From assembly GCA_035308905.1 (NCBI GenBank), contig DATGFS010000080.1, positions 1 to 55,025 on the forward strand: a DNA stretch of 55,025 bases, in the 5' to 3' direction. Numbering within the stretch: the first letter of the stretch is position 1; the number at the start of each line of letters is the position of its first letter. Source of the stretch: a bacterium. GTDB lineage: Bacteria > Sysuimicrobiota > Sysuimicrobiia > Sysuimicrobiales > Segetimicrobiaceae. The translations under genes were made by a program, and so were the position numbers. Below the pieces are notes generated by a model that was not told the DNA's origin, did not search any database, and was given only the letters and a program-made list of their open reading frames with translations. Below are positions 1 to 55,025 of the stretch, piece by piece.

Positions 1-59
1 ACGCGGCCCTCGATGACCTGCACCAGGACACGTGCTCGTTGTTGCTCCCTCCGGCTCAT
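1..59 (-). mobile_element. 5' end of an IS1202/ISNCY-like transposase gene, cut by the window edge
   Basis: Reading leftward from an ATG at 59-57, the visible 19 residues begin MSRREQQRARVLVQVIEGR, after a GGGAGAG ribosome-binding site. This opening resembles the N-terminus of ISNCY/IS1202-type transposases, where it precedes a helix-turn-helix that recognises the element ends. The family call is from memory and rests on 19 residues plus the terminal-type repeats next to it. The rest of the gene lies outside the window, so it cannot be judged intact or broken. Confidence 0.5.
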
Positions 60-87
60 TGTGACTCTCCCCTTGGTCATGGTGCCA

Positions 88-139
88 GGGTGACAGAATC
101 ACTGAGCCATTAAGGGGTGACAGAATCATTGAGCTATTA
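88..139. repeat. Two tandem 25-bp copies of an IS-terminus-like repeat
   Basis: Copies lie at 88-112 and 115-139 and differ at two positions (C/T both times). Each begins GGGTGACAGAATCA and ends ATTA. They sit directly upstream of the transposase start, where ISNCY-like elements carry repeated transposase-binding sites at their ends. The element boundary is therefore probably just right of 139. No target-site duplication can be checked because the other end is not in the window. Confidence 0.55.
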
Positions 140-157
140 CACACACGCCCGCGCGCG

Positions 158-187
158 TTGACACCCGTTCGACGCGGGTGTTATCCT
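158..187 (+). promoter_or_regulatory. Sigma-70-type promoter for the DUF1292 gene
   Basis: A perfect -35 TTGACA (158-163) is followed by an 18-nt spacer and a -10 TATCCT (182-187). Transcription would start near 194 and give a leader of roughly 50 nt carrying the AGGAGGT ribosome-binding site of the gene at 247. The promoter lies about 20 nt inside from the IS repeats, so the insertion does not interrupt it. Confidence 0.6.
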
Positions 188-246
188 CTGTGTGCCCCGC
201 GATACTGTCCGCGGGGCACGTAGCACATTTGGCCAGGAGGTCCCGG

Positions 247-600
247 GTGGGCGAGAACGAGGATGTCATCACCCTGCTGGACGAAGAGGGCGTCGAGCAT
301 GAGTTCAGCATTGTGGATGTCCTGGAAGTCAGCGATCAGCGGTACGCGATTCTGCAGCCGCTCGAATCCGGCGAAGAGCCCGACACCGCGGTGATCTTCC
401 GGATGGAGGGCGACGCCCTCGTCACCATTGAGGACGACGCCGAGTTCGAGCGTGTCCGCGCCGCCTTCGAAGCGGAGGCCGACGCGCCGGACGGCGAAAC
501 CGGCCCGGCGGGAGGCAACGGCGCCGGCGAGGTCGCGCCGAGTTCCGGCAACGGGGTCGACCTGCCGCCCGGCGATCACGACAGCAGTCAGTCGCACTGA
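247..600 (+). CDS. DUF1292 family acidic protein
   Basis: A 117-residue acidic protein. The first ~65 residues (DVITLLDEEGVEHEFSIVDV, then YAILQPL and VIFRM) match the DUF1292 pattern of small Firmicutes proteins of unknown role, often near yqeG or yrrK. The last ~40 residues are a low-complexity Gly/Pro/Glu/Asp tail, probably disordered. GTG at 247 was chosen because AGGAGGT (235-241) sits 5 nt upstream and the domain starts right there; the frame is open further upstream but across the promoter. No catalytic residues are apparent and the biochemical role is unknown. Confidence 0.75.
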   Translation: MGENEDVITLLDEEGVEHEFSIVDVLEVSDQRYAILQPLESGEEPDTAVIFRMEGDALVTIEDDAEFERVRAAFEAEADAPDGETGPAGGNGAGEVAPSSGNGVDLPPGDHDSSQSH

Positions 601-659
601 CGGGCCGCGGCTTAGATGACAACGTTGCCGGCGAGTTCGCTGTAAGGCGGTCCGACGGC

Positions 660-1157
660 ATGGGTCGATGGCTGCGGCCGGACGCCCAGGCCGATTCGAT
701 CTACGCGATTGACCCGTCCGCGCTGCGTGCCCGCGGCATCCGGGGCGTGATCCTCGATCTCGACAACACCATCGTCCCGTGGGGCGCGTGGGACGCCCCC
801 CAGGCCCTCGGTCCCTGGATCGCCGCGGCGCGCGCGGTCGGTCTTCGCCTTTGCATCGTCAGCAACAACGCCGGCGCCCGCGTCGCGCATCTCGCCGCGG
901 CCCTCGACCTGCCGGCCGTCACCGGTGCGTGGAAGCCGCGCCGCCGGGCGCTGCGCCGCGCGCTCGGCATGATGGGGACGGGGCCGGAGGCGACGGCGCT
1001 CATCGGCGACCAGGTGTTCACCGACGTGTTGGGCGGCAACCGCCTCGGCCTTCATACGATTCTGGTCCATCCTCAGAGCCGGCGCGAGTTCCCACTGACG
1101 CGCATCACGCGCCTCGCCGAACGGCTGATGGTCGGGCTCAAACGGAGGCGGGCATGA
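660..1157 (+). CDS. yqeG: YqeG family HAD-IIIA phosphatase
   Basis: A 165-residue cytoplasmic HAD-superfamily phosphatase. Motif I is DLDNT (D33, D35, T37), motif II is IVSNN, a KP pair follows, and motif IV is GDQVFTDVLGGN. This is the compact capless YqeG layout. In Firmicutes yqeG begins a cluster with ribosome-assembly and aroE genes; its substrate is not firmly known. ATG 660 follows an AAGGCGG-like site. Its stop overlaps the next start by 4 nt (ATGA), so it is probably translated together with the downstream peptidase. Confidence 0.88.
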   Translation: MGRWLRPDAQADSIYAIDPSALRARGIRGVILDLDNTIVPWGAWDAPQALGPWIAAARAVGLRLCIVSNNAGARVAHLAAALDLPAVTGAWKPRRRALRRALGMMGTGPEATALIGDQVFTDVLGGNRLGLHTILVHPQSRREFPLTRITRLAERLMVGLKRRRA

Positions 1158-2236
1158 TCACCGTGGCGGCGGATCATCTCGAGCGCACGCGGGCGTACCT
1201 CGCCGCGGCGGCCGCCGACGCGCTCCTCGTGGCGCGCCCCGAAAACCGCCGGTACGTGACGGGGTTCACCGGGTCGGCCGGGCTGGTTGCGGTCACGCCG
1301 TCCGAGGCGCTGCTCGCGGTCGACTTCCGGTATTACGAGCAGGCGGAGTCGCAGGCGCCGGCGTGCCGCGTGATCCGGGGCGGCGCCGACCCCGCGAAGG
1401 CGCTCGCCGACGCGGTGAAGACCCTCGGGCCGGCGCGCATCGGATTCGAGTCGGAATTCCTGCCGTACGCGCAGGTCGAGCGGCTGCGCGAGCGGTTCGC
1501 GCCCGCGGAGCTCGTGCCGCTCGCGGACGTCGACCGGATTCGCTGGGTCAAAGACGATGCCGAAGTCGCCGCGATCGCGCGGGCGGGGGAGATTGCCGAC
1601 GCGGCGTTCGAGCGTTTGCTCGAGGTGCTGCGGCCGGGCATGAGCGAGCGCGACGCGGCGCTGGAGCTCGAAATCGCAATCCGCCGGGCGGGCGGCGAGC
1701 GGCTGGCCTTCGACACCGTCCTCGCCAGCGGCCCGCGCGGGGCGCTGCCGCACGGCCGCGCGACCGATCGGGTCATGGAGCGCGGCGAGTTCGTGACGGT
1801 GGACTTCGGCGCCGTCTTCGATGGCTACGTCTCGGACTGCACGCGCACCGTCGCCCTTGGGACGGCCGATGCGCGTCAGCGCGAGGTGTACGATCTCGTG
1901 CTCGCGGCGCAGCGCCGGGCGCTCGAAGCGGTTCGGCCGGGAGTGGCGTGCCGCGACGTCGACGCCGCCGGCCGCGCGGTGATCGCGTCCGCGGGCTTCG
2001 CCGAGGCGTTCGGGCACGCGATGGGGCACGGGATCGGGCTCGACGTGCACGAGGGGCCTCCCGTGTCGCCCCGCTCGGACGCGGTCCTCGAACCCGGGAT
2101 GGTCGTGACGATCGAGCCGGGGATCTATCTGCCGGGGTGGGGCGGTGTGCGGATCGAGGACGCGGTCGTGGTCGCGGACGGCGCCCCCCGCATCCTGACT
2201 CGTCTCTCGAAGGATTTGATCCTGCTGGCTTCCTGA
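1154..2236 (+). CDS. Xaa-Pro aminopeptidase / M24 family metallopeptidase
   Basis: A 360-residue creatinase-fold peptidase that removes N-terminal residues preceding proline. The N-terminal creatinase-like domain (about 1-130) contains RYVTGFTGSAG. The C-terminal pita-bread domain carries the dinuclear metal ligands: two Asp in VDFGAVFDGYVSDCTR, His in MGHGIGLDVHE, Glu in TIEPGIY and Glu in RIED. The start is ATG 1154, overlapping the yqeG stop; the frame is open upstream but this start matches the family N-terminus. The yqeG-peptidase-efp order is common in Firmicutes-like genomes, where the peptidase is called YqhT/PepP/PepQ. Confidence 0.9.
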   Translation: MITVAADHLERTRAYLAAAAADALLVARPENRRYVTGFTGSAGLVAVTPSEALLAVDFRYYEQAESQAPACRVIRGGADPAKALADAVKTLGPARIGFESEFLPYAQVERLRERFAPAELVPLADVDRIRWVKDDAEVAAIARAGEIADAAFERLLEVLRPGMSERDAALELEIAIRRAGGERLAFDTVLASGPRGALPHGRATDRVMERGEFVTVDFGAVFDGYVSDCTRTVALGTADARQREVYDLVLAAQRRALEAVRPGVACRDVDAAGRAVIASAGFAEAFGHAMGHGIGLDVHEGPPVSPRSDAVLEPGMVVTIEPGIYLPGWGGVRIEDAVVVADGAPRILTRLSKDLILLAS

Positions 2237-2292
2237 GGCGGACGGCGGCCGGGTGCTCTGATTTTATGGTGGCCGCCGCGGAGCGGAAGCCG

Positions 2293-2322
2293 TTGACAGC
2301 CGCGAACGAGGGCGGGTACACT
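2293..2322 (+). promoter_or_regulatory. Sigma-70-type promoter for efp
   Basis: TTGACA (2293-2298), an 18-nt spacer and TACACT (2317-2322). It lies in the 148-nt gap between the peptidase and efp and predicts a leader of about 56 nt. efp therefore probably has its own promoter rather than depending only on read-through. Confidence 0.6.
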
Positions 2323-2384
2323 GCCTACGGCCCGGAGCAAACGGAGAAAGACCGGCGTGCCGGCTCGGATAGGGTGATACCAGC

Positions 2385-2945
2385 GTGATCTCCTCGAACG
2401 ACTTTCGTCCCGGCGTTCACGTCCTGCTGGACGGCGATCTTTACGCGATCGTCGAGTCGCAGCATGTCAAGGTGGGCCGGGGCCCGGCGTACGTCAAAGC
2501 CAAGATCCGCAACACCAAGACCGGGTCGATTACCGAACGTACGTTTCGCGCCGGCGAACGCGTGCCGCTTGTCTACCTCGAAAAACGGACGATGCAGTAT
2601 CTCTACGGCACCGGCGACGAGTACGTCGTCATGGACAAGAACAGCTACGAACAGCTGACCCTCGGCCGCGAGCTTTTCGGCGACGCGGTGCGCTTTCTCC
2701 GCGAGAACCTCGATGTGACCGTGGTGTTCCACGGGGAGACGCCTATCGCCGCGGAGCTGCCCAATTCGGTGGACCTCAAGATCGTCGAGACCGCGCCGGG
2801 CGTACGCGGTGATACGGTGAGCGGCGGCAGCAAACCGGCGACGCTCGAAACCGGCGCGGTCGTCCAGATCCCGCTGTTCGTCGAGACCGGGGAGACCATC
2901 CGCGTGGACACCCGCAGCGGGAGTTACGTCGAGCGCGTCCGCTGA
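2385..2945 (+). CDS. efp: Translation elongation factor P
   Basis: A 186-residue full-length EF-P, which binds ribosomes stalled at polyproline and helps peptide-bond formation. The three beta-barrel domains are visible: a KOW-like N-domain from MISSNDFRPG, the central OB domain with YLYGTGDEYVVMD, and the C-terminal OB domain ending GSYVERVR. The start is GTG 2385, behind AGGGTGAT, and aligns with the universal ISSNDF opening. The loop-tip residue that contacts the tRNA acceptor arm is Arg32 (KVGRGPAY) rather than Lys. No EpmA- or EarP-type modification gene is nearby. Confidence 0.96.
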   Translation: MISSNDFRPGVHVLLDGDLYAIVESQHVKVGRGPAYVKAKIRNTKTGSITERTFRAGERVPLVYLEKRTMQYLYGTGDEYVVMDKNSYEQLTLGRELFGDAVRFLRENLDVTVVFHGETPIAAELPNSVDLKIVETAPGVRGDTVSGGSKPATLETGAVVQIPLFVETGETIRVDTRSGSYVERVR

Positions 2946-2963
2946 CCGCCGGCCGAGGTCCGC

Positions 2964-2993
2964 TGGCTTCCCGGCGTTCTCCTATGTTACAAT
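2964..2993 (+). promoter_or_regulatory. Probable rpsO promoter
   Basis: A good -10 TACAAT (2988-2993) stands 18 nt after a weak -35 (TGGCTT, 2964-2969). It lies in the efp-rpsO gap and would give an S15 mRNA leader of about 78 nt. The call rests mainly on the -10. Confidence 0.45.
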
Positions 2994-3011
2994 CGGGTCG
3001 TTGTACGGGCG

Positions 3012-3039
3012 GGGACATGCGTAGCTCCGGCGGTGTCCC
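3012..3039 (+). promoter_or_regulatory. Hairpin in the rpsO leader
   Basis: GGGACA (3012-3017) can pair with TGTCCC (3034-3039) around a 16-nt loop, about 40 nt upstream of the S15 start. S15 represses its own translation through leader structures in several phyla, so this is a candidate autoregulatory element. The stem is only 6 bp and does not match a leader class I can name. Confidence 0.25.
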
Positions 3040-3077
3040 GGCCCGGCGGCACACTATTTAATGGAGGTGGAGCACGT

Positions 3078-3350
3078 ATGAGCCCTGAGCCCGCGGGCGG
3101 CGCCGGGATTGCCGTCGACGAGTTCCGGCGCCACGCGACCGACAGCGGATCGCCGGACGTCCAGATCGCCCGGCTGACCGAGCGCATCAACCATCTCAGC
3201 GAGCACCTGCGCGTTCATCAAAAGGATTTCCACTCCCGCAGGGGCCTGCTCAAAATGGTCGGCCAGCGGCGCCGTCTCCTGACCTACCTGAGCGCCCACG
3301 ACCTCGCGCGCTACCGCGCGATCGTGGAGCGGCTCGGGCTGCGCCGGTAG
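3078..3350 (+). CDS. rpsO: 30S ribosomal protein S15
   Basis: A 90-residue S15, which binds the central domain of 16S rRNA early in 30S assembly. Recognisable stretches include [44 protein letters not shown] and [15 protein letters not shown] 3078 lies about 9 nt behind GGAGGT (3063-3068); the frame is open further upstream but that part is not S15-like. A few extra N-terminal residues (PEPAGGAG) replace the usual short start. It is followed by pnp, the usual rpsO-pnp pairing. Confidence 0.96.
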
Positions 3351-3380
3351 CCACGCCGCGGGTACCGGCCTGGCCCCGCC

Positions 3381-3404
3381 GGGGGGGAGCGTATACTCCG
3401 CCCC
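3381..3404 (+). promoter_or_regulatory. Hairpin in the rpsO-pnp intergenic region
   Basis: A G-rich arm (3381-3389) pairs with CTCCGCCCC (3396-3404) around a 6-nt loop, with one internal mismatch. There is no U-tract, so a terminator is unlikely. In other bacteria the rpsO-pnp gap carries an RNase III processing hairpin through which PNPase limits its own mRNA; this could be the equivalent. The loop also contains TATACT (3392-3397), which could instead act as a -10 box for pnp. Confidence 0.35.
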
Positions 3405-3444
3405 AGGGGCGCCGTTTCCGCAAGCGGATGATGAGGAGGCTTGA

Positions 3445-5787
<2,343 letters not shown>

Positions 5788-5810
5788 TCCCATTGCATCC
5801 AGGCGCGCGC

Positions 5811-5832
5811 GAAGCCTCCGCAAGGAGGCTTC
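5811..5832 (+). promoter_or_regulatory. Perfect 9-bp hairpin with GCAA tetraloop, sequestering the M16 ribosome-binding site
   Basis: GAAGCCTCC (5811-5819) pairs perfectly with GGAGGCTTC (5824-5832) around a GCAA (GNRA) loop. The GGAGG in the 3' arm is the only plausible Shine-Dalgarno for the ATG at 5840 (spacing 11 nt). The sequence after the stem (TTCATTA) is only weakly U-rich. The structure could be a leaky terminator after pnp, an RNA-stability element, or a translational switch. Which one cannot be told from sequence alone. Confidence 0.6.
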
Positions 5833-5839
5833 TTCATTA

Positions 5840-7132
5840 ATGGCCGTTGATCCGGGGCCGTACCGCCGCGCGGTGCTGCCGAACGGCCTCGTGGTCGTCA
5901 CCGAGCCGATGGCCCATGTCCGCACGGTGTCGCTCGGCGTGTGGATCGACGCGGGGTCGCGCTACGAGGACGCGCGGACGATGGGCGTGTCCCACTTTAT
6001 CGAGCACGCGCTCTTCAAGGGGACGACGAGCCGCTCCGCGCTCGCGATCGCGCAGGAGATGGACGCGCTCGGCGGCCACCTGAACGCCTTTACGGACCGG
6101 GAGCACACCTGCTTCTACCTCCGCGTCCTCAGCGATCATCTCGAGGCGGCCCTCGGCGTGCTCGCGGACATGGTGCTGCATCCCGCGCTCGAGCCGGGCG
6201 CGATGGAACGCGAGCGGCAGGTCATCCTGGAAGAGATCGCGAGCTACGAAGACGCGCCGGACGACCTCGTGCACGACGTTTTCGCCGCCGCCCTGTGGCC
6301 CGGCCATCCCCTCGGCTGGCCCGTGGCCGGGAGCGCGGCGAGCGTCGGCGGCCTCGGCGCGCGGGAGCTGCGCGCGTTCATGGAGGCGCGGTACCGGCCG
6401 GGGGTCGCGCTCGTCGCCGCGGCCGGCCAGCTCGAGCACGACGAGATCGTAGACCGGATCGGCCGCGCCCTCGGCGTGTGGAACGGCGCGGCGCGTCCCG
6501 CCTCGCTCACCACGCCGGCGACGCAGCGCACCGCCGCGTTCCGGACAAAAGATGTCGAGCAGGTCCACCTCTGTCTCGGCGCGCCCGCCCTGCCGCAGGC
6601 CCACCCGGACCGGTACGCGATGGCGGTCCTCGAGACGGCGCTCGGCGGCGGCATGAGCAGCCGCCTGTTCCAGGAGATCCGCGAGGAGCGCGGGCTCGCC
6701 TACTCGATCTCCGCCTACCACGCCCCCTACCGCGACACCGGGGCGTTCGTGGTGTACGCGGGCACGAGCCCCGCCGCGTGCGTCGACGTGGTGCGCCTCA
6801 CGGCCGGCATCCTCGGCGAGGCCCGGGCCGGACTGCCGTCGGACGACATCGCACGGGCGAAGGCGTCGCTCAAAGGCGGCCTGATGCTGGACCTGGAGAC
6901 GCCCGGGAGCCGGATGTCGAAGCTCGCGCGGTCGGAGCAGTACTTCGGCCGCCAGTTCACGCTCGACGAAATTCTCGTGGACGTGGACCGGGTCACGGAG
7001 GCGGACGTGCGGCGCGTCGCCGGCACGGTGCTCGCGCCGGCCGCGTTCACCTTCGCGGCCGTGGGGCCGTTCGACCAGTACCGCGAGCTGCGGAGATCGC
7101 TCGAGGAGGCGGTGCGTGATGGCGATGCATAG
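5840..7132 (+). CDS. M16 family zinc metallopeptidase (YmxG/MlpA-like)
   Basis: A 430-residue pitrilysin-family peptidase. The inverted zinc motif is HFIEH (H52, E55, H56), and the third ligand is a Glu of the EE pair at 131-132 (VILEEIASYED). The C-terminal M16 half contains GLAYSISAYHAPYRDTG, typical of mitochondrial-processing-peptidase-like bacterial proteins. There is no signal peptide. It lies directly after pnp, as the B. subtilis M16 gene does. Its substrate is unknown. Its 3' end overlaps dapB by 14 nt. Confidence 0.9.
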   Translation: MAVDPGPYRRAVLPNGLVVVTEPMAHVRTVSLGVWIDAGSRYEDARTMGVSHFIEHALFKGTTSRSALAIAQEMDALGGHLNAFTDREHTCFYLRVLSDHLEAALGVLADMVLHPALEPGAMERERQVILEEIASYEDAPDDLVHDVFAAALWPGHPLGWPVAGSAASVGGLGARELRAFMEARYRPGVALVAAAGQLEHDEIVDRIGRALGVWNGAARPASLTTPATQRTAAFRTKDVEQVHLCLGAPALPQAHPDRYAMAVLETALGGGMSSRLFQEIREERGLAYSISAYHAPYRDTGAFVVYAGTSPAACVDVVRLTAGILGEARAGLPSDDIARAKASLKGGLMLDLETPGSRMSKLARSEQYFGRQFTLDEILVDVDRVTEADVRRVAGTVLAPAAFTFAAVGPFDQYRELRRSLEEAVRDGDA

Positions 7133-7928
7133 GGTGGTCGTGGCCGGCGCGGCGGGGCGGATGGGCCGCGCCGCGATCCGCACGATCGCGCGCCGCGACG
7201 ACATGACGCTTGTGGGCGCGCTCGGACGATCGACCGCCGTCGGGCAGGACGCCGGGACCGTCGCCGGCGCCGGCGTCCTCGGCGTGGCGGTCGGCGCCGA
7301 TCTCGGGCAGATCTTTCTCGTCGCGCGGCCGACGGTGCTGGTGGACTTCAGCCACGGCGACGCCGCGGTCGCGCACGCCGAGGCGGCGCTCGATCATCAC
7401 GTGCCGGCGGTGATCGGGGCGACCGGGCTGTCGGCGGAGGGTCTCGCACGCCTCAAGGCGCGGAGCGCCGCGGAGGAGACGGGCGTGCTGCTCGCGCCCA
7501 ATTTTGCGGTCGGCGCGCTCCTGATGATGGAGTTCGCGCAGCGCGCGGCGCGGTTCTTCCCGCACGTCGAGATCACAGAGCTGCACCACGACCGCAAGCG
7601 CGACGCTCCGTCCGGGACGGCGGCGCGGACGGCGCGCCTCGTCGCCGCCGCGCGCGGGGCGGCGGCGCCCGCGCCGGCGGTGCAGGAGACGGAGCAGGTC
7701 CCGGGCGCGCGGGGCGGGGTGATCGACGGGATCCACGTGCACAGCGTCCGGCTCCCGGGCTTGGTCGCGCATCAGGAAGTGCTCTTCGGCGGCACGGGGC
7801 AAACGCTGCTGATCCGGCACGACTCGGTGAGCGAAGAGTGTTTCATGCCCGGCGTCGTGCTGGCGATTCAAAAGGCCGGGACGCTGCGGACGTTCGTGGA
7901 AGGCCTCGAGCACCTGCTCGACGCGTGA
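7119..7928 (+). CDS. dapB: 4-hydroxy-tetrahydrodipicolinate reductase
   Basis: A 269-residue NAD(P)H-dependent reductase acting after DapA in lysine/diaminopimelate synthesis. The nucleotide-binding glycine motif is VVVAGAAGRMGRA, and the catalytic/substrate loop is ELHHDRKRDAPSGTA with the conserved HH, K and SGT. ATG 7119 was chosen because GAGGAGG (7103-7109) is 9 nt upstream; GTG 7116 and ATG 7125 are alternatives. It overlaps the M16 gene end, so the two are probably coupled. The dapB-asd-dapA run forms a lysine/DAP module. Confidence 0.94.
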   Translation: MAMHRVVVAGAAGRMGRAAIRTIARRDDMTLVGALGRSTAVGQDAGTVAGAGVLGVAVGADLGQIFLVARPTVLVDFSHGDAAVAHAEAALDHHVPAVIGATGLSAEGLARLKARSAAEETGVLLAPNFAVGALLMMEFAQRAARFFPHVEITELHHDRKRDAPSGTAARTARLVAAARGAAAPAPAVQETEQVPGARGGVIDGIHVHSVRLPGLVAHQEVLFGGTGQTLLIRHDSVSEECFMPGVVLAIQKAGTLRTFVEGLEHLLDA

Positions 7929-7982
7929 CGTGCGGGCTCGAGACCGGCGCGCCGCGTGCGGCGCGTCCCGAGGGTAGCGGGG

Positions 7983-9020
7983 GTGGAGGGAATGGCGGCA
8001 GGCTATCGGGTGGCGGTGGTAGGGGCGACCGGCGCGGTCGGGCGCGAGGTGCTGCGGCTTCTGGAGTCGCGGCGGTTCCCGGTGGGCCGGCTGCGGCTCG
8101 TGGCGACGCAGCGCTCGGCCGGACGGCGCATCGGGCCGCACGTCGTGAAGCCGATCGCGCCCGAGGTGTTCGACGAGGTCGACGTGGCGATCTTTGACAC
8201 GCCGGACGAGGCGGCCAAGGAATGGGTGCCGGTCGCCGCCGCCCGAGGCGCCTGGGCGATCGACAACTCCGCGGCGTTTCGGATGGCGGACGACGTGCCG
8301 CTCGTGATCCCGGAAGTCAATGCGCACGCGCTGCGCCGGGCGCCGCGGCGCATCATCGCCAACCCGAACTGCACCACCGCGACCGTGGCGGTGCCGCTCG
8401 CGCCGCTGCACCGGGCGGCCCGCCTGCGCCGGCTGATCGCCTGCTCGTACCAGTCCGCGTCCGGCGCCGGCCAGCGCGGCCTGGATCAGTTGTGGGCGGA
8501 GCTCAAGGAAGCGGCCGCCACCGGCCGGGCGCCGGAGGCCCCGCGCGGCGAGGTCTCGCCGAAGCACCCGATGGCGCTCAACATCATTCCGGCCGTCGGC
8601 TCGCTGCGCGGCGCGCACACGAGCGAAGAGGTCAAGATGCAGGCGGAGCTGCGGAAGATGCTCGAGGCGCCCGATCTCGTCTGCGGCGCGACCTGCGTCC
8701 GCGTGCCGACGCTGCGCGCCCACGGCGTGGCGGCGCACGCCGACTTCGCCGAGCCGTTGTCCGCGGAGCGCGCCCGCGAACTGCTGGCCGGGGCGCCCGG
8801 CGTGGAGGTGGTGGACGATCCGGCCGCGGGAGACTTTCCGACCGCGATCGCGGCCGCGGACCGCGAGCCGTGCTACGTCGGCCGGATCCGGATCGACGCC
8901 GCGGGGTGCCTCGCCTTCTTCGCCGTGGCAGACAACCTCTGGAAGGGCGCGGCGCTCAACACCGTCCAGATCGCGGAGACGCTCGTGCGCGACGGGCTGC
9001 TGACGCCGGCGCGCGCCTGA
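7983..9020 (+). CDS. asd: Aspartate-semialdehyde dehydrogenase
   Basis: A 345-residue enzyme that reduces aspartyl phosphate to aspartate semialdehyde, the DapA substrate. Seen: Rossmann motif VVGATGAVG near residue 12, the phosphate loop DNSAAFRM (94-101), the catalytic Cys130 in NPNCTT, and SYQSASGAGQ. The start is uncertain. GTG 7983 has GAGGGT (7970-7975) at good spacing; ATG 7992, three codons later, has a site only 2 nt away. Both give a normal N-terminus. It sits 54 nt after dapB. Confidence 0.94.
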   Translation: MEGMAAGYRVAVVGATGAVGREVLRLLESRRFPVGRLRLVATQRSAGRRIGPHVVKPIAPEVFDEVDVAIFDTPDEAAKEWVPVAAARGAWAIDNSAAFRMADDVPLVIPEVNAHALRRAPRRIIANPNCTTATVAVPLAPLHRAARLRRLIACSYQSASGAGQRGLDQLWAELKEAAATGRAPEAPRGEVSPKHPMALNIIPAVGSLRGAHTSEEVKMQAELRKMLEAPDLVCGATCVRVPTLRAHGVAAHADFAEPLSAERARELLAGAPGVEVVDDPAAGDFPTAIAAADREPCYVGRIRIDAAGCLAFFAVADNLWKGAALNTVQIAETLVRDGLLTPARA

Positions 9021-9217
9021 CGCGCAAGATTCTCGACGGTTCTTGAAGGAGGCGCCGCCTGGAAGACGGAACGTCTCCTGCGACGCCGGCTTTAATTACA
9101 TGGTGGCCGGCGCGTTTTGGCCCGCGCCGCAGGCCCAGGGTCGGCCGGCACATATCGCCGGCTAGTCCCGTAAAGGGGCGACGGCGGGTCGACATCACAC
9201 GCAAGGGGGTGACCGGG
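9021..9217 (+). other. asd-dapA intergenic region with two short GC hairpins
   Basis: A 197-nt gap. CGCCGGC can pair with GCCGGCG across an AT-rich loop (about 9095-9125), and CGGCGCG with CGCGCCG just after. No clear promoter boxes, riboswitch consensus or ORF were recognised. The hairpins could be attenuator-like, but without a leader peptide or U-tract this is not supported. Confidence 0.3.
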
Positions 9218-10111
9218 ATGGCGGACTTCGGACGCGTGATCACGGCGATGGTGACGCCGATGGATAAGTCCCTCGCGGTCGATTACGCCAAGGCGGCGGC
9301 CCTTGCGACGCGCCTGGCGGACCAGGGCTCGGACGGGCTGGTGGTGTGCGGGACCACCGGCGAGTCGCCGACGCTCAGCGACGAGGAGAAGATCCGCCTG
9401 TTTCACACGGTGCGGGAGGCCGTGGCCGCGCGCACCGCGGTGATCGCCGGCACCGGCACCTACGATACGGCGCACAGCATCCACCTGACGAAGGAGGCCG
9501 AGAAGGCAGGCTGCGACGGCGTGCTGCTTGTGAACCCGTATTACAATAAGCCGTCGCAGGAGGGCCTGTACCGGCACTTCCGGGCCGTGGCGGAGAGCAC
9601 GCGCCTGCCCGTGATGCTCTACAATATTCAGGGCCGCACGTCGGTCAACTGCGAGCCCGCGACGATCGCGCGCCTCGCCGAGGTGCCCAACATCGCCGCC
9701 GTCAAGGAGGCGAGCGGCAGCCTCGACCAGATGTCGCAGATCCGCAAACTCACTCCGCCGTCGTTCCGGCTCTACAGCGGCGACGACAGCCTGACGCTGC
9801 CGCTGCTCGCCGTCGGCGGGCACGGCGTCGTGAGCGTCGCGGGGCACATCGCGGGGCGCGAGATCAAGGAGATGATCCTCGCGTTCGCGTCCGGCGACGT
9901 CCGGAAGGCGCAGGCGCTCCATTTCCGGCTGTGGCCGCTGTTCAAGGTGCTCTTCATCACCACGAACCCGACCCCGGTGAAGGCGGCGCTCGCGATGGCC
10001 GGCTTCGACCCCGGCGGGCTCCGCCTGCCGTTGGTCGAGGTGACGCCGAACGAGCGCGAGCAGATCGCCACGGTGCTGAAGGACCTCGCCCTGGCCGCGG
10101 TGCCGGCCTAG
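9218..10111 (+). CDS. dapA: 4-hydroxy-tetrahydrodipicolinate synthase
   Basis: A 297-residue TIM-barrel aldolase condensing pyruvate with aspartate semialdehyde. Seen: GTTGE (45-49), the Tyr of the catalytic triad (Y110 region, NPYYNKPSQEGLYRHF), Y135 in LYNIQGRT, and the Schiff-base lysine K163 in AAVKEASG. The usual YNVPGRT reads YNIQGRT, replacing the conserved Pro with Gln. ATG 9218 is placed 6 nt after AGGGGGTG; GTG 9209 lies inside that site. It completes the dapB-asd-dapA set. Confidence 0.95.
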   Translation: MADFGRVITAMVTPMDKSLAVDYAKAAALATRLADQGSDGLVVCGTTGESPTLSDEEKIRLFHTVREAVAARTAVIAGTGTYDTAHSIHLTKEAEKAGCDGVLLVNPYYNKPSQEGLYRHFRAVAESTRLPVMLYNIQGRTSVNCEPATIARLAEVPNIAAVKEASGSLDQMSQIRKLTPPSFRLYSGDDSLTLPLLAVGGHGVVSVAGHIAGREIKEMILAFASGDVRKAQALHFRLWPLFKVLFITTNPTPVKAALAMAGFDPGGLRLPLVEVTPNEREQIATVLKDLALAAVPA

Positions 10112-10147
10112 CGGCGTCCCGTTCCGCCGGCGCGGATTCGTCCGGCC

Positions 10148-10186
10148 GTCTTCACACTTTGTCTTCACACTCTCTGTCTTCACACT
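10148..10186. repeat. Three direct copies of GTCTTCACACT
   Basis: Copies start at 10148, 10161 and 10176 (offsets 13 and 15 nt), in the 159-nt gap between dapA and the next gene. A short T6 run follows. They may be operator half-sites or remnants of a repeat family; nothing in the flanks decides. No gene was seen in the gap. Confidence 0.5.
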
Positions 10187-10270
10187 TATGCTTTTTTGGA
10201 ACCATACCGCTGTCCCCGGCGCTAACTGGGCATTACAAATGGCGACATCAGATCTGTTCGGGGGGCGCGG

Positions 10271-10735
10271 GTGAAGATGAGGGGGATCGGACGGAACGCC
10301 GTTCGTATGCTGGTGGTGGCTCTGGTCGCGATGGCGGTGGCGGCTCCGGGATTTGCGCCGCGCGCGTCGGCGCAGCCGGGCGCGTACACCGGGCTCGTTA
10401 TTCTTGTGCGCACGATCCATCTCGACCGGTCGATCAGCCCGGCCGTGCTGACGCCCGCGGGCGAGATCGTCTACGGCCGCGGCTGGTGGAAGCCGGGCCA
10501 GCTCAACGATGACTTCGCCGAGCACTACGGGATCGTCGAGTACGCGCCGTCGCTCCAAAGCGCGAGCCGCGTGGGGCCGCGGCCGCTGGTCGTATTCGCG
10601 ATCGGCGTCAGCGGACCGGTGCTCTCGAACTTCAAGACCGACGTGGTCGTGAGCGATGAGGACGCGCTGCGGATCCGCGACGCGAATACGCGCAGCCGGT
10701 TTCTGCAGCAGATGCGGGTCGCTTTCGTCAACTAG
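10271..10735 (+). CDS. Exported protein of unknown function
   Basis: A 154-residue protein not recognised as a named family. The N-terminus is a clear Sec signal peptide: basic start, hydrophobic core MLVVALVAMAVAAPGFA, likely cleavage after ASA (near residue 34). The mature part has alternating beta-type stretches (GLVILVRTIHL, LVVFAIGVSG, TDVVVSDEDA) and ends MRVAFVN, so it is probably a small periplasmic or secreted beta domain. GTG 10271 follows a GGGGGG run; ATG 10277 is an alternative. It is interposed between dapA and the UDG gene, with a terminator after it. Confidence 0.7.
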   Translation: MKMRGIGRNAVRMLVVALVAMAVAAPGFAPRASAQPGAYTGLVILVRTIHLDRSISPAVLTPAGEIVYGRGWWKPGQLNDDFAEHYGIVEYAPSLQSASRVGPRPLVVFAIGVSGPVLSNFKTDVVVSDEDALRIRDANTRSRFLQQMRVAFVN

Positions 10736-10796
10736 CCGATGGCCCATCGTTTGAGCTACTAGGCGATCGCAGACCTCGGCGCGTTCTGATCGAGGA

Positions 10797-10834
10797 AGGG
10801 CGGCCTCCGCTGGGACCGCCCTCTTCGTTTTCTT
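10797..10834 (+). terminator. Intrinsic terminator after the exported-protein gene
   Basis: AGGGCGG (10797-10803) pairs with CCGCCCT (10816-10822) around a 12-nt loop, followed by a U-rich tail (CTTCGTTTTCTT). It sits 61 nt after the stop at 10735 and just before the -10 box of the UDG gene, separating the two transcription units. Confidence 0.6.
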
Positions 10835-10850
10835 CCCGCGCCGCTCCGGT

Positions 10851-10856
10851 TATGAT
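10851..10856 (+). promoter_or_regulatory. -10 box (TATGAT) placed for a leaderless UDG mRNA
   Basis: TATGAT ends 6 nt before the GTG at 10863, about where transcription would start, so the mRNA may begin at the start codon. No Shine-Dalgarno sequence precedes any candidate start. The -35 region is weak (TTTTCT), so confidence is moderate. Confidence 0.4.
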
Positions 10857-10862
10857 GTGGGC

Positions 10863-11468
10863 GTGGACCGGGGGAGCAGGGAACAACGGCTCGCGGCGCT
10901 CCGGCGCGGCGTCGCGCGGTGCCGCCGCTGTCCGCTGTGGCGGGGCGCGACCCACGCCGTGGCCGGCGAAGGAAATCCCAACGCCGCGGTGATGGTGGTC
11001 GGCGAGGGTCCCGGCCGCCAGGAGGATCTCAGCGGCCGGCCGTTTGTGGGGCGCGCGGGGCGTCTCCTTGAGCAGCTGCTCGCGCACGCCGGCCTGCGGC
11101 GCGAGGATGTCTACATCACGAACGTCGTCAAGCACCGGGCGGCCACACCCGGCACGCCGAGGCGCGACCGGCCGCCGCTATCGGGCGAGATCGGCGCGTG
11201 CCGCTCCTGGCTGCTGGAGCAGATCGAGATCCTTCGTCCCCGCGTGATCGTCACGCTCGGCCGGCACGCCCTGGCCGCGTTTCTGCCGGCCGCCGCAATC
11301 GGGGACTGCCACGGGCGCCCCCAGGCCCACGACATCTGCACCATTCTGCCGCTCTATCATCCCTCGTATGCCCTGCACAATCCGGGGGTACGGCCGCTGC
11401 TATTCCGGGACGTCGCGGCGCTCCGGGCGCTCGCCGCGGATCGGCGCGCGGGCGGGTCCTCGTCCTAG
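10863..11468 (+). CDS. Uracil-DNA glycosylase, family 4-like, with an altered iron-sulfur ligand set
   Basis: A 201-residue base-excision repair enzyme removing uracil from DNA. Seen: CRRC (C20, C23), motif A GEGPGRQED (about 47-55), RPFVGRAGRLL, and the late motif YHPSYALHN. Family 4 proteins hold a 4Fe-4S cluster with four Cys; the third, normally in a K-C-R-P-P string, is His91 here (VVKHRAATP), and the stretch before C113 is about 6 residues longer. UDGX-type proteins also have VKH here, but the diagnostic KRRIH loop is absent. The start is GTG 10863 if leaderless; GTG 10857 would add two residues. Confidence 0.82.
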   Translation: MDRGSREQRLAALRRGVARCRRCPLWRGATHAVAGEGNPNAAVMVVGEGPGRQEDLSGRPFVGRAGRLLEQLLAHAGLRREDVYITNVVKHRAATPGTPRRDRPPLSGEIGACRSWLLEQIEILRPRVIVTLGRHALAAFLPAAAIGDCHGRPQAHDICTILPLYHPSYALHNPGVRPLLFRDVAALRALAADRRAGGSSS

Positions 11469-12211
11469 GGGTGGGCCGCGGCGACGAACCGGGTGATCGG
11501 CACAAAGACGACGCCGGCGTCGTCAAACTCGGCGAGGTGGCGCGCCACGATTTCGGGCGCCCCGGTCGTGATGTGCGCGCCGGCGATCGCCCAGCCCTGA
11601 CGAACGGCGGTTCGCAGCAGTGCCCGAACTTTGGCATCCATATCGGTGGGAGGATCATCGAGGTACGTTGTGACCAGTACCGTTTTCATGCCGGCGGCCC
11701 GCGCAACGTCGAGAGCGACCGAGCGCGGGGTCGTCCGGTTCTCCTGGAACCACAGGCCGCGCGCCTTGAGAGCTTTCATTACCGCGGTCATGACGCGGCG
11801 GTCGGCCGTCGCGCGCGAGCCGGCGTGGCTGCTGACGCCGGCGACACCCGGCACGGAATCGAGATCCCCGGCGACCGTGCGGGCGATCTCTGCGTCGGTC
11901 ATGCGCACCCAGACGATGCCGCCGACGGGGCCCACATCGGCCGCGTTGATCGACTCCAACGGCAGGTGCAGCATCGGCGTGAGGCCGTGTGCGGCCGCGT
12001 CACGCACGATCTGCGCGGAATAGCGCTGGTGGGGAAAAATGCCGAGCCCAAACGGCCGGCGCATCGCGTAGATCGTTTTGAGGTCGTCCAGGCTCGCGCC
12101 GGCGTGCTCGAAGACGATCGCGACTTGAGGGTGCGCGGCGCCGGTACCCGCTCGAGGGCACAGCCCGAGCAGTCCCGCGACGATCGCCACCACGCACGCC
12201 CTCCGGACCAC
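11465..12211 (-). CDS. Divergent polysaccharide deacetylase (DUF610/YibQ-like), secreted
   Basis: A 248-residue protein with a Sec signal peptide (VVAIVAGLLGLCPRAGTGA). The DUF610 landmarks are present: HPQVAIVFEHAG near residue 27, LHLPLES, GVSSHAGSRATADRRVM and LWFQENRTTPRSVA. The family usually has Asp-Asp in the first strand; here it reads Glu-His (VFEHAG), so metal binding may be altered or lost. The gene is convergent with UDG and the two stops share a CTAG. The GTG start at 12211 lies 7 nt from a -10 box, suggesting a leaderless mRNA. A role in envelope polysaccharide handling is inferred from family only. Confidence 0.78.
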   Translation of the reverse strand: MVRRACVVAIVAGLLGLCPRAGTGAAHPQVAIVFEHAGASLDDLKTIYAMRRPFGLGIFPHQRYSAQIVRDAAAHGLTPMLHLPLESINAADVGPVGGIVWVRMTDAEIARTVAGDLDSVPGVAGVSSHAGSRATADRRVMTAVMKALKARGLWFQENRTTPRSVALDVARAAGMKTVLVTTYLDDPPTDMDAKVRALLRTAVRQGWAIAGAHITTGAPEIVARHLAEFDDAGVVFVPITRFVAAAHP

Positions 12212-12218
12212 TGATCGT

Positions 12219-12248
12219 ACCCTATCGTTGGAGACGGGGTCGTGTCAA
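12219..12248 (-). promoter_or_regulatory. Promoter for a leaderless deacetylase transcript
   Basis: On the minus strand a perfect -35 TTGACA (12248-12243) is followed by an 18-nt spacer and a -10 TAGGGT (12224-12219). The predicted start site coincides with the GTG at 12211, which has no Shine-Dalgarno sequence. Confidence 0.55.
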
Positions 12249-12303
12249 ACGGTCGATCCCGGCCGGGTCTGCGCGGGGTAACGCCACGCGCGCGACGAAT
12301 GAG

Positions 12304-14226
12304 GTGAGCGTGACTTCAGAGCCGCAGGGTGGAGTGAGGGGCGAACGGCGCCCCGACACGGCTTCGCAACCAGGCACCTCGCGCCGCCGCCGCCGTCGGG
12401 GGCGGGCACCGGGCGAGCGTGGTCCCGTTCCCCAGCGTCCGTCCCCCGCGTCGCCTCCGGCGGCAGCGCCCGTATCCCGGCAGACGCAGCCCCGCGAGGG
12501 CCGCGCGTCTGCGCGCCCCGACGGCAGCCGTGCGAAGGCCGCGCCGGGCCCGGCGCCGCGCGGGCCACAGCGCCGCGCCCCGGGCGGTCCTGTGCTCGAA
12601 GTGATCCCGCTCGGCGGGCTCGGCGAGATCGGCAAGAACTGCACCGTCGTGCGGGTCGGCAGCGATTGTCTCGTCATCGACGCCGGGTTGATGTTCCCGG
12701 ACGAGGAGGATCTGGGCATCGACTTCGTGATCCCGGACTACCGCGCGTTCGAGCAGGCCGGGACGATCCACGGCGTCGTGCTGACGCACGGCCACGAGGA
12801 TCACGTCGGAAGCCTCCCGTATCTCCTGCGCGCGGCGCCCGTCCCGGTCTACGGGATGCCGCTGACACTCGGGCTCGCGCGCCGCCGTGTGGAAGAGACG
12901 CCGGATACGCCGGCGATGCAGGAGGTCGTCTGCGAGACACGCCGGCCGTTCCGGGTGGGACCCTTCGAAGTCGAGCTGGTCCACGTCAACCACAGCATCC
13001 CGCAGGCGTGCGCGGTCGTCGTGCGCACCCAGGCCGGCACGCTCGTGTCCAGCGCGGATTTCAAGTTCGACCAGACGCCGATCGGCGAGCCCCCGACCGA
13101 TTTTGCGCGTCTGGCAGAGATCGGGGAGCAAGGCGTCCACCTGCTGTTGATGGATTCGACCAACGTCGATCGGCCGGGGTACGCGCCGTCCGAGCGGGTG
13201 GTCGGTACGGCGATGGACGAGATCGTGGCACGGGCGCAGGGCCGGGTCTTACTGACGACCTTCGCGAGCAACGTGCACCGGCTGCGGCAGGCGTTGGACA
13301 CGGCCGCTCGCCACGGGCGCAAGGTGGCGGTGGTCGGGCGCAGCATGGTCGATACGGTGCAGATCGCCGCCGACCTGGGCATTCTCCGGATCCCGCGCGG
13401 CGCCGTGGTGCCGGTCGACCAGCTGAAGGGGCTCGCGGACGCGCACGTGATGATCCTGACGACCGGCAGCCAGGGCGAACCGATGTCGGCGCTGAGCCGG
13501 ATGGCCACGGGGCAGCACCGCGCCGTCGCGATCAAGGCCGGCGACACGGTCATCCTGTCTGCGACGCCCATCCCCGGCAACGAAGGCATGGTCGCGCGGA
13601 CGATCGACCAGCTGTACCGCCAGGGCGCCGAGGTGCTGCACGGCGGCCCGGTGCACGCCTCCGGGCACGCCTGCCAGGAAGAGTTGAAGTTGATGCTGAC
13701 GCTACTCCGCCCGCGGTATTTTCTTCCCGTGCACGGCGAGTACCGCCACCTGGTCCATAACCGCCGCCTGGCGGCGTCCGTCGGAATACCGGAGGAACGC
13801 AGCCTGGTAGCGGAGAATGGGCAGGTCATCGCCGCCTCGGCGGACCGGCTGGTTCGTACGGGGTCGATCGAGGCCGGGTCGGTGCTGGTGGACGGTCTCG
13901 GCGGGGTCGGCCCGATCGTGCTGCGGGACCGGCGTCAGCTGGCGAAGGACGGGGTCCTGATCGCGCTCGTGGTGATCGAGCGGCAGACCGGCGAGCTGCT
14001 CATGCCGCCGGACATCGTGTCGCGTGGCTTCGTCTATATGCGTGAGTCCGGCGATTTGATCGAGGAGTGCAAGAAGCAGATTGTGGAGGTGGTCGCCCGG
14101 TGCCACGAGCGCGGCACCACGGAGTGGGCGGCCGTCAGGTCGGCGATACGGGAGGCTCTGGGACGGTACCTGTTTGAGCGGACGCGCCGGCAGCCGATGA
14201 TCCTGCCGATGCTGGTTGAAGTGTAG
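12304..14226 (+). CDS. rnj: Ribonuclease J with a basic N-terminal extension
   Basis: A 640-residue metallo-beta-lactamase/beta-CASP ribonuclease with endo- and 5'-3' exonuclease activity. The core starts near residue 98 (LEVIPLGGLGEIGKNCTVV). The zinc motif is THGHEDHVG (H162, H164, D166, H167); TTGSQGEP and HASGHACQEEL mark the beta-CASP part. About 95 extra N-terminal residues are Arg/Pro/Ala-rich (SRRRRRRGRAP), as in actinobacterial RNase J, and probably disordered. GTG 12304 has only a weak upstream site; GTG 12310 is an alternative. The dapA-rnj-ftsK order matches B. subtilis dapA-rnjB-spoIIIE. Confidence 0.95.
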   Translation: MSVTSEPQGGVRGERRPDTASQPGTSRRRRRRGRAPGERGPVPQRPSPASPPAAAPVSRQTQPREGRASARPDGSRAKAAPGPAPRGPQRRAPGGPVLEVIPLGGLGEIGKNCTVVRVGSDCLVIDAGLMFPDEEDLGIDFVIPDYRAFEQAGTIHGVVLTHGHEDHVGSLPYLLRAAPVPVYGMPLTLGLARRRVEETPDTPAMQEVVCETRRPFRVGPFEVELVHVNHSIPQACAVVVRTQAGTLVSSADFKFDQTPIGEPPTDFARLAEIGEQGVHLLLMDSTNVDRPGYAPSERVVGTAMDEIVARAQGRVLLTTFASNVHRLRQALDTAARHGRKVAVVGRSMVDTVQIAADLGILRIPRGAVVPVDQLKGLADAHVMILTTGSQGEPMSALSRMATGQHRAVAIKAGDTVILSATPIPGNEGMVARTIDQLYRQGAEVLHGGPVHASGHACQEELKLMLTLLRPRYFLPVHGEYRHLVHNRRLAASVGIPEERSLVAENGQVIAASADRLVRTGSIEAGSVLVDGLGGVGPIVLRDRRQLAKDGVLIALVVIERQTGELLMPPDIVSRGFVYMRESGDLIEECKKQIVEVVARCHERGTTEWAAVRSAIREALGRYLFERTRRQPMILPMLVEV

Positions 14227-14279
14227 CACCCGTCGTCGAACGCTCGTCGTCGCATTCATCGCAGCCTAGGAGGCCGCCA

Positions 14280-16841
14280 GTGCCGAAGCACAAGGCGTCC
14301 CACTCCGGATACACGAGGGCGGTAGGCGCGGCGCTCATCGCGCTTGCGTTCCTCGTCGCGGTCAGTCTCTTCCCGCACCAGAGCGCGCTCGCTCCGCGGT
14401 TCGTGGCCGCGCGCGCCGGTCAGGCGTTCGGGTTTGGAATCTGGTTCCTGCCGTTCCTCTGCCTGCTCATCGGTCTCATCATCGTGGTCCGCCGGAATTT
14501 TGCCTTGGGCGCCCGCGTGTGGGGGCTGCTCGCCGGGTACGTCGTGGCGCTCGTCGCGCTGCATCTGCGGTACCCTGCCGGGCGAGAACTGGTCGCGGCT
14601 TCCGGCCGGAAAGGCGGCGGCTACGTCGGCGCGATCCTCTCGGTGGCGCTCCGCCGCCTTACCGGCGAACCCGGCCTGTGGGTCGCGACGGTCGGCGGCG
14701 CCGCGGCGGCGCTCGTGCTGCTGTGGGGCGTCTCGCTCGACGAACTCGGGCGACTCTGTCTGACGGTGTTTCTCGCCACGGGCCAGGCCGCCGCCCGCGC
14801 GTGCCGGACGGCCGCGGCCTGGTGTGGCGGCGCGCTGATGTGGCTCGGCCGGGCGGCCGTGTGGCTGGTGCTTGTGACCCTGGCCGGCCTGCGCACCGCC
14901 GGCCGGCTGCTGTGGCAGGCCGTTGCCGCCGTCGCTCCGGTCGTCGGCCGGGCTGCCGTGTGGGCGGCGACGGCGGCGTCCACGGTCGTCCGGCGCGTTC
15001 GGGATCGGGTCCGGGAGGCCCGCGAGTCCACGGCGTCCCCGCTTGTGCCCCGCGCCTCCGTCACGCATGCCGTCACGGTGAGCGAGGCGTCCGCGGCAAC
15101 ACGGCCGGAGGCGCCACCTTCGGCCTTGCTGGAATTGGAGGCGGAAGCCGAGGCCCCGGGTGCGGAGTCTCATGAGCCGGGCGCGGAACCGGCCGCCGCG
15201 GATGAGTCGGCGGTTGCCGGCTCACCGTCGAGCGCCGAGGCCGGGGGGGCGCCGGAGACGCCCGCCGCCTCCAAGCGCCCGAAGCGGCGCCGCTCCAACG
15301 TCGCGCAGGAGGCCCTGCCGTTCCCGGTCGAGCCGCGCCGCGCGTACGTGGTGCCCGACCTGTCGCTGCTCGACGCGTTTGCCGCGAAGGCCAAGGCCGG
15401 CAAAGTGGACCCCGAAGAGGTGGCCCGGAACCTCGAGCGAACGCTCGCGAGCTTCGGCGTCGAGGCGAAGGTGATCCGGTGGGAAACCGGACCGGTCGTG
15501 ACCCGGTACGAGCTTCAGCCGGCGCCCGGCGTCAAGGTCCAGAAGATCACAAGTTTGCAAAACGACATCGCGCTGTCGCTGGCGGCGAGCAGCGTGCGGC
15601 TCGAGGCGCCGATCCCCGGCAAGTCGGCGATCGGCGTCGAGCTGCCCAACGAGCGCCCGAGCCTCGTGCACCTGCGCGAGATTCTCGCGAGCGACGAATT
15701 CGTACGCGCGCCCTCGCCGCTCGCCGTCGGGGTCGGGAAGGGGATCGCCGGGATGCCGATCGTCGCGGACCTGGTCCAGATGCCGCATCTCTTGATCGCC
15801 GGGGCGACGGGCGCCGGGAAAAGCGTCGCCCTCAACTCCATGATCGCGAGCATTCTCTTTCGCGCCACGCCCGAGCAGGCGCGGTTTCTCATGATCGATC
15901 CGAAGCGCGTCGAGCTGACCAACTACAACGGCATCCCCCACCTGTTGAGTCCGGTGGTGACGGGCGCCCGGGAAGCGGCCGCGAAGCTCCGCTGGGCGAT
16001 CCAGGAGATGGAGAGCCGCTATGAGATGTTCGCGAAGGACGGCGTCCGGAACATTCAGGCGTTCAACGCCAGCCACCCGGACCGTCCGCTGGCGTTTATC
16101 CTCATCATCATCGACGAGCTCGCGGATCTGATGATGGTCGCGCCGGCCGATTTCGAAGAGATCATCTGCCGCCTCGCGCAGATGACCCGCGCGACCGGCA
16201 TTCACCTGCTCGTCGCGACGCAGCGGCCCTCCGTCGACGTCATCACCGGGCTCATCAAAGCCAACATCCCGTCGCGCATCGCGTTTTCGGTGTCGTCGCA
16301 GGTCGACAGCCGGACGATCCTCGACCACCCCGGCGCCGAGAAGCTGCTCGGCCGGGGCGACATGCTCTTCTCGCCGCTCGGGGCGAGCCGGCCGACGCGG
16401 GTGCAGGGCGCGTTCATCAGCGACGCGGAGACGGAGCGGCTCGTGCAGTTCTGGCGGACGCAGGGCGAGCCCGCCTACGTCGACGCGCTGCTCCACGCGA
16501 CGGCCGACGGGGCGGGGGAGGACTCCGCCGGCAACGCCGACGCGCTGCTCGCCGACGCGGCGCGGCTCGTGGTGCGGGCGGGCTACGCGTCGGTGTCGCT
16601 GCTCCAGCGCAAGATGCGCATCGGGTATGTGCGGGCGGCGCGTCTCGTCGACCAGATGGAGGAGAAGGGCATCGTCGGGCCGTCCCAGGGATCAAGTCCG
16701 CGGGAACTGCTGGTGGGCCTCGACGAGCTGGAACGGGTCCTGCGCACCGGCGCGCGCGGCGACGCGGACGATGCAGGGGATCACCCCGCCGCGGCGATGG
16801 GCCGGGCGCGCGCGGCGGCCGTCGCGGAAGACGCGCCGTAA
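14280..16841 (+). CDS. ftsK: DNA translocase FtsK/SpoIIIE
   Basis: An 853-residue septal DNA pump that clears chromosomes at division. The N-terminal ~170 residues hold about four membrane segments. A Pro/Ala/Glu linker follows to about 350. The alpha/beta motor has Walker A GATGAGKS (508-515) and Walker B LIIIDELADLM, plus the typical LLVATQRPSVDVITGLIKANIPSRIAF. The C-terminal gamma winged helix (ARLVVRAGYASVSLLQRKMRIGYVRAARLVDQ, cut here only by description) reads KOPS-type sites. Start GTG 14280 lies 6 nt after AGGAGG (14268-14273). Confidence 0.96.
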   Translation: MPKHKASHSGYTRAVGAALIALAFLVAVSLFPHQSALAPRFVAARAGQAFGFGIWFLPFLCLLIGLIIVVRRNFALGARVWGLLAGYVVALVALHLRYPAGRELVAASGRKGGGYVGAILSVALRRLTGEPGLWVATVGGAAAALVLLWGVSLDELGRLCLTVFLATGQAAARACRTAAAWCGGALMWLGRAAVWLVLVTLAGLRTAGRLLWQAVAAVAPVVGRAAVWAATAASTVVRRVRDRVREARESTASPLVPRASVTHAVTVSEASAATRPEAPPSALLELEAEAEAPGAESHEPGAEPAAADESAVAGSPSSAEAGGAPETPAASKRPKRRRSNVAQEALPFPVEPRRAYVVPDLSLLDAFAAKAKAGKVDPEEVARNLERTLASFGVEAKVIRWETGPVVTRYELQPAPGVKVQKITSLQNDIALSLAASSVRLEAPIPGKSAIGVELPNERPSLVHLREILASDEFVRAPSPLAVGVGKGIAGMPIVADLVQMPHLLIAGATGAGKSVALNSMIASILFRATPEQARFLMIDPKRVELTNYNGIPHLLSPVVTGAREAAAKLRWAIQEMESRYEMFAKDGVRNIQAFNASHPDRPLAFILIIIDELADLMMVAPADFEEIICRLAQMTRATGIHLLVATQRPSVDVITGLIKANIPSRIAFSVSSQVDSRTILDHPGAEKLLGRGDMLFSPLGASRPTRVQGAFISDAETERLVQFWRTQGEPAYVDALLHATADGAGEDSAGNADALLADAARLVVRAGYASVSLLQRKMRIGYVRAARLVDQMEEKGIVGPSQGSSPRELLVGLDELERVLRTGARGDADDAGDHPAAAMGRARAAAVAEDAP

Positions 16842-16848
16842 CGAGGCG

Positions 16849-16865
16849 ACGAGCGACACGCTCGT
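16849..16865. terminator. Short hairpin between the convergent ftsK and halogenase genes
   Basis: ACGAGCG (16849-16855) pairs with CGCTCGT (16859-16865) around an ACA loop, followed by TTCC on the plus strand. It lies 8 nt after the ftsK stop in the 54-nt convergent gap, a usual place for a bidirectional terminator. The U-tract is poor, so this is tentative. Confidence 0.4.
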
Positions 16866-16895
16866 TTCCGCGGCGGTTGACCCGGGGTCTTGGCG

Positions 16896-18266
16896 CTAGG
16901 CGAGCCAGTGTTCGGTGGTTGCGACGTCCGCGCCCCTGACTTGCCACAAGGGCGCCCGCTCGGGATGGTAGCGGGACCCGATCGGAATGGAATAGGTATC
17001 TCCGTCCGCGTAGGAACGCTCGCGTTCCTCGGTGCGGTTGAGCAGTTTGCGGAACGCGAGGGTGCCGGCGGACGGTTGATGTTCGTACAGCCGGCCCGCG
17101 AACACGTCCGTGAGCAGATCCGTGTAGCGACGGTGCACGCATGCCGCGAACGTAAACGGCTGTTCCCAGAACAGGTCGATCATGTCTTCGAGAACGTCGA
17201 TGCCGCGTTCGCTCGACAGCTGGTAGCCTGCAAACGGATTGCCGTTGTCTGTGCGCGCGTTCCCGAGGTACGCGCGCACGAGTGGTGCGATGAACTCAGC
17301 TTCCCGCATCGCGACCGTCACGCCGAACGAAAAGATCGGGTCGATGAAGCGGTGCGCATCTCCGATGCAAAGGAAACCCTTTCCGGAAAACCCGCGGACC
17401 TGGTACGAGTAGTTGGGAATGACGTGGACGTCCTCGACCAGATGGGCCTCGGGAATCCGCCTCGCCAACTCGGGATTGAGCTCACGAATCTCGCGGAGCA
17501 GGAAATCCTGCTTGCTCTCCTTTCGGTCGAGGAAGTAGGCGGACGGGCAGACAATTCCGACGCTTGTGACCTCGCCGTCGATCGGGATAAACCAGGCCCA
17601 GTGAAACTTCTGCTGGTACAGGATGACCGTGTTGCCGGGCTTTTCGTCTCTCGCCTCCCCGGAGTCCCGAATCGCTCCCGTCACCTGGGAGAAGAACGCG
17701 ACCTGCCGATCGTATGCGCCCAGGTACTTTGGGCCGGTCGCTCTGTGGTTTGCGAGGAAGGTGGCTTGGCCGGAGCAGTCGAGCAGCAACTCGGATTCGA
17801 TGTCGAGCGTGCCGCCGCCACCGGCCTGTACCCGCACGCCGTGCACCGAGCCGTCGTCATGCACGAGGGGCCTGATCGCCTTGCCGGGCAGGAACTCGGC
17901 GCCGCGCCGCCGCGCCTCGCTGAACATCATCGCGTCGAACTCGCTGCGCCGGACCGACCACGTGAAGCTGTCTTGGAGCCGCCAGTTCTCGTCCCGGGCC
18001 GTCACCGGTACAAACCACGAGGTCCGGGCGGTAGGTCCGTAGACCTTGACGCCGTACTTCACCGGCCACGCGCGCTCGGTCATTTTCGGCTCGAGGCCGA
18101 GCCGCCGGATGACCTGCCCGCCTTCCCCCGTCAACGATTCGCCAATGTGATACCGGGGAAACGTCTCGGCCTCGACGATCAGCGGAGTGATACCCTGCCG
18201 GAGGAGGAACATCGCGGTGGCCGCTCCGGCCGGTCCCCCGCCAACGATGACGACATCCCGCTTCAT
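16896..18266 (-). CDS. Flavin-dependent halogenase-like FAD enzyme
   Basis: A 456-residue FAD enzyme of the PHBH-fold halogenase group, which uses FADH2 and chloride or bromide to halogenate aromatic or carrier-bound substrates. Seen: dinucleotide motif VIVGGGPAG (6-14), PRYHIGESL (37-45), a candidate catalytic lysine K70, the halogenase signature WAWFIP (223-228; family W-x-W-x-I-P), and a GDAHRFIDPIFSFGV flavin loop. ATG 18266 follows AGGAGG by 8 nt. No flavin reductase is in the window. Geranylgeranyl-reductase-like enzymes are the main alternative but normally lack W-x-W-x-I-P. The nearby carrier protein suggests a tethered substrate (inference). Confidence 0.75.
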   Translation of the reverse strand: MKRDVVIVGGGPAGAATAMFLLRQGITPLIVEAETFPRYHIGESLTGEGGQVIRRLGLEPKMTERAWPVKYGVKVYGPTARTSWFVPVTARDENWRLQDSFTWSVRRSEFDAMMFSEARRRGAEFLPGKAIRPLVHDDGSVHGVRVQAGGGGTLDIESELLLDCSGQATFLANHRATGPKYLGAYDRQVAFFSQVTGAIRDSGEARDEKPGNTVILYQQKFHWAWFIPIDGEVTSVGIVCPSAYFLDRKESKQDFLLREIRELNPELARRIPEAHLVEDVHVIPNYSYQVRGFSGKGFLCIGDAHRFIDPIFSFGVTVAMREAEFIAPLVRAYLGNARTDNGNPFAGYQLSSERGIDVLEDMIDLFWEQPFTFAACVHRRYTDLLTDVFAGRLYEHQPSAGTLAFRKLLNRTEERERSYADGDTYSIPIGSRYHPERAPLWQVRGADVATTEHWLA

Positions 18267-18372
18267 CAGTCGAACCTCCTCAACAACGCGGTCTCCGTCG
18301 ACCACCCCGTACGGACGCGCAGACCTGTCCAATGGTCCTCCACAGAGTACCCGCCCGCCGCAACGGCACATA

Positions 18373-18386
18373 CCATCGTTGGATGG
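18373..18386. promoter_or_regulatory. Palindrome CCATCGTTGGATGG, candidate operator upstream of the halogenase
   Basis: CCATC and GATGG flank a GTTG centre in the 229-nt divergent region between the halogenase and the SGNH-like gene. The centre is about 114 nt upstream of the halogenase ATG. The same architecture recurs at 27699-27712 and 54278-54291. No other convincing motif was found in this gap. Confidence 0.55.
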
Positions 18387-18495
18387 AACCAGCAGCCAAC
18401 CCCAGATGACAATCGATGATATGCCGACGGCGCCAAACAAGCGTTCGCGGCGACCGGCCGAGGGCCACCCGGCGACTACTTCGAAGTATCAGGCC

Positions 18496-19632
18496 ATGCG
18501 GCTCATTCGCAACCTTGCCTTCGCCCTTCTGCTTGGTGTCACCATAGCGCTGCCGCTCGGCTCCGCCCATCCGTCGGACGCGCCGTTTCGGGCAACGCCG
18601 CTCGTTGACTTTGCCCCGAACGAACGCTATCTTCGTCGGTTCGAAGGATTGCTGTACACCGATCCGGCGACAGGTCGCAGCAGCAACGACGTCCCCGCGC
18701 AGCACGACGCCGACGGGAGGAGGATCGCATCCCAGATCGTGCCCCTGGACGCCGACGGCCGGCCATCGCCGTCCGGCAAGATCGGCGTCGTGGCACTGGG
18801 AATGAGCAATTGGACTATGGAGTGGTGCCGGGAGCAGTTCAGGGATTTGAGCCAGTGCACCCCGGACTCTTTTCTCCCGCTGGCGCGCTCCAATCCCGAG
18901 GTCAATCACACGACGCTGGTTCTGGCCGATTGTGCTTTTGCCGGTCTGGTTGCCTACAACTGGGTCGACAATCATAGAAACCCCGGGGCATATACGCTGT
19001 GTCTCACCCAGCGGCTTCCGCTGTGGGGGATAGCGGCGAAGCAGGTCGAGGTCGTGCTGTGGAAAAACGCCGACCCGATCAGATCGGACAATTGGCCGCC
19101 GATGTCCCCGGGCATGGTTTGTCGGGTTGCCGGCGCTCTCAATGCCTCCAACCCGGCAGTGCAGGGATCACCTGATGCGTGCAACTATGAGCGATATACG
19201 GGCATGATGGCTCGTTTCCTGAAGAGCGTCTTCCCTAACGTGAAGCAACTGTTTGTACATGCGCGGATCTATGGTGGCTATGCGACCACGACCCTTAATC
19301 CCGAGCCGTACGCCTACGAGACAGGCTTCGCCACGAAGTGGCTGGTCGACTCACAGATCCGCCAGGTCGCGACTGGTCGGATCGATCCGGTTGCCGGCGA
19401 TCTCGATTATCGCAACGGCGAGGCGCCGTGGATCGCGTGGGGCCCGTATTGGTGGGCTGCCGGCAACACGCCGTGCCGCAATTGCGCGGAGTCCGGGATC
19501 ACCTGGGCGGCCGACGACTTCGATCCCCGCGACGGCATACACCCATCGCCACACGGTGTCGCGAAAGTGGCACGGATGCTGCAGCGGTATTATTTGCAGA
19601 GTCCCTATAGTCCGTGGTTCCGGGCGCACTGA
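18496..19632 (+). CDS. Secreted SGNH/GDSL-like protein
   Basis: A 378-residue protein with a signal peptide (MRLIRNLAFALLLGVTIALP, cleavage near SAHP). Two SGNH landmarks are visible: a block I-like strand ending in GMSN (IGVVALGMSNWTME), with Ser where GDS is usual, and a late DGIHPSPHGVAKVA supplying the Asp-x-x-His pair. In between is ARIYGGYATTTLNPEPYAYE, which I recall from uncharacterised proteins of this type. Such folds are often carbohydrate esterases or acyltransferases; the substrate is unknown. ATG 18496 was chosen for the signal peptide; in-frame ATGs at 18406 and 18421 would add a low-complexity extension. The base composition looks somewhat more AT-rich than the core genes. Confidence 0.65.
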   Translation: MRLIRNLAFALLLGVTIALPLGSAHPSDAPFRATPLVDFAPNERYLRRFEGLLYTDPATGRSSNDVPAQHDADGRRIASQIVPLDADGRPSPSGKIGVVALGMSNWTMEWCREQFRDLSQCTPDSFLPLARSNPEVNHTTLVLADCAFAGLVAYNWVDNHRNPGAYTLCLTQRLPLWGIAAKQVEVVLWKNADPIRSDNWPPMSPGMVCRVAGALNASNPAVQGSPDACNYERYTGMMARFLKSVFPNVKQLFVHARIYGGYATTTLNPEPYAYETGFATKWLVDSQIRQVATGRIDPVAGDLDYRNGEAPWIAWGPYWWAAGNTPCRNCAESGITWAADDFDPRDGIHPSPHGVAKVARMLQRYYLQSPYSPWFRAH

Positions 19633-19665
19633 TATCTCGCGGCCGCAACCGCCGCGACCCCCTCG

Positions 19666-19699
19666 GAGCGAATCAATCGCAGGATTGAATCACTCGCTC
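19666..19699 (+). promoter_or_regulatory. Imperfect long hairpin after the SGNH-like gene
   Basis: An outer GAGCGA (19666-19671)/TCGCTC (19694-19699) stem encloses an inner near-match of GAATCAATC with GATTGAATC around a GCAG loop. It begins 34 nt after the SGNH stop and lacks a U-tract. It may stabilise or end the upstream mRNA. A TATACT -10-like box at 19785-19790 further on could serve the next gene, but no -35 is evident. Nothing else was seen in this 202-nt gap. Confidence 0.4.
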
Positions 19700-19834
19700 T
19701 ACGATAGTCGCGGACGAGTTTCCTCATCGCACGTTGTGTATCGAATCCACCGTTTGCTCGATCATGTCGCGGGATGGCCGTCCGTATACTACCGTCAGGA
19801 CGCCGTGCAATCGATCGCATCGCACAGGAGCGCG

Positions 19835-20863
19835 ATGGACCTCGTTCTGGCTTTTTTCACGGCAATGGTTCTGTCGGTCGTCTTGACACCGGCGTGCGGG
19901 CGGCTGGCATTCTGGATCGGCGCGGTAGACTACCCGTCCGCCCGCAAGGTTCACCTCCGGCCCATGCCTCGGCTCGGGGGAGTGGCCGTGTACGTTGCGC
20001 TTGCGGTGGCCACTCTGCTGTTCCTTCGGGCCACGATCCCCGCCCAAATCACCCTGCTGCTTGCGGGCGCGGGCGCATTCGGCCTCATCGGCTTCGTCGA
20101 CGATATACGAGATTTGGGGATCTCGAAACTGGTGCTGGAAGCCGTCGTCGTCATCGTCGTCACGTGGTTGAGCCACTTTCGCGTCAACCTCCCCTGGCCG
20201 TATGCCGGGGAAATCCTCGCGGTGCTCTGGATCGTGGGAGTCGCCAATGCGATGAACTGCCTCGATTGCATCGACGGCGCGGCGGCCGGCGCTGCGGCGG
20301 TCGGTGCACTGGCTCTTATGCTGTTGGCCCTGCTCGCGCATCGCCCGGGAGTCGCGACCGGGGCCGCCGCGGTGACCGGCGCCGCGCTCGGATTCCTACG
20401 TCACAATTTTTACCCGGCGCGGATCTTCCTCGGCGACAGCGGCAGCCTGATGCTGGGGTTTCTGCTCGCGGGGCTGGGTGCGGCCATCATAGCACCCGGG
20501 ACATCTCCGGTGCCTTGGACGGCTGTGGCCTTGGTCCTCGGTATCCCGACGGTGGATTTTCTCCTCGTCCATGCGCAGCGGTATCGGCGAGGGTTGCGGA
20601 ATCCGTCCGAACTCATAACCTCCACCGGCAAGGATCACCTGCCCCATCGGCTCATGGCCATGGGCCTTCCCGTCCCGGTGGCCGCGACGCAACTCTACGT
20701 AGCCTCTGCGGTCTTCGGGGGGTGCGCGGTCGCGCTCGTCGGACTGGGGCCGTGGGCCGGGCTTGCGGTGGCCCTACCGACGGTGTCGGTTGTCGTGCGG
20801 TGGTCCAAGCTCAACGCGCTGCCCGCGGTTGAGTCCTACGCACCGGCTAAACCCTCACAATAG
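19835..20863 (+). CDS. WecA/TagO/MraY-family undecaprenyl-phosphate sugar-1-phosphate transferase
   Basis: A 342-residue polytopic membrane enzyme (about 10-11 hydrophobic segments) that starts polymer synthesis by placing a sugar phosphate on undecaprenyl phosphate. Catalytic landmarks are ordered as in WecA: KVHLRPMPRLGG, the Asp pair in GFVDDIRDLG, NAMNCLDCIDG, FLGDSGSLMLGF and the His loop GKDHLPHRL. ATG 19835 follows AGGAG by 4 nt; the frame is open upstream across another gene, so that start is rejected. It is a candidate initiator for the EPS made by the locus to the right, though on a separate transcript. Confidence 0.88.
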   Translation: MDLVLAFFTAMVLSVVLTPACGRLAFWIGAVDYPSARKVHLRPMPRLGGVAVYVALAVATLLFLRATIPAQITLLLAGAGAFGLIGFVDDIRDLGISKLVLEAVVVIVVTWLSHFRVNLPWPYAGEILAVLWIVGVANAMNCLDCIDGAAAGAAAVGALALMLLALLAHRPGVATGAAAVTGAALGFLRHNFYPARIFLGDSGSLMLGFLLAGLGAAIIAPGTSPVPWTAVALVLGIPTVDFLLVHAQRYRRGLRNPSELITSTGKDHLPHRLMAMGLPVPVAATQLYVASAVFGGCAVALVGLGPWAGLAVALPTVSVVVRWSKLNALPAVESYAPAKPSQ

Positions 20864-20925
20864 CATGAACCTGCGGCCCTGCGACGAGGAGCAGGATTGC
20901 GCGCGCGTCACACGTACGATGCGCG

Positions 20926-21189
20926 CTAGGACGTCGGACTCTTCGCCGCGCGCTTTCGGTCGATCATCGACGTAATACTCTTCAACGTCGCGAAATTGCT
21001 CGGCACCAGTTCGTCATCCGCGATGTCCACGCCAAGCTCATCCTCGAGGAAGGAAATCAGCATCAGCAGCCCCATCGAGTCGATGACGTGATTGGCGATC
21101 AGCGGATAGTCTTCGGTCAGGGCGCCTACGTCGCCCCCCCAGTGCAGTTCCTGAATGATGAAGTCCCGAACGCTATCGATATGGGACAT
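20926..21189 (-). CDS. Acyl/peptidyl carrier protein
   Basis: An 87-residue four-helix carrier protein. The phosphopantetheine site is Ser38 in NHVIDSMGLLMLISFLE (the D-S-M/L family motif), and ELGVDIADDEL follows in helix II/III. It has its own AGGAGG 6 nt before ATG 21189, and is separated from the upstream hydrolase by 65 nt, unlike the overlapping genes before it. It is not next to fatty-acid genes, so it is probably a dedicated carrier for the adjacent ligase and, by inference, for the dehydrogenase and halogenase. No phosphopantetheinyl transferase is in the window. Confidence 0.85.
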   Translation of the reverse strand: MSHIDSVRDFIIQELHWGGDVGALTEDYPLIANHVIDSMGLLMLISFLEDELGVDIADDELVPSNFATLKSITSMIDRKRAAKSPTS

Positions 21190-21254
21190 CGCGTGCCTCC
21201 TTCGTGAGTCTACAGGCGATCGATCCGTTCTCGGATATACGTGACGGCTGTCAC

Positions 21255-22163
21255 TTATCGCCGGCGCCCCGAGGCCGCGTGCTCCATCCACTTCTCGAGG
21301 CAGGCAACCGTTTGCTGCTGTATCCGCAGGCTCGTCCACTCGTGCACGTTGCCGTCGAGCACTCGCATTTGCACGCAGGCCCTGCCTTGCGCAAGCACCG
21401 TTCCGAGCGCACCCTTCGTCGCGCGCACGAAATTCGCGTAGTCCCCGTCGTTGTTGCCCCAGAGCAATAGCAGCGGTACTCGGGCTCGAATCAAGTCACC
21501 CACCTGCCTGAGTATGGTCGGGTGCACCCTTGGAAATGGCCACCGCATCCGGCGACCGGTGCCCCTCAACCACGCCCACAGCGCTCGAAGAACAGCGAGT
21601 CGTCGGCGTCCGTCGAGCAAGCCCAGCAACATTCCAACGCTGGGTCGGATACGGTCATGGTTTAGGTCGTGAGTGCCCATGCCGGGAGGCAGCAGCGGCA
21701 TGGATATGAGCACTGCGCCTTGGAGTCCTGGTACCCGCCGTGCGGCGGCCGCCACGGTGCGGGCGCCACCACACTTACCGATTAGGACCAGCTTGTCCAT
21801 GCCGCGGCGCCTAAGTTCCGCGACGACGGCGAACAACCCATCGGTGTGGAGCCGTCCAAGATTGAACTCACGTTCCATCCCGGTGCTGTCTCCGGTTCCT
21901 CGCATATCGTACCGAAACACGCGGAAGCCTGCCTTCGCCAGGGAGCGGGCAAGCGCGACGTTGAAGTAGTTTTTCTCCAGCGCGCCCCCCGCGGCACCGG
22001 CGAAGTGCGGGGCCACCAACACGACCGCCTGTTGACGCGGCGGGCCCGCCGGGGTAGTGAGTACGCCAAAGAGCATTTCCGACCCAGCCCGGACCCACAG
22101 CGGCGTATCGTACGGCGCTTCGATGTTATCGTGGACGCGGGGCGTACCCACGGGCGCCGTCAT
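21255..22163 (-). CDS. Alpha/beta hydrolase B2, Cys nucleophile (exosortase-A hydrolase-1-like)
   Basis: A 302-residue alpha/beta hydrolase. The nucleophile elbow is GKCGG with Cys131, the acid is probably in LLWGNNDGD, and the late His is H274 (GNVHEW), so a Cys-Asp-His triad seems complete. FRYDMRGTGDSTG is a typical early loop. Cys-type enzymes of this fold include dienelactone hydrolases and thioesterase/acyltransferase-like proteins. It resembles the hydrolases accompanying exosortase-A EPS loci. The ATG overlaps the stop of A2 by 4 nt. It is a close paralog of B1. Substrate unknown; carrier-bound acyl groups are a reasonable guess. Confidence 0.75.
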   Translation of the reverse strand: MTAPVGTPRVHDNIEAPYDTPLWVRAGSEMLFGVLTTPAGPPRQQAVVLVAPHFAGAAGGALEKNYFNVALARSLAKAGFRVFRYDMRGTGDSTGMEREFNLGRLHTDGLFAVVAELRRRGMDKLVLIGKCGGARTVAAAARRVPGLQGAVLISMPLLPPGMGTHDLNHDRIRPSVGMLLGLLDGRRRLAVLRALWAWLRGTGRRMRWPFPRVHPTILRQVGDLIRARVPLLLLWGNNDGDYANFVRATKGALGTVLAQGRACVQMRVLDGNVHEWTSLRIQQQTVACLEKWMEHAASGRRR

Positions 22164-23053
22164 CGTGCGCCCTCCAGTCGCCCGAGCCAGCCCAGGGTGG
22201 TTTCGATCAATCTGGCGCTCGACTGTGCACCGGCTATCACGAACCACTTGGAGGGATCTTCGCCTGTGATCATCACGCGCTCGACGCGCGACCCGGCGGC
22301 GGCAAGCACGTCACCGAGCGCAACATGCTCCGCCTTCCATTCATTCCGCACACCCACCTGAACGAGTAGAATCGAGCGCGCTTCGCTGGCAAGGTTCTCC
22401 CACAGGCGACACGCGGCGAGACTCTCATAGAGTGCGCGGTAAACCGGGAACCCCAGTACGTCGGCGTAGCCGTCCGTCTCGATCTCCAGGCGCACCTGGT
22501 CGAGGGTCTTCGTCAGCCTACCCTGTGTGGCGAGGGTGAAGACATTCTGCGCACGTACAAACGCCGGAAAGTATCGACGGCCGTCCGACACCGGTTCCCA
22601 AAGGGCAACCGGAATCGCGGTATCCCCCGCGACGGCCAGGCCGGCCACCAAGGCGCCCGCCCGGATGCCGCAAAATGCGAGCGATCCGGATTGCGTCAAC
22701 TCCGTCGCGATATCGGCGGCAGCTTTGGCATCGTCAGCCCAGTTGCGCAATGTGGCCGTCTCGCGGTCACCGCCGCTGTGGCCTGTCCCCCGATAGTGGA
22801 CCCGCACCGCGGCGTACCCGCGAACCGCGAATGCGCGCGCCGCGTCCACTTCGAGACGGTACAGCATACCGGCCTCTTTGGAGAAGGAAGGGCATAAGAC
22901 GACGGTCCGACGCGCGGGGGTTTGGGGCCTGTAGAGCACGCAAAAGAGGTCGCTGCCGTCGCGCCTGACGAACATCGCGTCCTCGCGTACGTGGTTGGTC
23001 TCATCGATGCGCGTCGCTGTGCGGACGGGATACGTCAGGGTTCCTATGGGCAT
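22160..23053 (-). CDS. Alpha/beta hydrolase-fold protein A2, Arg in place of nucleophile (hydrolase-2-like)
   Basis: A 297-residue alpha/beta-hydrolase-fold protein. The elbow reads GIRAG with Arg131 where Ser or Cys is expected, so it is probably not a classical hydrolase. Landmarks shared with A1: FCVLYRP, VRVHYRGTGHS, ALWEPVSDGRRYFPAFVRAQ. The G-x-R-A-G elbow is what I recall for exosortase-A-associated hydrolase 2. ATG 23053 follows GGAGGA by 7 nt; TTG 23056 is in frame but less likely. The gene begins 3 nt after the B1 stop and overlaps B2. A possible role is a partner or acyl-binding subunit for B2. Confidence 0.72.
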   Translation of the reverse strand: MPIGTLTYPVRTATRIDETNHVREDAMFVRRDGSDLFCVLYRPQTPARRTVVLCPSFSKEAGMLYRLEVDAARAFAVRGYAAVRVHYRGTGHSGGDRETATLRNWADDAKAAADIATELTQSGSLAFCGIRAGALVAGLAVAGDTAIPVALWEPVSDGRRYFPAFVRAQNVFTLATQGRLTKTLDQVRLEIETDGYADVLGFPVYRALYESLAACRLWENLASEARSILLVQVGVRNEWKAEHVALGDVLAAAGSRVERVMITGEDPSKWFVIAGAQSSARLIETTLGWLGRLEGAR

Positions 23054-23056
23054 CAA

Positions 23057-23938
23057 TCAGTCCTCCGAGTCCGCGGGCATAACGTGTTCCACCCAGCTTC
23101 GTAGGCACGCGACAATTCGCTGCTGGACCGCCAGGGTCGTCGGGTCATACACTCCGCCTTCGAGCACTTGTACCTGCGCCCGGTCGCCGCCTCGTTCCAG
23201 CAGCTTCCCGAGCGGCCCCCTCATCGCCCGCGAAAATTTTACATAGAATCTGTCGTCGGTGCCGTACAGGAAGAGCAGCGGTACCCGGGCTCGGATCGCG
23301 TTACGCACGTGCATGAGCAACACCGGGTGAAGGCCGGGAAACGGCCATCTCATCCGCCGTCCCGTACTCCTCGCCCAGGCCCACAGCGCCCGAAGAACAG
23401 CGTGCCGCCGGCGCCCATCGAACAAGCCCACCAGCATTCCCGGATTGGGCAGGAAGTAATTCCGATCGTAGGTGCCCATGCCCGGCGGGAGCAGGTTTGT
23501 GGAGATCAGCGCCACACCTTTGAGTCCGGCCAGTTGCCCGGCGGCGGCCAGCACCGTGCGCGCGCCAAAACACTTTCCGATGAGGACGACCCGGTCCATC
23601 CCGCGGCGCCGCAGTTCGGCTACGACCGCCATCACATCGTCGGTATGGAGCCTGCCGAAATTTAGCTCGGGCTCGGTTCCGGTGCTCTCTCCGGAACCTC
23701 GCATGTCGTATCGGAACACATTAAACCCGGCATTCCCCAGGCTGCGGGCGAGCGCGACGTGCAACCCGTTCTTCTCCACACGCGGGAAGACCAGCACCGC
23801 AGTGAGGCATCGGCGCGGCCCCGCCGGAGCCGTCAGTATACCGAGCAGCGCTTCAGGTCCGGACTGGACCCACACCGGTGTATCGTGCGACTTCTCGATC
23901 TCGGGACCTACGCGCGGCGTGTCCGTCGTCTGCATCAT
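23057..23938 (-). CDS. Alpha/beta hydrolase B1, Cys elbow but no late His
   Basis: A 293-residue paralog of B2. It keeps the elbow GKCFG (Cys123) and an acidic GTDD, but the residue matching B2 His274 is Tyr264 (GGVYDP). It is also about 8 residues shorter after the first strand (VLVFPRVEKNG against VLVAPHFAG plus a longer loop), where the oxyanion hole forms. B1 may thus be catalytically weakened or changed. The ATG at 23938 overlaps the A1 stop (ATGA); a long upstream open frame runs over A1 and is not used. It belongs to the duplicated A-B unit. Confidence 0.72.
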   Translation of the reverse strand: MMQTTDTPRVGPEIEKSHDTPVWVQSGPEALLGILTAPAGPRRCLTAVLVFPRVEKNGLHVALARSLGNAGFNVFRYDMRGSGESTGTEPELNFGRLHTDDVMAVVAELRRRGMDRVVLIGKCFGARTVLAAAGQLAGLKGVALISTNLLPPGMGTYDRNYFLPNPGMLVGLFDGRRRHAVLRALWAWARSTGRRMRWPFPGLHPVLLMHVRNAIRARVPLLFLYGTDDRFYVKFSRAMRGPLGKLLERGGDRAQVQVLEGGVYDPTTLAVQQRIVACLRSWVEHVMPADSED

Positions 23939-24852
23939 GGGTTGTCCCGGAGACCTTCGAGCCACCGCGCGGTGCTCTCCAACAGGACGCCGCTGGAGTG
24001 CACGTCGGGAAGCACGAACCAGTTGGCGGGATTTTCGCCGGTGATCAACGCGCGCTCGACCCGTGACCCCGCGGCGGCGAGCGCGTTGCCGAGCGTTGCG
24101 TGCTCCGCCTTCCATTCGTCCCGCATCCCCACTTGAACCAGCAAGACCGGGCGCGCCGCACATGCAAGTATCTCCCGCAACCGGCACGCGGCCAGGCTTT
24201 CGTAGAGCGCACGGTGAATGGGAAATCCGAGGGCGTCGGCGCAGCCCTTCGTCTCGATTTCTTGCCGCACTTGGGCGATGGTCTTCCGCTGACTGCCCTC
24301 GGTCGCCAGCACAAGGGCGTTCTGCGCGCGGACGAACGCCGGAACGTATCGGGCGCCGTCCGCCACCGGCTCCCACAGGGCGAGAGGAATCCCTGCACTT
24401 TCGGCGACGGCCGTCGCAGCGACGAGCGTACCCGCCCGAATCCCGATGAATGCCAGCGATTCGGATTGCGTCATCTTGGCCGCGACATTGGCGGCGGTCT
24501 TGACGTCGTCGGCCATGTCGTTCACGGTTGCGGTGCTGCGGTCGCCGTGGCTGTGCCCGGTCCCCCGGTAGTGGACGCGGACTGCCGCGTACCCCATGGC
24601 CGCAAACGCGCGCGCCGCGCCGACTTCGAAACGATACAGCATCTCCGCCTCTCCGAGAAACGAGCGGCAGATGATGACGGTCCGTCGTACCGAGCCGAGC
24701 GGTCGGTAGAGTACGCAGAAGAGGTCATGACCGCCGCGCCGCACGAACATCGCGTCTTCGCGCACGCCTGACACAGCGTCGATGCGGGTGGCCACCCGCG
24801 CCGGGTGTGCGACGGGGTCTCCCGCTTCGAGGAGGTGCTGATCCGTAATCAC
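23935..24852 (-). CDS. Alpha/beta hydrolase-fold protein A1, Arg in place of nucleophile
   Basis: A 305-residue paralog of A2 with the same Arg elbow (GIRAG, Arg139) and the same landmarks FCVLYRP, VRVHYRGTGHSHGD, LALWEPVADGARY. The start is GTG 24852, overlapping the ligase stop as GTGA with no separate ribosome-binding site, so translation probably depends on the ligase. Both A copies share the Arg, so the substitution predates the duplication and is likely functional. Its role is unknown; a non-catalytic or atypical partner of B1 is plausible. Confidence 0.72.
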   Translation of the reverse strand: MITDQHLLEAGDPVAHPARVATRIDAVSGVREDAMFVRRGGHDLFCVLYRPLGSVRRTVIICRSFLGEAEMLYRFEVGAARAFAAMGYAAVRVHYRGTGHSHGDRSTATVNDMADDVKTAANVAAKMTQSESLAFIGIRAGTLVAATAVAESAGIPLALWEPVADGARYVPAFVRAQNALVLATEGSQRKTIAQVRQEIETKGCADALGFPIHRALYESLAACRLREILACAARPVLLVQVGMRDEWKAEHATLGNALAAAGSRVERALITGENPANWFVLPDVHSSGVLLESTARWLEGLRDNP

Positions 24853-26471
24853 GCCGGAGTGGCTGGGGCGGCCGGCCGGGTCGCTTCCGTGGCCTTCAAC
24901 GCGGCCGCCAGGGCCCCGCGATCGACTTTGCCGGTCGACGTCTGCGGCAGGGTTTCAAGGAACGTGAACGACTCGGGGACCATGTACTTGGGCAGCAGGG
25001 TCGCGCTAAAGCGGGCCAGTTCGCCGTCCGTGAGTGGCCCCTGCTGCGGCACGACGAACGCCTTGAGCCGACTGCCGACCACGTCATCGGGCACGGCGAT
25101 GACCGCGCACGCCGCAACCTGCGGGTGGCTGTGCAGGGCGGCTTCAATGTCGCCGATCTCGATGCGGTAGCCGCGGCTCTTGATCTGGTGGTCGCGGCGG
25201 CCCAGGAACAGGAAATCGCCGTCGGGCGTCTCCTGCACGAGGTCGCCGGTGCGGTACACGCGCTCCGCGGTGGCACCAAACGGATGCTCGATGAAGGCGC
25301 GCGCCGTGCCCTCCGCGTTCCCCCAGTACCCGTAGGCCACGGTATCGCCCCGGACGTGCAGTTCGCCGACCTCGCCCCGCGCGGCCCGCCGCCCATCGTC
25401 GTTGACGGCAAAGACCTCGACGTTGGCGATAGCGCGCCCGATCGGAATAGGGGCCGTTTGATCCTCCGGCAGGGGGGGCACCCGGTAGTAGGTGCAGACG
25501 TTGGTCTCCGTCGGACCGTAGAGATTCGTGAATTCGGCGTGCGGCAGGAGCGCCATGAGGCGCCGGAGGTGCTTGGTCGGGAACACCTCGCCTGCGAAGA
25601 TCACGTGGCGCAGGGACGGGAGCCGGCCCGCCCTGAGGCGGCCGTGGAGCAGGAGCAGCGTCAGGATCGACGGCACGGAATACCAGATTGTTATGCGCTC
25701 CCGCTCGATAAGCTCGGCCAGCTGCGCCGGGAAGACCGACGTCTCGGGGGCAACGACGACGAGCGTTGAGGACGCCATGGCCGCGAGGTAGATGTCTAGG
25801 ATCGTCAGGTCGAAGTGGAGCGGCGCGTGGTTGGAGAGCACATCGGTGGGACGGGGCCGGAAGTAGTCACGACACCACTCGACGAAGGCCAACGCGTTCT
25901 GGTGCGAGAGCATGACCCCCTTGGGCTGTCCGGTCGACCCGGAAGTGTACAGAATGTACGCGAGATCCCGCGAAATTCCGGGCAGCGGGAATGCTTGGTC
26001 CGGCGAGGCCTCAAGGGCCTCCCGCGCCAGATGCGCCGTCCCGGCGGGCGGCGGGGGCAGATCACGTTCCCTGCCATCCAGGACGACGAAACGGTCGACC
26101 GGCGCCCCGGCCCGCCGCAATTCGTCCCAGGCGTCCGATTTTTCGCGGCCGGTCACGAGGCAGTGGATATCACAGTTCCGCGCGATGTAGGCAAGCCGCG
26201 CGGCGGGCGCAAGAGGATCGAGCGGGACGTAGGCGGCGCCGGCTTTGAGGATGCCGTAAACACCCGTGATGGCGTCCACCGACTTGGACAGGAACAATCC
26301 CACTCGGGCCCCTGGTCGTACGCCGGCATCCCTTAACACCCGCGCCAGCCGGTTGGTCCGGCGGTCGAGCTCACCGTACGAGATGGAACCGTTCGCATCG
26401 CGAACCGCCGTGTGGTCGGGGCGGCGGCACGCGGCCTCCGGCACGAGATGCGACAAGAGGTACGGTCTCAT
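24849..26471 (-). CDS. Amino-acid-type adenylating ligase (PltF-like, stand-alone A domain)
   Basis: A 540-residue ANL-family enzyme that activates a carboxylate as its adenylate and loads it on a carrier protein. Core motifs in order: TSGSTGQPKG (176-185), HFDLTILDIYLA with Asp221 (the Asp that contacts the alpha-amino group in amino-acid-activating domains), NLYGPTE (316-322), YRTGDL (406-411), DHQIKSRGYRIE (427-438) and the catalytic Lys515 in TSTGKVDR. The stretch ITIWYSVPSILTLLL resembles prolyl-carrier-protein ligases of pyrrole pathways, as I recall them. No condensation or carrier domain is fused. The ATG overlaps the dehydrogenase stop. Confidence 0.82.
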   Translation of the reverse strand: MRPYLLSHLVPEAACRRPDHTAVRDANGSISYGELDRRTNRLARVLRDAGVRPGARVGLFLSKSVDAITGVYGILKAGAAYVPLDPLAPAARLAYIARNCDIHCLVTGREKSDAWDELRRAGAPVDRFVVLDGRERDLPPPPAGTAHLAREALEASPDQAFPLPGISRDLAYILYTSGSTGQPKGVMLSHQNALAFVEWCRDYFRPRPTDVLSNHAPLHFDLTILDIYLAAMASSTLVVVAPETSVFPAQLAELIERERITIWYSVPSILTLLLLHGRLRAGRLPSLRHVIFAGEVFPTKHLRRLMALLPHAEFTNLYGPTETNVCTYYRVPPLPEDQTAPIPIGRAIANVEVFAVNDDGRRAARGEVGELHVRGDTVAYGYWGNAEGTARAFIEHPFGATAERVYRTGDLVQETPDGDFLFLGRRDHQIKSRGYRIEIGDIEAALHSHPQVAACAVIAVPDDVVGSRLKAFVVPQQGPLTDGELARFSATLLPKYMVPESFTFLETLPQTSTGKVDRGALAAALKATEATRPAAPATPA

Positions 26472-27610
26472 AAGCCCAACCTTCCCGCGATGATGTTCTT
26501 TTGAATGTCCGAGGTCCCGGAGTAGAGACGGCCTCCGACGGCGTCCCGGACGTCCCGCTCCAGTTCGTACTCTTCCGTGTAGCCGTAGCCTCCGTGGACC
26601 TGCACGGCGTCGAGGCTTGACGCAAGGAACGCTTCGCTGACGTGGAGTTTGGCCGTGGCCGATGCCGCCGACGTGTTCTGGCCGGCCGCGCGCAGCCATC
26701 CCAATTTGTAGAGCAACAGCCGGGAGGTCTCGAGTCGCACCTGCATGTCCACCAGCCGGTGGGACACAGCCTGAAACTTGCCGATCGGCTGGCCGAACTG
26801 TCGGCGCTCCTTGGCGTAGCGGATGCAGCGTTCGAGCTGCCGCTGCATCGTGCCGATCGCGCATGCCAGGATGTACCCGCGCTCCCACTCCATCGATGAG
26901 TTGAAGACGGTCAAGCCCCCTCCGAGCGGGCCTAGGAGGGTGTCCTCCGGCACCTCGCAGTCCTCGCACACGACCTCTCCCATCGGAGAGGTCCGCAAAC
27001 CCATCTTGTGTATCTCGCGGCTGACCGAAAGGCCCGGGGTATTGCGCTCGACGAGGAACGCGGAGACGCCCCAGAATCCCTCGCCGCCGGTGCGGGCGAA
27101 CACGACGAAGACGTCCGCGACCGGGGCGTTGGTGATGAATGTCTTCGTGCCGTTCAGGACGTAGCCCCCGGTGGTCCGCTCCGCCCGCGTCGTGAGCCCG
27201 AACGCATCTGAGCCGGATGCGGGTTCCGTCATCGCCTGCACGCCGATGAGGGATCCGTCGCATAGCCCCGGCAGGAATCGCCGCTTCTGATCCTCCCGGC
27301 CGAATGTAAGGATCGGCATCTGGCAGCTCCACATCTGGGCGCCGAGAGAGAACAGCAGACCGTTGTCCGCGCAGGCGTACCCGAGCGCCTCCAGCGCAAT
27401 CGCAAGCGACAGCGGGTCCAGACCGCTTCCGCCGTAGTCCTCGGGAATCGGAAATCCCTGCACGCCGAACGAGGCACACCGCTGCCACAGGATCCGCGAA
27501 AATTCCCCGCGAGCGTCCCGCCCGGCGACATCGTCGGCGAGCTCGCGGCGCGCAAAACGCACCACGGCTTCACGCAGTTCTTTCTGTTCCTTCGAAGGCT
27601 CGAAATCCAT
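26468..27610 (-). CDS. Acyl-CoA dehydrogenase-family flavoenzyme (PltE/RedW-like)
   Basis: A 380-residue FAD dehydrogenase, first gene of the minus-strand operon. Family landmarks: PEDYGGSGLDPL, AMTEPASGSDAFGL, GTKTFITNAP, FNSSMEWERGYI, RRQFGQPIGKFQAVSHRLVDM and GTSDIQ. In medium-chain enzymes the last motif carries the catalytic Glu; here it is Asp368. As I recall, dehydrogenases that oxidise prolyl-carrier protein to the pyrrole share NAP-ADIF, SSM-WER and GTSD features. A fatty-acyl or isovaleryl-type dehydrogenase is the alternative. ATG 27610 has only a weak G-rich upstream site. The adjoining ligase and carrier protein favour a tethered substrate. Confidence 0.8.
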   Translation of the reverse strand: MDFEPSKEQKELREAVVRFARRELADDVAGRDARGEFSRILWQRCASFGVQGFPIPEDYGGSGLDPLSLAIALEALGYACADNGLLFSLGAQMWSCQMPILTFGREDQKRRFLPGLCDGSLIGVQAMTEPASGSDAFGLTTRAERTTGGYVLNGTKTFITNAPVADVFVVFARTGGEGFWGVSAFLVERNTPGLSVSREIHKMGLRTSPMGEVVCEDCEVPEDTLLGPLGGGLTVFNSSMEWERGYILACAIGTMQRQLERCIRYAKERRQFGQPIGKFQAVSHRLVDMQVRLETSRLLLYKLGWLRAAGQNTSAASATAKLHVSEAFLASSLDAVQVHGGYGYTEEYELERDVRDAVGGRLYSGTSDIQKNIIAGRLGL

Positions 27611-27959
27611 GCCGCCCGCGCGGCCCCCCGCCGTTTCCCGCGATTGGTACAGTCTATTGCTGCGCCCTACTTTAGGCGTTGATCTTTTGATAGTCCCCCC
27701 ATCGTGCGATGGATTTGCCCTGTCCAGTCGATGCGCGGCCCCGGCTGGTGGCAATTCGGCGCGAACGTGTCGCGACGGCGTCGCCGCCCGTACACATGCG
27801 AACACCAGATCGCTGTACGAATGAACGATCCGGTAGATCAATTGCATCAGTCAAATGTCCGGTGGGCCGAAGGGCGGGATCATGTCCAGCGGCCAACTGC
27901 ATGCTCACGAAAGCAAATCGAAGGGATCAAACGATATCGTCGGACGGCGGGGGGTACCG
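27611..27959. other. 349-nt divergent intergenic region between the dehydrogenase operon and the EPS regulator
   Basis: No gene is supported here; short open frames have no ribosome-binding site or recognisable product. It must hold promoters for the minus-strand operon and probably for the regulator at 27960, but no clear -35/-10 pair was found. Its notable element is the palindrome at 27699-27712. The AT content is locally higher around 27640-27700 and 27820-27860. Confidence 0.5.
27699..27712. promoter_or_regulatory. Perfect palindrome CCATCGTGCGATGG, candidate operator
   Basis: Six-base arms CCATCG and CGATGG flank TG. The centre is about 95 nt upstream of the dehydrogenase ATG (27610) and about 254 nt upstream of the response-regulator ATG. 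It is one of three CCATC-4 nt-GATGG elements in the window. A dimeric regulator is implied; which one is unknown. Confidence 0.6.
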
Positions 27960-28652
27960 ATGGACAGAGTGAGGGTGCTCATTGTAGACGACACAACCCT
28001 GATGCGACAGGGCCTCAAGAGTCTTCTTGAGCACCACGACGGCGTCGAGTTCGTGGGCGAGGCGACGAACGCCGCTGACGCCACCGAGCTAGCGGCGCGG
28101 CTGCGGCCGGATGTGATCCTGCTGGACGTCGACATGCCGGGCCTCGATGCCGCCGAGGCGATTCGTCTGACCAAACAGCACCACCCCGAGGTCGAGATCA
28201 TCGCGTTGGCCGAGGATACGGACCATCAGCGTGCGATGCGCGCCCTCGAGGCCGGGGCGACGGGCTTCGTGTTGAAGGACATCAGCCCCGACGATCTCAT
28301 CCGGGCGATCGACGCCGTGTGTCACGGCCGTACCCTGATGGACCCGTACGTCGCCCGGCAGCTGATTGAGCGGCTGCAAACCATCATTCAGCACAACAAC
28401 CACAACAACAACGGTAACAACCACGAGAACGGCGTGCAGCTCGGCGGGCTGTCCGGGCGGGAGCTGGAAATCCTTCTTGAGGTGACCCGCGGCGCAACCG
28501 ACCGGGAGATCGGGCAGAAGCTCTTTCTGAGCACCTCGACCGTGAAAAGCCACATCCACTCGATCCTCGGCAAGATCGGCGTGAAGAACCGGACCCAGGC
28601 CGTCGCCTACGTCCTGACAAACGGGCTGGTGCGGCGGCGTCTGCCGGTGTGA
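27960..28652 (+). CDS. NarL/LuxR-family response regulator
   Basis: A 230-residue two-domain regulator. The receiver domain (1-125) has the acidic pair D10/D11, phosphoacceptor Asp56 (VILLDVDMPG) and Lys106 (VLKD); the usual Thr/Ser of strand 4 is Ala84 (IALAED). The LuxR-type helix-turn-helix (about 163-225) contains LSGRELEILLEV, REIGQKLFLSTSTVKSHI and KNRTQAVAY. Between them is an Asn/His-rich linker (145-157). ATG 27960 follows a G-rich site; in-frame ATGs at 27855 and 27882 would add an unrelated extension. No sensor kinase is nearby. Only 25 nt separate it from the next gene, so it probably heads the EPS transcript. Confidence 0.88.
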   Translation: MDRVRVLIVDDTTLMRQGLKSLLEHHDGVEFVGEATNAADATELAARLRPDVILLDVDMPGLDAAEAIRLTKQHHPEVEIIALAEDTDHQRAMRALEAGATGFVLKDISPDDLIRAIDAVCHGRTLMDPYVARQLIERLQTIIQHNNHNNNGNNHENGVQLGGLSGRELEILLEVTRGATDREIGQKLFLSTSTVKSHIHSILGKIGVKNRTQAVAYVLTNGLVRRRLPV

Positions 28653-28677
28653 CGTGGCCGTCTCGGGGGGGCCAATC

Positions 28678-28869
28678 ATGAAGGCGGTGCACGTCAAGGT
28701 CGAATCGGTGAAGACCCCACCGTCCAATTGGGCGATCGGGACGCCGTTCATTTATCAGTCGTCATTGTGGAGGATCAACGGCACGTATCTCGTGACGTCG
28801 CGCTCGGGGGTCCGGGAAGTGTGGTGGATTCTCGCGGAGCGGGCGAGCGACAATTGGTCGGCTGAATAG
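28678..28869 (+). CDS. Small protein of unknown function
   Basis: A 63-residue soluble protein (from MKAVHVKVESV to ERASDNWSAE), Trp-rich for its size, with no membrane segment or known domain that I recognise. ATG 28678 follows GGGGGG by 7 nt, and the stop lies 11 nt before the wza-like start, within whose ribosome-binding site region it ends. It has a short-spaced place between regulator and export gene, so it is probably cotranscribed. Real coding is supported by context and composition only. Confidence 0.5.
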   Translation: MKAVHVKVESVKTPPSNWAIGTPFIYQSSLWRINGTYLVTSRSGVREVWWILAERASDNWSAE

Positions 28870-28880
28870 GAGGGCGGGCG

Positions 28881-29777
28881 ATGAAACGGCGCCGGGAAGT
28901 GCGCGCAGTGCTTGGAGCCATGCTGACGGCCGTGCTGCTGGCCGCGGTCGTACCACCGGTCTTGGGCGACGCATACGTGGTGGCGCCGGGAGACACCATG
29001 AGCGTCACCGTGCTCAACGAGCCGTCGTTGAGCGGTTCCTACACCGTCGATCCCGACGGGAAGATCGCGCTGCCGCTTGCCGGCAGCATCCCTGTCGAGG
29101 GACTGACGCTCGACCAGGTGACGTCGACGATCGCCAAGGCGCTTGAGCCCTACATTGTCAAGCCGCAGGTCACCGTGGCGCTGCGGACCGTGAGCTCCAG
29201 AAACTACGTGTACGCGCTCGGTCAGGTCACAAAAACGGGTTCGTATACGATGGAACGCGGCTGGACCATCGCCGACCTCATCGCGGCCGCGGGCGGGACC
29301 ACGTCGAGAGCCGCGCTGACCCAGGCGTTCATCCTCAGAAAGGACCAGACGATTCCCGTCGACCTCGATGCGCTGATCGTGAAGGGGCAGACGTCCGCAA
29401 ACGTGGCGCTGCAACCCGGCGACGTGATCATCGTGCCGGAGACCAAGAACACCGTGCAGGTCATGGGCGAGGTGCTCCATCCCGGCAACTACACGTTCAA
29501 GGCGGGTGATCGTGTCGTCGACGTCATCTCAACCGCCGGCGGCAATACCACAAACGCCATCATCAAGGACGTCGGCGTGATCCGGCAGGACACCACCAAG
29601 AAGGCGGCCACCGTCATTCATATCGATCTGAACAAGTTCTACAAGGCCGGCGATCAGGCCCAGAACGTACCGTTGCTGCCCGGCGACATTGTGTACGTAC
29701 CGCCGAAGGGAACGAACTGGCTCCAGGTTGTGTCGCAGCTCACCGGATTCGCGACGTTGATCACGATCTTCAAGTAG
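28881..29777 (+). CDS. Polysaccharide export protein, Wza-like (Poly_export + SLBB)
   Basis: A 298-residue secreted protein. The signal peptide (LGAMLTAVLLAAVVPPVLG) lacks a lipobox Cys, unlike enterobacterial Wza lipoprotein. The Poly_export domain starts YVVAPGDTMSVTVLNEPSLSG. Two SLBB domains follow, near 110-190 (VYALGQVTKTGSYTM) and 193-280 (VQVMGEVLHPGNYTF). There is no obvious C-terminal amphipathic barrel helix. Such proteins form the periplasmic or outer part of EPS export channels. ATG 28881 follows AGGAGGG by 6 nt. It lies directly before the Wzc-like partner. Confidence 0.92.
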   Translation: MKRRREVRAVLGAMLTAVLLAAVVPPVLGDAYVVAPGDTMSVTVLNEPSLSGSYTVDPDGKIALPLAGSIPVEGLTLDQVTSTIAKALEPYIVKPQVTVALRTVSSRNYVYALGQVTKTGSYTMERGWTIADLIAAAGGTTSRAALTQAFILRKDQTIPVDLDALIVKGQTSANVALQPGDVIIVPETKNTVQVMGEVLHPGNYTFKAGDRVVDVISTAGGNTTNAIIKDVGVIRQDTTKKAATVIHIDLNKFYKAGDQAQNVPLLPGDIVYVPPKGTNWLQVVSQLTGFATLITIFK

Positions 29778-29801
29778 CACGGACGAAGGGGGCGGGCTGC
29801 G

Positions 29802-31964
29802 ATGGAAGTCTGGAAGTATTACCGGGTTCTGCGACGGTGGCGGTGGGTCATCGTTGCCGCGATGATCGCGGGCGTCCTCGGCGGGCTGGCCTTTTACCGG
29901 CCCGGCATCCACGACTACAGCGCCACGGCGATCCTGCTGGTGCCGTCGGCCGACAGCGCCGCGTTCTCGACCCACCAAACCCAAGGGCCGGGGCAGACCC
30001 GAGGGTTGGCGGTCCTCGGGCGCATCTGGAGCTCCGACATTGCCGAGCGCGTGATTCAAGACCTCCACATGAACGAAAGTGTGTATGGGTTCCACCTGCG
30101 GCTGGCCGCCGCGCAGGACAAGGACAACCCGCTCATCCACATCGCGGTGAGCGGCCGGACCCCGCGCGAGGCCATTGCGCTCGCCAACGCGGTGGCGGAC
30201 ACGGTCGCACAGGACGACCGGGACGCCGGACAGCGGGACTTCACCGTCGCCCGTGAACTGGTGGAACGTCAGCTCACCACGGCGCAGGCGCAGGAACAGG
30301 CGTTGCAGGCGCAGCTCCTGGCTTTCGAGCGTGCGAACCAGGCGGACCTCTCGTCGCCGGCGCTCGTCCAGATCACCAGCCTCCAGACGCAGTTGCAGGA
30401 CAACGACGTGGCGCTCCGGGAGGTGCAGGCCCGGTTGACCTCCACGAACGCCCAGTTGCAACAGCAGGGACCGACGCGAACCGAGCGCGAGCTCACGACC
30501 AACCCACAGACAGAGAGCATCCGAACACAGTTGCTGAACGCGGAGATCTCCCTCACGGGCGAGCTCGCATATCATACGGAGAGCCACCCTCATGTGATCG
30601 CGCTCAAGAAGCAGATCGACGGGCTCAAGGCACAGCTGGCCGCCGCGCTGACTCAGGCCGAGAACGCACGGCAGATCGTCCACAACGCGTTGTACGATTC
30701 CCTGACGGCGGCGCGCATCAACTTGGTGACGGACGAGATGGCGCTCGAAGCGAAGCGGGACGCATGGCAGCAGGTGATCGCCGCCACTGCGCGCCAGCTT
30801 CCCGTGGTGGCCCAGAAGAAAGCGCAGCAGGCCGGCTATTCCCGTGCCATCGGGGACCTCGACCGGATGATCCAATCGTTGACTCAGCAGGTCAGCGACG
30901 CCCGGCTGCGCGAGCAGGCGGCGCAGGCTCAGGCCAACGTGAGTGTGGTCGATCGTGCGCAGTCGGCGCAGGCAAACCCGTTCCGGGCTGAGGGATTCGT
31001 CCTGATGTTCGCGCTGATGCTCGGGCTGCTCCTCGGCGTCGGCTTGGCCGGTCTGTTGGAGTACCTCGACAATACCGTAAAGACGCCGCAGCGGGCGGAA
31101 GGGATCCTCGGCGTTCCCAACCTGGCCGCGATTCCGTCGCACAATCCTCCGTTCAATGAGGCGTATCGGATGCTGCGCGTGAACCTGACCGCGCTCGAAC
31201 ACGACAAACCGGAGATCTTTGCGTTCACGGGCGTGAAGCCGGGGGTCGGGACGTCGACGGTGGTCGCAAACACCGCACGTGCGTTTGCGCGGGCAGGCCG
31301 CCGGACGATCGTCGTCGATGCCGCGGTGGAGCGGCCTGTGCTGCACTCACGCTTTGGAGTGCCGAACGACATCGGCCTCGCAGACGTGCTGAACGCCCGC
31401 GCGACCTTGGCCGAAGCCCTGGTGCCCACCGGTGTCCGGAACCTCGAGGTCCTGCCGGCCGGCACGGTCGCGGCGGACGAAGGCGCGGTCGACGGACGCT
31501 TTGGCTCAACGGCCATGCGAGATCTGCTGACGGCGCTGCACGGGCGGGCGGACGTCGTGCTTTTCGATACCTCGCCGGCGTCGATCTTCTCTGCGACGCT
31601 GGACCTGGCACCGCTCATGTCCGGGGTTATCCTGGCCATCGACGCCCGCCAGGTGCCTCGCGGGTTGGAGCTGCAGGCCAAGACTCAACTGACCCGCGTC
31701 GGCGCCAGTTTGCTCGGGATGGTGTTGACCCGTATGCGCCCGGATCTGGTTGACAGCTATTACTACTACGATCGCCAGCTCAAGCCGCAGCGGCCGGGAC
31801 TGTCGCCGGCGATGGCCGCTACGGGACTGGCGGTGCTGATCGGGGCGGCCGGCCTCGTGGCGGCGCTGCTCCTCAGGCGCGCCGGGCTGCACCTGCCGGC
31901 ATTCGGCGAGGTGCTGGTGCGGTGGGCACCGTTCCTCCATTTCGGCGTCTTCGGCGGTCGTTAG
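29802..31964 (+). CDS. Wzz/Wzc-like chain-length protein with degenerate tyrosine-kinase domain
   Basis: A 720-residue inner-membrane polysaccharide co-polymerase. TM1 lies near residues 15-32, a long periplasmic coiled-coil region rich in Gln/Ala runs to about 400, and TM2 is near 405-425. The cytoplasmic P-loop domain follows (about 450-655). Walker A reads GVKPGVGTST (477-486) and lacks the Lys of GEGKST; Walker A' reads VVDAAVERP instead of D-x-D-x-R; Walker B VVLFDTSP is kept. A Tyr cluster (Y653-Y656) is present as in BY-kinases, but a third hydrophobic segment (LAVLIGAAGLVAALLL) follows it. It is 24 nt after the Wza-like gene. Confidence 0.88.
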   Translation: MEVWKYYRVLRRWRWVIVAAMIAGVLGGLAFYRPGIHDYSATAILLVPSADSAAFSTHQTQGPGQTRGLAVLGRIWSSDIAERVIQDLHMNESVYGFHLRLAAAQDKDNPLIHIAVSGRTPREAIALANAVADTVAQDDRDAGQRDFTVARELVERQLTTAQAQEQALQAQLLAFERANQADLSSPALVQITSLQTQLQDNDVALREVQARLTSTNAQLQQQGPTRTERELTTNPQTESIRTQLLNAEISLTGELAYHTESHPHVIALKKQIDGLKAQLAAALTQAENARQIVHNALYDSLTAARINLVTDEMALEAKRDAWQQVIAATARQLPVVAQKKAQQAGYSRAIGDLDRMIQSLTQQVSDARLREQAAQAQANVSVVDRAQSAQANPFRAEGFVLMFALMLGLLLGVGLAGLLEYLDNTVKTPQRAEGILGVPNLAAIPSHNPPFNEAYRMLRVNLTALEHDKPEIFAFTGVKPGVGTSTVVANTARAFARAGRRTIVVDAAVERPVLHSRFGVPNDIGLADVLNARATLAEALVPTGVRNLEVLPAGTVAADEGAVDGRFGSTAMRDLLTALHGRADVVLFDTSPASIFSATLDLAPLMSGVILAIDARQVPRGLELQAKTQLTRVGASLLGMVLTRMRPDLVDSYYYYDRQLKPQRPGLSPAMAATGLAVLIGAAGLVAALLLRRAGLHLPAFGEVLVRWAPFLHFGVFGGR

Positions 31965-32011
31965 CGATTTCGGGACGCACGCTCGTAGACTTTCTGCGGA
32001 GGACGAACGAA

Positions 32012-33340
32012 GTGATTAGTGCGCCGGAGCAGATGTTGGAGGAGCGGATCGCCGCCAAGACGGCGCGAGTCGGCGTGGTCGGCCTGGGCTACGTAGGACT
32101 GCCGCTGGCCGTGGAGTGCGCCAGGGCCGGCCTGACCGTCATCGGCGTCGATACGGACGCCGCGAAGATCGCCGCGCTCGGCGAGGGGCGATCCTACAAC
32201 TTGGACGTCGGCGATGACGCGATCCGGTCCCTGGTGGGCGCGTCGCGGTTGTTCGCGTCGACGGGCTACGAGGCGTTGCAGGGCGCGGACGTTGTCGTTA
32301 TCTGCGTGCCCACGCCGCTGACCAAAACCAAGGATCCCGATCTGTCCTACATCGTTGAAGCAGTCACCGCCTGTGTGCCGGCTCTGCGTCCCGCGATGCT
32401 CGTGATCCTCGAAAGCACGACGTATCCGGGGACGACTGTCGAGGTCGTCAAGCCCATCTTGGAGCGGAGCGGACTGGCCGCCGGCGTGGATTTCGCGCTG
32501 GCCTTCTCGCCGGAACGGATCGATCCAGGCAACCGCGCGTACCGGTTTCGGGATGTGCCCAAAGTCGTCGGCGGTCTCACACCGGCGTGCACCCGCCTTG
32601 CGGCGCGATTCTACGGCCAGATCGTCGAGCGCGTCGTCCCCGTGGCGTCCCCGACGCTCGCGGAGATGGTCAAAGTGTACGAGAACGTCTTCCGCAACGT
32701 CAACATCGCGCTTGTGAACGAACTCACGCTGCTCTGCGATCGGATGGGCCTCGACGTCTGGGACGTGATCGACGCCGCGTCTACGAAGCCGTACGGGTTC
32801 GTCGCGTTCTACCCGGGGCCGGGCGTAGGCGGACACTGCATTCCGGTCGATCCGTACTATCTGCTCGCCAAGGCCCGGGAGTATGATTTTCACGCCCGGT
32901 TTATTGAACTCGCGGCGACCGTTAACGACAGCATGCCGTACTATGTGATTTCTCGCACGCACAGCGCGCTTGAATCGCGGGGCAAGACGATTCGTGGCGC
33001 CGACGTGCTCGTGCTCGGAGTTGCCTACAAGCGTGACGTGGCGGACGCGCGGATGTCCCCCGCCACGAAGATCATCGAGTTGTTGGGCAAACGCGGAGCG
33101 CGGGTTCGCTACCATGATCCGCATGTGCCGGAGATCATGCTGCCGAATCCGGGGCGGCTGACCTCGATACCCCTGACAGATGAGGCACTGACCGGGAGCG
33201 ATTGCGTGATCATTACCACGGATCACAGCGCCGTGGACTACGATCGCGTCCTCGCGCGCGCCCCGCTGATACTCGACACGCGGAACAGGCTCCGCCGGCT
33301 CGAGGGACGCAATCGCGCGGACCACGTCCTGACGTTGTGA
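32012..33340 (+). CDS. Nucleotide-sugar dehydrogenase (WbpA/TviB/WecC-like)
   Basis: A 442-residue NAD-dependent UDP-sugar 6-dehydrogenase, probably producing a UDP-HexNAc uronic acid. Seen: GVVGLGYVGLPLA (Rossmann), CVPTPL, FSPERIDPGN, and the catalytic Cys276 in GPGVGGHCIPVDPYYL, followed by LGVAYKRDVADARMSPA. The S-P-E-R-x-x-P-G and G-G-H-C-I-P patterns favour the WbpA/WecC group over UDP-glucose dehydrogenase. GTG 32012 follows GGAGG (31998-32002); ATG 32033 is an alternative, and the frame also overlaps the previous gene upstream. Confidence 0.9.
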   Translation: MISAPEQMLEERIAAKTARVGVVGLGYVGLPLAVECARAGLTVIGVDTDAAKIAALGEGRSYNLDVGDDAIRSLVGASRLFASTGYEALQGADVVVICVPTPLTKTKDPDLSYIVEAVTACVPALRPAMLVILESTTYPGTTVEVVKPILERSGLAAGVDFALAFSPERIDPGNRAYRFRDVPKVVGGLTPACTRLAARFYGQIVERVVPVASPTLAEMVKVYENVFRNVNIALVNELTLLCDRMGLDVWDVIDAASTKPYGFVAFYPGPGVGGHCIPVDPYYLLAKAREYDFHARFIELAATVNDSMPYYVISRTHSALESRGKTIRGADVLVLGVAYKRDVADARMSPATKIIELLGKRGARVRYHDPHVPEIMLPNPGRLTSIPLTDEALTGSDCVIITTDHSAVDYDRVLARAPLILDTRNRLRRLEGRNRADHVLTL

Positions 33341-34635
33341 ACGTCCGCTCTCGGGGGCAGGCATCCGGCGCGCCCTGCGGCCTCTTGTGGGCCGTGCTGG
33401 CGGTGGCGTTCATCGCGCGGCTCGCCGCCGTCCAGGTATTCATCGGTTGGCATGCGCCGCCCGCGGTCGAGCCGGCCGCGGACAGCCGTATTCATATGGC
33501 GCTGGTCCGCAGCCTCCTCGGCGGGCACGGGTTCAGTTTGTTTGGGGCTCCCACGGGGGAGACGCCGCCGCTTTATATCTTTCTGCTCGCGGGGCTCTAC
33601 CGGCTGTTCGGGGATCCGGCCGCCGTCCGGATTGTGCAGGGGGGGCTCGGCGCCGCCGACTGCGCCCTACTGTATACGATTGGGAGTCGATTGTTCAATC
33701 GGACCACGGCGCTTGCCGGCGCGGCGCTCCTGGCGGTGTACCCCTTGGCCGTGTACCTCTCCTCGCTGCATCTGACGGAGAATTTGTTTCTTCCGTTACT
33801 GCTGCTCGTTGTGCTGCAGAGCATCCGTGTCGCGGAGCGGCCGTCGCCAGCGGCGGCCGCGGTCCTGGGCGCGCTGATCGGCCTTTGCGCTCTCACGCGG
33901 GCGGCGTTTTTGGGATTCTTTCCGCTCGTGGTCCCGTGGGCGATGGCGACCTGGGGATGGCGCCATCCGGTGGCGTACCGTTCGGCGGCCGTCGTACTGC
34001 TCGGCGCGGCGATCTTGATTCTGCCGTGGACGGTGCGGAACGCGATGGTCCTGCATACGTTCGCGCCGGTGCAGGACAACGGCGGCCTGATGTTTTGGGC
34101 CGGCAACAACGCCGCCGCCGACGGCGGCATCACATGGCCCACCTGGCGGACGTGGACGGCGACGCGGCCCCCCGATACCCCGTTGTACGGATGGACCGGC
34201 CTTACGCAGGGCCGGGCGAACCGTCTCTACGTGCGTGAAGCGCTGGCGTGGATCCACGGGCATCCCCGCGCCTACGTTCGCCTGCTCGCCCGGAAATTCG
34301 GCCGCCTGTACGGGTTCACGAAGAGCCAGGACCGCGAGGACCTGCGCGTGCCGCGGCCCGTGGTGCTGTGTCACATCGCCGTGCTGGTCTCGGCGGCGCT
34401 GGGCCTCGTGCTGACCCGCCGGCGGTGGAGATCGCTCGCCATGCTCGCGCTGCTCATCGTGTTCGCCAACGCCACCGTGCTTGTATTCAGCGGGTCGACG
34501 CGATACGAGCTGCCGATGCTGCCGAGCCTGGTCCTGTATGCCGGCGCGGCCGCTTCTGCGGCAGGCGCGCGCGTGGCGAGCGCGCTGAGGCCGATGTTCG
34601 CCGCCCCCGTCCTGAAAGAGGCTTCGCCCTCATGA
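33337..34635 (+). CDS. GT-C fold membrane glycosyltransferase (ArnT/PMT-like)
   Basis: A 432-residue polytopic protein with about 10 hydrophobic segments. An early periplasmic loop carries the Asp-containing motif AADSRIHMALVRSLLGGHGF typical of GT39/GT83-like enzymes that use polyprenyl-phosphate sugars. Between is SLHLTENLFLPLLLL. A large loop has NNAAADGGITWPTW. It starts at GTG 33337, overlapping the dehydrogenase stop as GTGA. Probably transfers a sugar to lipid-linked intermediates outside the membrane; donor and acceptor are unknown. Confidence 0.78.
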   Translation: MNVRSRGQASGAPCGLLWAVLAVAFIARLAAVQVFIGWHAPPAVEPAADSRIHMALVRSLLGGHGFSLFGAPTGETPPLYIFLLAGLYRLFGDPAAVRIVQGGLGAADCALLYTIGSRLFNRTTALAGAALLAVYPLAVYLSSLHLTENLFLPLLLLVVLQSIRVAERPSPAAAAVLGALIGLCALTRAAFLGFFPLVVPWAMATWGWRHPVAYRSAAVVLLGAAILILPWTVRNAMVLHTFAPVQDNGGLMFWAGNNAAADGGITWPTWRTWTATRPPDTPLYGWTGLTQGRANRLYVREALAWIHGHPRAYVRLLARKFGRLYGFTKSQDREDLRVPRPVVLCHIAVLVSAALGLVLTRRRWRSLAMLALLIVFANATVLVFSGSTRYELPMLPSLVLYAGAAASAAGARVASALRPMFAAPVLKEASPS

Positions 34636-36020
34636 GCATGCGCCTCGACGCCGAGCGTACGCCGCTGATGCTGGCCCTTGGTTTGGCGGGTCTCCTCGGC
34701 GTCTTCCTCGTCACGCAACCCCCGGCGGTGGTCGGCGCCACGCTGGCCGCGGTCGTCGTGCTCGTGCTGGCGTTCTTCAATCGGATGCTCGCGTTGTATG
34801 CGGTCGCCGCTGCCGCGGCGGTGTCGCCGGAGATCATCGTCGGCGGGACGAGCACGCACCTTCGTGTCGACGCCGTGCTGATGGTTGTGTTCGCGGCCGT
34901 CTGGCTGTTGAAACTGGCGGTCTCCAGCGAGCGAGAGACCTCCCCGCTCGACCGGGTGGTGGTCGCCTACGTGTTGGTCGGCTTCGCGTCGATCCTGTGG
35001 GGCCTGTACATTGGCACCGCGCACCTGACGCTGGCCGACAAGGATCTCAGCGCGCCGCTGCACTTCCTGGAGCGCATCGAATTCGCATTTCTGTTCTTCG
35101 TGCTGGTCGACACGCTGCGAACGGCGGACGACGTCAGAAATTTCACGTACATCATGATGGCCGCGCTCGTGGCCCTCAGCGCGTACTCGGTGCAGCAGTA
35201 TTTCAGCGGCGCCAGCCCCATCGCGGCGGCGCCCGGCGGCGCACCTGTGCACGAGCCGGGCTGGGCATCGTTGCTCAACGTCACATTTGCGCTCTCGCTT
35301 CTGCCCGCCGTTCGTCGGCCTGGCAAGGTGCTCCTGCTCGCGATCGTCTGCTTCTCGTTGGCGGTGCTACCGCTGACGCTTGGACGCAACTTTATGGTGT
35401 CGACCATGTTCGTCATCGCGTTTATTGGGGTGACCCAGCAGCGGTGGCTGCTGGCTTTCCTGCCGCTTCCACTGCTGTCGTGGATGCTCTACCCTAAGGT
35501 GTTCGCCAATCGCGTTCTGTCGCTCCAACACCTGTTTTCGCTCGACCCTACCGGCACGCAGACGGCCGGGGCGTCGCTCTTGTCGCGCGTGATCGCGCCC
35601 GTCTCCTACACGATGCTTTCTCTCGGGTACTCGCCGCTGCTCGGCTTCGGCCTTGCGGCTCAGCCGCTCGGCGCCATGGACAGCGAGTACGTAACCCAGC
35701 TCTATTACACCGGGGTCATCGGCTTCGTTGTGTTCATCGCGTTAGGCTCGCGCCTGTTCCGGATGTCGATCCAGACGGTGCGGGCGGCCAGAGATCCGGT
35801 TCACTGTGCGCTGGCCAGGGCCTATTTGCTGATTCTGATCGCCTACGGGTTCTTCAGCGCTCTGAGCGCCTCCATTTCGGCATCGCGTGCCGGTACGTTC
35901 TTCTTTATCATCGCGGGTATGACCGCCGCGCTTCACCGGTCGGTGACCCAGTCTACTTCGCCTGGACAGGCGCCGCCGAGCTTGGCCGAGAGGACGCATG
36001 ACGATGACTCGCCAACTTGA
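34632..36020 (+). CDS. O-antigen ligase/polymerase-like membrane protein (Wzy/WaaL family)
   Basis: A 462-residue protein with about 11-12 hydrophobic segments and a central periplasmic loop (FANRVLSLQHLFSLDPTGT through SYTMLSLGYSPLLGFGL), the layout of O-antigen polymerases and ligases. The G-Y-S-P-L-L-G-F-G stretch is a recognisable family motif. ATG 34632 overlaps the previous stop (ATGA). Exosortase-A EPS loci carry a similar ligase-like protein. Whether this one polymerises repeat units or ligates chains cannot be told. Confidence 0.78.
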   Translation: MSMRLDAERTPLMLALGLAGLLGVFLVTQPPAVVGATLAAVVVLVLAFFNRMLALYAVAAAAAVSPEIIVGGTSTHLRVDAVLMVVFAAVWLLKLAVSSERETSPLDRVVVAYVLVGFASILWGLYIGTAHLTLADKDLSAPLHFLERIEFAFLFFVLVDTLRTADDVRNFTYIMMAALVALSAYSVQQYFSGASPIAAAPGGAPVHEPGWASLLNVTFALSLLPAVRRPGKVLLLAIVCFSLAVLPLTLGRNFMVSTMFVIAFIGVTQQRWLLAFLPLPLLSWMLYPKVFANRVLSLQHLFSLDPTGTQTAGASLLSRVIAPVSYTMLSLGYSPLLGFGLAAQPLGAMDSEYVTQLYYTGVIGFVVFIALGSRLFRMSIQTVRAARDPVHCALARAYLLILIAYGFFSALSASISASRAGTFFFIIAGMTAALHRSVTQSTSPGQAPPSLAERTHDDDSPT

Positions 36021-37206
36021 TTGTCCTGATAAGACCACTGAGTCGCGCGTCGCCCTGTCTTTGATCCTGCCGACGTACAACGAACGGCACAATATCGCTC
36101 CGCTCGTCGAGCGCATCGGCCGGGCCCTGGCTGGCCTCTCGTACGAGGTCATCTTTGTCGACGACAGCACGGACGGCACGGACCGCGTCGTGGCGCGGTG
36201 CGCCGCCACCGACCGCCGCGTGATGCTCATCCATCGGGAAGGGAGAGGGGGGCTCGCTACGGCCGTCGTAGCGGGCATGCGGCGTGCGTCCGGCGGACTG
36301 CTCGCGGTGCTCGACACGGACCTGCAGCATCCGCCGGAGGTGCTGTCGCTCCTCGTGGAGGCCGCCGAGCACACGGGTGCCGATGTCGTGATCGCCAGTC
36401 GGCACATCTCGGGCGGCGGCGTGCGGGCGTTCTCGCTGCCGAGGCGTTTGGCGTCGCGCTTGGCGGCGGGCCTCGCGAGGCTGCTGCTGTCGCGCGCCCG
36501 GCTGGTCTCGGACCCAATGTCCGGTTTTTTCGTAGTGCGGCGCGAGGTCATCGAGGACGTGCCGCTCCGTCCTATCGGCTACAAGATCCTGCTCGAAATT
36601 CTCGTGCGCGGACGGCTCTCGCGGGTCGCGGAGGTACCGTATCTCTTCGAAGCCAGGAGCGCGGGACAGAGCAAGCTGACGCTGCGGCAGCAGCGTGAGT
36701 ATCTTGAGCATCTCGCGCGGATTGTCGGCGTGCAGCCCGACGACCTCCGGTTTGCCAAGTTCTGTCTCGTCGGCGCTAGCGGTGTGCTGCTGAATACGGG
36801 GATGCTGTGGCTGCTCACCCGCGCAGGTCTTCACTATCTGTGGGCCGGGGTCGCCGCGACACTGTGCGCCACCACCTCGAACTTCCTGCTTAACGACAGA
36901 TTGACGTGGCGGGAGCGCAGCTCTCCGACCCCCCGGGTGCTTCTGGCACGCTATCTCCAGTACTGGATCGTCACGGGCATAGCGTCGGGGGTTCAGTTGT
37001 CGTTGCTATTCGGGCTGACCACGATCGGCGTGCCGTACCTGCTGTCCAACCTCGTGGGCATCGCGGCGGGAACGCTCTGGAACTTTCTCACCAACGGGCG
37101 ATGGACCTGGAAACCGGGGCCCGTGACAGTTACGCGCGCCGTGTACACCGGCCGGCCGACGGAGCCGACGAGAGCCGCGCTGACATCGGGAGGCGCGGGG
37201 GGCTAG
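35998..37206 (+). CDS. Dolichol-phosphate-mannosyltransferase-like GT2 fused to a GtrA domain
   Basis: A 402-residue two-domain protein. The GT2 domain (about 18-240) has LILPTYNERHNI, VIFVDDSTDGT, DTDLQHPPE and a QSKLTLRQQREYL tail, typical of polyprenyl-phosphate sugar synthases. The C-terminal GtrA domain (about 250-380, four membrane segments: FAKFCLVGASGVLLNTG, NFLLNDRLTW, LVGIAAGTLWNFLTN) probably flips the lipid-linked sugar. This would make the donor for the GT-C enzyme encoded two genes earlier. ATG 35998 overlaps the previous gene end by 23 nt. Confidence 0.88.
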   Translation: MTMTRQLDCPDKTTESRVALSLILPTYNERHNIAPLVERIGRALAGLSYEVIFVDDSTDGTDRVVARCAATDRRVMLIHREGRGGLATAVVAGMRRASGGLLAVLDTDLQHPPEVLSLLVEAAEHTGADVVIASRHISGGGVRAFSLPRRLASRLAAGLARLLLSRARLVSDPMSGFFVVRREVIEDVPLRPIGYKILLEILVRGRLSRVAEVPYLFEARSAGQSKLTLRQQREYLEHLARIVGVQPDDLRFAKFCLVGASGVLLNTGMLWLLTRAGLHYLWAGVAATLCATTSNFLLNDRLTWRERSSPTPRVLLARYLQYWIVTGIASGVQLSLLFGLTTIGVPYLLSNLVGIAAGTLWNFLTNGRWTWKPGPVTVTRAVYTGRPTEPTRAALTSGGAGG

Positions 37207-37248
37207 CCGCTCCGTCGCGGGCCCACGGAAGGATCGGAGGCACGTTCA

Positions 37249-38580
37249 ATGCGCATCGTTGTTATAGGGGCCGGATACGTCGGTCTGGCGATCGCCGGCG
37301 GGTTTGCCAAGCTGGCGCACCACGTGACCCTGATCGAGCGGGATCGTGCGCGTGTGGACATGATCCGGCGCGGCCAGGTCCCGTTCCATGAGCCGGAGAT
37401 GCCGGCCCTGCTGGCCGCCGGGCTTCGAAGCGGCATGCTTCGCGTCGCCGAGACGGGGGTTTCCGCCGCGGCAGACGCGGATATCGTCTTTGTGGCGGTC
37501 GGCACACCCGCCGGGCCCGACGGCGATCCGGACCTGAGCGCGGTGGACGACGTCGTAGGCGATTTGGCGCGCCTGCCGCGCCTCGGCGTCGTCGCGCTCA
37601 AGAGCACGATACCGGTCGGCACCACGGCGCGGGTGCAGACCGCCCTCGGAGCGCGCGGACGGTGCGCGGGAATCGCGTACACGCCTGAGTTCTTGTCGGA
37701 AGGCACCGCGGTCGCGGATTTCTTCCATCCGCACCGCGTGATCATCGGTACCGCGTCGCAGAAGGCGGCCAAACTGCTGTCGGCGCTCTACCAGCCGTTC
37801 CACTGCCCGATTCTGGTGACCGACGCGGCGACGGCCGAAATGACCAAGTACGCGGCCAACGCTTTCCTGGCCACACGGATCTCGTTCATCAACGAGATTG
37901 CGATGTTTTGTGAGCGGACGGGCGCCGACGTCTCCGCCGTCGCCGCGGGGCTCGGCCTCGATCCTCGCGTCGGCCCGCACTTCCTGAGGGCGGGCATCGG
38001 GTTCGGCGGGTCCTGCCTCCCCAAGGACATATGCGCGCTGCGCGCGCGTGCGCGCCGCGACGGGATCGCCCCAACGCTGTTGGACGCCGTATGGGAAGTC
38101 AACGACGCCGTCCGGCGCGCCTTTGTGGAGAAGGTGGCCGCGGTTCTGGCCGGTCTCGCCGGAAGGACCGTCGCGGCGCTCGGGCTGGCTTTCAAGGGCG
38201 GGACCAGCGATCTCAGGGAATCGCCCGCGCTGGACATCGTGGCGCGCCTGGCCGCCCGGGGCGCCGCGGTGAGGGCGTACGATCCGGCCGCCGGCCCGTG
38301 GGCCGCGGGTCTCGTCCCGGGGCTCCTCTGTTACGGCGGTCCCTACGAAGCGGCCCGCGGGGCGGACGCGGTGCTGCTGCTGACGGACAGCGCCGAATTC
38401 GCGCGGCTTGATTGGTCCCGGCTCAGGAGACAGATGCGTCGGCCGCTCGCGTTGGACGGCCGGGGCCTCGGGCTCGCGTCCGCCGCAGAGTCCGACGGAT
38501 TTTCGTACGTTGGTCCGGGGCAAAGCGCGCCGTTCCTCGTCCCGGTCGCGGGGGCTCCGCTGCGGCAGGTGCCGCTGTGA
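37249..38580 (+). CDS. ugd: UDP-glucose 6-dehydrogenase
   Basis: A 443-residue NAD-dependent enzyme converting UDP-glucose to UDP-glucuronate. Seen: VVIGAGYVGLAIA, VAVGTPAGPDGDPDLS, STIPVGTTARV, YTPEFLSEGTAVADF, the catalytic Cys256 in GFGGSCLPKD, and LAFKGGTSDLRESPAL. The motif set matches Ugd/TuaD rather than the WbpA type seen at 32012. ATG 37249 follows GGAGG. UDP-glucuronate would feed the epimerase at 47118. Confidence 0.92.
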   Translation: MRIVVIGAGYVGLAIAGGFAKLAHHVTLIERDRARVDMIRRGQVPFHEPEMPALLAAGLRSGMLRVAETGVSAAADADIVFVAVGTPAGPDGDPDLSAVDDVVGDLARLPRLGVVALKSTIPVGTTARVQTALGARGRCAGIAYTPEFLSEGTAVADFFHPHRVIIGTASQKAAKLLSALYQPFHCPILVTDAATAEMTKYAANAFLATRISFINEIAMFCERTGADVSAVAAGLGLDPRVGPHFLRAGIGFGGSCLPKDICALRARARRDGIAPTLLDAVWEVNDAVRRAFVEKVAAVLAGLAGRTVAALGLAFKGGTSDLRESPALDIVARLAARGAAVRAYDPAAGPWAAGLVPGLLCYGGPYEAARGADAVLLLTDSAEFARLDWSRLRRQMRRPLALDGRGLGLASAAESDGFSYVGPGQSAPFLVPVAGAPLRQVPL

Positions 38581-39413
38581 TCGCCGTCATCCGGCAAGGA
38601 CCGGCCGAATCGGTTATTCGCGGCACCCGCCGCATCCCGCTCTTCGGGGCGCTGCGGGATCTCTGGCGGTTCCGCGGCGTCATCCTCGCGTTCGCCGAGC
38701 GAAATGTGCGCCTGAGGTACAAACAGGCGGTCTTTGGCGTCGCCTGGTCGGTGGTACAGCCACTTGCCTTCCTCGTCGTCTTTACGCTGGTCTTCGCGCG
38801 GATCAGTGGCAGAGGCACGGCCTACCCGGCGTTCGCGATCACCGCGCTCGTCCCGTGGTTTTTCGTTCAGAACGGCGCGATGCTCGGCGCCAATTCGCTG
38901 CTGACCGATGCGGCGCTGCTGCGCAAAGTGTACTTCCCCCGGGAGATTCCGGTCGTGGCCGCGGTGCTGGCGTCCGCGCTCGATCTCGCGATCGGGCTTG
39001 CGGTGCTGGTCGTCGCGGGCCCTTTCATCGGCCTGCACCTCTCCGTCCAGACGCTCCTCATTCTGCCGCTCTCCGTAATGCTGGGGGGCCTGGCCGTGGG
39101 CGTGGCGATGCCGCTGGCGGCCCTGAACGTCTACTATCGGGATTTCCGGTACGCCTTGCCCCTGTTCTTGCAGCTCTGGATGTTCGCCAGTCCGGTCGCC
39201 TACCCGCTGACCATTGTGCAGCCGCACTGGCGGGTCGTGTACGTGCTCTTGAACCCGGCGGCCGGCGTTCTCTCGGCGTACCGGGCGGCGATGCTGCACC
39301 AACCCATCGGCGTCGATGTGCTCGCCGTGAACGCGGCGACGATCATAGTCGTGGTATGGGCCGGTTACGCGCTGTTCAAGCGCATCGAGCCGGGATTCGC
39401 GGACGCGGTGTAA
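38577..39413 (+). CDS. ABC-2 polysaccharide export permease (Wzm/TagG-like)
   Basis: A 278-residue inner-membrane permease with six hydrophobic segments after an N-terminal amphipathic stretch (FAERNVRLRYKQAVFGVAWSVVQP). The FPREIPVVAAV and PLAALNVYYRDFRYALP loops are typical of ABC-2 polysaccharide/teichoic acid exporters. It starts at GTG 38577, overlapping the ugd stop (GTGA). It works with the ATPase encoded 4 nt downstream of its stop. Confidence 0.92.
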   Translation: MIAVIRQGPAESVIRGTRRIPLFGALRDLWRFRGVILAFAERNVRLRYKQAVFGVAWSVVQPLAFLVVFTLVFARISGRGTAYPAFAITALVPWFFVQNGAMLGANSLLTDAALLRKVYFPREIPVVAAVLASALDLAIGLAVLVVAGPFIGLHLSVQTLLILPLSVMLGGLAVGVAMPLAALNVYYRDFRYALPLFLQLWMFASPVAYPLTIVQPHWRVVYVLLNPAAGVLSAYRAAMLHQPIGVDVLAVNAATIIVVVWAGYALFKRIEPGFADAV

Positions 39414-39417
39414 GGCG

Positions 39418-40677
39418 ATGGCATCCGCGCTCAAGTTCGAGCACGTGAGCAAGCGGTACACGATCGGCGGGCCGCTGTACGCGTCGCTGCGCTACGATCT
39501 CGCGCGCGCGGCGCGCGGCCTGCTGACCGGATTCCGCGCACCCGACACTGCGCCGCGGCGGTCGAAGCTCGCGCTCGACGACGTGTCCTTTGACGTGAGA
39601 GAGGGCGAGTCGTGGGGCATCGTGGGGCCCAACGGCGCGGGCAAGACGACCATGCTGCGCCTGCTCACCCGCATCTCCTACCCGACCGCGGGGAGCATCC
39701 GGGTGCGGGGCCGCGTGGCGGCGCTGATCGAGGTCGGCTCGGGCATTCACCCCGAACTGAGCGCCCGGGAGAACATCTGGCTGTACGGCCAGATTCTGGG
39801 CATGTCGAAGGCCGACATCGCGCGGCACTTCGACGAGATCGTGGAGTTCGCCGAACTCTCCGAGGCGCTCGACACGCCCGTCAAGATGTATTCGAGCGGC
39901 ATGATGGTCCGCCTCGGGTTCTCGATCGCGAGCCACCTGAATCCCGACATCTTCGTGTGCGACGAGGCGCTGGCCGTCGGCGACGCGGTGTTCCAGGCGA
40001 AGTGCGTCAACCGAATGACGCAGCTCATGCGCGACGGGAAAACGCTCCTCTTCGTCTCCCATCATCTTCCGGCGGTTGAAGCGGTGTGCCCCCGTGCCAT
40101 CTTCCTGCTCGACGGGCGCATCCAGGCGACCGGCGCGACCGCCGAGGCCATAGACGCCTACTTGGCCTGGGTCGATAGGCGCCAGGAGAGCGGGATGCGG
40201 GGCAACGGGAGCCAGCCGACGGGCGCTGCCGTCTCGATCGAGGGCGTGACGCTGTGCGACGCCGCGGGCGCTCCTCGGCGGGCGTTTCGCACGGGCGACG
40301 ACATCGAAGTGCGGATCACGATGCGGGCGGCCAAGCCGGTCCCGTGGCCCGCGCTCGCCCTCGGAATCACCGACGGCCGTCCGGGTCCGCTGGTCCTCTG
40401 CTCGATGGGAGGAAACGGGCACCGGCCTTCCGTGCTCGACGGAGCCGTGACCGTGGCATGTCGTCTCCGGGGCGTGCCCCTGATGCCGCGAATCTATCAA
40501 TTGTACTTCAACATGGATTCTGCAAGCGACCGACCGCCGGCGCCGGGCGTGGGATGGCAGAATATCGGTTCGTTCCGTATCGCGGAGGGGCCCGGCGGGC
40601 AACACGCCGTCGCCGGGACCAAGGTCGCCAGCATCGAGGCACCCGTCCACGTCATGAATGAGTGGACGTGGAGCTGA
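39418..40677 (+). CDS. ABC polysaccharide export ATPase with C-terminal carbohydrate-binding domain (Wzt-like)
   Basis: A 419-residue ATPase. The nucleotide-binding domain (1-245) has Walker A GIVGPNGAGKTT, the signature-region MYSSGMMVRLGFS and Walker B DIFVCDEALAVGD. The C-terminal ~170 residues form a beta-rich Wzt-C-like domain (from AAVSIEGVTLCDAAG to FRIAEGPGG) that in O9a/O8 systems recognises the modified chain end before export. Its presence suggests this polymer carries a terminal cap or specific end. ATG 39418 follows the permease stop closely. Confidence 0.92.
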   Translation: MASALKFEHVSKRYTIGGPLYASLRYDLARAARGLLTGFRAPDTAPRRSKLALDDVSFDVREGESWGIVGPNGAGKTTMLRLLTRISYPTAGSIRVRGRVAALIEVGSGIHPELSARENIWLYGQILGMSKADIARHFDEIVEFAELSEALDTPVKMYSSGMMVRLGFSIASHLNPDIFVCDEALAVGDAVFQAKCVNRMTQLMRDGKTLLFVSHHLPAVEAVCPRAIFLLDGRIQATGATAEAIDAYLAWVDRRQESGMRGNGSQPTGAAVSIEGVTLCDAAGAPRRAFRTGDDIEVRITMRAAKPVPWPALALGITDGRPGPLVLCSMGGNGHRPSVLDGAVTVACRLRGVPLMPRIYQLYFNMDSASDRPPAPGVGWQNIGSFRIAEGPGGQHAVAGTKVASIEAPVHVMNEWTWS

Positions 40678-40679
40678 CC

Positions 40680-42092
40680 GTGCGCATCTGCCATGTCACC
40701 TCCGCCGACCCGGATCAGGGGGTTACAGGCGTGGCGGCGTACGTCCGCGATCTGGCCCATGCGCTGGCAGGCGCGGGACACGAGGTTGGACACGTCTACC
40801 GTACCCCCGGCCCCGCTGTTGCAGGGGTCTCGTCCGTCCGGTGGACGGTCCGCCGGGGGTGCCGTTATGCCGCCGTGTCGGCGAACGACGCGGGCGACGG
40901 AAGTCCGGCGTCGCGGTTCGAGGGCGACGTGCGCGGCGGTCCCGCTTTGAACGCGTGGCTCGCCGCCGTCGAGGGCATCCATCCCGACGTCGTTCACGTG
41001 CACGACCTCTCCGGAGTACCCGCGGACATCATCCCGGCGTGCTGCGCGCGCGCGTATCCGGTCATCGTGACCCTCCACGACTTCTGGGCATTCTGCCGGC
41101 GGCTGCTCCTTGTCCGGCAGGATCTCACGCCGTGCGATGGACCCGACGGCGGCCGCAACTGCGCGCGCTACTGCGCCGGGGAGCCGCGGCCCACGCGGCG
41201 CATGCTCACACGTCTTTTGATCCAGACTGGTCCGCTCTCGCGGCCGTTGCGCATGGCACGCAGGGCGTACCGCCGTGTGCGCGGCGCCCGGGCCTCCCAG
41301 TTTGTGGTGCGCCGCGGGACCGGTTCCGCCGGCGCGACCGGGGACGCGATCACGGCATACGCGTCCCGCCAAGCCCTCATGCGGGATGCGCTGCTCGCCG
41401 CCACGTGTCTTCTGGCGCCGTCCGAGGATACGCGTGCGCAGTACGAACGGCAGGGATATCCTCGCGGGCGGATCCGCGTGCTGCCCCTCAGCCTATTGTT
41501 CGAAGGGCGGGCGCGCGGCCCGCGTGGGTTCCGCGGGTATCCGGTGCGGTTCGGTTACATGGGCCGGGTGAACGCCTGGAAAGGTGCCCATGTGCTCGCC
41601 GAGGCGGCGGCGGAGATTCCCGCCGATCGCGCGCATGTCACGTTCTACGGCGCCGTGGAGCCGGAGGACGAGCGGTACCTTACGGTGCTCGCCGGCGGAG
41701 GCGGGCGCGTCTCGTTCAGCGGCCGGTATACCCGCGCGCAGCTGGCGGAGATTGTCGAGGAAATCGACGTGGCGGTCTTTCCGTCCATCATGCGAGAGAC
41801 CCAGGGGCTGGTCGGCTTAGAAGCGCAGATCGCCGGACTTCCGGTGATTGCCGCCGCCGGCGGTGCGATTCCCGAGTACGTCCACCACGACGTCAACGGT
41901 CTCTTGTTCACTCCCGGCAGCGCATCCGGACTCCGAGAGCAACTCCGGCGTGTGGTCGATGAGCCAGAAATGATCGGCCGGCTCTCCGCCAACGTGCGTC
42001 CACCTCGTCGCATGGACTGGCACCTCGCGGAAATTCTGCCGATTTACGAAGCCGCCGTGTCCGGCGAGCGGCAGGCGGTGAGCAGCCGATGA
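40680..42092 (+). CDS. Glycosyltransferase family 4
   Basis: A 470-residue GT-B enzyme. The N-domain has a typical opening (RICHVTSADPDQGVTGVAAYV) and HPDVVHVHDL, and LHDFWAFCRR. A Cys-rich insert follows (CDGPDGGRNCARYCAG), which may bind metal. The C-domain has GYMGRVNAWKGAHVL and PSIMRETQGLVGLEAQIAGLPVIAA, with the E-x7-E donor-binding pattern. GTG 40680 follows GGAG; GTG 40662 lies inside the previous gene. Sugar specificity unknown. Confidence 0.85.
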   Translation: MRICHVTSADPDQGVTGVAAYVRDLAHALAGAGHEVGHVYRTPGPAVAGVSSVRWTVRRGCRYAAVSANDAGDGSPASRFEGDVRGGPALNAWLAAVEGIHPDVVHVHDLSGVPADIIPACCARAYPVIVTLHDFWAFCRRLLLVRQDLTPCDGPDGGRNCARYCAGEPRPTRRMLTRLLIQTGPLSRPLRMARRAYRRVRGARASQFVVRRGTGSAGATGDAITAYASRQALMRDALLAATCLLAPSEDTRAQYERQGYPRGRIRVLPLSLLFEGRARGPRGFRGYPVRFGYMGRVNAWKGAHVLAEAAAEIPADRAHVTFYGAVEPEDERYLTVLAGGGGRVSFSGRYTRAQLAEIVEEIDVAVFPSIMRETQGLVGLEAQIAGLPVIAAAGGAIPEYVHHDVNGLLFTPGSASGLREQLRRVVDEPEMIGRLSANVRPPRRMDWHLAEILPIYEAAVSGERQAVSSR

Positions 42093-42114
42093 GGCGGAAA
42101 GGCGGGCAACACGC

Positions 42115-42891
42115 ATGGACCGTCTTTTCGGCATAATTCCGGCGGGCGGAAGAGGAAGCCGCCTCGCTCCGTATCCCGGCCCGAAGGAGCTATTTCCGAT
42201 CGGGTGGCAGCCCTACGCCGTCAACGGCGAAGTGCACAAGCGCCCGAAGGTCGTCAGCCAGTACATTGTCGAGGCGATGGTCCGTGCCGGAGTCAGACAG
42301 GTATTGATGATCGTCGGCGAGCACAAATACGATCTACTTCGCTACTACGGCAACGGCGCGCGCTTCGGAACCCAACTGGCCTACCTGTTTCAAGAGCAGC
42401 CCGAGGGAATGGTGCACGCGATCGACCTAGCATACCCGTGGATTCGCGGCGGCCACGTCGTTTTCGGGATGCCCGATACGGTGATTCATCCGCCCGATGC
42501 GCTCGCGCGCCTTCTCGCAGCGCACCGCGAGCGCGGCGCGGACGTCACACTTGGATTGTTCACCACGAATCGACCGGAGAAGTTCGGAATGGTAGAGGTC
42601 GACGCCGCCGGACGGGTGATCGCGCACGTCGATAAGCCGAAGGAGACGGCGCTCACGCTTATGTGGGGGTGCGCGGCCTGGACGCCGTCCTTCACGGAGT
42701 TGGTGCACGAGGTCCGGTCACGCGGTCGCACCCACGGTCGGGAGACGGTGTTGGGCGATGCCATTGACGAGGCTCTCGAGCGTGGTATGTCCGTTGGTGG
42801 ATTGCATTTCGCCGATGGTTTCTATGTCGACATCGGAACCTATGATGAACTTGTCGAGGCCGATTCTAAGATCCGGGAGGCGCAGCGGTGA
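42115..42891 (+). CDS. Sugar nucleotidyltransferase (RmlA/GalU superfamily)
   Basis: A 258-residue enzyme that makes an NDP-sugar from a sugar-1-phosphate. The activation motif is IPAGGRGSRLAPYPGPKELFPI near the N-terminus; MVHAIDLAYPWI, FGMPDTVI and VDIGTYDEL follow as in RmlA-like proteins. The substrate cannot be assigned. It overlaps the next gene by 4 nt. Confidence 0.8.
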   Translation: MDRLFGIIPAGGRGSRLAPYPGPKELFPIGWQPYAVNGEVHKRPKVVSQYIVEAMVRAGVRQVLMIVGEHKYDLLRYYGNGARFGTQLAYLFQEQPEGMVHAIDLAYPWIRGGHVVFGMPDTVIHPPDALARLLAAHRERGADVTLGLFTTNRPEKFGMVEVDAAGRVIAHVDKPKETALTLMWGCAAWTPSFTELVHEVRSRGRTHGRETVLGDAIDEALERGMSVGGLHFADGFYVDIGTYDELVEADSKIREAQR

Positions 42892-43865
42892 GCGCTCGGC
42901 CCGACGTGTCTGTCGTGATCAGCAACTACAACACGCGCGATAGGCTCGAGGCGTGTCTTCGCTCACTCACAAGCGATTTGGAGACCAGCGGCCTCCGCTT
43001 CGAGGTGCTTGTTGTCGACGACGCTTCGAGCGATGGGTCGCCGGAGATGGTTGCGGCCTCGTTCCCCGCTGTGCGCCTCCTTCAGACCGGGGTGAACTGC
43101 GGATATGCGAAGGCCAACAACATCGGAGTACGCGCCGCCGGCGGCGCGGCGGTGCTGCTTCTCAACTCCGATACGGTGGTGATGCCGGGAGCGATCCCGG
43201 CACTCCACCAAACGCTCCGGCAGTCGCGGCGGCTGGCCGCCGTGGGACCAGTTCTGCTCAACCCCGATCATACCGTGCAACGCTCTTGCTGGCGGTATCC
43301 CATGACCGGCCTCGTCGGTAACATGTTCGCGTTGTTTACGGTTCGCGTGTGGGACGACTACAGGCGCTGGGACGGCGCCAGGAACCAGTGTGTCGATTGG
43401 ATGAGCTCGGCCGCGATGATGATAGACCGGGCGGCGCTCGACCGGGTCGGCTTATTCGACGAGGCATTCTGGGTCTACGGCGTCGATATCGATTGGGCGG
43501 TGCGCGCGCATCGTGCGGGATATCGCTTTTTGGCTGTCGCCGGTGCGCGAATCATCCATCACGGGCGGTCGTCGTGGGGCACGATGGGAACGCGAATGCG
43601 GCTCGACCACATGCGTTCGCAGGATCGGCTCTTCCGAAAGCATTACGGTCGGGCGGGCTGGCTGTTCTATCGCGCGGCCATGCTCTGCAGCAGCGCGGTA
43701 CGCCTCGTGGTGTGGGGAATTCCGTGTCTGCTCGGCAACCGCCGCCTGGATCCGAAGGTCGCCTTCCTCGTGGAGTCGGTTCGTTGGGCTGTGCGCGGCG
43801 ATAGGGGAGGGACCGTTCGATACGGCGCGCCGGCGGGAGGTCGCGGCTTCGAAGTTCCGCTGTAA
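42888..43865 (+). CDS. Glycosyltransferase family 2 (rhamnosyltransferase-like)
   Basis: A 325-residue GT-A enzyme. Seen: VSVVISNYNTRDRLEACLRSL, VLVVDDASSDGS, NCGYAKANNIGVRAA, LLLNSDTVV (the DxD-type metal motif) and GLFDEAFWVYGVDIDWAVRAH. This N-x-D-x-x and D-E-x-F set resembles WcaA/RfbN-type rhamnosyltransferases. A hydrophobic stretch near 265-285 suggests membrane association. GTG 42888 overlaps the preceding stop (GTGA) and follows GGGAGG. Confidence 0.86.
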   Translation: MSARPDVSVVISNYNTRDRLEACLRSLTSDLETSGLRFEVLVVDDASSDGSPEMVAASFPAVRLLQTGVNCGYAKANNIGVRAAGGAAVLLLNSDTVVMPGAIPALHQTLRQSRRLAAVGPVLLNPDHTVQRSCWRYPMTGLVGNMFALFTVRVWDDYRRWDGARNQCVDWMSSAAMMIDRAALDRVGLFDEAFWVYGVDIDWAVRAHRAGYRFLAVAGARIIHHGRSSWGTMGTRMRLDHMRSQDRLFRKHYGRAGWLFYRAAMLCSSAVRLVVWGIPCLLGNRRLDPKVAFLVESVRWAVRGDRGGTVRYGAPAGGRGFEVPL

Positions 43866-43882
43866 AGGAGGCCGGTAACGGT

Positions 43883-45151
43883 TTGAACATCCTCATCGTA
43901 TCCCCATTCCTCCCGTATCCCCTCGACAACGGCGGGGCGATGCGCATCTACCACCTTGCACGTCACCTCGCCGCGCGGCACCGGGTGGCGCTGTTGAGTT
44001 ACGGAATCCTGACCGATGATGCCGCGCGTGCGTTGAGCTTTTGCGAATCGGTCACGGTCGCGCCGGCTCCCGAATTTCCGCGTCCGTGGCGGGAACACCT
44101 CAGGGCGCTTCCGGGTCCGTTGCCCGCGTCGGTCTGTTACCCTATCGGCCCGTTGGTTGAGCGACTGCAGTCCGTCCTGCGACGGTCCCATTTTGACGTG
44201 ATTGAGGTAGAGTTCCTGGGGATCGCGCACGTCGTTCATGCGTTCGGCGCGGGACCGCGGCGGATACTCGTCAATCACCTCATCACGTCGGAGTCAAGGT
44301 CCCGGCAGTTGCGTCTCATGCCCTGGGGGGTGAAGCGGTTCTATTACGGCATGGATCTTCTTAAGTTGCGGCGGTACGAGCGACGCGTGCTCTCCGCATT
44401 CGACGGCTGTGTGACGGTCTCTGCCCGCGATGCGGCGCGAATTGCTTCCTGGGCGCCTGGTGTGCCGGTCGCCGCCGTGGCGAACGGCGTCGACACGGAT
44501 GCCTTTCGGCCGCAGGGCACGGAAGCTCCCGATTCGCTGATTTTCATCGGATCGTTCGACCGTGACCAGGTGAACGCCGACGCCGCGATCTATCTCGCGC
44601 GAGCGGTCCTGCCCCTCATTCGCCGGTACATCCCGAACGCACGGCTGACGGTGGTCGGGTCCAATCCTCCCGCCGCCGTCCGTGATCTCGCGCGCTTCCC
44701 CGGGATCACGGTGACGGGACGGGTCGATGATGTCCGGCCCCATTTGTCTCGAGCGAGCGTGATGGTATTGCCCCTACGCGGTGGTGCGGGGACCAAGATT
44801 CGAGTCTACACGGCCATGGCAATGCAAAAGCCCATCGTCGCAACGTCCGTCGCGGCGGAGGGGCTCGAGGCAGCTCCAGGCCGCGAGATCGTGATTGCGG
44901 ATGGTCTCCAAGCGTTCGCGGACGAGGTGGTTTCATTGCTGAACGACAGGGAGCGTCGGCAGCGGATCGGCCGGGCGGCGCGCGCCCGGGCGGTCGCGGA
45001 ATACGACTGGAGGATCAGTGCCGGCCGGCTCGAGGAGTTTCTCCAGACGTTGACCGCAGAGACCCGTAGGCAGGCGCCCGGAGCGGTAGTCGCAGAGGCC
45101 GGACGCGGCGCCGGACCGCTCGATCTCGTGACGAGTCGCGCCAAGAGGTAA
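43883..45151 (+). CDS. Glycosyltransferase family 4 (exosortase-type EPS locus-like)
   Basis: A 422-residue GT-B enzyme. The opening NILIVSPFLPYPLDNGGAMRIYHLARHLA resembles sugar transferases found in exosortase-associated EPS loci, as I recall them. The C-domain has FIGSFDRDQVNADAAIYL, TVVGSNPP, VTGRVDDV and PLRGGAGTKIRVYTAMAMQKPIVAT. The start is TTG 43883, 11 nt after AGGAGG (43866-43871); no better start exists in frame. A tail of ~25 residues is Ala/Arg-rich. Confidence 0.84.
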   Translation: MNILIVSPFLPYPLDNGGAMRIYHLARHLAARHRVALLSYGILTDDAARALSFCESVTVAPAPEFPRPWREHLRALPGPLPASVCYPIGPLVERLQSVLRRSHFDVIEVEFLGIAHVVHAFGAGPRRILVNHLITSESRSRQLRLMPWGVKRFYYGMDLLKLRRYERRVLSAFDGCVTVSARDAARIASWAPGVPVAAVANGVDTDAFRPQGTEAPDSLIFIGSFDRDQVNADAAIYLARAVLPLIRRYIPNARLTVVGSNPPAAVRDLARFPGITVTGRVDDVRPHLSRASVMVLPLRGGAGTKIRVYTAMAMQKPIVATSVAAEGLEAAPGREIVIADGLQAFADEVVSLLNDRERRQRIGRAARARAVAEYDWRISAGRLEEFLQTLTAETRRQAPGAVVAEAGRGAGPLDLVTSRAKR

Positions 45152-45157
45152 CGGACG

Positions 45158-47080
45158 ATGTGCGGAATCTGCGGAGTAATCTGCGGTCACGACGGCGTTG
45201 GCCCGCAGCGCGGCGAGCTCGAACGGATGACCGAGAGGCTCCGCCACCGCGGGCCGGACGCGGGCGGCGTGTACGTCAACGGCCGCGCCGGATTGGGCAA
45301 CCGCCGTCTCAGCATCATCGACTTGGCCGGCGGCGACCAACCGATTTCCAACGAAGATCGGACCGTTTGGATCGTCTACAACGGTGAGACCTTTAACTAT
45401 CGGGAACTGCGGGCGGATCTCGCCGCGCGCGGCCACCGGTTTGCCACGGTGAGCGACACCGAGGTCGTGGTTCACCTGTACGAGGAGCACGGTCCGGACT
45501 GCGTGCGGCACCTGCGTGGAATGTACGCGTTCGCGATCTGGGACGCGTGCCGCGGCACACTGTTCCTGGCTCGCGACCGCCTCGGCATCAAGCCGCTCTA
45601 CTACGCGGAGCAGGACGGCGGTCTAGTCTTCGCATCCGAACTAAAGAGTCTCCTGGCGGGTTTCCACGGCCCGCGCGAGTTCGACCCAGAGGCCGTCGAG
45701 GAGTACATCACTCTGGGTTATGTGCCCGCGCCGCGTACGATTCTCCGCGGCATCCGCAAACTGCCGCCGGCCCACTCGCTGGAATGGGCGCAGAGCCGGA
45801 TTACGCTGCGCCGGTATTGGGACGTGCGCTACACCGGCGACGGACCGCGTGAGGTCGGCGAGGCGGCGGCGTTGCTGCGGGAGCGGCTCACCGAGGCCGT
45901 CCGCGCCTGGATGATCAGCGACGTCCCCGTGGGAGCGTTTCTGAGCGGCGGCGTGGACAGCAGCGTGGTGACCGCGCTCATGTGCCGGCTGGCAGGGGAC
46001 CGCGTCCGCACGTTCTCGATCGGCTTCGACGACCCCCGGTACGACGAACGAGAATACGCGCGTCAGATGGTGCGGCGGTACGGCACCGATCACGAGGAGG
46101 TCCTGCTCGAGGCCACGGTACTCGACGGCCTGCCCCGGCTCGCGTGGTTCATGGACGAGCCGCTCGCCGATGATTCGGCGGTGCCGACGTACGTCGTGTC
46201 CGAACTCGCGCACCGGCGAGTGAAAGTGGTCCTGTCCGGCGACGGCGGGGACGAGCTGTTTGGCGGGTACGCGTGGACCGCGCGCGATCAGATGCGGCGG
46301 TGGGCCGGATGGATCCCGGGCGCCATTCGAAAGCCGCTGGCCCGCCTCAGCCTGAATGGGGGGACCGATCTCGCGGGCCCTCGCTGGGAGGCGCGCCTGC
46401 GGCGTGGAATGAGCGACGCGATGGCCACGCTCGAAGACGGCTACTTGCGCCGGACCACCGTTGGGGCCGCCTTCAAGTCCGCGCTGTACCATTCATCGCT
46501 GCGCCGGAGTCTCGGTGCCTACGACGGCGCGGAGCCTGCCCGGGCCCGGCTCGGTGCCGTCGCGGTCGCGGACCCGCGGGAGCGCATGCTCTATGCCGAC
46601 CAGACGCTGTATCTGCCGGACGACATTCTGTTCAAGGTCGACCGGATGAGCATGGCGCACTCGCTGGAGGCGCGGACGCCGCTTCTGGATCACCCGCTTG
46701 TCGAGTTCGCGGCGTCGCTGCCGTACCACCTGAAAGTGCGGGGCTTGGTGTCCAAGTACGTTCTCAAGGCGGCCGTCCGCGATCTCGTGCCGGAGGGGCT
46801 GCTGCGGCAGCGCAAGCACGGCTTCAGCATGCCGGTGGGCCGGTGGCTCCGCACGCGCGGCGCAGCGGCGGCGCGCGCGATCCTCATGGGCCCGGCCGCC
46901 GAACGCCGCGCCCTGTGGGCGCCCTCCTTCGTGCGCTGGCTCGTGGACCAGCACATGGAAGGCCGGCGAGACTTCGGGCGCCGGTTGTGGAGCCTGCTGG
47001 TGCTCGAGGTGTGGGCGCGACTCTATCTGGACGCGGCGCCGGGGCAGGCGCCGCCGGAGCGGGTTTCCGACCTCGCGTAA
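45158..47080 (+). CDS. asnB: AsnB-type glutamine-dependent amidotransferase of the EPS locus
   Basis: A 640-residue asparagine-synthase-family enzyme. Cys2 (MCGICGV) is the glutaminase nucleophile, and RHRGPDAGG and VYNGETFNYRELR follow. The synthetase half has the PP-loop SGGVDSS near residue 262, SIGFDDPRYDE and LSGDGGDELFGGY. Homologs in polysaccharide loci amidate uronic acids (WbpS type) or have unknown roles. With two UDP-sugar dehydrogenases nearby, uronamide formation is a reasonable inference; true asparagine synthesis is the alternative. ATG 45158 is just after the previous stop. Confidence 0.9.
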   Translation: MCGICGVICGHDGVGPQRGELERMTERLRHRGPDAGGVYVNGRAGLGNRRLSIIDLAGGDQPISNEDRTVWIVYNGETFNYRELRADLAARGHRFATVSDTEVVVHLYEEHGPDCVRHLRGMYAFAIWDACRGTLFLARDRLGIKPLYYAEQDGGLVFASELKSLLAGFHGPREFDPEAVEEYITLGYVPAPRTILRGIRKLPPAHSLEWAQSRITLRRYWDVRYTGDGPREVGEAAALLRERLTEAVRAWMISDVPVGAFLSGGVDSSVVTALMCRLAGDRVRTFSIGFDDPRYDEREYARQMVRRYGTDHEEVLLEATVLDGLPRLAWFMDEPLADDSAVPTYVVSELAHRRVKVVLSGDGGDELFGGYAWTARDQMRRWAGWIPGAIRKPLARLSLNGGTDLAGPRWEARLRRGMSDAMATLEDGYLRRTTVGAAFKSALYHSSLRRSLGAYDGAEPARARLGAVAVADPRERMLYADQTLYLPDDILFKVDRMSMAHSLEARTPLLDHPLVEFAASLPYHLKVRGLVSKYVLKAAVRDLVPEGLLRQRKHGFSMPVGRWLRTRGAAAARAILMGPAAERRALWAPSFVRWLVDQHMEGRRDFGRRLWSLLVLEVWARLYLDAAPGQAPPERVSDLA

Positions 47081-47117
47081 CACTGTATCTGTATATGCCC
47101 TATCTGGGGAGAAGACG

Positions 47118-48080
47118 ATGCGAATCGCGGTGACGGGAGGCGCTGGATTCATCGGGAGCCACCTCGTGGAGCGGCTACTCGCGCTCGGGCATGAGGTGCG
47201 CTGTCTCGAGAACTTCGACGCCTACTACGACGAGGCCCTGAAGCGGCGAAATCTCGGGCGCGCCCTCGACTCCTCGCGGTTCCGGCTTGTCGAAGGCGAC
47301 ATCCGGGACGCCGCGGCGATGGACCCGGTGTTGGAGGGCGGATCCGACGCGGTGGTCCACCTCGCCGCCCGGCCGGGCGTCCGGCGGTCCCTCGAGGAGC
47401 CGGCCGCGTACGCGCAGATCAACGTGGTCGGGACGATCAACGTGCTCGAGGCATGCCGTCTCCACCGCGTCGGCCGCATCGTCGTCGCCTCGTCGTCGTC
47501 CGTGTACGGCCGCAGCCCGGATGTTCCGTTCCGGGAGGACGAGAGCCGTCTCATGCCGGCGTCGCCGTACGGGGCCAGCAAGTTGGCGGCCGAGCAATTC
47601 AGTAGGGTCTTCCACGAGTTGTACGGGATCCCGGTCACATGCCTCCGGTTCTTCACCGTGTACGGGCCGCGGCAGCGTCCCGACATGGCCATCGCCAAGT
47701 TCGTCCGGTGCGTGAGTACCGGGACCCCGCTCCCGATGTACGGCGACGGCAGCACGCGCCGCGACTACACGTACGTGCGGGACGTCGTCGAAGGAGTGGT
47801 GGGTGCGATCGAGCGGTCCGCGGGCTACCGTGTGTATAACCTGGGAACCGAGGACACTGTGTCGTTGCGCGAGTTGATCGCGACGATCGAACGCGCCGTG
47901 GGCCGGCGCGCGGTGCTCGAGCAGCATCCGGATCAGCCGGGGGACGTGCCGCTGACACACGCCAGCGTGGCGCGCGCCGCTCGGGAACTGGGATACGCGC
48001 CGCGCGTCGGGATCGAGCAGGGCGTCCGCGCGTACGTCGCCTGGCTGCGCGGGACGGCTCCCGCGGCGGTGGAGGCGTAA
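47118..48080 (+). CDS. NAD-dependent sugar epimerase (UDP-glucuronate 4-epimerase-like)
   Basis: A 320-residue short-chain dehydrogenase/reductase of the extended type. Seen: VTGGAGFIGSHL, LENFDAYYDEALKRRNL, the catalytic pair SSSSVYG and YGASK, and FFTVYGPRQRPDMAI. The NFDAYYD and GPRQRPDMA features favour a UDP-glucuronate 4-epimerase over GalE. With ugd at 37249 it would give UDP-galacturonate. ATG 47118. Confidence 0.88.
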   Translation: MRIAVTGGAGFIGSHLVERLLALGHEVRCLENFDAYYDEALKRRNLGRALDSSRFRLVEGDIRDAAAMDPVLEGGSDAVVHLAARPGVRRSLEEPAAYAQINVVGTINVLEACRLHRVGRIVVASSSSVYGRSPDVPFREDESRLMPASPYGASKLAAEQFSRVFHELYGIPVTCLRFFTVYGPRQRPDMAIAKFVRCVSTGTPLPMYGDGSTRRDYTYVRDVVEGVVGAIERSAGYRVYNLGTEDTVSLRELIATIERAVGRRAVLEQHPDQPGDVPLTHASVARAARELGYAPRVGIEQGVRAYVAWLRGTAPAAVEA

Positions 48081-49049
48081 ATGACCGCCGGGCTCGACCC
48101 GATTTTGAGACTCGACGGACAGGCGCTCGCGGTGGTGGCCGCCGAGCAGCGCCGAGAGTTCGTGCGATACCTCCGCGACGGTCCGCCCTCGAGTGTCAGG
48201 CGCATCCTCGGGCGTGACGGGGTCGGCGATCCCCGTATCTCCGTCATCATCCCGACCGCCGATGGGAATCGCGGCGGGTATCTGCCGGCGCTTCTCGCGC
48301 AACTGACCCGGCAGACCTTTCAGCGCTTCGAGGTGATCGTGGTCGAAGGCGACCGCCGCCAGGGGCGTGCCATCAATACCGCGGCGGCCATCGCCCGCGG
48401 CGATCTCCTGGTCACGATGGACGACGATACCCGGATCGGCCACGACAATCTGTTGGAGCGGATCTTGCCGGCGTTCGACGCCGATCCGGCCATCGGCATT
48501 GCCGGCGCGGCGAATCTCGTGCCACGCGACGCGCCGTGGCTCGTGCGGCGGGCAATGCGGGAATTGCCCCGGCGGTCGTCCCGGCTCGTCCGGGAAATCA
48601 CCGACAGCGACATGGCGGAGCACCCGTGCCTGGCCATCCGGAAAGACATCTTCTACCGCATCGGCGGGGAGCACGAGTGGATCCCGCGAGGTCTGGACCC
48701 GTACCTGCGCCGGGAGGTGCGCAGGTTCGGCTACCGCGTCGTGCTGGTCCCCGACGCGTGGATCCATCATCTGCTGCCGCCGACGCTCCGCGGCATCCTG
48801 CGTCAGTATCATCGCAACGGGCAGCAGGCGGCGTATGTCCAAAAATTCTTTCCGCAATTCGTCATCGATCAGGCTTTGGATCATGCCGTCGCCCCGTCCG
48901 AGGAGTCCGGCGCGCGGCGCCGCTTCTGGAGGTACGGGGCCAGAATGCTCGGCGCGCTGGCTTCCGGGCGATGCATCTATGCCGGAACGCTGCTGACCTA
49001 TGCGGTCGGCTATGCTCAGGGGCTGCGCGCGAAGGAACAAACGCCGTGA
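48081..49049 (+). CDS. Glycosyltransferase family 2
   Basis: A 322-residue GT-A enzyme. The catalytic domain starts near residue 52 (ISVIIPTADGNRGGYLPALLAQL). VIVVEGDRRQG and TMDDDTRIG (DxD) follow, then IGIAGAANLVPRD and WIPRGLDPYLRREVRRFGYRVVLVPDAWIHH. A hydrophobic C-terminus may anchor it. The ATG follows the previous stop directly, with GGAGG in the epimerase end. Confidence 0.85.
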   Translation: MTAGLDPILRLDGQALAVVAAEQRREFVRYLRDGPPSSVRRILGRDGVGDPRISVIIPTADGNRGGYLPALLAQLTRQTFQRFEVIVVEGDRRQGRAINTAAAIARGDLLVTMDDDTRIGHDNLLERILPAFDADPAIGIAGAANLVPRDAPWLVRRAMRELPRRSSRLVREITDSDMAEHPCLAIRKDIFYRIGGEHEWIPRGLDPYLRREVRRFGYRVVLVPDAWIHHLLPPTLRGILRQYHRNGQQAAYVQKFFPQFVIDQALDHAVAPSEESGARRRFWRYGARMLGALASGRCIYAGTLLTYAVGYAQGLRAKEQTP

Positions 49050-50359
49050 TCGGATCCGCCGTACCCTACGCGCGCCGCCTGCGCATGGCGGGATGCCGGC
49101 TCCTTCTGGGACAGACATTCTGCCAGGCGGCCGCGGTGTCCCGGAGCACCGAATGGCTTCCCCCGACTGCCGTGCGCGACCGCCAGTGGGATGGCGTACT
49201 GGAGATCGTTCGCGCAGCACGGGAGGCGGGCGCGCCGGGCGCGGGCCGCCTGGACGCCGGTATGACGCCCGGCCGGTTCGCCGAGGTCCCGCCGCTCACG
49301 CGGGAGGAGCTTCGTCGCGCCGTGGGCGCCGATGCATCGCCGAGGCTGCGGGGCATGCGCCGCGCATCGGGCGGCAGCGGAGGTGCCGGTCTCGCGGTGC
49401 CGATCGACCGCGGCGTCTACAGCTGGTACATGGCAGGGACGTGGCGAGGTTTTTCGTGGTGGGGAGTGGACATTGCGCAGCCCGCGGTGCTGTTACTCGG
49501 GCACACGGCGAGGCCGCCGCTTCACAGACTGCTCGGCGCCGTCAAGGATCGGGCAGTCGGCTGGCACCGCGTCCCGGTCGACGTCGCGTTCGACGCCCGC
49601 GCGGCCGAGCTGCTCGAAGCGGTGAACGCGCCCGGCCCCGTCGCCCTGTACGGCTATCCGTCGGCGGTCGATCGCCTGGCGCGCGCGCAGCGCGGGCACC
49701 CCCATATGCTGCGTCGTCTCAAGGTGATCGTGTTGACCGGCGAGCCGTTGTACGAGTTTCAACGGCGCCGCATCGAGGAAACGTTCCAGTGCCCCGTCGC
49801 CGAGGAGTATGGGATGGGCGAACTGGGCTCGGTAGCGTTTGAGTGTCAGGAGCGCCGCCTCCATATCAGCGCGGAGACGGTGTTCCTCGAAGTGGTCCCC
49901 GACGCACTCTCCGACGGAACATCGCGCGCCGGCCGGATTCTCGCCACGCATCTCCGAAACCGGGTGTTCCCGCTGATCCGGTACGACACCGGAGACATCG
50001 GCGTCATGCCCGGCGAGGGCTGTCCATGCGGCCGCGGACTGCCGGTTCTGCGTGTCTACGGACGTGCCGACGATCGTCTGACCGGACCGGCCGGCGTCGC
50101 GCCGGCCAAGCCGTGGCTGGACCGGTTTTTCGGCCTGCTGCCGGATTCTCTGCAGGGCAGCGTCAGGGTTGTGCAGGACGCGCCGGGCGCCCTTCGGCTC
50201 CAGATTGCCCCCGATGCGGCCGCGGCGGCCGCCGACCCGGCCGCCGCGGCGCGGACCGCGGCGGCCGGTGTGCCCGGCCCCGCGTGGACCATCACCGTGG
50301 AAGAGCGCCTGCTCCACCGCGTTCCGTCGGGCAAGCTTGCCCTGTTCACGCGCGCATGA
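49046..50359 (+). CDS. CapK/PaaK-like adenylate-forming enzyme
   Basis: A 437-residue ANL-superfamily protein related to phenylacetate-CoA ligase and the CapK proteins of capsule loci. Seen: RRASGGSGGAGLAVPIDRG (phosphate loop in place of TSGTTG), VALYGYPSAVDRLAR, LTGEPLYEFQRRRIEETF, AEEYGMGELGSVAFEC and IRYDTGDIG, plus a CPCGRGLPVL Cys pair typical of the group. It probably activates an acyl or aryl carboxylate for polymer modification; the substrate is unknown. GTG 49046 overlaps the previous stop. Confidence 0.82.
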   Translation: MIGSAVPYARRLRMAGCRLLLGQTFCQAAAVSRSTEWLPPTAVRDRQWDGVLEIVRAAREAGAPGAGRLDAGMTPGRFAEVPPLTREELRRAVGADASPRLRGMRRASGGSGGAGLAVPIDRGVYSWYMAGTWRGFSWWGVDIAQPAVLLLGHTARPPLHRLLGAVKDRAVGWHRVPVDVAFDARAAELLEAVNAPGPVALYGYPSAVDRLARAQRGHPHMLRRLKVIVLTGEPLYEFQRRRIEETFQCPVAEEYGMGELGSVAFECQERRLHISAETVFLEVVPDALSDGTSRAGRILATHLRNRVFPLIRYDTGDIGVMPGEGCPCGRGLPVLRVYGRADDRLTGPAGVAPAKPWLDRFFGLLPDSLQGSVRVVQDAPGALRLQIAPDAAAAAADPAAAARTAAAGVPGPAWTITVEERLLHRVPSGKLALFTRA

Positions 50360-51570
50360 CCCGGACGTTGCTGCTCATCACCAACGACTTCCCGCCGATG
50401 GCGGGCGGGGAGGCCGTCTGGTACGCGCGGATGTGCACAGCCGCGGTGCGACGCGGCCCGGCGGTCTCCGATCGCGTATTGGTGCTGGCGCCGAAATTGC
50501 GTGGGGACGTCGCCTTCGACGCGCGCCAGCCGTATTCGGTTATTCGCCGGCGTGTACCTGTCTCGACGCACCCCGCGGCACGGCTGTGGCAGTTGCTGCT
50601 CCTCGGCATCGCCGCGTTCGGCATCGTCCGGCGTGAGCGGGTCCGCATGGTCCACATCGGCCATCTGTACCTCGGGCCGATCGCGCTCGCGCTCAAGGCG
50701 CTGCGGAATATTCCCTACGTGCTGTATCTGCACGGAGGTGAAATGGCCCCATACATGCGCTTCCGTTTGATCCGGCGGGTGGCGGAGGCAACGGTTCGGA
50801 ACGCACACGTGGTCGTCATGAACAGCGGCTTTACGCGGCGGCACTTCGCGTCCCTTGGTATCTCACATCCCCACGTCGAGATCGTGGCCCCGCCGGTGGA
50901 CATCGAGCGCTTTCAGCCGGGCATCGACACCGCCGCGGTCAGACGACGATACGGCATCGACGGCCAGAAGGTGCTGCTGACCGTGGGCCGGCTCGTGACG
51001 CGCAAGGGCCACGATACGGTGATCCGGGTGTTGCCGCGGCTCCGCAAAGAAGTGGGCCCGGTCCGGTACCTGATCGCGGGGGCGGGACCGGACGAGCCGC
51101 GACTCCGCGCACTTGCGCGCGAAACAGGCTGCGACGGTGAGGTCGTCTTTGTGGGCCCCGTCCCGGACGAGCATGTGCCCGGGCTCTATGCCGCATGTGA
51201 TGTCTTCGTCATGCCGAACCGCAGCCTCGACGAGCGTGACGGCGTCGAGGGGTTTGGGTTGGTGTTCCTCGAGGCCGGCGCCAGTGGGAAGCCGGCGATC
51301 GGCGGCCGCAGCGGCGGTGTTGAGGACGCAGTACTGGACGGCAAGACGGGAATCCTCGTCGATCCACTCGATCTTGACGGCCTGTCCGAGGCACTTCTAC
51401 GGGTGCTGCGCGATCCCGGTCTCTCCGCCCGGCTGGGCGCAGAAGGCCGGCGCCGGGCGGCGGCGCTAGCTTCCGCGTCGGCCGCGGCGCTGGCGCGGGT
51501 GTGGGCCGCGGACCTCGGGGACCGCGATACGCCGGATTGCCGCGCCCAGGGGCCCGCCCATGCACGCTGA
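50356..51570 (+). CDS. Glycosyltransferase family 4
   Basis: A 404-residue GT-B enzyme. Opening TLLLITNDFPPMAGGEAVWYAR; acceptor domain has YVLYLHGGEM and VVMNSGFTRRHF. The donor domain has LLTVGRLVTRKGHDTVIRV, LIAGAGPDEPRLR and EGFGLVFLEAGASGKPAIGG with the E-x7-E pattern. Resembles PimB/mannosyltransferase-like enzymes. ATG 50356 overlaps the CapK-like stop; the 3' end overlaps the next GT by 11 nt. Confidence 0.87.
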   Translation: MTRTLLLITNDFPPMAGGEAVWYARMCTAAVRRGPAVSDRVLVLAPKLRGDVAFDARQPYSVIRRRVPVSTHPAARLWQLLLLGIAAFGIVRRERVRMVHIGHLYLGPIALALKALRNIPYVLYLHGGEMAPYMRFRLIRRVAEATVRNAHVVVMNSGFTRRHFASLGISHPHVEIVAPPVDIERFQPGIDTAAVRRRYGIDGQKVLLTVGRLVTRKGHDTVIRVLPRLRKEVGPVRYLIAGAGPDEPRLRALARETGCDGEVVFVGPVPDEHVPGLYAACDVFVMPNRSLDERDGVEGFGLVFLEAGASGKPAIGGRSGGVEDAVLDGKTGILVDPLDLDGLSEALLRVLRDPGLSARLGAEGRRRAAALASASAAALARVWAADLGDRDTPDCRAQGPAHAR

Positions 51571-52747
51571 GCGGGGCCGCTGCAAGAAAATCCGCGTCCT
51601 GCACGTGATTACCCGCATGATCCTCGGCGGGGCGCAGGAGAACACATTGATGACGGCCGTTCGCCTCGATCGGTCGCGCTATGACGTGACGCTGGCGAGC
51701 GGACCGACCTACGGTCCGGAAGGCAGCCTCGAAGGGCGAATCCCGGATGATCTGCCGCTCGTGCGCATCCCCGACCTGGTGCGGGACCCGCATCCGCTCA
51801 AGGATCTGCGCGCGCTCGCAGCTTTGGCCAGAGTCGTCCGGCTGGGCCGTTATCATATCGTACACACCCATACCACGAAGGCGGGGCTGCTCGGGCGCAT
51901 CGCGGCGCGGTGGGCGGGGACGCCCGTCGTGGTGCACACGCCGCACGGCCACGCATTCCACAGCTTTCTGAACGCGCCGGGCTCGGCCGCTCTCGTGTGG
52001 GTTGAGCGCGCGGTGGCCCGGTGGACCGACCGGATCATCTGCCTCACCGAGGCGGAGCGCCGGGACCACCTCAATCTGCGGATCGGACCGCCGGGACGGT
52101 TCGAGGTTATCCACAGCGGCGTCGATCTCGGGCGGTTCGGAAAGGTCACCGCGACGCAGGCAGCGCTGCGAATGTCGTTCGGCGTGCCGGCAACCGGTTC
52201 GATTATCGCCTGCGTCGCCAGGCTTGCGCCGGTGAAAGGCGTCCGATATCTGATCGAGGCGATGCCGCGCGTACGCGACGCGGTCCCGGCCGCCACGGCC
52301 GTGATCGTCGGGGACGGGCCGGAGCGCGCGAAGCTGCAGGCCCGCGCCTCCGCGCTGGGCCTGAACGGCGCGGTGAAATGGTTGGGCCTGCGTACGGACG
52401 TGCCCGAGATCATGAGTCTTGCGGACGTCGTCGTGTTGCCCTCGTTGAACGAGGGGATGGGGAGGGTGGTCGTAGAGGCGTTCGCCGCCGGTCGTCCCGT
52501 CGTCGGGTCGCGGGTCAGCGGCATCCAGGACCTCGTGGCGGACGGCGAGACCGGATATCTTGTACCGAGCGGAGACCCTCGTGCGATCGCGGAGGCCGTG
52601 GTTTGCTGTCTCCGGGACCCGGAGCGCGCCCGGGCAATGGGAATATCCGCCCAACGGACCGCCGCCGCCTTCAGCGCGGAGCGTATGGTCGCAAAGATCG
52701 ACGCGTTGTACGCGCGGCTGCTCGCGGCGAAAGGCTGTCCGGCATGA
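51560..52747 (+). CDS. Glycosyltransferase family 4
   Basis: A 395-residue GT-B enzyme. Opening RVLHVITRMILGGAQENTLMT, then IVHTHTTKAGLLGRIAAR and VVHTPHGHAFHSF, typical of EpsD/CapM-like transferases. The donor domain has ACVARLAPVKGVRYLIEA, IVGDGPERAKL and PSLNEGMGRVVVEAFAAGRPVVGSR. It follows another GT4 with an 11-nt overlap and overlaps the antiporter by 4 nt. Confidence 0.87.
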   Translation: MHAERGRCKKIRVLHVITRMILGGAQENTLMTAVRLDRSRYDVTLASGPTYGPEGSLEGRIPDDLPLVRIPDLVRDPHPLKDLRALAALARVVRLGRYHIVHTHTTKAGLLGRIAARWAGTPVVVHTPHGHAFHSFLNAPGSAALVWVERAVARWTDRIICLTEAERRDHLNLRIGPPGRFEVIHSGVDLGRFGKVTATQAALRMSFGVPATGSIIACVARLAPVKGVRYLIEAMPRVRDAVPAATAVIVGDGPERAKLQARASALGLNGAVKWLGLRTDVPEIMSLADVVVLPSLNEGMGRVVVEAFAAGRPVVGSRVSGIQDLVADGETGYLVPSGDPRAIAEAVVCCLRDPERARAMGISAQRTAAAFSAERMVAKIDALYARLLAAKGCPA

Positions 52748-54237
52748 GATTCAGAGGGCCGGTAGAGGAGCGGACGCTGTCTCGCGTCGGGGGGGCTCTC
52801 ATGCGACGCAACCTCCTATTCTACGCCGCGGTTCTCGTCATCTTTGGCGGGATCGCTCTCTGGGTGCTGCACCTCGGCCCGCGTCTTCCGGGCGGCAGTC
52901 CGCCCGCGGGTACGGGGAGCGCGTTCGGGGCGAATCTGCGCGATCCCCTGACCACACTGCTGCTTCAGGTCATCGTGATTGTTGCGCTGGCCAAGGCGCT
53001 CGGACAGATCTTCCTCCGCATCGGGCAGCCCACCGTCACCGGCGAGATCATGGCCGGTATTCTCTTGGGCCCGTCCGTGCTCGGCAGCGCGTTTCCCTCC
53101 GCGACAGCCTTCCTATTTCCGCCGTCGTCCATGGGCGGCTTGGGGTTGCTGAGCCAGATCGGCGTCATCCTGTTCATGTTCGCAGTGGGCATGGACCTCG
53201 ACATCGAACGCCTGCGCGGCACAGCGCAGACCGCCGTGCTGGTGAGCCATGCCAGTATGGTCGTGCCGTTCTCCCTGGGCACCGTCCTCGCCCTCGTGGT
53301 CTACCGGTCTATGGCGGCCCCGCACGTCGCGTTCACCGCCTTTGCGCTATTCATGGGGGTGGCGATGAGCATTACCGCACTGCCCGTGCTCGCCCGGATC
53401 GTTGAGGAGCGCGGGCTCTCGAAGTCGCCGCCCGGAGTCACCGCGCTTGCGGCCGCCGCCGTCGGCGATGCGTCGGCGTGGTGCATCCTCGCGGTGATCG
53501 TGCCGATTGTCCGGGCGAAAGGGCTGCTCGACTCGGCAATGACAATTGTGCTCCTCCTTGCCTTTGCCGCGATGATGCTCCTCCTTATCAAGCCGGCGGC
53601 CGGCCGGTTGGTGCAGTCGAGGTGGCCGACCGAAACCTTCGGAAAGGGCCTCATCGCCGGAGCGCTGGTGTTCGCCGTGGCATCGGCGCTGTTTACTCAG
53701 ACGATCGGCGTTCACGCGCTCTTCGGCGCCTTCCTGGCCGGAGTGGCCATGCCGTCATACCGACCGCTGCGCGCGCTGTTGAAGGAACAGCTGGAGACGT
53801 TTGGGGCAGTTCTGCTGCTGCCGCTGTACTTCGCCTTTACGGGACTTCGCATGCGGGTTGGACTGCTGAGCGATTGGCAGAGTTGGCTTGCGTGCGCCGC
53901 CATTATCGCCGTGGCCGTCGCCGGAAAGATGGGGGCAGGAACCGCGGCGGCGCGGTGGACCCGGATGAGCTGGCTGGACTCACTCTCCGTGGGCGCGTTG
54001 ATGAACACCCGGGGTCTCGTTGAGCTCATCGTGCTGAACATCGGCTATGATTTAGGTATTTTGCCGCCGAAGATCTTTGCCATGTTGGTGCTCATGGCTC
54101 TGGTGACAACGTTCATGACGGGGCCGCTGCTCTCACTGTTCGGCTTTTTAGAACGAGTTCAGCAGGCCGTGCGCGCGCGCGACACGCAGGCCGTCCCGGC
54201 CTCTCTTCGCGAGGGTCTTCGCGCCGTGACGAAGTAA
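52744..54237 (+). CDS. CPA2-family cation:proton antiporter (KefB/NhaS3-like)
   Basis: A 497-residue membrane protein with about 13 hydrophobic segments. The exchanger landmarks are GQPTVTGEIMAGILLGPSVLG, GVILFMFAVGMDLDIERL, ITALPVLARIVEERGL and GDASAW, the conserved Asp of this group. MNTRGLVELIVLNIG near the end is a typical CPA2 motif. There is no TrkA-N domain. ATG 52744 overlaps the GT4 stop (ATGA); ATG 52801 is an alternative with a G-rich site. It sits unusually at the end of an EPS operon. Confidence 0.88.
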   Translation: MRFRGPVEERTLSRVGGALMRRNLLFYAAVLVIFGGIALWVLHLGPRLPGGSPPAGTGSAFGANLRDPLTTLLLQVIVIVALAKALGQIFLRIGQPTVTGEIMAGILLGPSVLGSAFPSATAFLFPPSSMGGLGLLSQIGVILFMFAVGMDLDIERLRGTAQTAVLVSHASMVVPFSLGTVLALVVYRSMAAPHVAFTAFALFMGVAMSITALPVLARIVEERGLSKSPPGVTALAAAAVGDASAWCILAVIVPIVRAKGLLDSAMTIVLLLAFAAMMLLLIKPAAGRLVQSRWPTETFGKGLIAGALVFAVASALFTQTIGVHALFGAFLAGVAMPSYRPLRALLKEQLETFGAVLLLPLYFAFTGLRMRVGLLSDWQSWLACAAIIAVAVAGKMGAGTAAARWTRMSWLDSLSVGALMNTRGLVELIVLNIGYDLGILPPKIFAMLVLMALVTTFMTGPLLSLFGFLERVQQAVRARDTQAVPASLREGLRAVTK

Positions 54238-54277
54238 GGCAGGCCACATGAGACTCATACCGTCGGCGGAGGGATTT

Positions 54278-54291
54278 CCATCGGTCGATGG
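54278..54291. promoter_or_regulatory. Perfect palindrome CCATCGGTCGATGG, candidate operator upstream of the WbqC-family gene
   Basis: Six-base arms flank GT (the whole 14 bp is CCATCG-GT-CGATGG). The centre is about 110 nt upstream of the ATG at 54394, in the 156-nt gap after the antiporter. It matches the elements at 18373 and 27699. A TAGATGATAAAT stretch at about 54311-54322 could hold a -10, but no -35 is clear. Confidence 0.6.
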
Positions 54292-54393
54292 GGTTACGCG
54301 GGGGGATGGTTAGATGATAAATGGGGAAGAGCACCGGCTCCGGGCGCCCCGGTTGCGCACTAGAGTGGACGATCGAGGAGGCTTGCGGACGGG

Positions 54394-55025
54394 ATGATCG
54401 TCGCGATCCATCAACCGCACTATCTGCCCTGGCTCCGCTACATCGACAAGATCGCGCGGAGCGATGTCTTCGTGCTGCTGGACGACGCGCAGTACACCAA
54501 GAACGGCTGGCAGAACCGCAACAAGATTAAGTGCGCCGCCGGTTCGCGGTGCGTGGACGGGTGGATGTACCTGACCGTACCGGTGCTGGCGGGGCCGTCC
54601 ACCCGCCGGATCAACCAGGTGGAGGTCAGCCGGGACAAGCGGTGGCGAACCCAGCACTGGGGCGCGCTGCAGACCAACTACGCCCGCGCGCCGTTCTGGA
54701 GCCGGTACGCGGCGGTGCTGGCCCCCATCTACAAGCACGAGTGGAACACGCTGCACGAACTGGACATCTCCATGCTCACGACGCTGCTCGATCTGCTGGG
54801 CGTGCGCACGCCGCTCGTGCGCAGTTCGGAACTCGGGGTGCCGGGCAGCGCCACGGCCCGGACCATCGACATCTGCACCCGGCTCGGCGCGACGACCTAC
54901 CTGAGCGGCGACTACGCCGCCACGAACCATCTCGAGGTGGAGGCGTTTGCGGCCCGCGGGATCGCCGTTGAACTGCAGGACTGGCGGTGCGCTCCCTACG
55001 CTCAGCAGAACCCCGAGGCCGGATT
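54394..55025 (+). CDS. WbqC-family protein, 3' end cut by the window edge
   Basis: 210 codons are visible. The opening MIVAIHQPHYLPWLRYIDKI, then DVFVLLDDAQYTKNGWQNRN, is the WbqC family signature; these proteins lie in O-antigen and capsule loci and are proposed to act in amino-sugar or polymer modification, without a settled reaction. ATG 54394 follows GAGGAGG (54375-54381) at a long 12-nt spacing. No stop codon is reached before 55025. Confidence 0.85.
   Translation, partial: MIVAIHQPHYLPWLRYIDKIARSDVFVLLDDAQYTKNGWQNRNKIKCAAGSRCVDGWMYLTVPVLAGPSTRRINQVEVSRDKRWRTQHWGALQTNYARAPFWSRYAAVLAPIYKHEWNTLHELDISMLTTLLDLLGVRTPLVRSSELGVPGSATARTIDICTRLGATTYLSGDYAATNHLEVEAFAARGIAVELQDWRCAPYAQQNPEAG

Follow-up and report, generated by a model that had tools for sequence, protein, structure and literature searches.

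A proline-to-pyrrole carrier-protein gene set beside an exopolysaccharide locus, with a possible role in glycan acylation

Known systems and how the locus compares

Small antibiotics and pigments are the known setting of pyrrolyl-carrier chemistry and of the halogenases that belong to it, and in teichoic-acid D-alanylation (DltA, DltC, DltB and DltD) an acyl group ends up on a polymer of the cell envelope. The exopolysaccharide (EPS) loci associated with exosortase A hold a further set, consisting of hydrolase 1 (TIGR03100), hydrolase 2 (TIGR03101), a ligase (TIGR03098), a carrier and a decarboxylase (TIGR03099); to our knowledge, its carrier, hydrolase 1 and hydrolase 2 have no known function so far. 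In clorobiocin and coumermycin biosynthesis, a pyrrole is built from proline on a carrier and the acyl group is then moved to a sugar hydroxyl (PMC11218499). The chemistry of the pyrrolyl-carrier brominase Bmp2 provides a precedent for halogenation (PMC8407142), and in the Dlt system a stand-alone amino-acid ligase charges a small carrier (PMC9338922).

We analysed a stretch of 55,025 nucleotides from a member of the Sysuimicrobiota, referred to here as the window, which encodes a gene set resembling each of these systems in part. As predicted for the window set, the clorobiocin ligase CloN4, carrier CloN5 and dehydrogenase CloN3 lead from proline to a carrier-bound pyrrole, which the acyltransferase CloN7 passes to a sugar; that pathway differs in that its target is a small antibiotic and in that it uses a second carrier and methylates, whereas the window is set apart by its paired hydrolases with Cys nucleophile and by its EPS genes. 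The Bmp proteins (Bmp1 carrier–thioesterase, Bmp2 brominase and Bmp3 dehydrogenase) and PltA/E/F/L of pyoluteorin synthesis have the same activities as the window set. Unlike Bmp1, however, the window carrier is a separate protein of 87 aa without a thioesterase fusion; Bmp2 residues Y302/F306/A345 are F/V/L in the window halogenase, no PKS was seen and EPS genes are adjacent. The likeness to Dlt lies in the ligase-plus-carrier logic and in the proposed transfer of the acyl group to a surface polymer; in the window, oxidation would turn the amino acid into an aromatic ring, probably followed by halogenation, and no DltB/DltD-type pair was identified there. With the exosortase-A set, the window shares the carrier–hydrolase 2–hydrolase 1 core, the Cys nucleophile and an EPS setting, but all of its scores are under the cut-offs and it has a proline-type ligase and a dehydrogenase. 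The genome contains no decarboxylase over the TIGR03099 cut-off, and its exosortase gene is on contig C33, not in the same locus on the window contig (C80). Literature searches returned nothing relevant that joins exosortase with the carrier and hydrolases, a halogenase with exopolysaccharide and pyrrole, or prolyl or pyrrolyl groups with polysaccharide, and no paper on halopyrrole-decorated exopolysaccharide or halogenated surface glycans of such a kind. The parts are known; the combination is new.

Enzyme families of the gene set

The genes of a dehydrogenase (DH), a ligase (LIG), four alpha/beta-hydrolases (HYd, HYc, HYb and HYa) and a carrier (ACP) form, in this order, one tight minus-strand run from 27610 to 20926. 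An earlier note on this DNA, made without database searches, had reported halogenase-like, carrier, ligase and dehydrogenase genes on the minus strand; all four are where it placed them, and their family assignments are backed by matches far beyond chance.

DH (26468..27610, −; 380 aa) is an L-prolyl-carrier dehydrogenase of the AnaB/Bmp3/RedW class. Its best solved relative is AnaB (4irn, 412 bits), with Bmp3 at 335 bits, and in a quick tree it falls inside a prolyl-carrier dehydrogenase clade of 61 rows (SH-aLRT 100) with AnaB, Bmp3 and others. This placement agrees with the PltE-like identity proposed earlier, and on it we reject a fatty-acyl dehydrogenase. Its signatures are MEWER, with the base position in MxWER, and YSGT, in which Ser replaces the MCAD-type Glu that most generic acyl-CoA dehydrogenases in the comparison retain; the previously noted GTSD motif reads YSGTSDIQ. 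Because the scores against the NCBIfam models for PigA (438 bits, cut-off 500) and RedW-type enzymes (430 bits, cut-off 650) are both below the curated equivalog cut-offs, we do not assign DH to PigA or RedW proper.

LIG (24849..26471, −; 540 aa) is a predicted stand-alone L-proline adenylating ligase of the PltF/PigI/RedM/CloN4 class. It matches TIGR01733 above cut-off (401 bits), and PltF is its best single-domain PDB relative (core region, 124 bits versus 87 bits for PigI). The specificity code that we extracted (DLLYIALVCK) is of the proline type and is identical to that of PltF (DLLYLALVC) at 8 of the 9 positions covered by the alignment, the ninth being Ile for Leu; this type of code is kept across most cassettes. 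The amino-group Asp that had been singled out (Asp221) is the equivalent of Asp235. LIG did not group with non-amino-acid ligases, an identity that the code rejects, and the PltF-like call stands.

The carrier (20926..21189, −) is a type II carrier protein of 87 aa with its phosphopantetheine site at the Ser of DSM (HVIDSMGLL), as had been read from the sequence. It scores 18.1 bits against PF00550, just under the cut-off of 20.8; its best PDB matches are the peptidyl carrier 2my5, PigG, the Bmp1 carrier and PltL. The small size, DS site and PigG/PltL/Bmp1-type relatives place it among the type II pyrrolyl carriers.

The gap between carrier and ligase, on which the earlier note was silent, is filled by the four hydrolase genes (21255–24852), which make up two tandem pairs. 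HYa (21255..22163, −) and HYc (23057..23938, −) are of the hydrolase-1 type and share 59% protein identity; HYb (22160..23053, −) and HYd (23935..24852, −) are of the hydrolase-2 type and share 66%. HYa has a Cys nucleophile (GKCGG, Cys131) with conserved Asp and His, HYc keeps GKCFG with its catalytic His replaced (GVYD), and both HYb and HYd have Arg at the nucleophile position (GIRAG). The hydrolase-1 copies miss TIGR03100 (45–51 bits, HYa scoring 51; cut-off 168) and the hydrolase-2 copies miss TIGR03101 (HYb 81 bits, HYd 82 bits; cut-off 203); it is by alignment, by the GxCxG Cys and GxRxG motifs and by the adjacent pairing, next to a carrier gene and within an EPS locus, that they resemble exosortase-A hydrolases 1 and 2. 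A structural model of HYa has an alpha/beta-hydrolase fold, and because a fold search with it matched generic alpha/beta-hydrolases only, the search does not separate esterase from transferase.

HAL (16896..18266, −; 456 aa) is a predicted flavin-dependent halogenase of carrier-bound pyrrole. It has GGGPAG, FPRYHIGESLTG and WAWFIP motifs and the catalytic Lys, which correspond to the GxGxxG, GESL and WxWxIP signatures of the carrier-dependent variant B enzymes (Bmp2/PltA/Mpy16). The W-x-W-x-I-P gene of the earlier note is present, and its product groups with Bmp2, a proven pyrrolyl-carrier halogenase (support 100/100), not with reductases lacking halide chemistry. The nearest reference is Bmp2 (5bva, 239 bits) and not PltA (117 bits), which had been named; Mpy16 scores 131 bits. 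Similarity-search matches rejected the tryptophan-halogenase class, and a search of plasmids for HAL homologs gave no match.

Upstream of DH, on the plus strand, is the EPS locus (27855..52747), with response regulator, Wza-like, Wzc-like, UDP-sugar dehydrogenase, glycosyltransferase, Wzm/Wzt-like ABC exporter, nucleotidyltransferase, AsnB-like and CapK-like genes. Of the two neighbours cited previously, the WecA-like polyprenyl-phosphate sugar-1-phosphate transferase (19727..20863, +; PF00953, 100 bits) is real and near the cassette; the CapK-like gene, missed by a motif scan and then recovered by homology search (weak match, tblastn E ~1e-10), exists but is not adjacent, lying ~22 kb off at ~49.7–50.2 kb. 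An NRPS/PKS product was rejected, as no such gene is among the window proteins tested. Flavin reductase and phosphopantetheinyl transferase are likewise missing from the window genes tested, as had been noted, and a genome search with the Pfam profiles PF01648 and PF01613 found one of each elsewhere.

Recurrence in other genomes

We lean slightly towards reading the DH–LIG–hydrolases–ACP run as a carrier-protein acylation module for exopolysaccharide, in which HAL would halogenate and the hydrolases transfer. A search of other genomes, which the earlier note had recommended, shows that the gene set recurs in EPS loci. In G041, from the same order, response regulator, Wza, Wzc, kinase, NusG, UDP-sugar dehydrogenase, hydrolase 2, hydrolase 1, DH, LIG, ACP, sulfatase, glycosyltransferase and Wzx genes follow each other on one strand, with the cassette co-directional inside one EPS operon. 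Chloroflexi loci read GT–DH–LIG–ACP–(HAL)–Acyl_transf_3–epimerase–GT, with Mpy16-type halogenases at the cassettes in several genomes and membrane acyltransferases among the glycosyltransferases. In a Spartobacteria EPS locus the gene set is accompanied by two proteins closely homologous to the window's HAL. HAL–ACP–LIG–DH is operonic in an EPS context in L034. The exosortase-A EPS locus of Pseudothauera (L144) has ACP–hydrolase 2–hydrolase 1 next to GT2 and Wzx, with the Cys of its hydrolase 1 in GLCDG and hydrolase 2 adjacent. It is these operon structures that carry the EPS argument and not the enrichment of glycan neighbours (9/54 versus 0/26 loci, p = 0.023); the latter is a weak indication, since part of the references were drawn from these very loci and related genomes are not independent samples.

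The same core also occurs in NRPS/PKS clusters (L014, L018, L021 and others), and the core alone therefore does not imply a glycan product. A small-molecule halopyrrole pathway might lie by chance beside the EPS locus, its hydrolases acting as thioesterases that free a (halo)pyrrole carboxylate or halopyrrole, as for Bmp tetrabromopyrrole; we consider this unlikely, if far from negligible. The window cassette is antiparallel to the EPS genes and has an island-like position after ftsK, as such a pathway might, but the same-order G041 cassette lies within an EPS operon on the same strand. The closest relative of HAL, Bmp2, belongs to a pathway that finishes with thioesterase release, and the same HAL is found in the PKS/NRPS-type cluster of L021 (DH–LIG–HAL–ACP); the Chloroflexi and Spartobacteria versions, however, are among glycosyltransferases with acyltransferases, and ACP–hydrolase 2–hydrolase 1 is common to the exosortase-A EPS locus.

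Homologs of HAL (46–67% identity) occur at DH–LIG–ACP sets, within or next to them, in L021, L150 and, as two copies, L034; in L124 the neighbour is an ACP. At E ≤ 1e-100, homologs were found in 3 of 26 DH-selected genomes and in 0 of 782 others in two phyla (Fisher p ~3e-5). Together with the motifs of the protein, this linkage makes halogenation by HAL in the source genome likely, presumably with a halide as substrate. HAL is separately transcribed and absent from the sister locus, and halogenation is therefore an optional tailoring step. Because it lies outside the cassette operon and is missing from G041, HAL may also serve something else. The EPS decoration would then be pyrrolyl without halogen, and the flavin enzyme would have a role elsewhere or be an oxygenase of another kind, such as a hydroxylase. 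Two plus-strand genes do separate HAL, a transcription unit of its own, from a core that G041 has without it, but we regard this reading as quite improbable given the Bmp2 clade, the catalytic Lys and WxWxIP, the strong co-occurrence and the operonic orders in L034 and L021. That plain proline is transferred, as Dlt does with its amino acid, and that DH works on another substrate is very hard to credit even though DltA models also match LIG, as DH has the clade and base signature of prolyl-carrier dehydrogenases, abuts LIG (4-bp overlap) and neighbours it in most loci.

Proposed function

What the sequences show is, for each enzyme, the signatures of its family and active site and, for the module, that it recurs in EPS loci. 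It is nearly certain that the gene set makes a carrier-bound pyrrole, and the placements of ligase, dehydrogenase and flavin enzyme support the earlier proposal of a carrier-bound, perhaps halogenated, heteroaromatic acyl group. LIG would activate L-proline and load it onto the carrier, DH would oxidise the prolyl-carrier to pyrrole-2-carboxyl-S-carrier, and HAL, as a Bmp2-type enzyme, would probably halogenate the carrier-bound pyrrole using FADH2 from a housekeeping flavin reductase. One or more Cys hydrolase-1 proteins, with their nucleophile-less hydrolase-2 partners, would then take the pyrrolyl group off the carrier. The acceptor would be on a glycan: a hydroxyl (or amine) group on a sugar, either of the adjacent exopolysaccharide or of its lipid-linked precursor before export. 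By analogy, the transfer step may work like CloN7 (pyrrole to sugar) or Dlt (D-alanine to teichoic acid). The hydrolases are candidate transferases; the loss of the catalytic His from HYc and the missing nucleophile of hydrolase 2 count against this role.

The earlier suggestion that the locus may decorate a polysaccharide gains from the EPS-embedded cassettes of other genomes, and for transfer to the glycan itself we still infer from gene context. As the gene set is found inside sugar-coat clusters of unrelated bacteria, a pyrrole-decorated exopolysaccharide, perhaps chlorinated or brominated, is the likely product. Only tentatively do we extend this to a Dlt-like process, run with the chemistry of secondary metabolites, in several phyla, in which halogenated pyrrole-2-carboxyl groups might be attached to surface exopolysaccharides by the Cys-hydrolase pair (window and G041) or by membrane Acyl_transf_3 enzymes (Chloroflexi). 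If true, surface polysaccharide decoration by this module would add a new class to the known glycan modifications, and the exosortase-A carrier/hydrolase 1/hydrolase 2 set would gain a testable function as carrier-fed acyl transferases.

Between HAL and the WecA-like gene lies an ORF (18496..19632, +) without an NCBIfam or Pfam match; it encodes an SGNH-like secreted protein with a signal peptide and GMSNW and DGIHP motifs, on the basis of which it is possibly a glycan esterase or acyltransferase.

Gene layout and origin of the segment

The earlier note's observation of halogenase, carrier, ligase and dehydrogenase genes beside an exopolysaccharide (EPS) locus is confirmed; its inventory of these four enzymes stands, and it overlooked four alpha/beta-hydrolases between the ligase and the carrier. 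The cassette is a single tight minus-strand run from 27610 down to 20926, with 4-bp overlaps or gaps within about 65 bp, and comprises the dehydrogenase DH (26468–27610), the ligase LIG (24849–26471), the hydrolases HYd, HYc, HYb and HYa in that order (21255–24852) and the carrier ACP (20926–21189). The flavin enzyme HAL (16896–18266, minus strand) is a separate unit, parted from the cassette by two plus-strand genes, one WecA-like (19727–20863) and one, divergent from HAL, for a secreted SGNH-like protein (18496–19632) with a signal peptide and GMSNW and DGIHP motifs. Neither Pfam nor NCBIfam matches the SGNH-like protein, the other fetched loci contain no homolog of it, and it may modify the EPS as a surface esterase or acyltransferase. 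On the other flank of the cassette, the plus-strand EPS locus begins at about 27.9 kb and encodes a response regulator, UDP-sugar dehydrogenases, several glycosyltransferases, a Wzm/Wzt-like ABC exporter, a nucleotidyltransferase, and Wza-like, Wzc-like and AsnB-like proteins (these three named by reading the sequence rather than by family search); a CapK-like stretch lies at around 50 kb.

DH and HAL were not found in same-genus genomes. In one compared genome (G002), ftsK is followed by a helix-turn-helix gene, cinA and recA (named by sequence reading) without any gene of the window; what lies beyond ftsK in the window is therefore an island or rearrangement. The cassette has a lower GC fraction at third codon positions (0.75–0.84) than ftsK (0.90).

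Carrier chemistry and probable halogenation

Closest relatives, ligase code and trees support the proposed PltA/E/F/L-type carrier chemistry. The best single-domain solved relative of LIG is PltF (352 bits), which multi-domain NRPS chains outscore solely through summed domains; for the specificity region, PltF and PigI rank first and second among all PDB chains. The alignment yields the ten-residue code DLLYIALVCK (compared with DLLYLALVC in PltF and DLFYIAWVC in PigI), which supports PltF-like activation, and most ligases adjoining a DH homolog in other genomes have the same code type. The nearest relative of DH is AnaB (412 bits), followed by Bmp3 and a RedW-type enzyme. In a quick tree of 85 sequences DH falls with all three in a 61-row clade (SH-aLRT 100), apart from 24 generic acyl-CoA dehydrogenases, in agreement with a prolyl-carrier type; most of the clade shows the MxWER base position and carries Ser before GT, where most generic enzymes have Glu. 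The best relatives of ACP are pyrrolyl-type carriers. Prolyl-type DH is rare in Chloroflexota (3/400 genomes, E ≤ 1e-135), and all three have LIG and ACP alongside, with an acyltransferase, hydrolase or halogenases adjoining.

LIG would thus adenylate proline and load the carrier, and DH would oxidise the carrier-bound prolyl group; formation of a pyrrolyl-S-carrier is very probable. HAL would then use FADH2 to halogenate the bound group. Elsewhere, the genome encodes a flavin reductase and one phosphopantetheinyl transferase.

Bmp2 is the nearest relative of HAL (239 bits; PltA, 117); HAL groups with it at 100/100 in a tree and retains the catalytic Lys and WxWxIP. A Bmp2 Y302/F306/A345 triple mutant halts at two bromines (PMC8407142); the corresponding residues are F, V and L in HAL and S, V and W in Mpy16. 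Every HAL homolog found at 46–67% identity adjoins either DH-LIG-ACP or ACP genes; the loci are L021, L034 (two), L124 and L150. At E ≤ 1e-100, HAL occurs in 3/26 DH-selected genomes and 0/782 others from the two phyla to which the L021 and L034 genomes belong (p about 3e-5, for related genomes that are not fully independent). HAL stands apart from the cassette and was not found in G041, a genome of the same order, yet its homologs adjoin and co-occur with the core genes; halogenation is thus likely, though an optional step, and we consider it probable in this organism. In two unrelated phyla (L034:3393–4835 and L124:2059–3345), genes for Bmp2-type halogenases adjoin one for an Na+/H+ exchanger-family membrane protein (PF00999), possibly a halide or ion transporter.

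Hydrolases and proposed transfer to a glycan

HYa and HYc resemble exosortase-A hydrolase 1 (TIGR03100), and HYb and HYd hydrolase 2 (TIGR03101), every score being below cut-off. The four arose by tandem duplication; the copies are 59% and 66% identical as proteins and about 70% identical as DNA. The hydrolase 1 copies have a Cys nucleophile (GKCGG or GKCFG), and the hydrolase 2 copies Arg at that position. HYa retains Asp and His, and HYc (23057–23938, minus strand) has lost the His; one of the two copies may now serve as a partner subunit. In Pseudothauera, this Cys is shared by a true TIGR03100 member (GLCDG) whose EPS locus is ordered ACP-hydrolase 2-hydrolase 1-GT2-Wzx, so the window carries the same putative transfer core plus a proline-to-pyrrole loading unit. 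A strong exosortase (PF09721, 259 bits) lies on another contig of this genome (C33:13741–14499), placing exosortase sorting in the genome and not at this locus.

The acyl group would pass to the HYa Cys and then to a glycan hydroxyl or amine, a step proposed from two precedents. CloN7 moves the pyrrole carboxyl from carrier to noviose in clorobiocin (PMC11218499), and Dlt follows the logic of carrier-to-polymer transfer (PMC9338922). Attachment to a glycan is modestly favoured.

Related cassettes in other EPS loci

Polysaccharide decoration, a speculation in the earlier note, becomes the leading hypothesis through EPS-embedded cassettes elsewhere. G041, from another family, has homologs of DH (67% identity), LIG (58%) and ACP (46%) in a plus-strand EPS operon: RR-Wza-Wzc-kinase-NusG-UDPdh-hydr2-hydr1-DH-LIG-ACP-sulfatase-GT...Wzx. 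There (L090/L091, C1:62000–101999), a NusG-family antiterminator (PF02357) precedes the UDP-sugar dehydrogenase and pyrrolyl cassette. In Chloroflexi loci (L006, L008, L009, L076, L125 and L127, the last two contig fragments), DH-LIG-ACP adjoins glycosyltransferase genes and one or two Acyl_transf_3 membrane acyltransferases, with an epimerase where the contig is long enough; several also encode a halogenase, or two, of a clade with Mpy16 (100/100), retaining the S-V/I-W residues of Mpy16 at the Bmp2 sites. A Spartobacteria locus has HAL-HAL-ACP-LIG-DH, then a GT4, a Wzx-like protein, sulfotransferases and a UDP-sugar dehydrogenase. Other DH-LIG-ACP homologs sit in NRPS/PKS clusters, so the core serves both uses.

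All of the enzyme kinds are already known. Their combination with EPS loci recurs with halogenases of two clades and transferases of two types, and no paper on it was found in the searchable literature, which leaves out most subscription journals.

The EPS-embedded Mpy16-clade halogenases of L076, L125 and L127 have the S-V/I-W residues of dihalogenating enzymes, and in L125 two stand in tandem, flanked by membrane acyltransferases. L150:8709–17400 (Chloroflexota) holds the run DH-CapK-like-LIG-Bmp2-type HAL-sulfotransferase-like-second halogenase-ACP, followed by a polysaccharide-deacetylase-like gene.

Follow-up and report, generated by a model that had tools for sequence, protein, structure and literature searches.

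A duplicated pair of alpha/beta-hydrolase-fold genes with arginine and cysteine elbows in a probable proline-to-pyrrole operon

The stretch of bacterial DNA analysed here (the window, 55,025 nucleotides) carries four adjoining genes on its minus strand, in the order A1-B1-A2-B2. They encode proteins of the alpha/beta-hydrolase fold that lack the elbow Ser of serine hydrolases, the residue being Arg in A and Cys in B. The question is what such pairs of genes do and why the window holds two of them.

23935..24852, minus strand: A1, alpha/beta-hydrolase fold, Arg at the nucleophile elbow, hydr2-like (top match TIGR03101)
23057..23938, minus strand: B1, alpha/beta-hydrolase fold, Cys elbow, Asp retained, Tyr in place of the late His, hydr1-like
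22160..23053, minus strand: A2, second A copy, Arg elbow
21255..22163, minus strand: B2, second B copy, with Cys, Asp and His present

The initial annotation had proposed that the genes arose by duplication of a pair, and the phylogenies agree: A1 and A2 are sisters in the A tree, and B1 and B2 in the B tree, with support of 99–100. Therefore, the arrangement is not a product of chance, and separate acquisition of A1/A2 and B1/B2 is ruled out. As judged from these trees, the A-B unit is duplicated in tandem as a whole pair; the copies are 65–66% (A1/A2) and 59% (B1/B2) identical, and the overlap of start and stop codons is retained at both the A1/B1 and the A2/B2 junctions.

The elbow motifs are GIRAG in A1 and A2, GKCFG in B1 and GKCGG in B2, which confirms the Arg and Cys assignments of the annotation. 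That these residues are particular to the local duplication did not hold, since across 27 genomes Arg is found in 35/36 A proteins (the A of L093 carries Gly) and Cys in all 35 scorable B proteins; their origin with the local duplication is thereby ruled out. Ser occupied the elbow in 20/20 other hydrolases from the first search. The B of L095, truncated at a contig end, was left out of the counts, and the survey covered 37 match rows apart from two places (G070:C57 and G213:C2), plus a further set of 11 genomes apart from G825. By these alignments, the two elbows define a widespread A-B gene pair and no local oddity, and the window has what characterizes it, an A with an Arg elbow adjoining a B with a Cys elbow. 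In a tree that also includes seven Ser proteins, these, the A proteins and the B proteins fall into three distinct groups (support 99–100).

The suggestion that A and B are partners was likewise upheld. The two genes are adjacent at every examined locus, their trees mirror each other (Mantel r 0.914 for 35 pairs, with 0/2000 permutations as high) and in one genome they are naturally fused (L092, 739 aa). In three further cases (L095, L097 and L098) A is fused to condensation, adenylation and carrier domains of an NRPS, immediately behind the carrier domain, at the place that a thioesterase domain would take. A scan of genome contigs yielded two relatives, one being the same record as G004, a genome with the same cassette; a search of plasmids gave no match, and a literature search found no functional work on the A-B pair.

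Profile comparison indicates a distant relationship of A and B to the NCBIfam exosortase A-associated hydrolases 2 (TIGR03101, hydr2_PEP) and 1 (TIGR03100, hydr1_PEP), respectively. The two models matched all 15 A and all 15 B proteins scanned; no other model matched as many. They too describe a tandem pair. At L044, where the elbows are the same Arg and Cys, B passes the TIGR03100 cut-off (199.7 vs 168.45) and an exosortase gene lies ∼7 kb from the pair. The window proteins, however, score far below both cut-offs (A1 82.1 and A2 80.7 bits against 202.75; B1 46.1 and B2 51.5 bits against 168.45). Furthermore, no exosortase lies in or beside the locus, the exosortase gene of this genome being on contig C33 whereas the window is C80, and an exosortase search in G004 (89% complete) returned no match. 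The ligase of the window also carries a proline code (see below), unlike those of L044. The exosortase-locus hydrolases 1 and 2 have been named but have no function attached to them: the main text of the 2006 exosortase paper (PMC1569441) does not contain the word 'hydrolase', and in the excerpted account of a Burkholderia exopolysaccharide cluster (PMC3584217) the TIGR03100 gene is termed a predicted hydrolase.

The catalytic positions were mapped on AlphaFold models. In B2 (strand 125–131, helix 133–144) and in A1 (strand 133–138, helix 141–149; pLDDT 90) the elbow residue sits at the turn between strand and helix, and the late His of B2 is located past the last strand; the mapping therefore holds at the level of topology. 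Sequence comparison also confirmed that B2 has the late His where B1 has Tyr. The annotation had taken this as loss of triad parts in one copy. The replacement is real, but decay is not indicated, as loss of the His recurs in the family (present in 25 and missing in 9 of the 34 scorable B proteins; the B of L041, whose C-terminal part is unalignable and continues into the dehydrogenase frame, was left out of this count only) and B1 evolves no faster. With synonymous sites near saturation, dN/dS is 0.11–0.24 for A and 0.18–0.33 for B, and relative-rate comparisons reveal no consistent excess in B1 (one of four outgroups, p 0.039). By these estimates both copies are under purifying selection at similar rates, and the decaying of B1 is ruled out.

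The shortened oxyanion loop ascribed to B1 fared similarly. The eight-residue difference between B1 (7 residues, the shortest among all 36 B rows) and B2 (15) stands; its reading as a loss does not, because the other 34 rows span 8–13 residues, so that the difference owes as much to a long loop in B2 as to a short one in B1. As a mark of inactivity the short loop is ruled out by His-bearing relatives, the TRPRSHRN-like group, with loops of 8 residues. Functional divergence between the two pairs is possible. The more specific idea of the annotation, that one pair works as a transferase whereas the other serves for binding or regulation, is compatible with any of the readings discussed below and appears conceivable, if rather doubtful. 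It gains from the missing His and extreme loop of B1 and from L009, where again one pair has the His and the other lacks it, but the two-pair operon of L084 retains His in both B proteins, His-less B proteins also occur where no tandem second pair is seen (e.g. L086, L090, L091, L093 and L094), and B1 retains both Cys and Asp without evolving consistently faster.

The pairs share their operon with genes for a PltF-like ligase, a PigA/PltE-like dehydrogenase and a carrier protein:

26468..27616, minus strand: acyl-CoA-dehydrogenase-like enzyme of the prolyl-carrier-protein dehydrogenase type (PigA/RedW/PltE-like), from NCBIfam
24849..26471, minus strand: stand-alone adenylation enzyme, PltF/PigI-like, predicted to be specific for L-proline (pocket code; match to 6o6e)
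20926..21189, minus strand: stand-alone carrier protein with a D-S-M phosphopantetheine site, from NCBIfam matches

The adenylation enzyme gene overlaps both of its neighbours by a few bases. Its product matches the L-proline–carrier ligase 6o6e over the full length (E 6e-101), and its pocket, LLYIALVC, agrees with the published stand-alone proline code L(L/F)YLALVC at 7/8 residues (Ile for Leu), which we counted as L-proline adenylation; at nine other loci the ligase beside the pair matches the code at 8/8, and one proline-code locus (L058) is without the dehydrogenase. The dehydrogenase scores best with the PigA (439 bits) and prolyl-PCP dehydrogenase (431 bits) models, the next being more than 130 bits lower at 300, albeit below the equivalog cut-offs of 500 and 650 bits, respectively. 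The carrier matches the ornithine-lipid ACP (45.7 bits) and cispentacin ACP AmcB (39.5 bits) models, both under cut-off. The carrier-thioester context anticipated for A-B is thus present, with a ligase and a carrier protein in the operon. Adenylation or carrier genes also accompany 24/32 paired loci, the window excluded, vs 0/19 Ser-hydrolase control loci (Fisher p 5e-8; the controls come from other genomes, some small, and are not phylogenetically balanced, and the paired loci are non-independent), and the other 8/32 have neither gene within the available stretch. Polysaccharide genes surround the window cassette and those of L007 and L042, but the same cassette lies amid housekeeping genes in L041, L058, L061 and L063. 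In the window, proline is probably converted to an activated pyrrole group by the products of these genes, which lie beside genes for a sugar coat. Ligase pocket and best family models resemble PltF and PltE/PigA/RedW, but here the genes belong to an A-B cassette and not to a pyoluteorin or prodigiosin cluster.

The sequences establish the pairing, residues, duplication, operon and proline code; what follows on the reaction and its acceptor, on what A does and on how the copies differ is inferred. On balance it seems somewhat probable that A-B is a two-subunit acyltransferase acting on carrier thioesters, in the window moving a prolyl or pyrrolyl group, perhaps to a sugar of an exopolysaccharide. 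Catalysis would fall to B: together with Asp and, in most cases, His, its elbow Cys would pick up the acyl group carried on the phosphopantetheine arm, giving an acyl-S-enzyme, and hand it on to the acceptor. A, an ancient paralogue that shares the fold of B but lacks catalytic residues and has Arg in place of the nucleophile, is probably a silent partner that may dock the carrier or close the active site of B. A pseudoenzyme with a nearly invariant elbow Arg, beside a Cys enzyme wherever examined, is relevant to research on this fold. In the window, ligase, carrier and dehydrogenase would convert prolyl into pyrrole-2-carboxyl, and the most likely acceptor is a sugar of the adjoining exopolysaccharide pathway, a guess since it comes from the neighbouring genes. 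Transfer to a hydroxyl or amine would be expected of A2-B2, whereas B1, which has Cys and Asp but not the His, may be limited to thioester exchange or rely on a different base.

The late His alongside Cys in 25/34 scorable B proteins would suit a type II thioesterase, in which B hydrolyses prolyl or pyrrolyl off the carrier, for editing or for release of free pyrrole-2-carboxylate, and A is structural. The fold is nearest to esterases, and several genomes have the cassette by itself amid housekeeping genes, where no pathway offering an acceptor is apparent. We nevertheless regard this as unlikely: the nucleophile is invariably Cys, which in carrier-linked enzymes of the same fold such as SyrC and CmaE presumably often serves group transfer, His-less B proteins have been retained, and the position of A behind the carrier domain in NRPS modules fits transfer equally well. 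Those His-less proteins are compatible with a carrier-to-carrier shuttle akin to SyrC, CmaE and CysB, which needs only thioester exchange and leaves the final bond to another enzyme; two carrier genes near the pairs in L044 and L084 would fit it. The window, however, has a single carrier gene (searched by similarity to its own carrier) and B matches none of the NCBIfam aminoacyl-shuttle models, which makes a shuttle quite improbable.

For the acyltransferase, a precedent is found in clorobiocin and coumermycin formation, where, in the excerpts of the sources, CloN3, CloN4 and CloN5 produce a carrier-bound pyrrolyl group from proline and the acyltransferase CloN7/CouN7 moves it onto a sugar hydroxyl of the product. 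The window differs in its two-gene A-B unit and exopolysaccharide neighbourhood, the comparison being by described function only. In similarly partial accounts, SyrC, CmaE and CysB shuttle carrier-bound aminoacyl groups between carriers via an enzyme-bound intermediate, and these passages mention no pseudo-hydrolase partner; this comparison, too, is by described function only. The proline cassette supplies one branch of the family with a predictable substrate, carrier and ligase amenable to assay, and therefore the whole pair family, a puzzling group of 'hydrolases', becomes testable as group-transfer enzymes. If the pyrrolyl group ends on a polysaccharide, natural-product chemistry would be linked to the cell surface; a literature search found no pyrrolyl groups on polysaccharides.

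A broader proposal, speculative and distinctly doubtful, is that a mobile cassette of five genes, encoding A, B, the carrier and the prolyl ligase and dehydrogenase, puts pyrrole-2-carboxyl, here perhaps halogenated, on cell-surface glycans via an obligate heterodimer of pseudo-hydrolase and Cys transferase; the exosortase-associated hydrolases would be similar acyltransferases, and the two pairs of the window would serve two acyl forms or two acceptors. One more gene of the window lies near the operon:

16896..18269, minus strand: FAD-dependent halogenase-like protein (GGGPAG, WAWFIP), from profile scores and motifs

This protein is a possible member of the pathway, with scores of 131 bits to the CmlS model (cut-off 900) and 77.7 bits to Pfam Trp_halogenase.

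The A1-B1-A2-B2 array is genuinely duplicated. It consists of two copies of a gene pair whose type is known but uncharacterised and in which both partners are alpha/beta-hydrolase-fold proteins, with Arg (A) or Cys (B) at the nucleophile elbow. The four genes belong to an operon with start/stop overlaps at the ligase/A1, A1/B1 and A2/B2 junctions:

27616-26468, minus strand, dehydrogenase, first gene of the operon
26471-24849, minus strand, adenylation enzyme (ligase), after the dehydrogenase
24852-23935, minus strand, A1, after the ligase
23938-23057, minus strand, B1, after A1
23053-22160, minus strand, A2, after B1
22163-21255, minus strand, B2, after A2
21189-20926, minus strand, carrier protein, after B2, at the operon end

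Gene order and elbow letters were as initially annotated. In trees of 21 and of 35–36 sequences, A1 and A2 are sisters (support 100/100), as are B1 and B2 (100/99 and 100/100); the A and B phylogenies, with sister support of 99–100, thus identify the copies as duplicates rather than separate acquisitions. Among the genomes examined, this doubling of the A-B unit is so far seen only in the window's lineage. With synonymous changes near saturation, dN/dS was 0.24 (NG86) or 0.11 (YN00) for A1 versus A2 and 0.33 or 0.18 for B1 versus B2, and in relative-rate tests with four outgroups each neither copy evolved consistently faster (p 0.039 in one of the eight tests). At E 1e-10, A1 had no counterpart in two same-genus and nine same-family genomes, so the operon is patchily distributed and was probably acquired. 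A remoter A-B pair is present in another genome of the family, G031.

A search with a profile of five A sequences gave matches in 31 of 386 genomes (a sample reaching from relatives out to distant bacteria), in 8 of 47 from the phylum of genome G236 and in 11 of 395 from the class of genome G431 (Acidimicrobiia). In a first set of 50 hydrolase-fold ORFs, the elbow column contained 15 Arg, 15 Cys and 20 Ser; every Arg protein was an A and every Cys protein a B, each adjacent to its partner, and the Ser proteins occurred in no pair. When seven Ser hydrolases were added to the tree, the A, B and Ser groups separated with support of 99/98, 100/98 and 99/96. All sets combined, covering 27 genomes, gave 36 rows each for A and B, with the elbow Arg in 35 of 36 A rows (Gly in locus L093) and the elbow Cys in all 35 scorable B rows. 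TIGR03101 (hydrolase 2) was matched by 15/15 A proteins scanned and TIGR03100 (hydrolase 1) by 15/15 B proteins, other models matching fewer members, and the same residues occur in locus L044, which has an exosortase gene nearby and a B protein above the TIGR03100 cut-off. The Arg/Cys pair therefore typifies the known hydrolase 1/2 pair, to which no function has been assigned, together with its wider relatives.

A and B were proposed to act as partners, and this is supported by their adjacency in every locus examined (A usually first; B first in L086, L090 and L093), by correlated trees and by a natural fusion. Distances in the A and B trees correlate with r 0.914 over 35 pairs (0 of 2000 permutations above 0.35), to which shared descent of the genomes contributes, though the loci are patchy. 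The fusion, in L092 (3011-5227), is a single 739-aa ORF containing both domains, beside carrier and ligase genes. In L095 (1666-5931), L097 (5493-9560) and L098 (4691-8989), a condensation-adenylation-carrier NRPS protein terminates in A, which follows the carrier domain directly. This position puts A at a carrier; B is the next ORF, and the three modules share the pocket code DLTK(V/I)GEVC. Adenylation or carrier genes, counted anywhere within each locus stretch examined, were present in 24 of 32 paired loci (window excluded) versus 0 of 19 Ser-hydrolase control loci (Fisher p 4.7e-8). The finding reaches further, and is of more use, than first proposed: A-B pairs probably form a family of carrier-linked enzymes with two subunits, including a proline/pyrrole branch.

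Pocket residues of the window ligase are D-LLYIALVC, and the code given for stand-alone L-proline adenylation enzymes in PMC3874040 is L(L/F)YLALVC. Nine other ligases beside pairs carry the L-proline code at 8/8 positions (L007, L041, L042, L058, L060, L061, L062, L063 and L088), and eight of these nine loci contain a dehydrogenase match, absent from L058. At the place expected for the dehydrogenase, L058 has an ORF that looks SGNH-like by eye (8822-9937). For the dehydrogenases, PigA and RedW are the best models in the window, L041 and L088, with scores below cut-off. According to PMC11218499 and PMC8748450, activation, loading and oxidation of proline to carrier-bound pyrrole-2-carboxyl are established for named relatives, and an acyltransferase moves this group in clorobiocin and coumermycin, in clorobiocin onto a sugar hydroxyl. 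The two-pair operon of L084 (5211-12755) has two weaker dehydrogenase-like matches lying between its pairs, and its ligase is related but differs in the pocket (DMPYTAQVC, 4/8 of the code), so the acyl group handled by A-B pairs may vary.

Gene order, residues, kinship and the proline code are established from the sequences. In the mechanism that we consider most likely, B would form an acyl-S-Cys intermediate, A would dock the carrier or complete the active site, and the acceptor in the window's genome would be a sugar from the polysaccharide pathway next to the operon. The exopolysaccharide locus starts at 28881 on the opposite strand; its export protein is supported by a family model, and a chain-length protein, UDP-sugar dehydrogenase and glycosyltransferases were recognised further along by eye in ORF lists. 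The sugar acceptor is the weakest link, because the same cassette stands among housekeeping genes (by eye) in L041, L058, L061 and L063, and only 7 of the 32 paired loci carry markers of the polysaccharide locus found in the window.

AlphaFold models of A1 and B2 (mean pLDDT 90.0 and 80.1) are alpha/beta hydrolases, close to solved feruloyl and related esterases, with the elbow residues at the strand-helix turn. In the B2 model, Asp and His each follow one of two late strands, the layout of catalytic triads in this fold. B2 retains Cys, Asp and His; B1 retains Cys and Asp but has Tyr in place of His, and its loop is 7 residues long. Of the 34 B rows scorable for the late His, 25 have it; the remainder carry Tyr (as in B1 of the window), Ser, Thr, Arg or Gly, which requires four changes on the tree. 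The B-first loci L086, L090 and L093 have Arg at this position and form a separate group in both trees. A proteins lack acid and His at the positions aligned to those of B; four of the first 21 have a non-conserved His one or two residues further on. B1 is not necessarily inactive, because B proteins without the His turn up repeatedly, some of them in separate clades with no tandem partner; it would be enough for B1 to exchange thioesters on its Cys or to use a base supplied from another place. The window's two pairs may have divided into two roles. Two-pair loci follow no fixed His rule, as L009 combines a His-bearing with a His-less pair and both pairs of L084 bear His.

The carrier gene is separated by about 2.7 kb from one further gene:

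16896-18269, minus strand, halogenase-like protein, FAD-dependent, carrying the motifs GGGPAG and WAWFIP

Its product could modify the carrier-bound pyrrole; no counterpart was found in the other cassette loci scanned. Between this gene and the operon, 18187-19632 (plus strand) encodes a large secreted-looking protein resembling SGNH-type esterases by eye. Elsewhere in the window's genome (G000; 4.0 Mb in 81 contigs, the window being on contig C80), a strong exosortase match (E 6e-77) lies away from the A-B operon, on contig C33 at 13741-14499.
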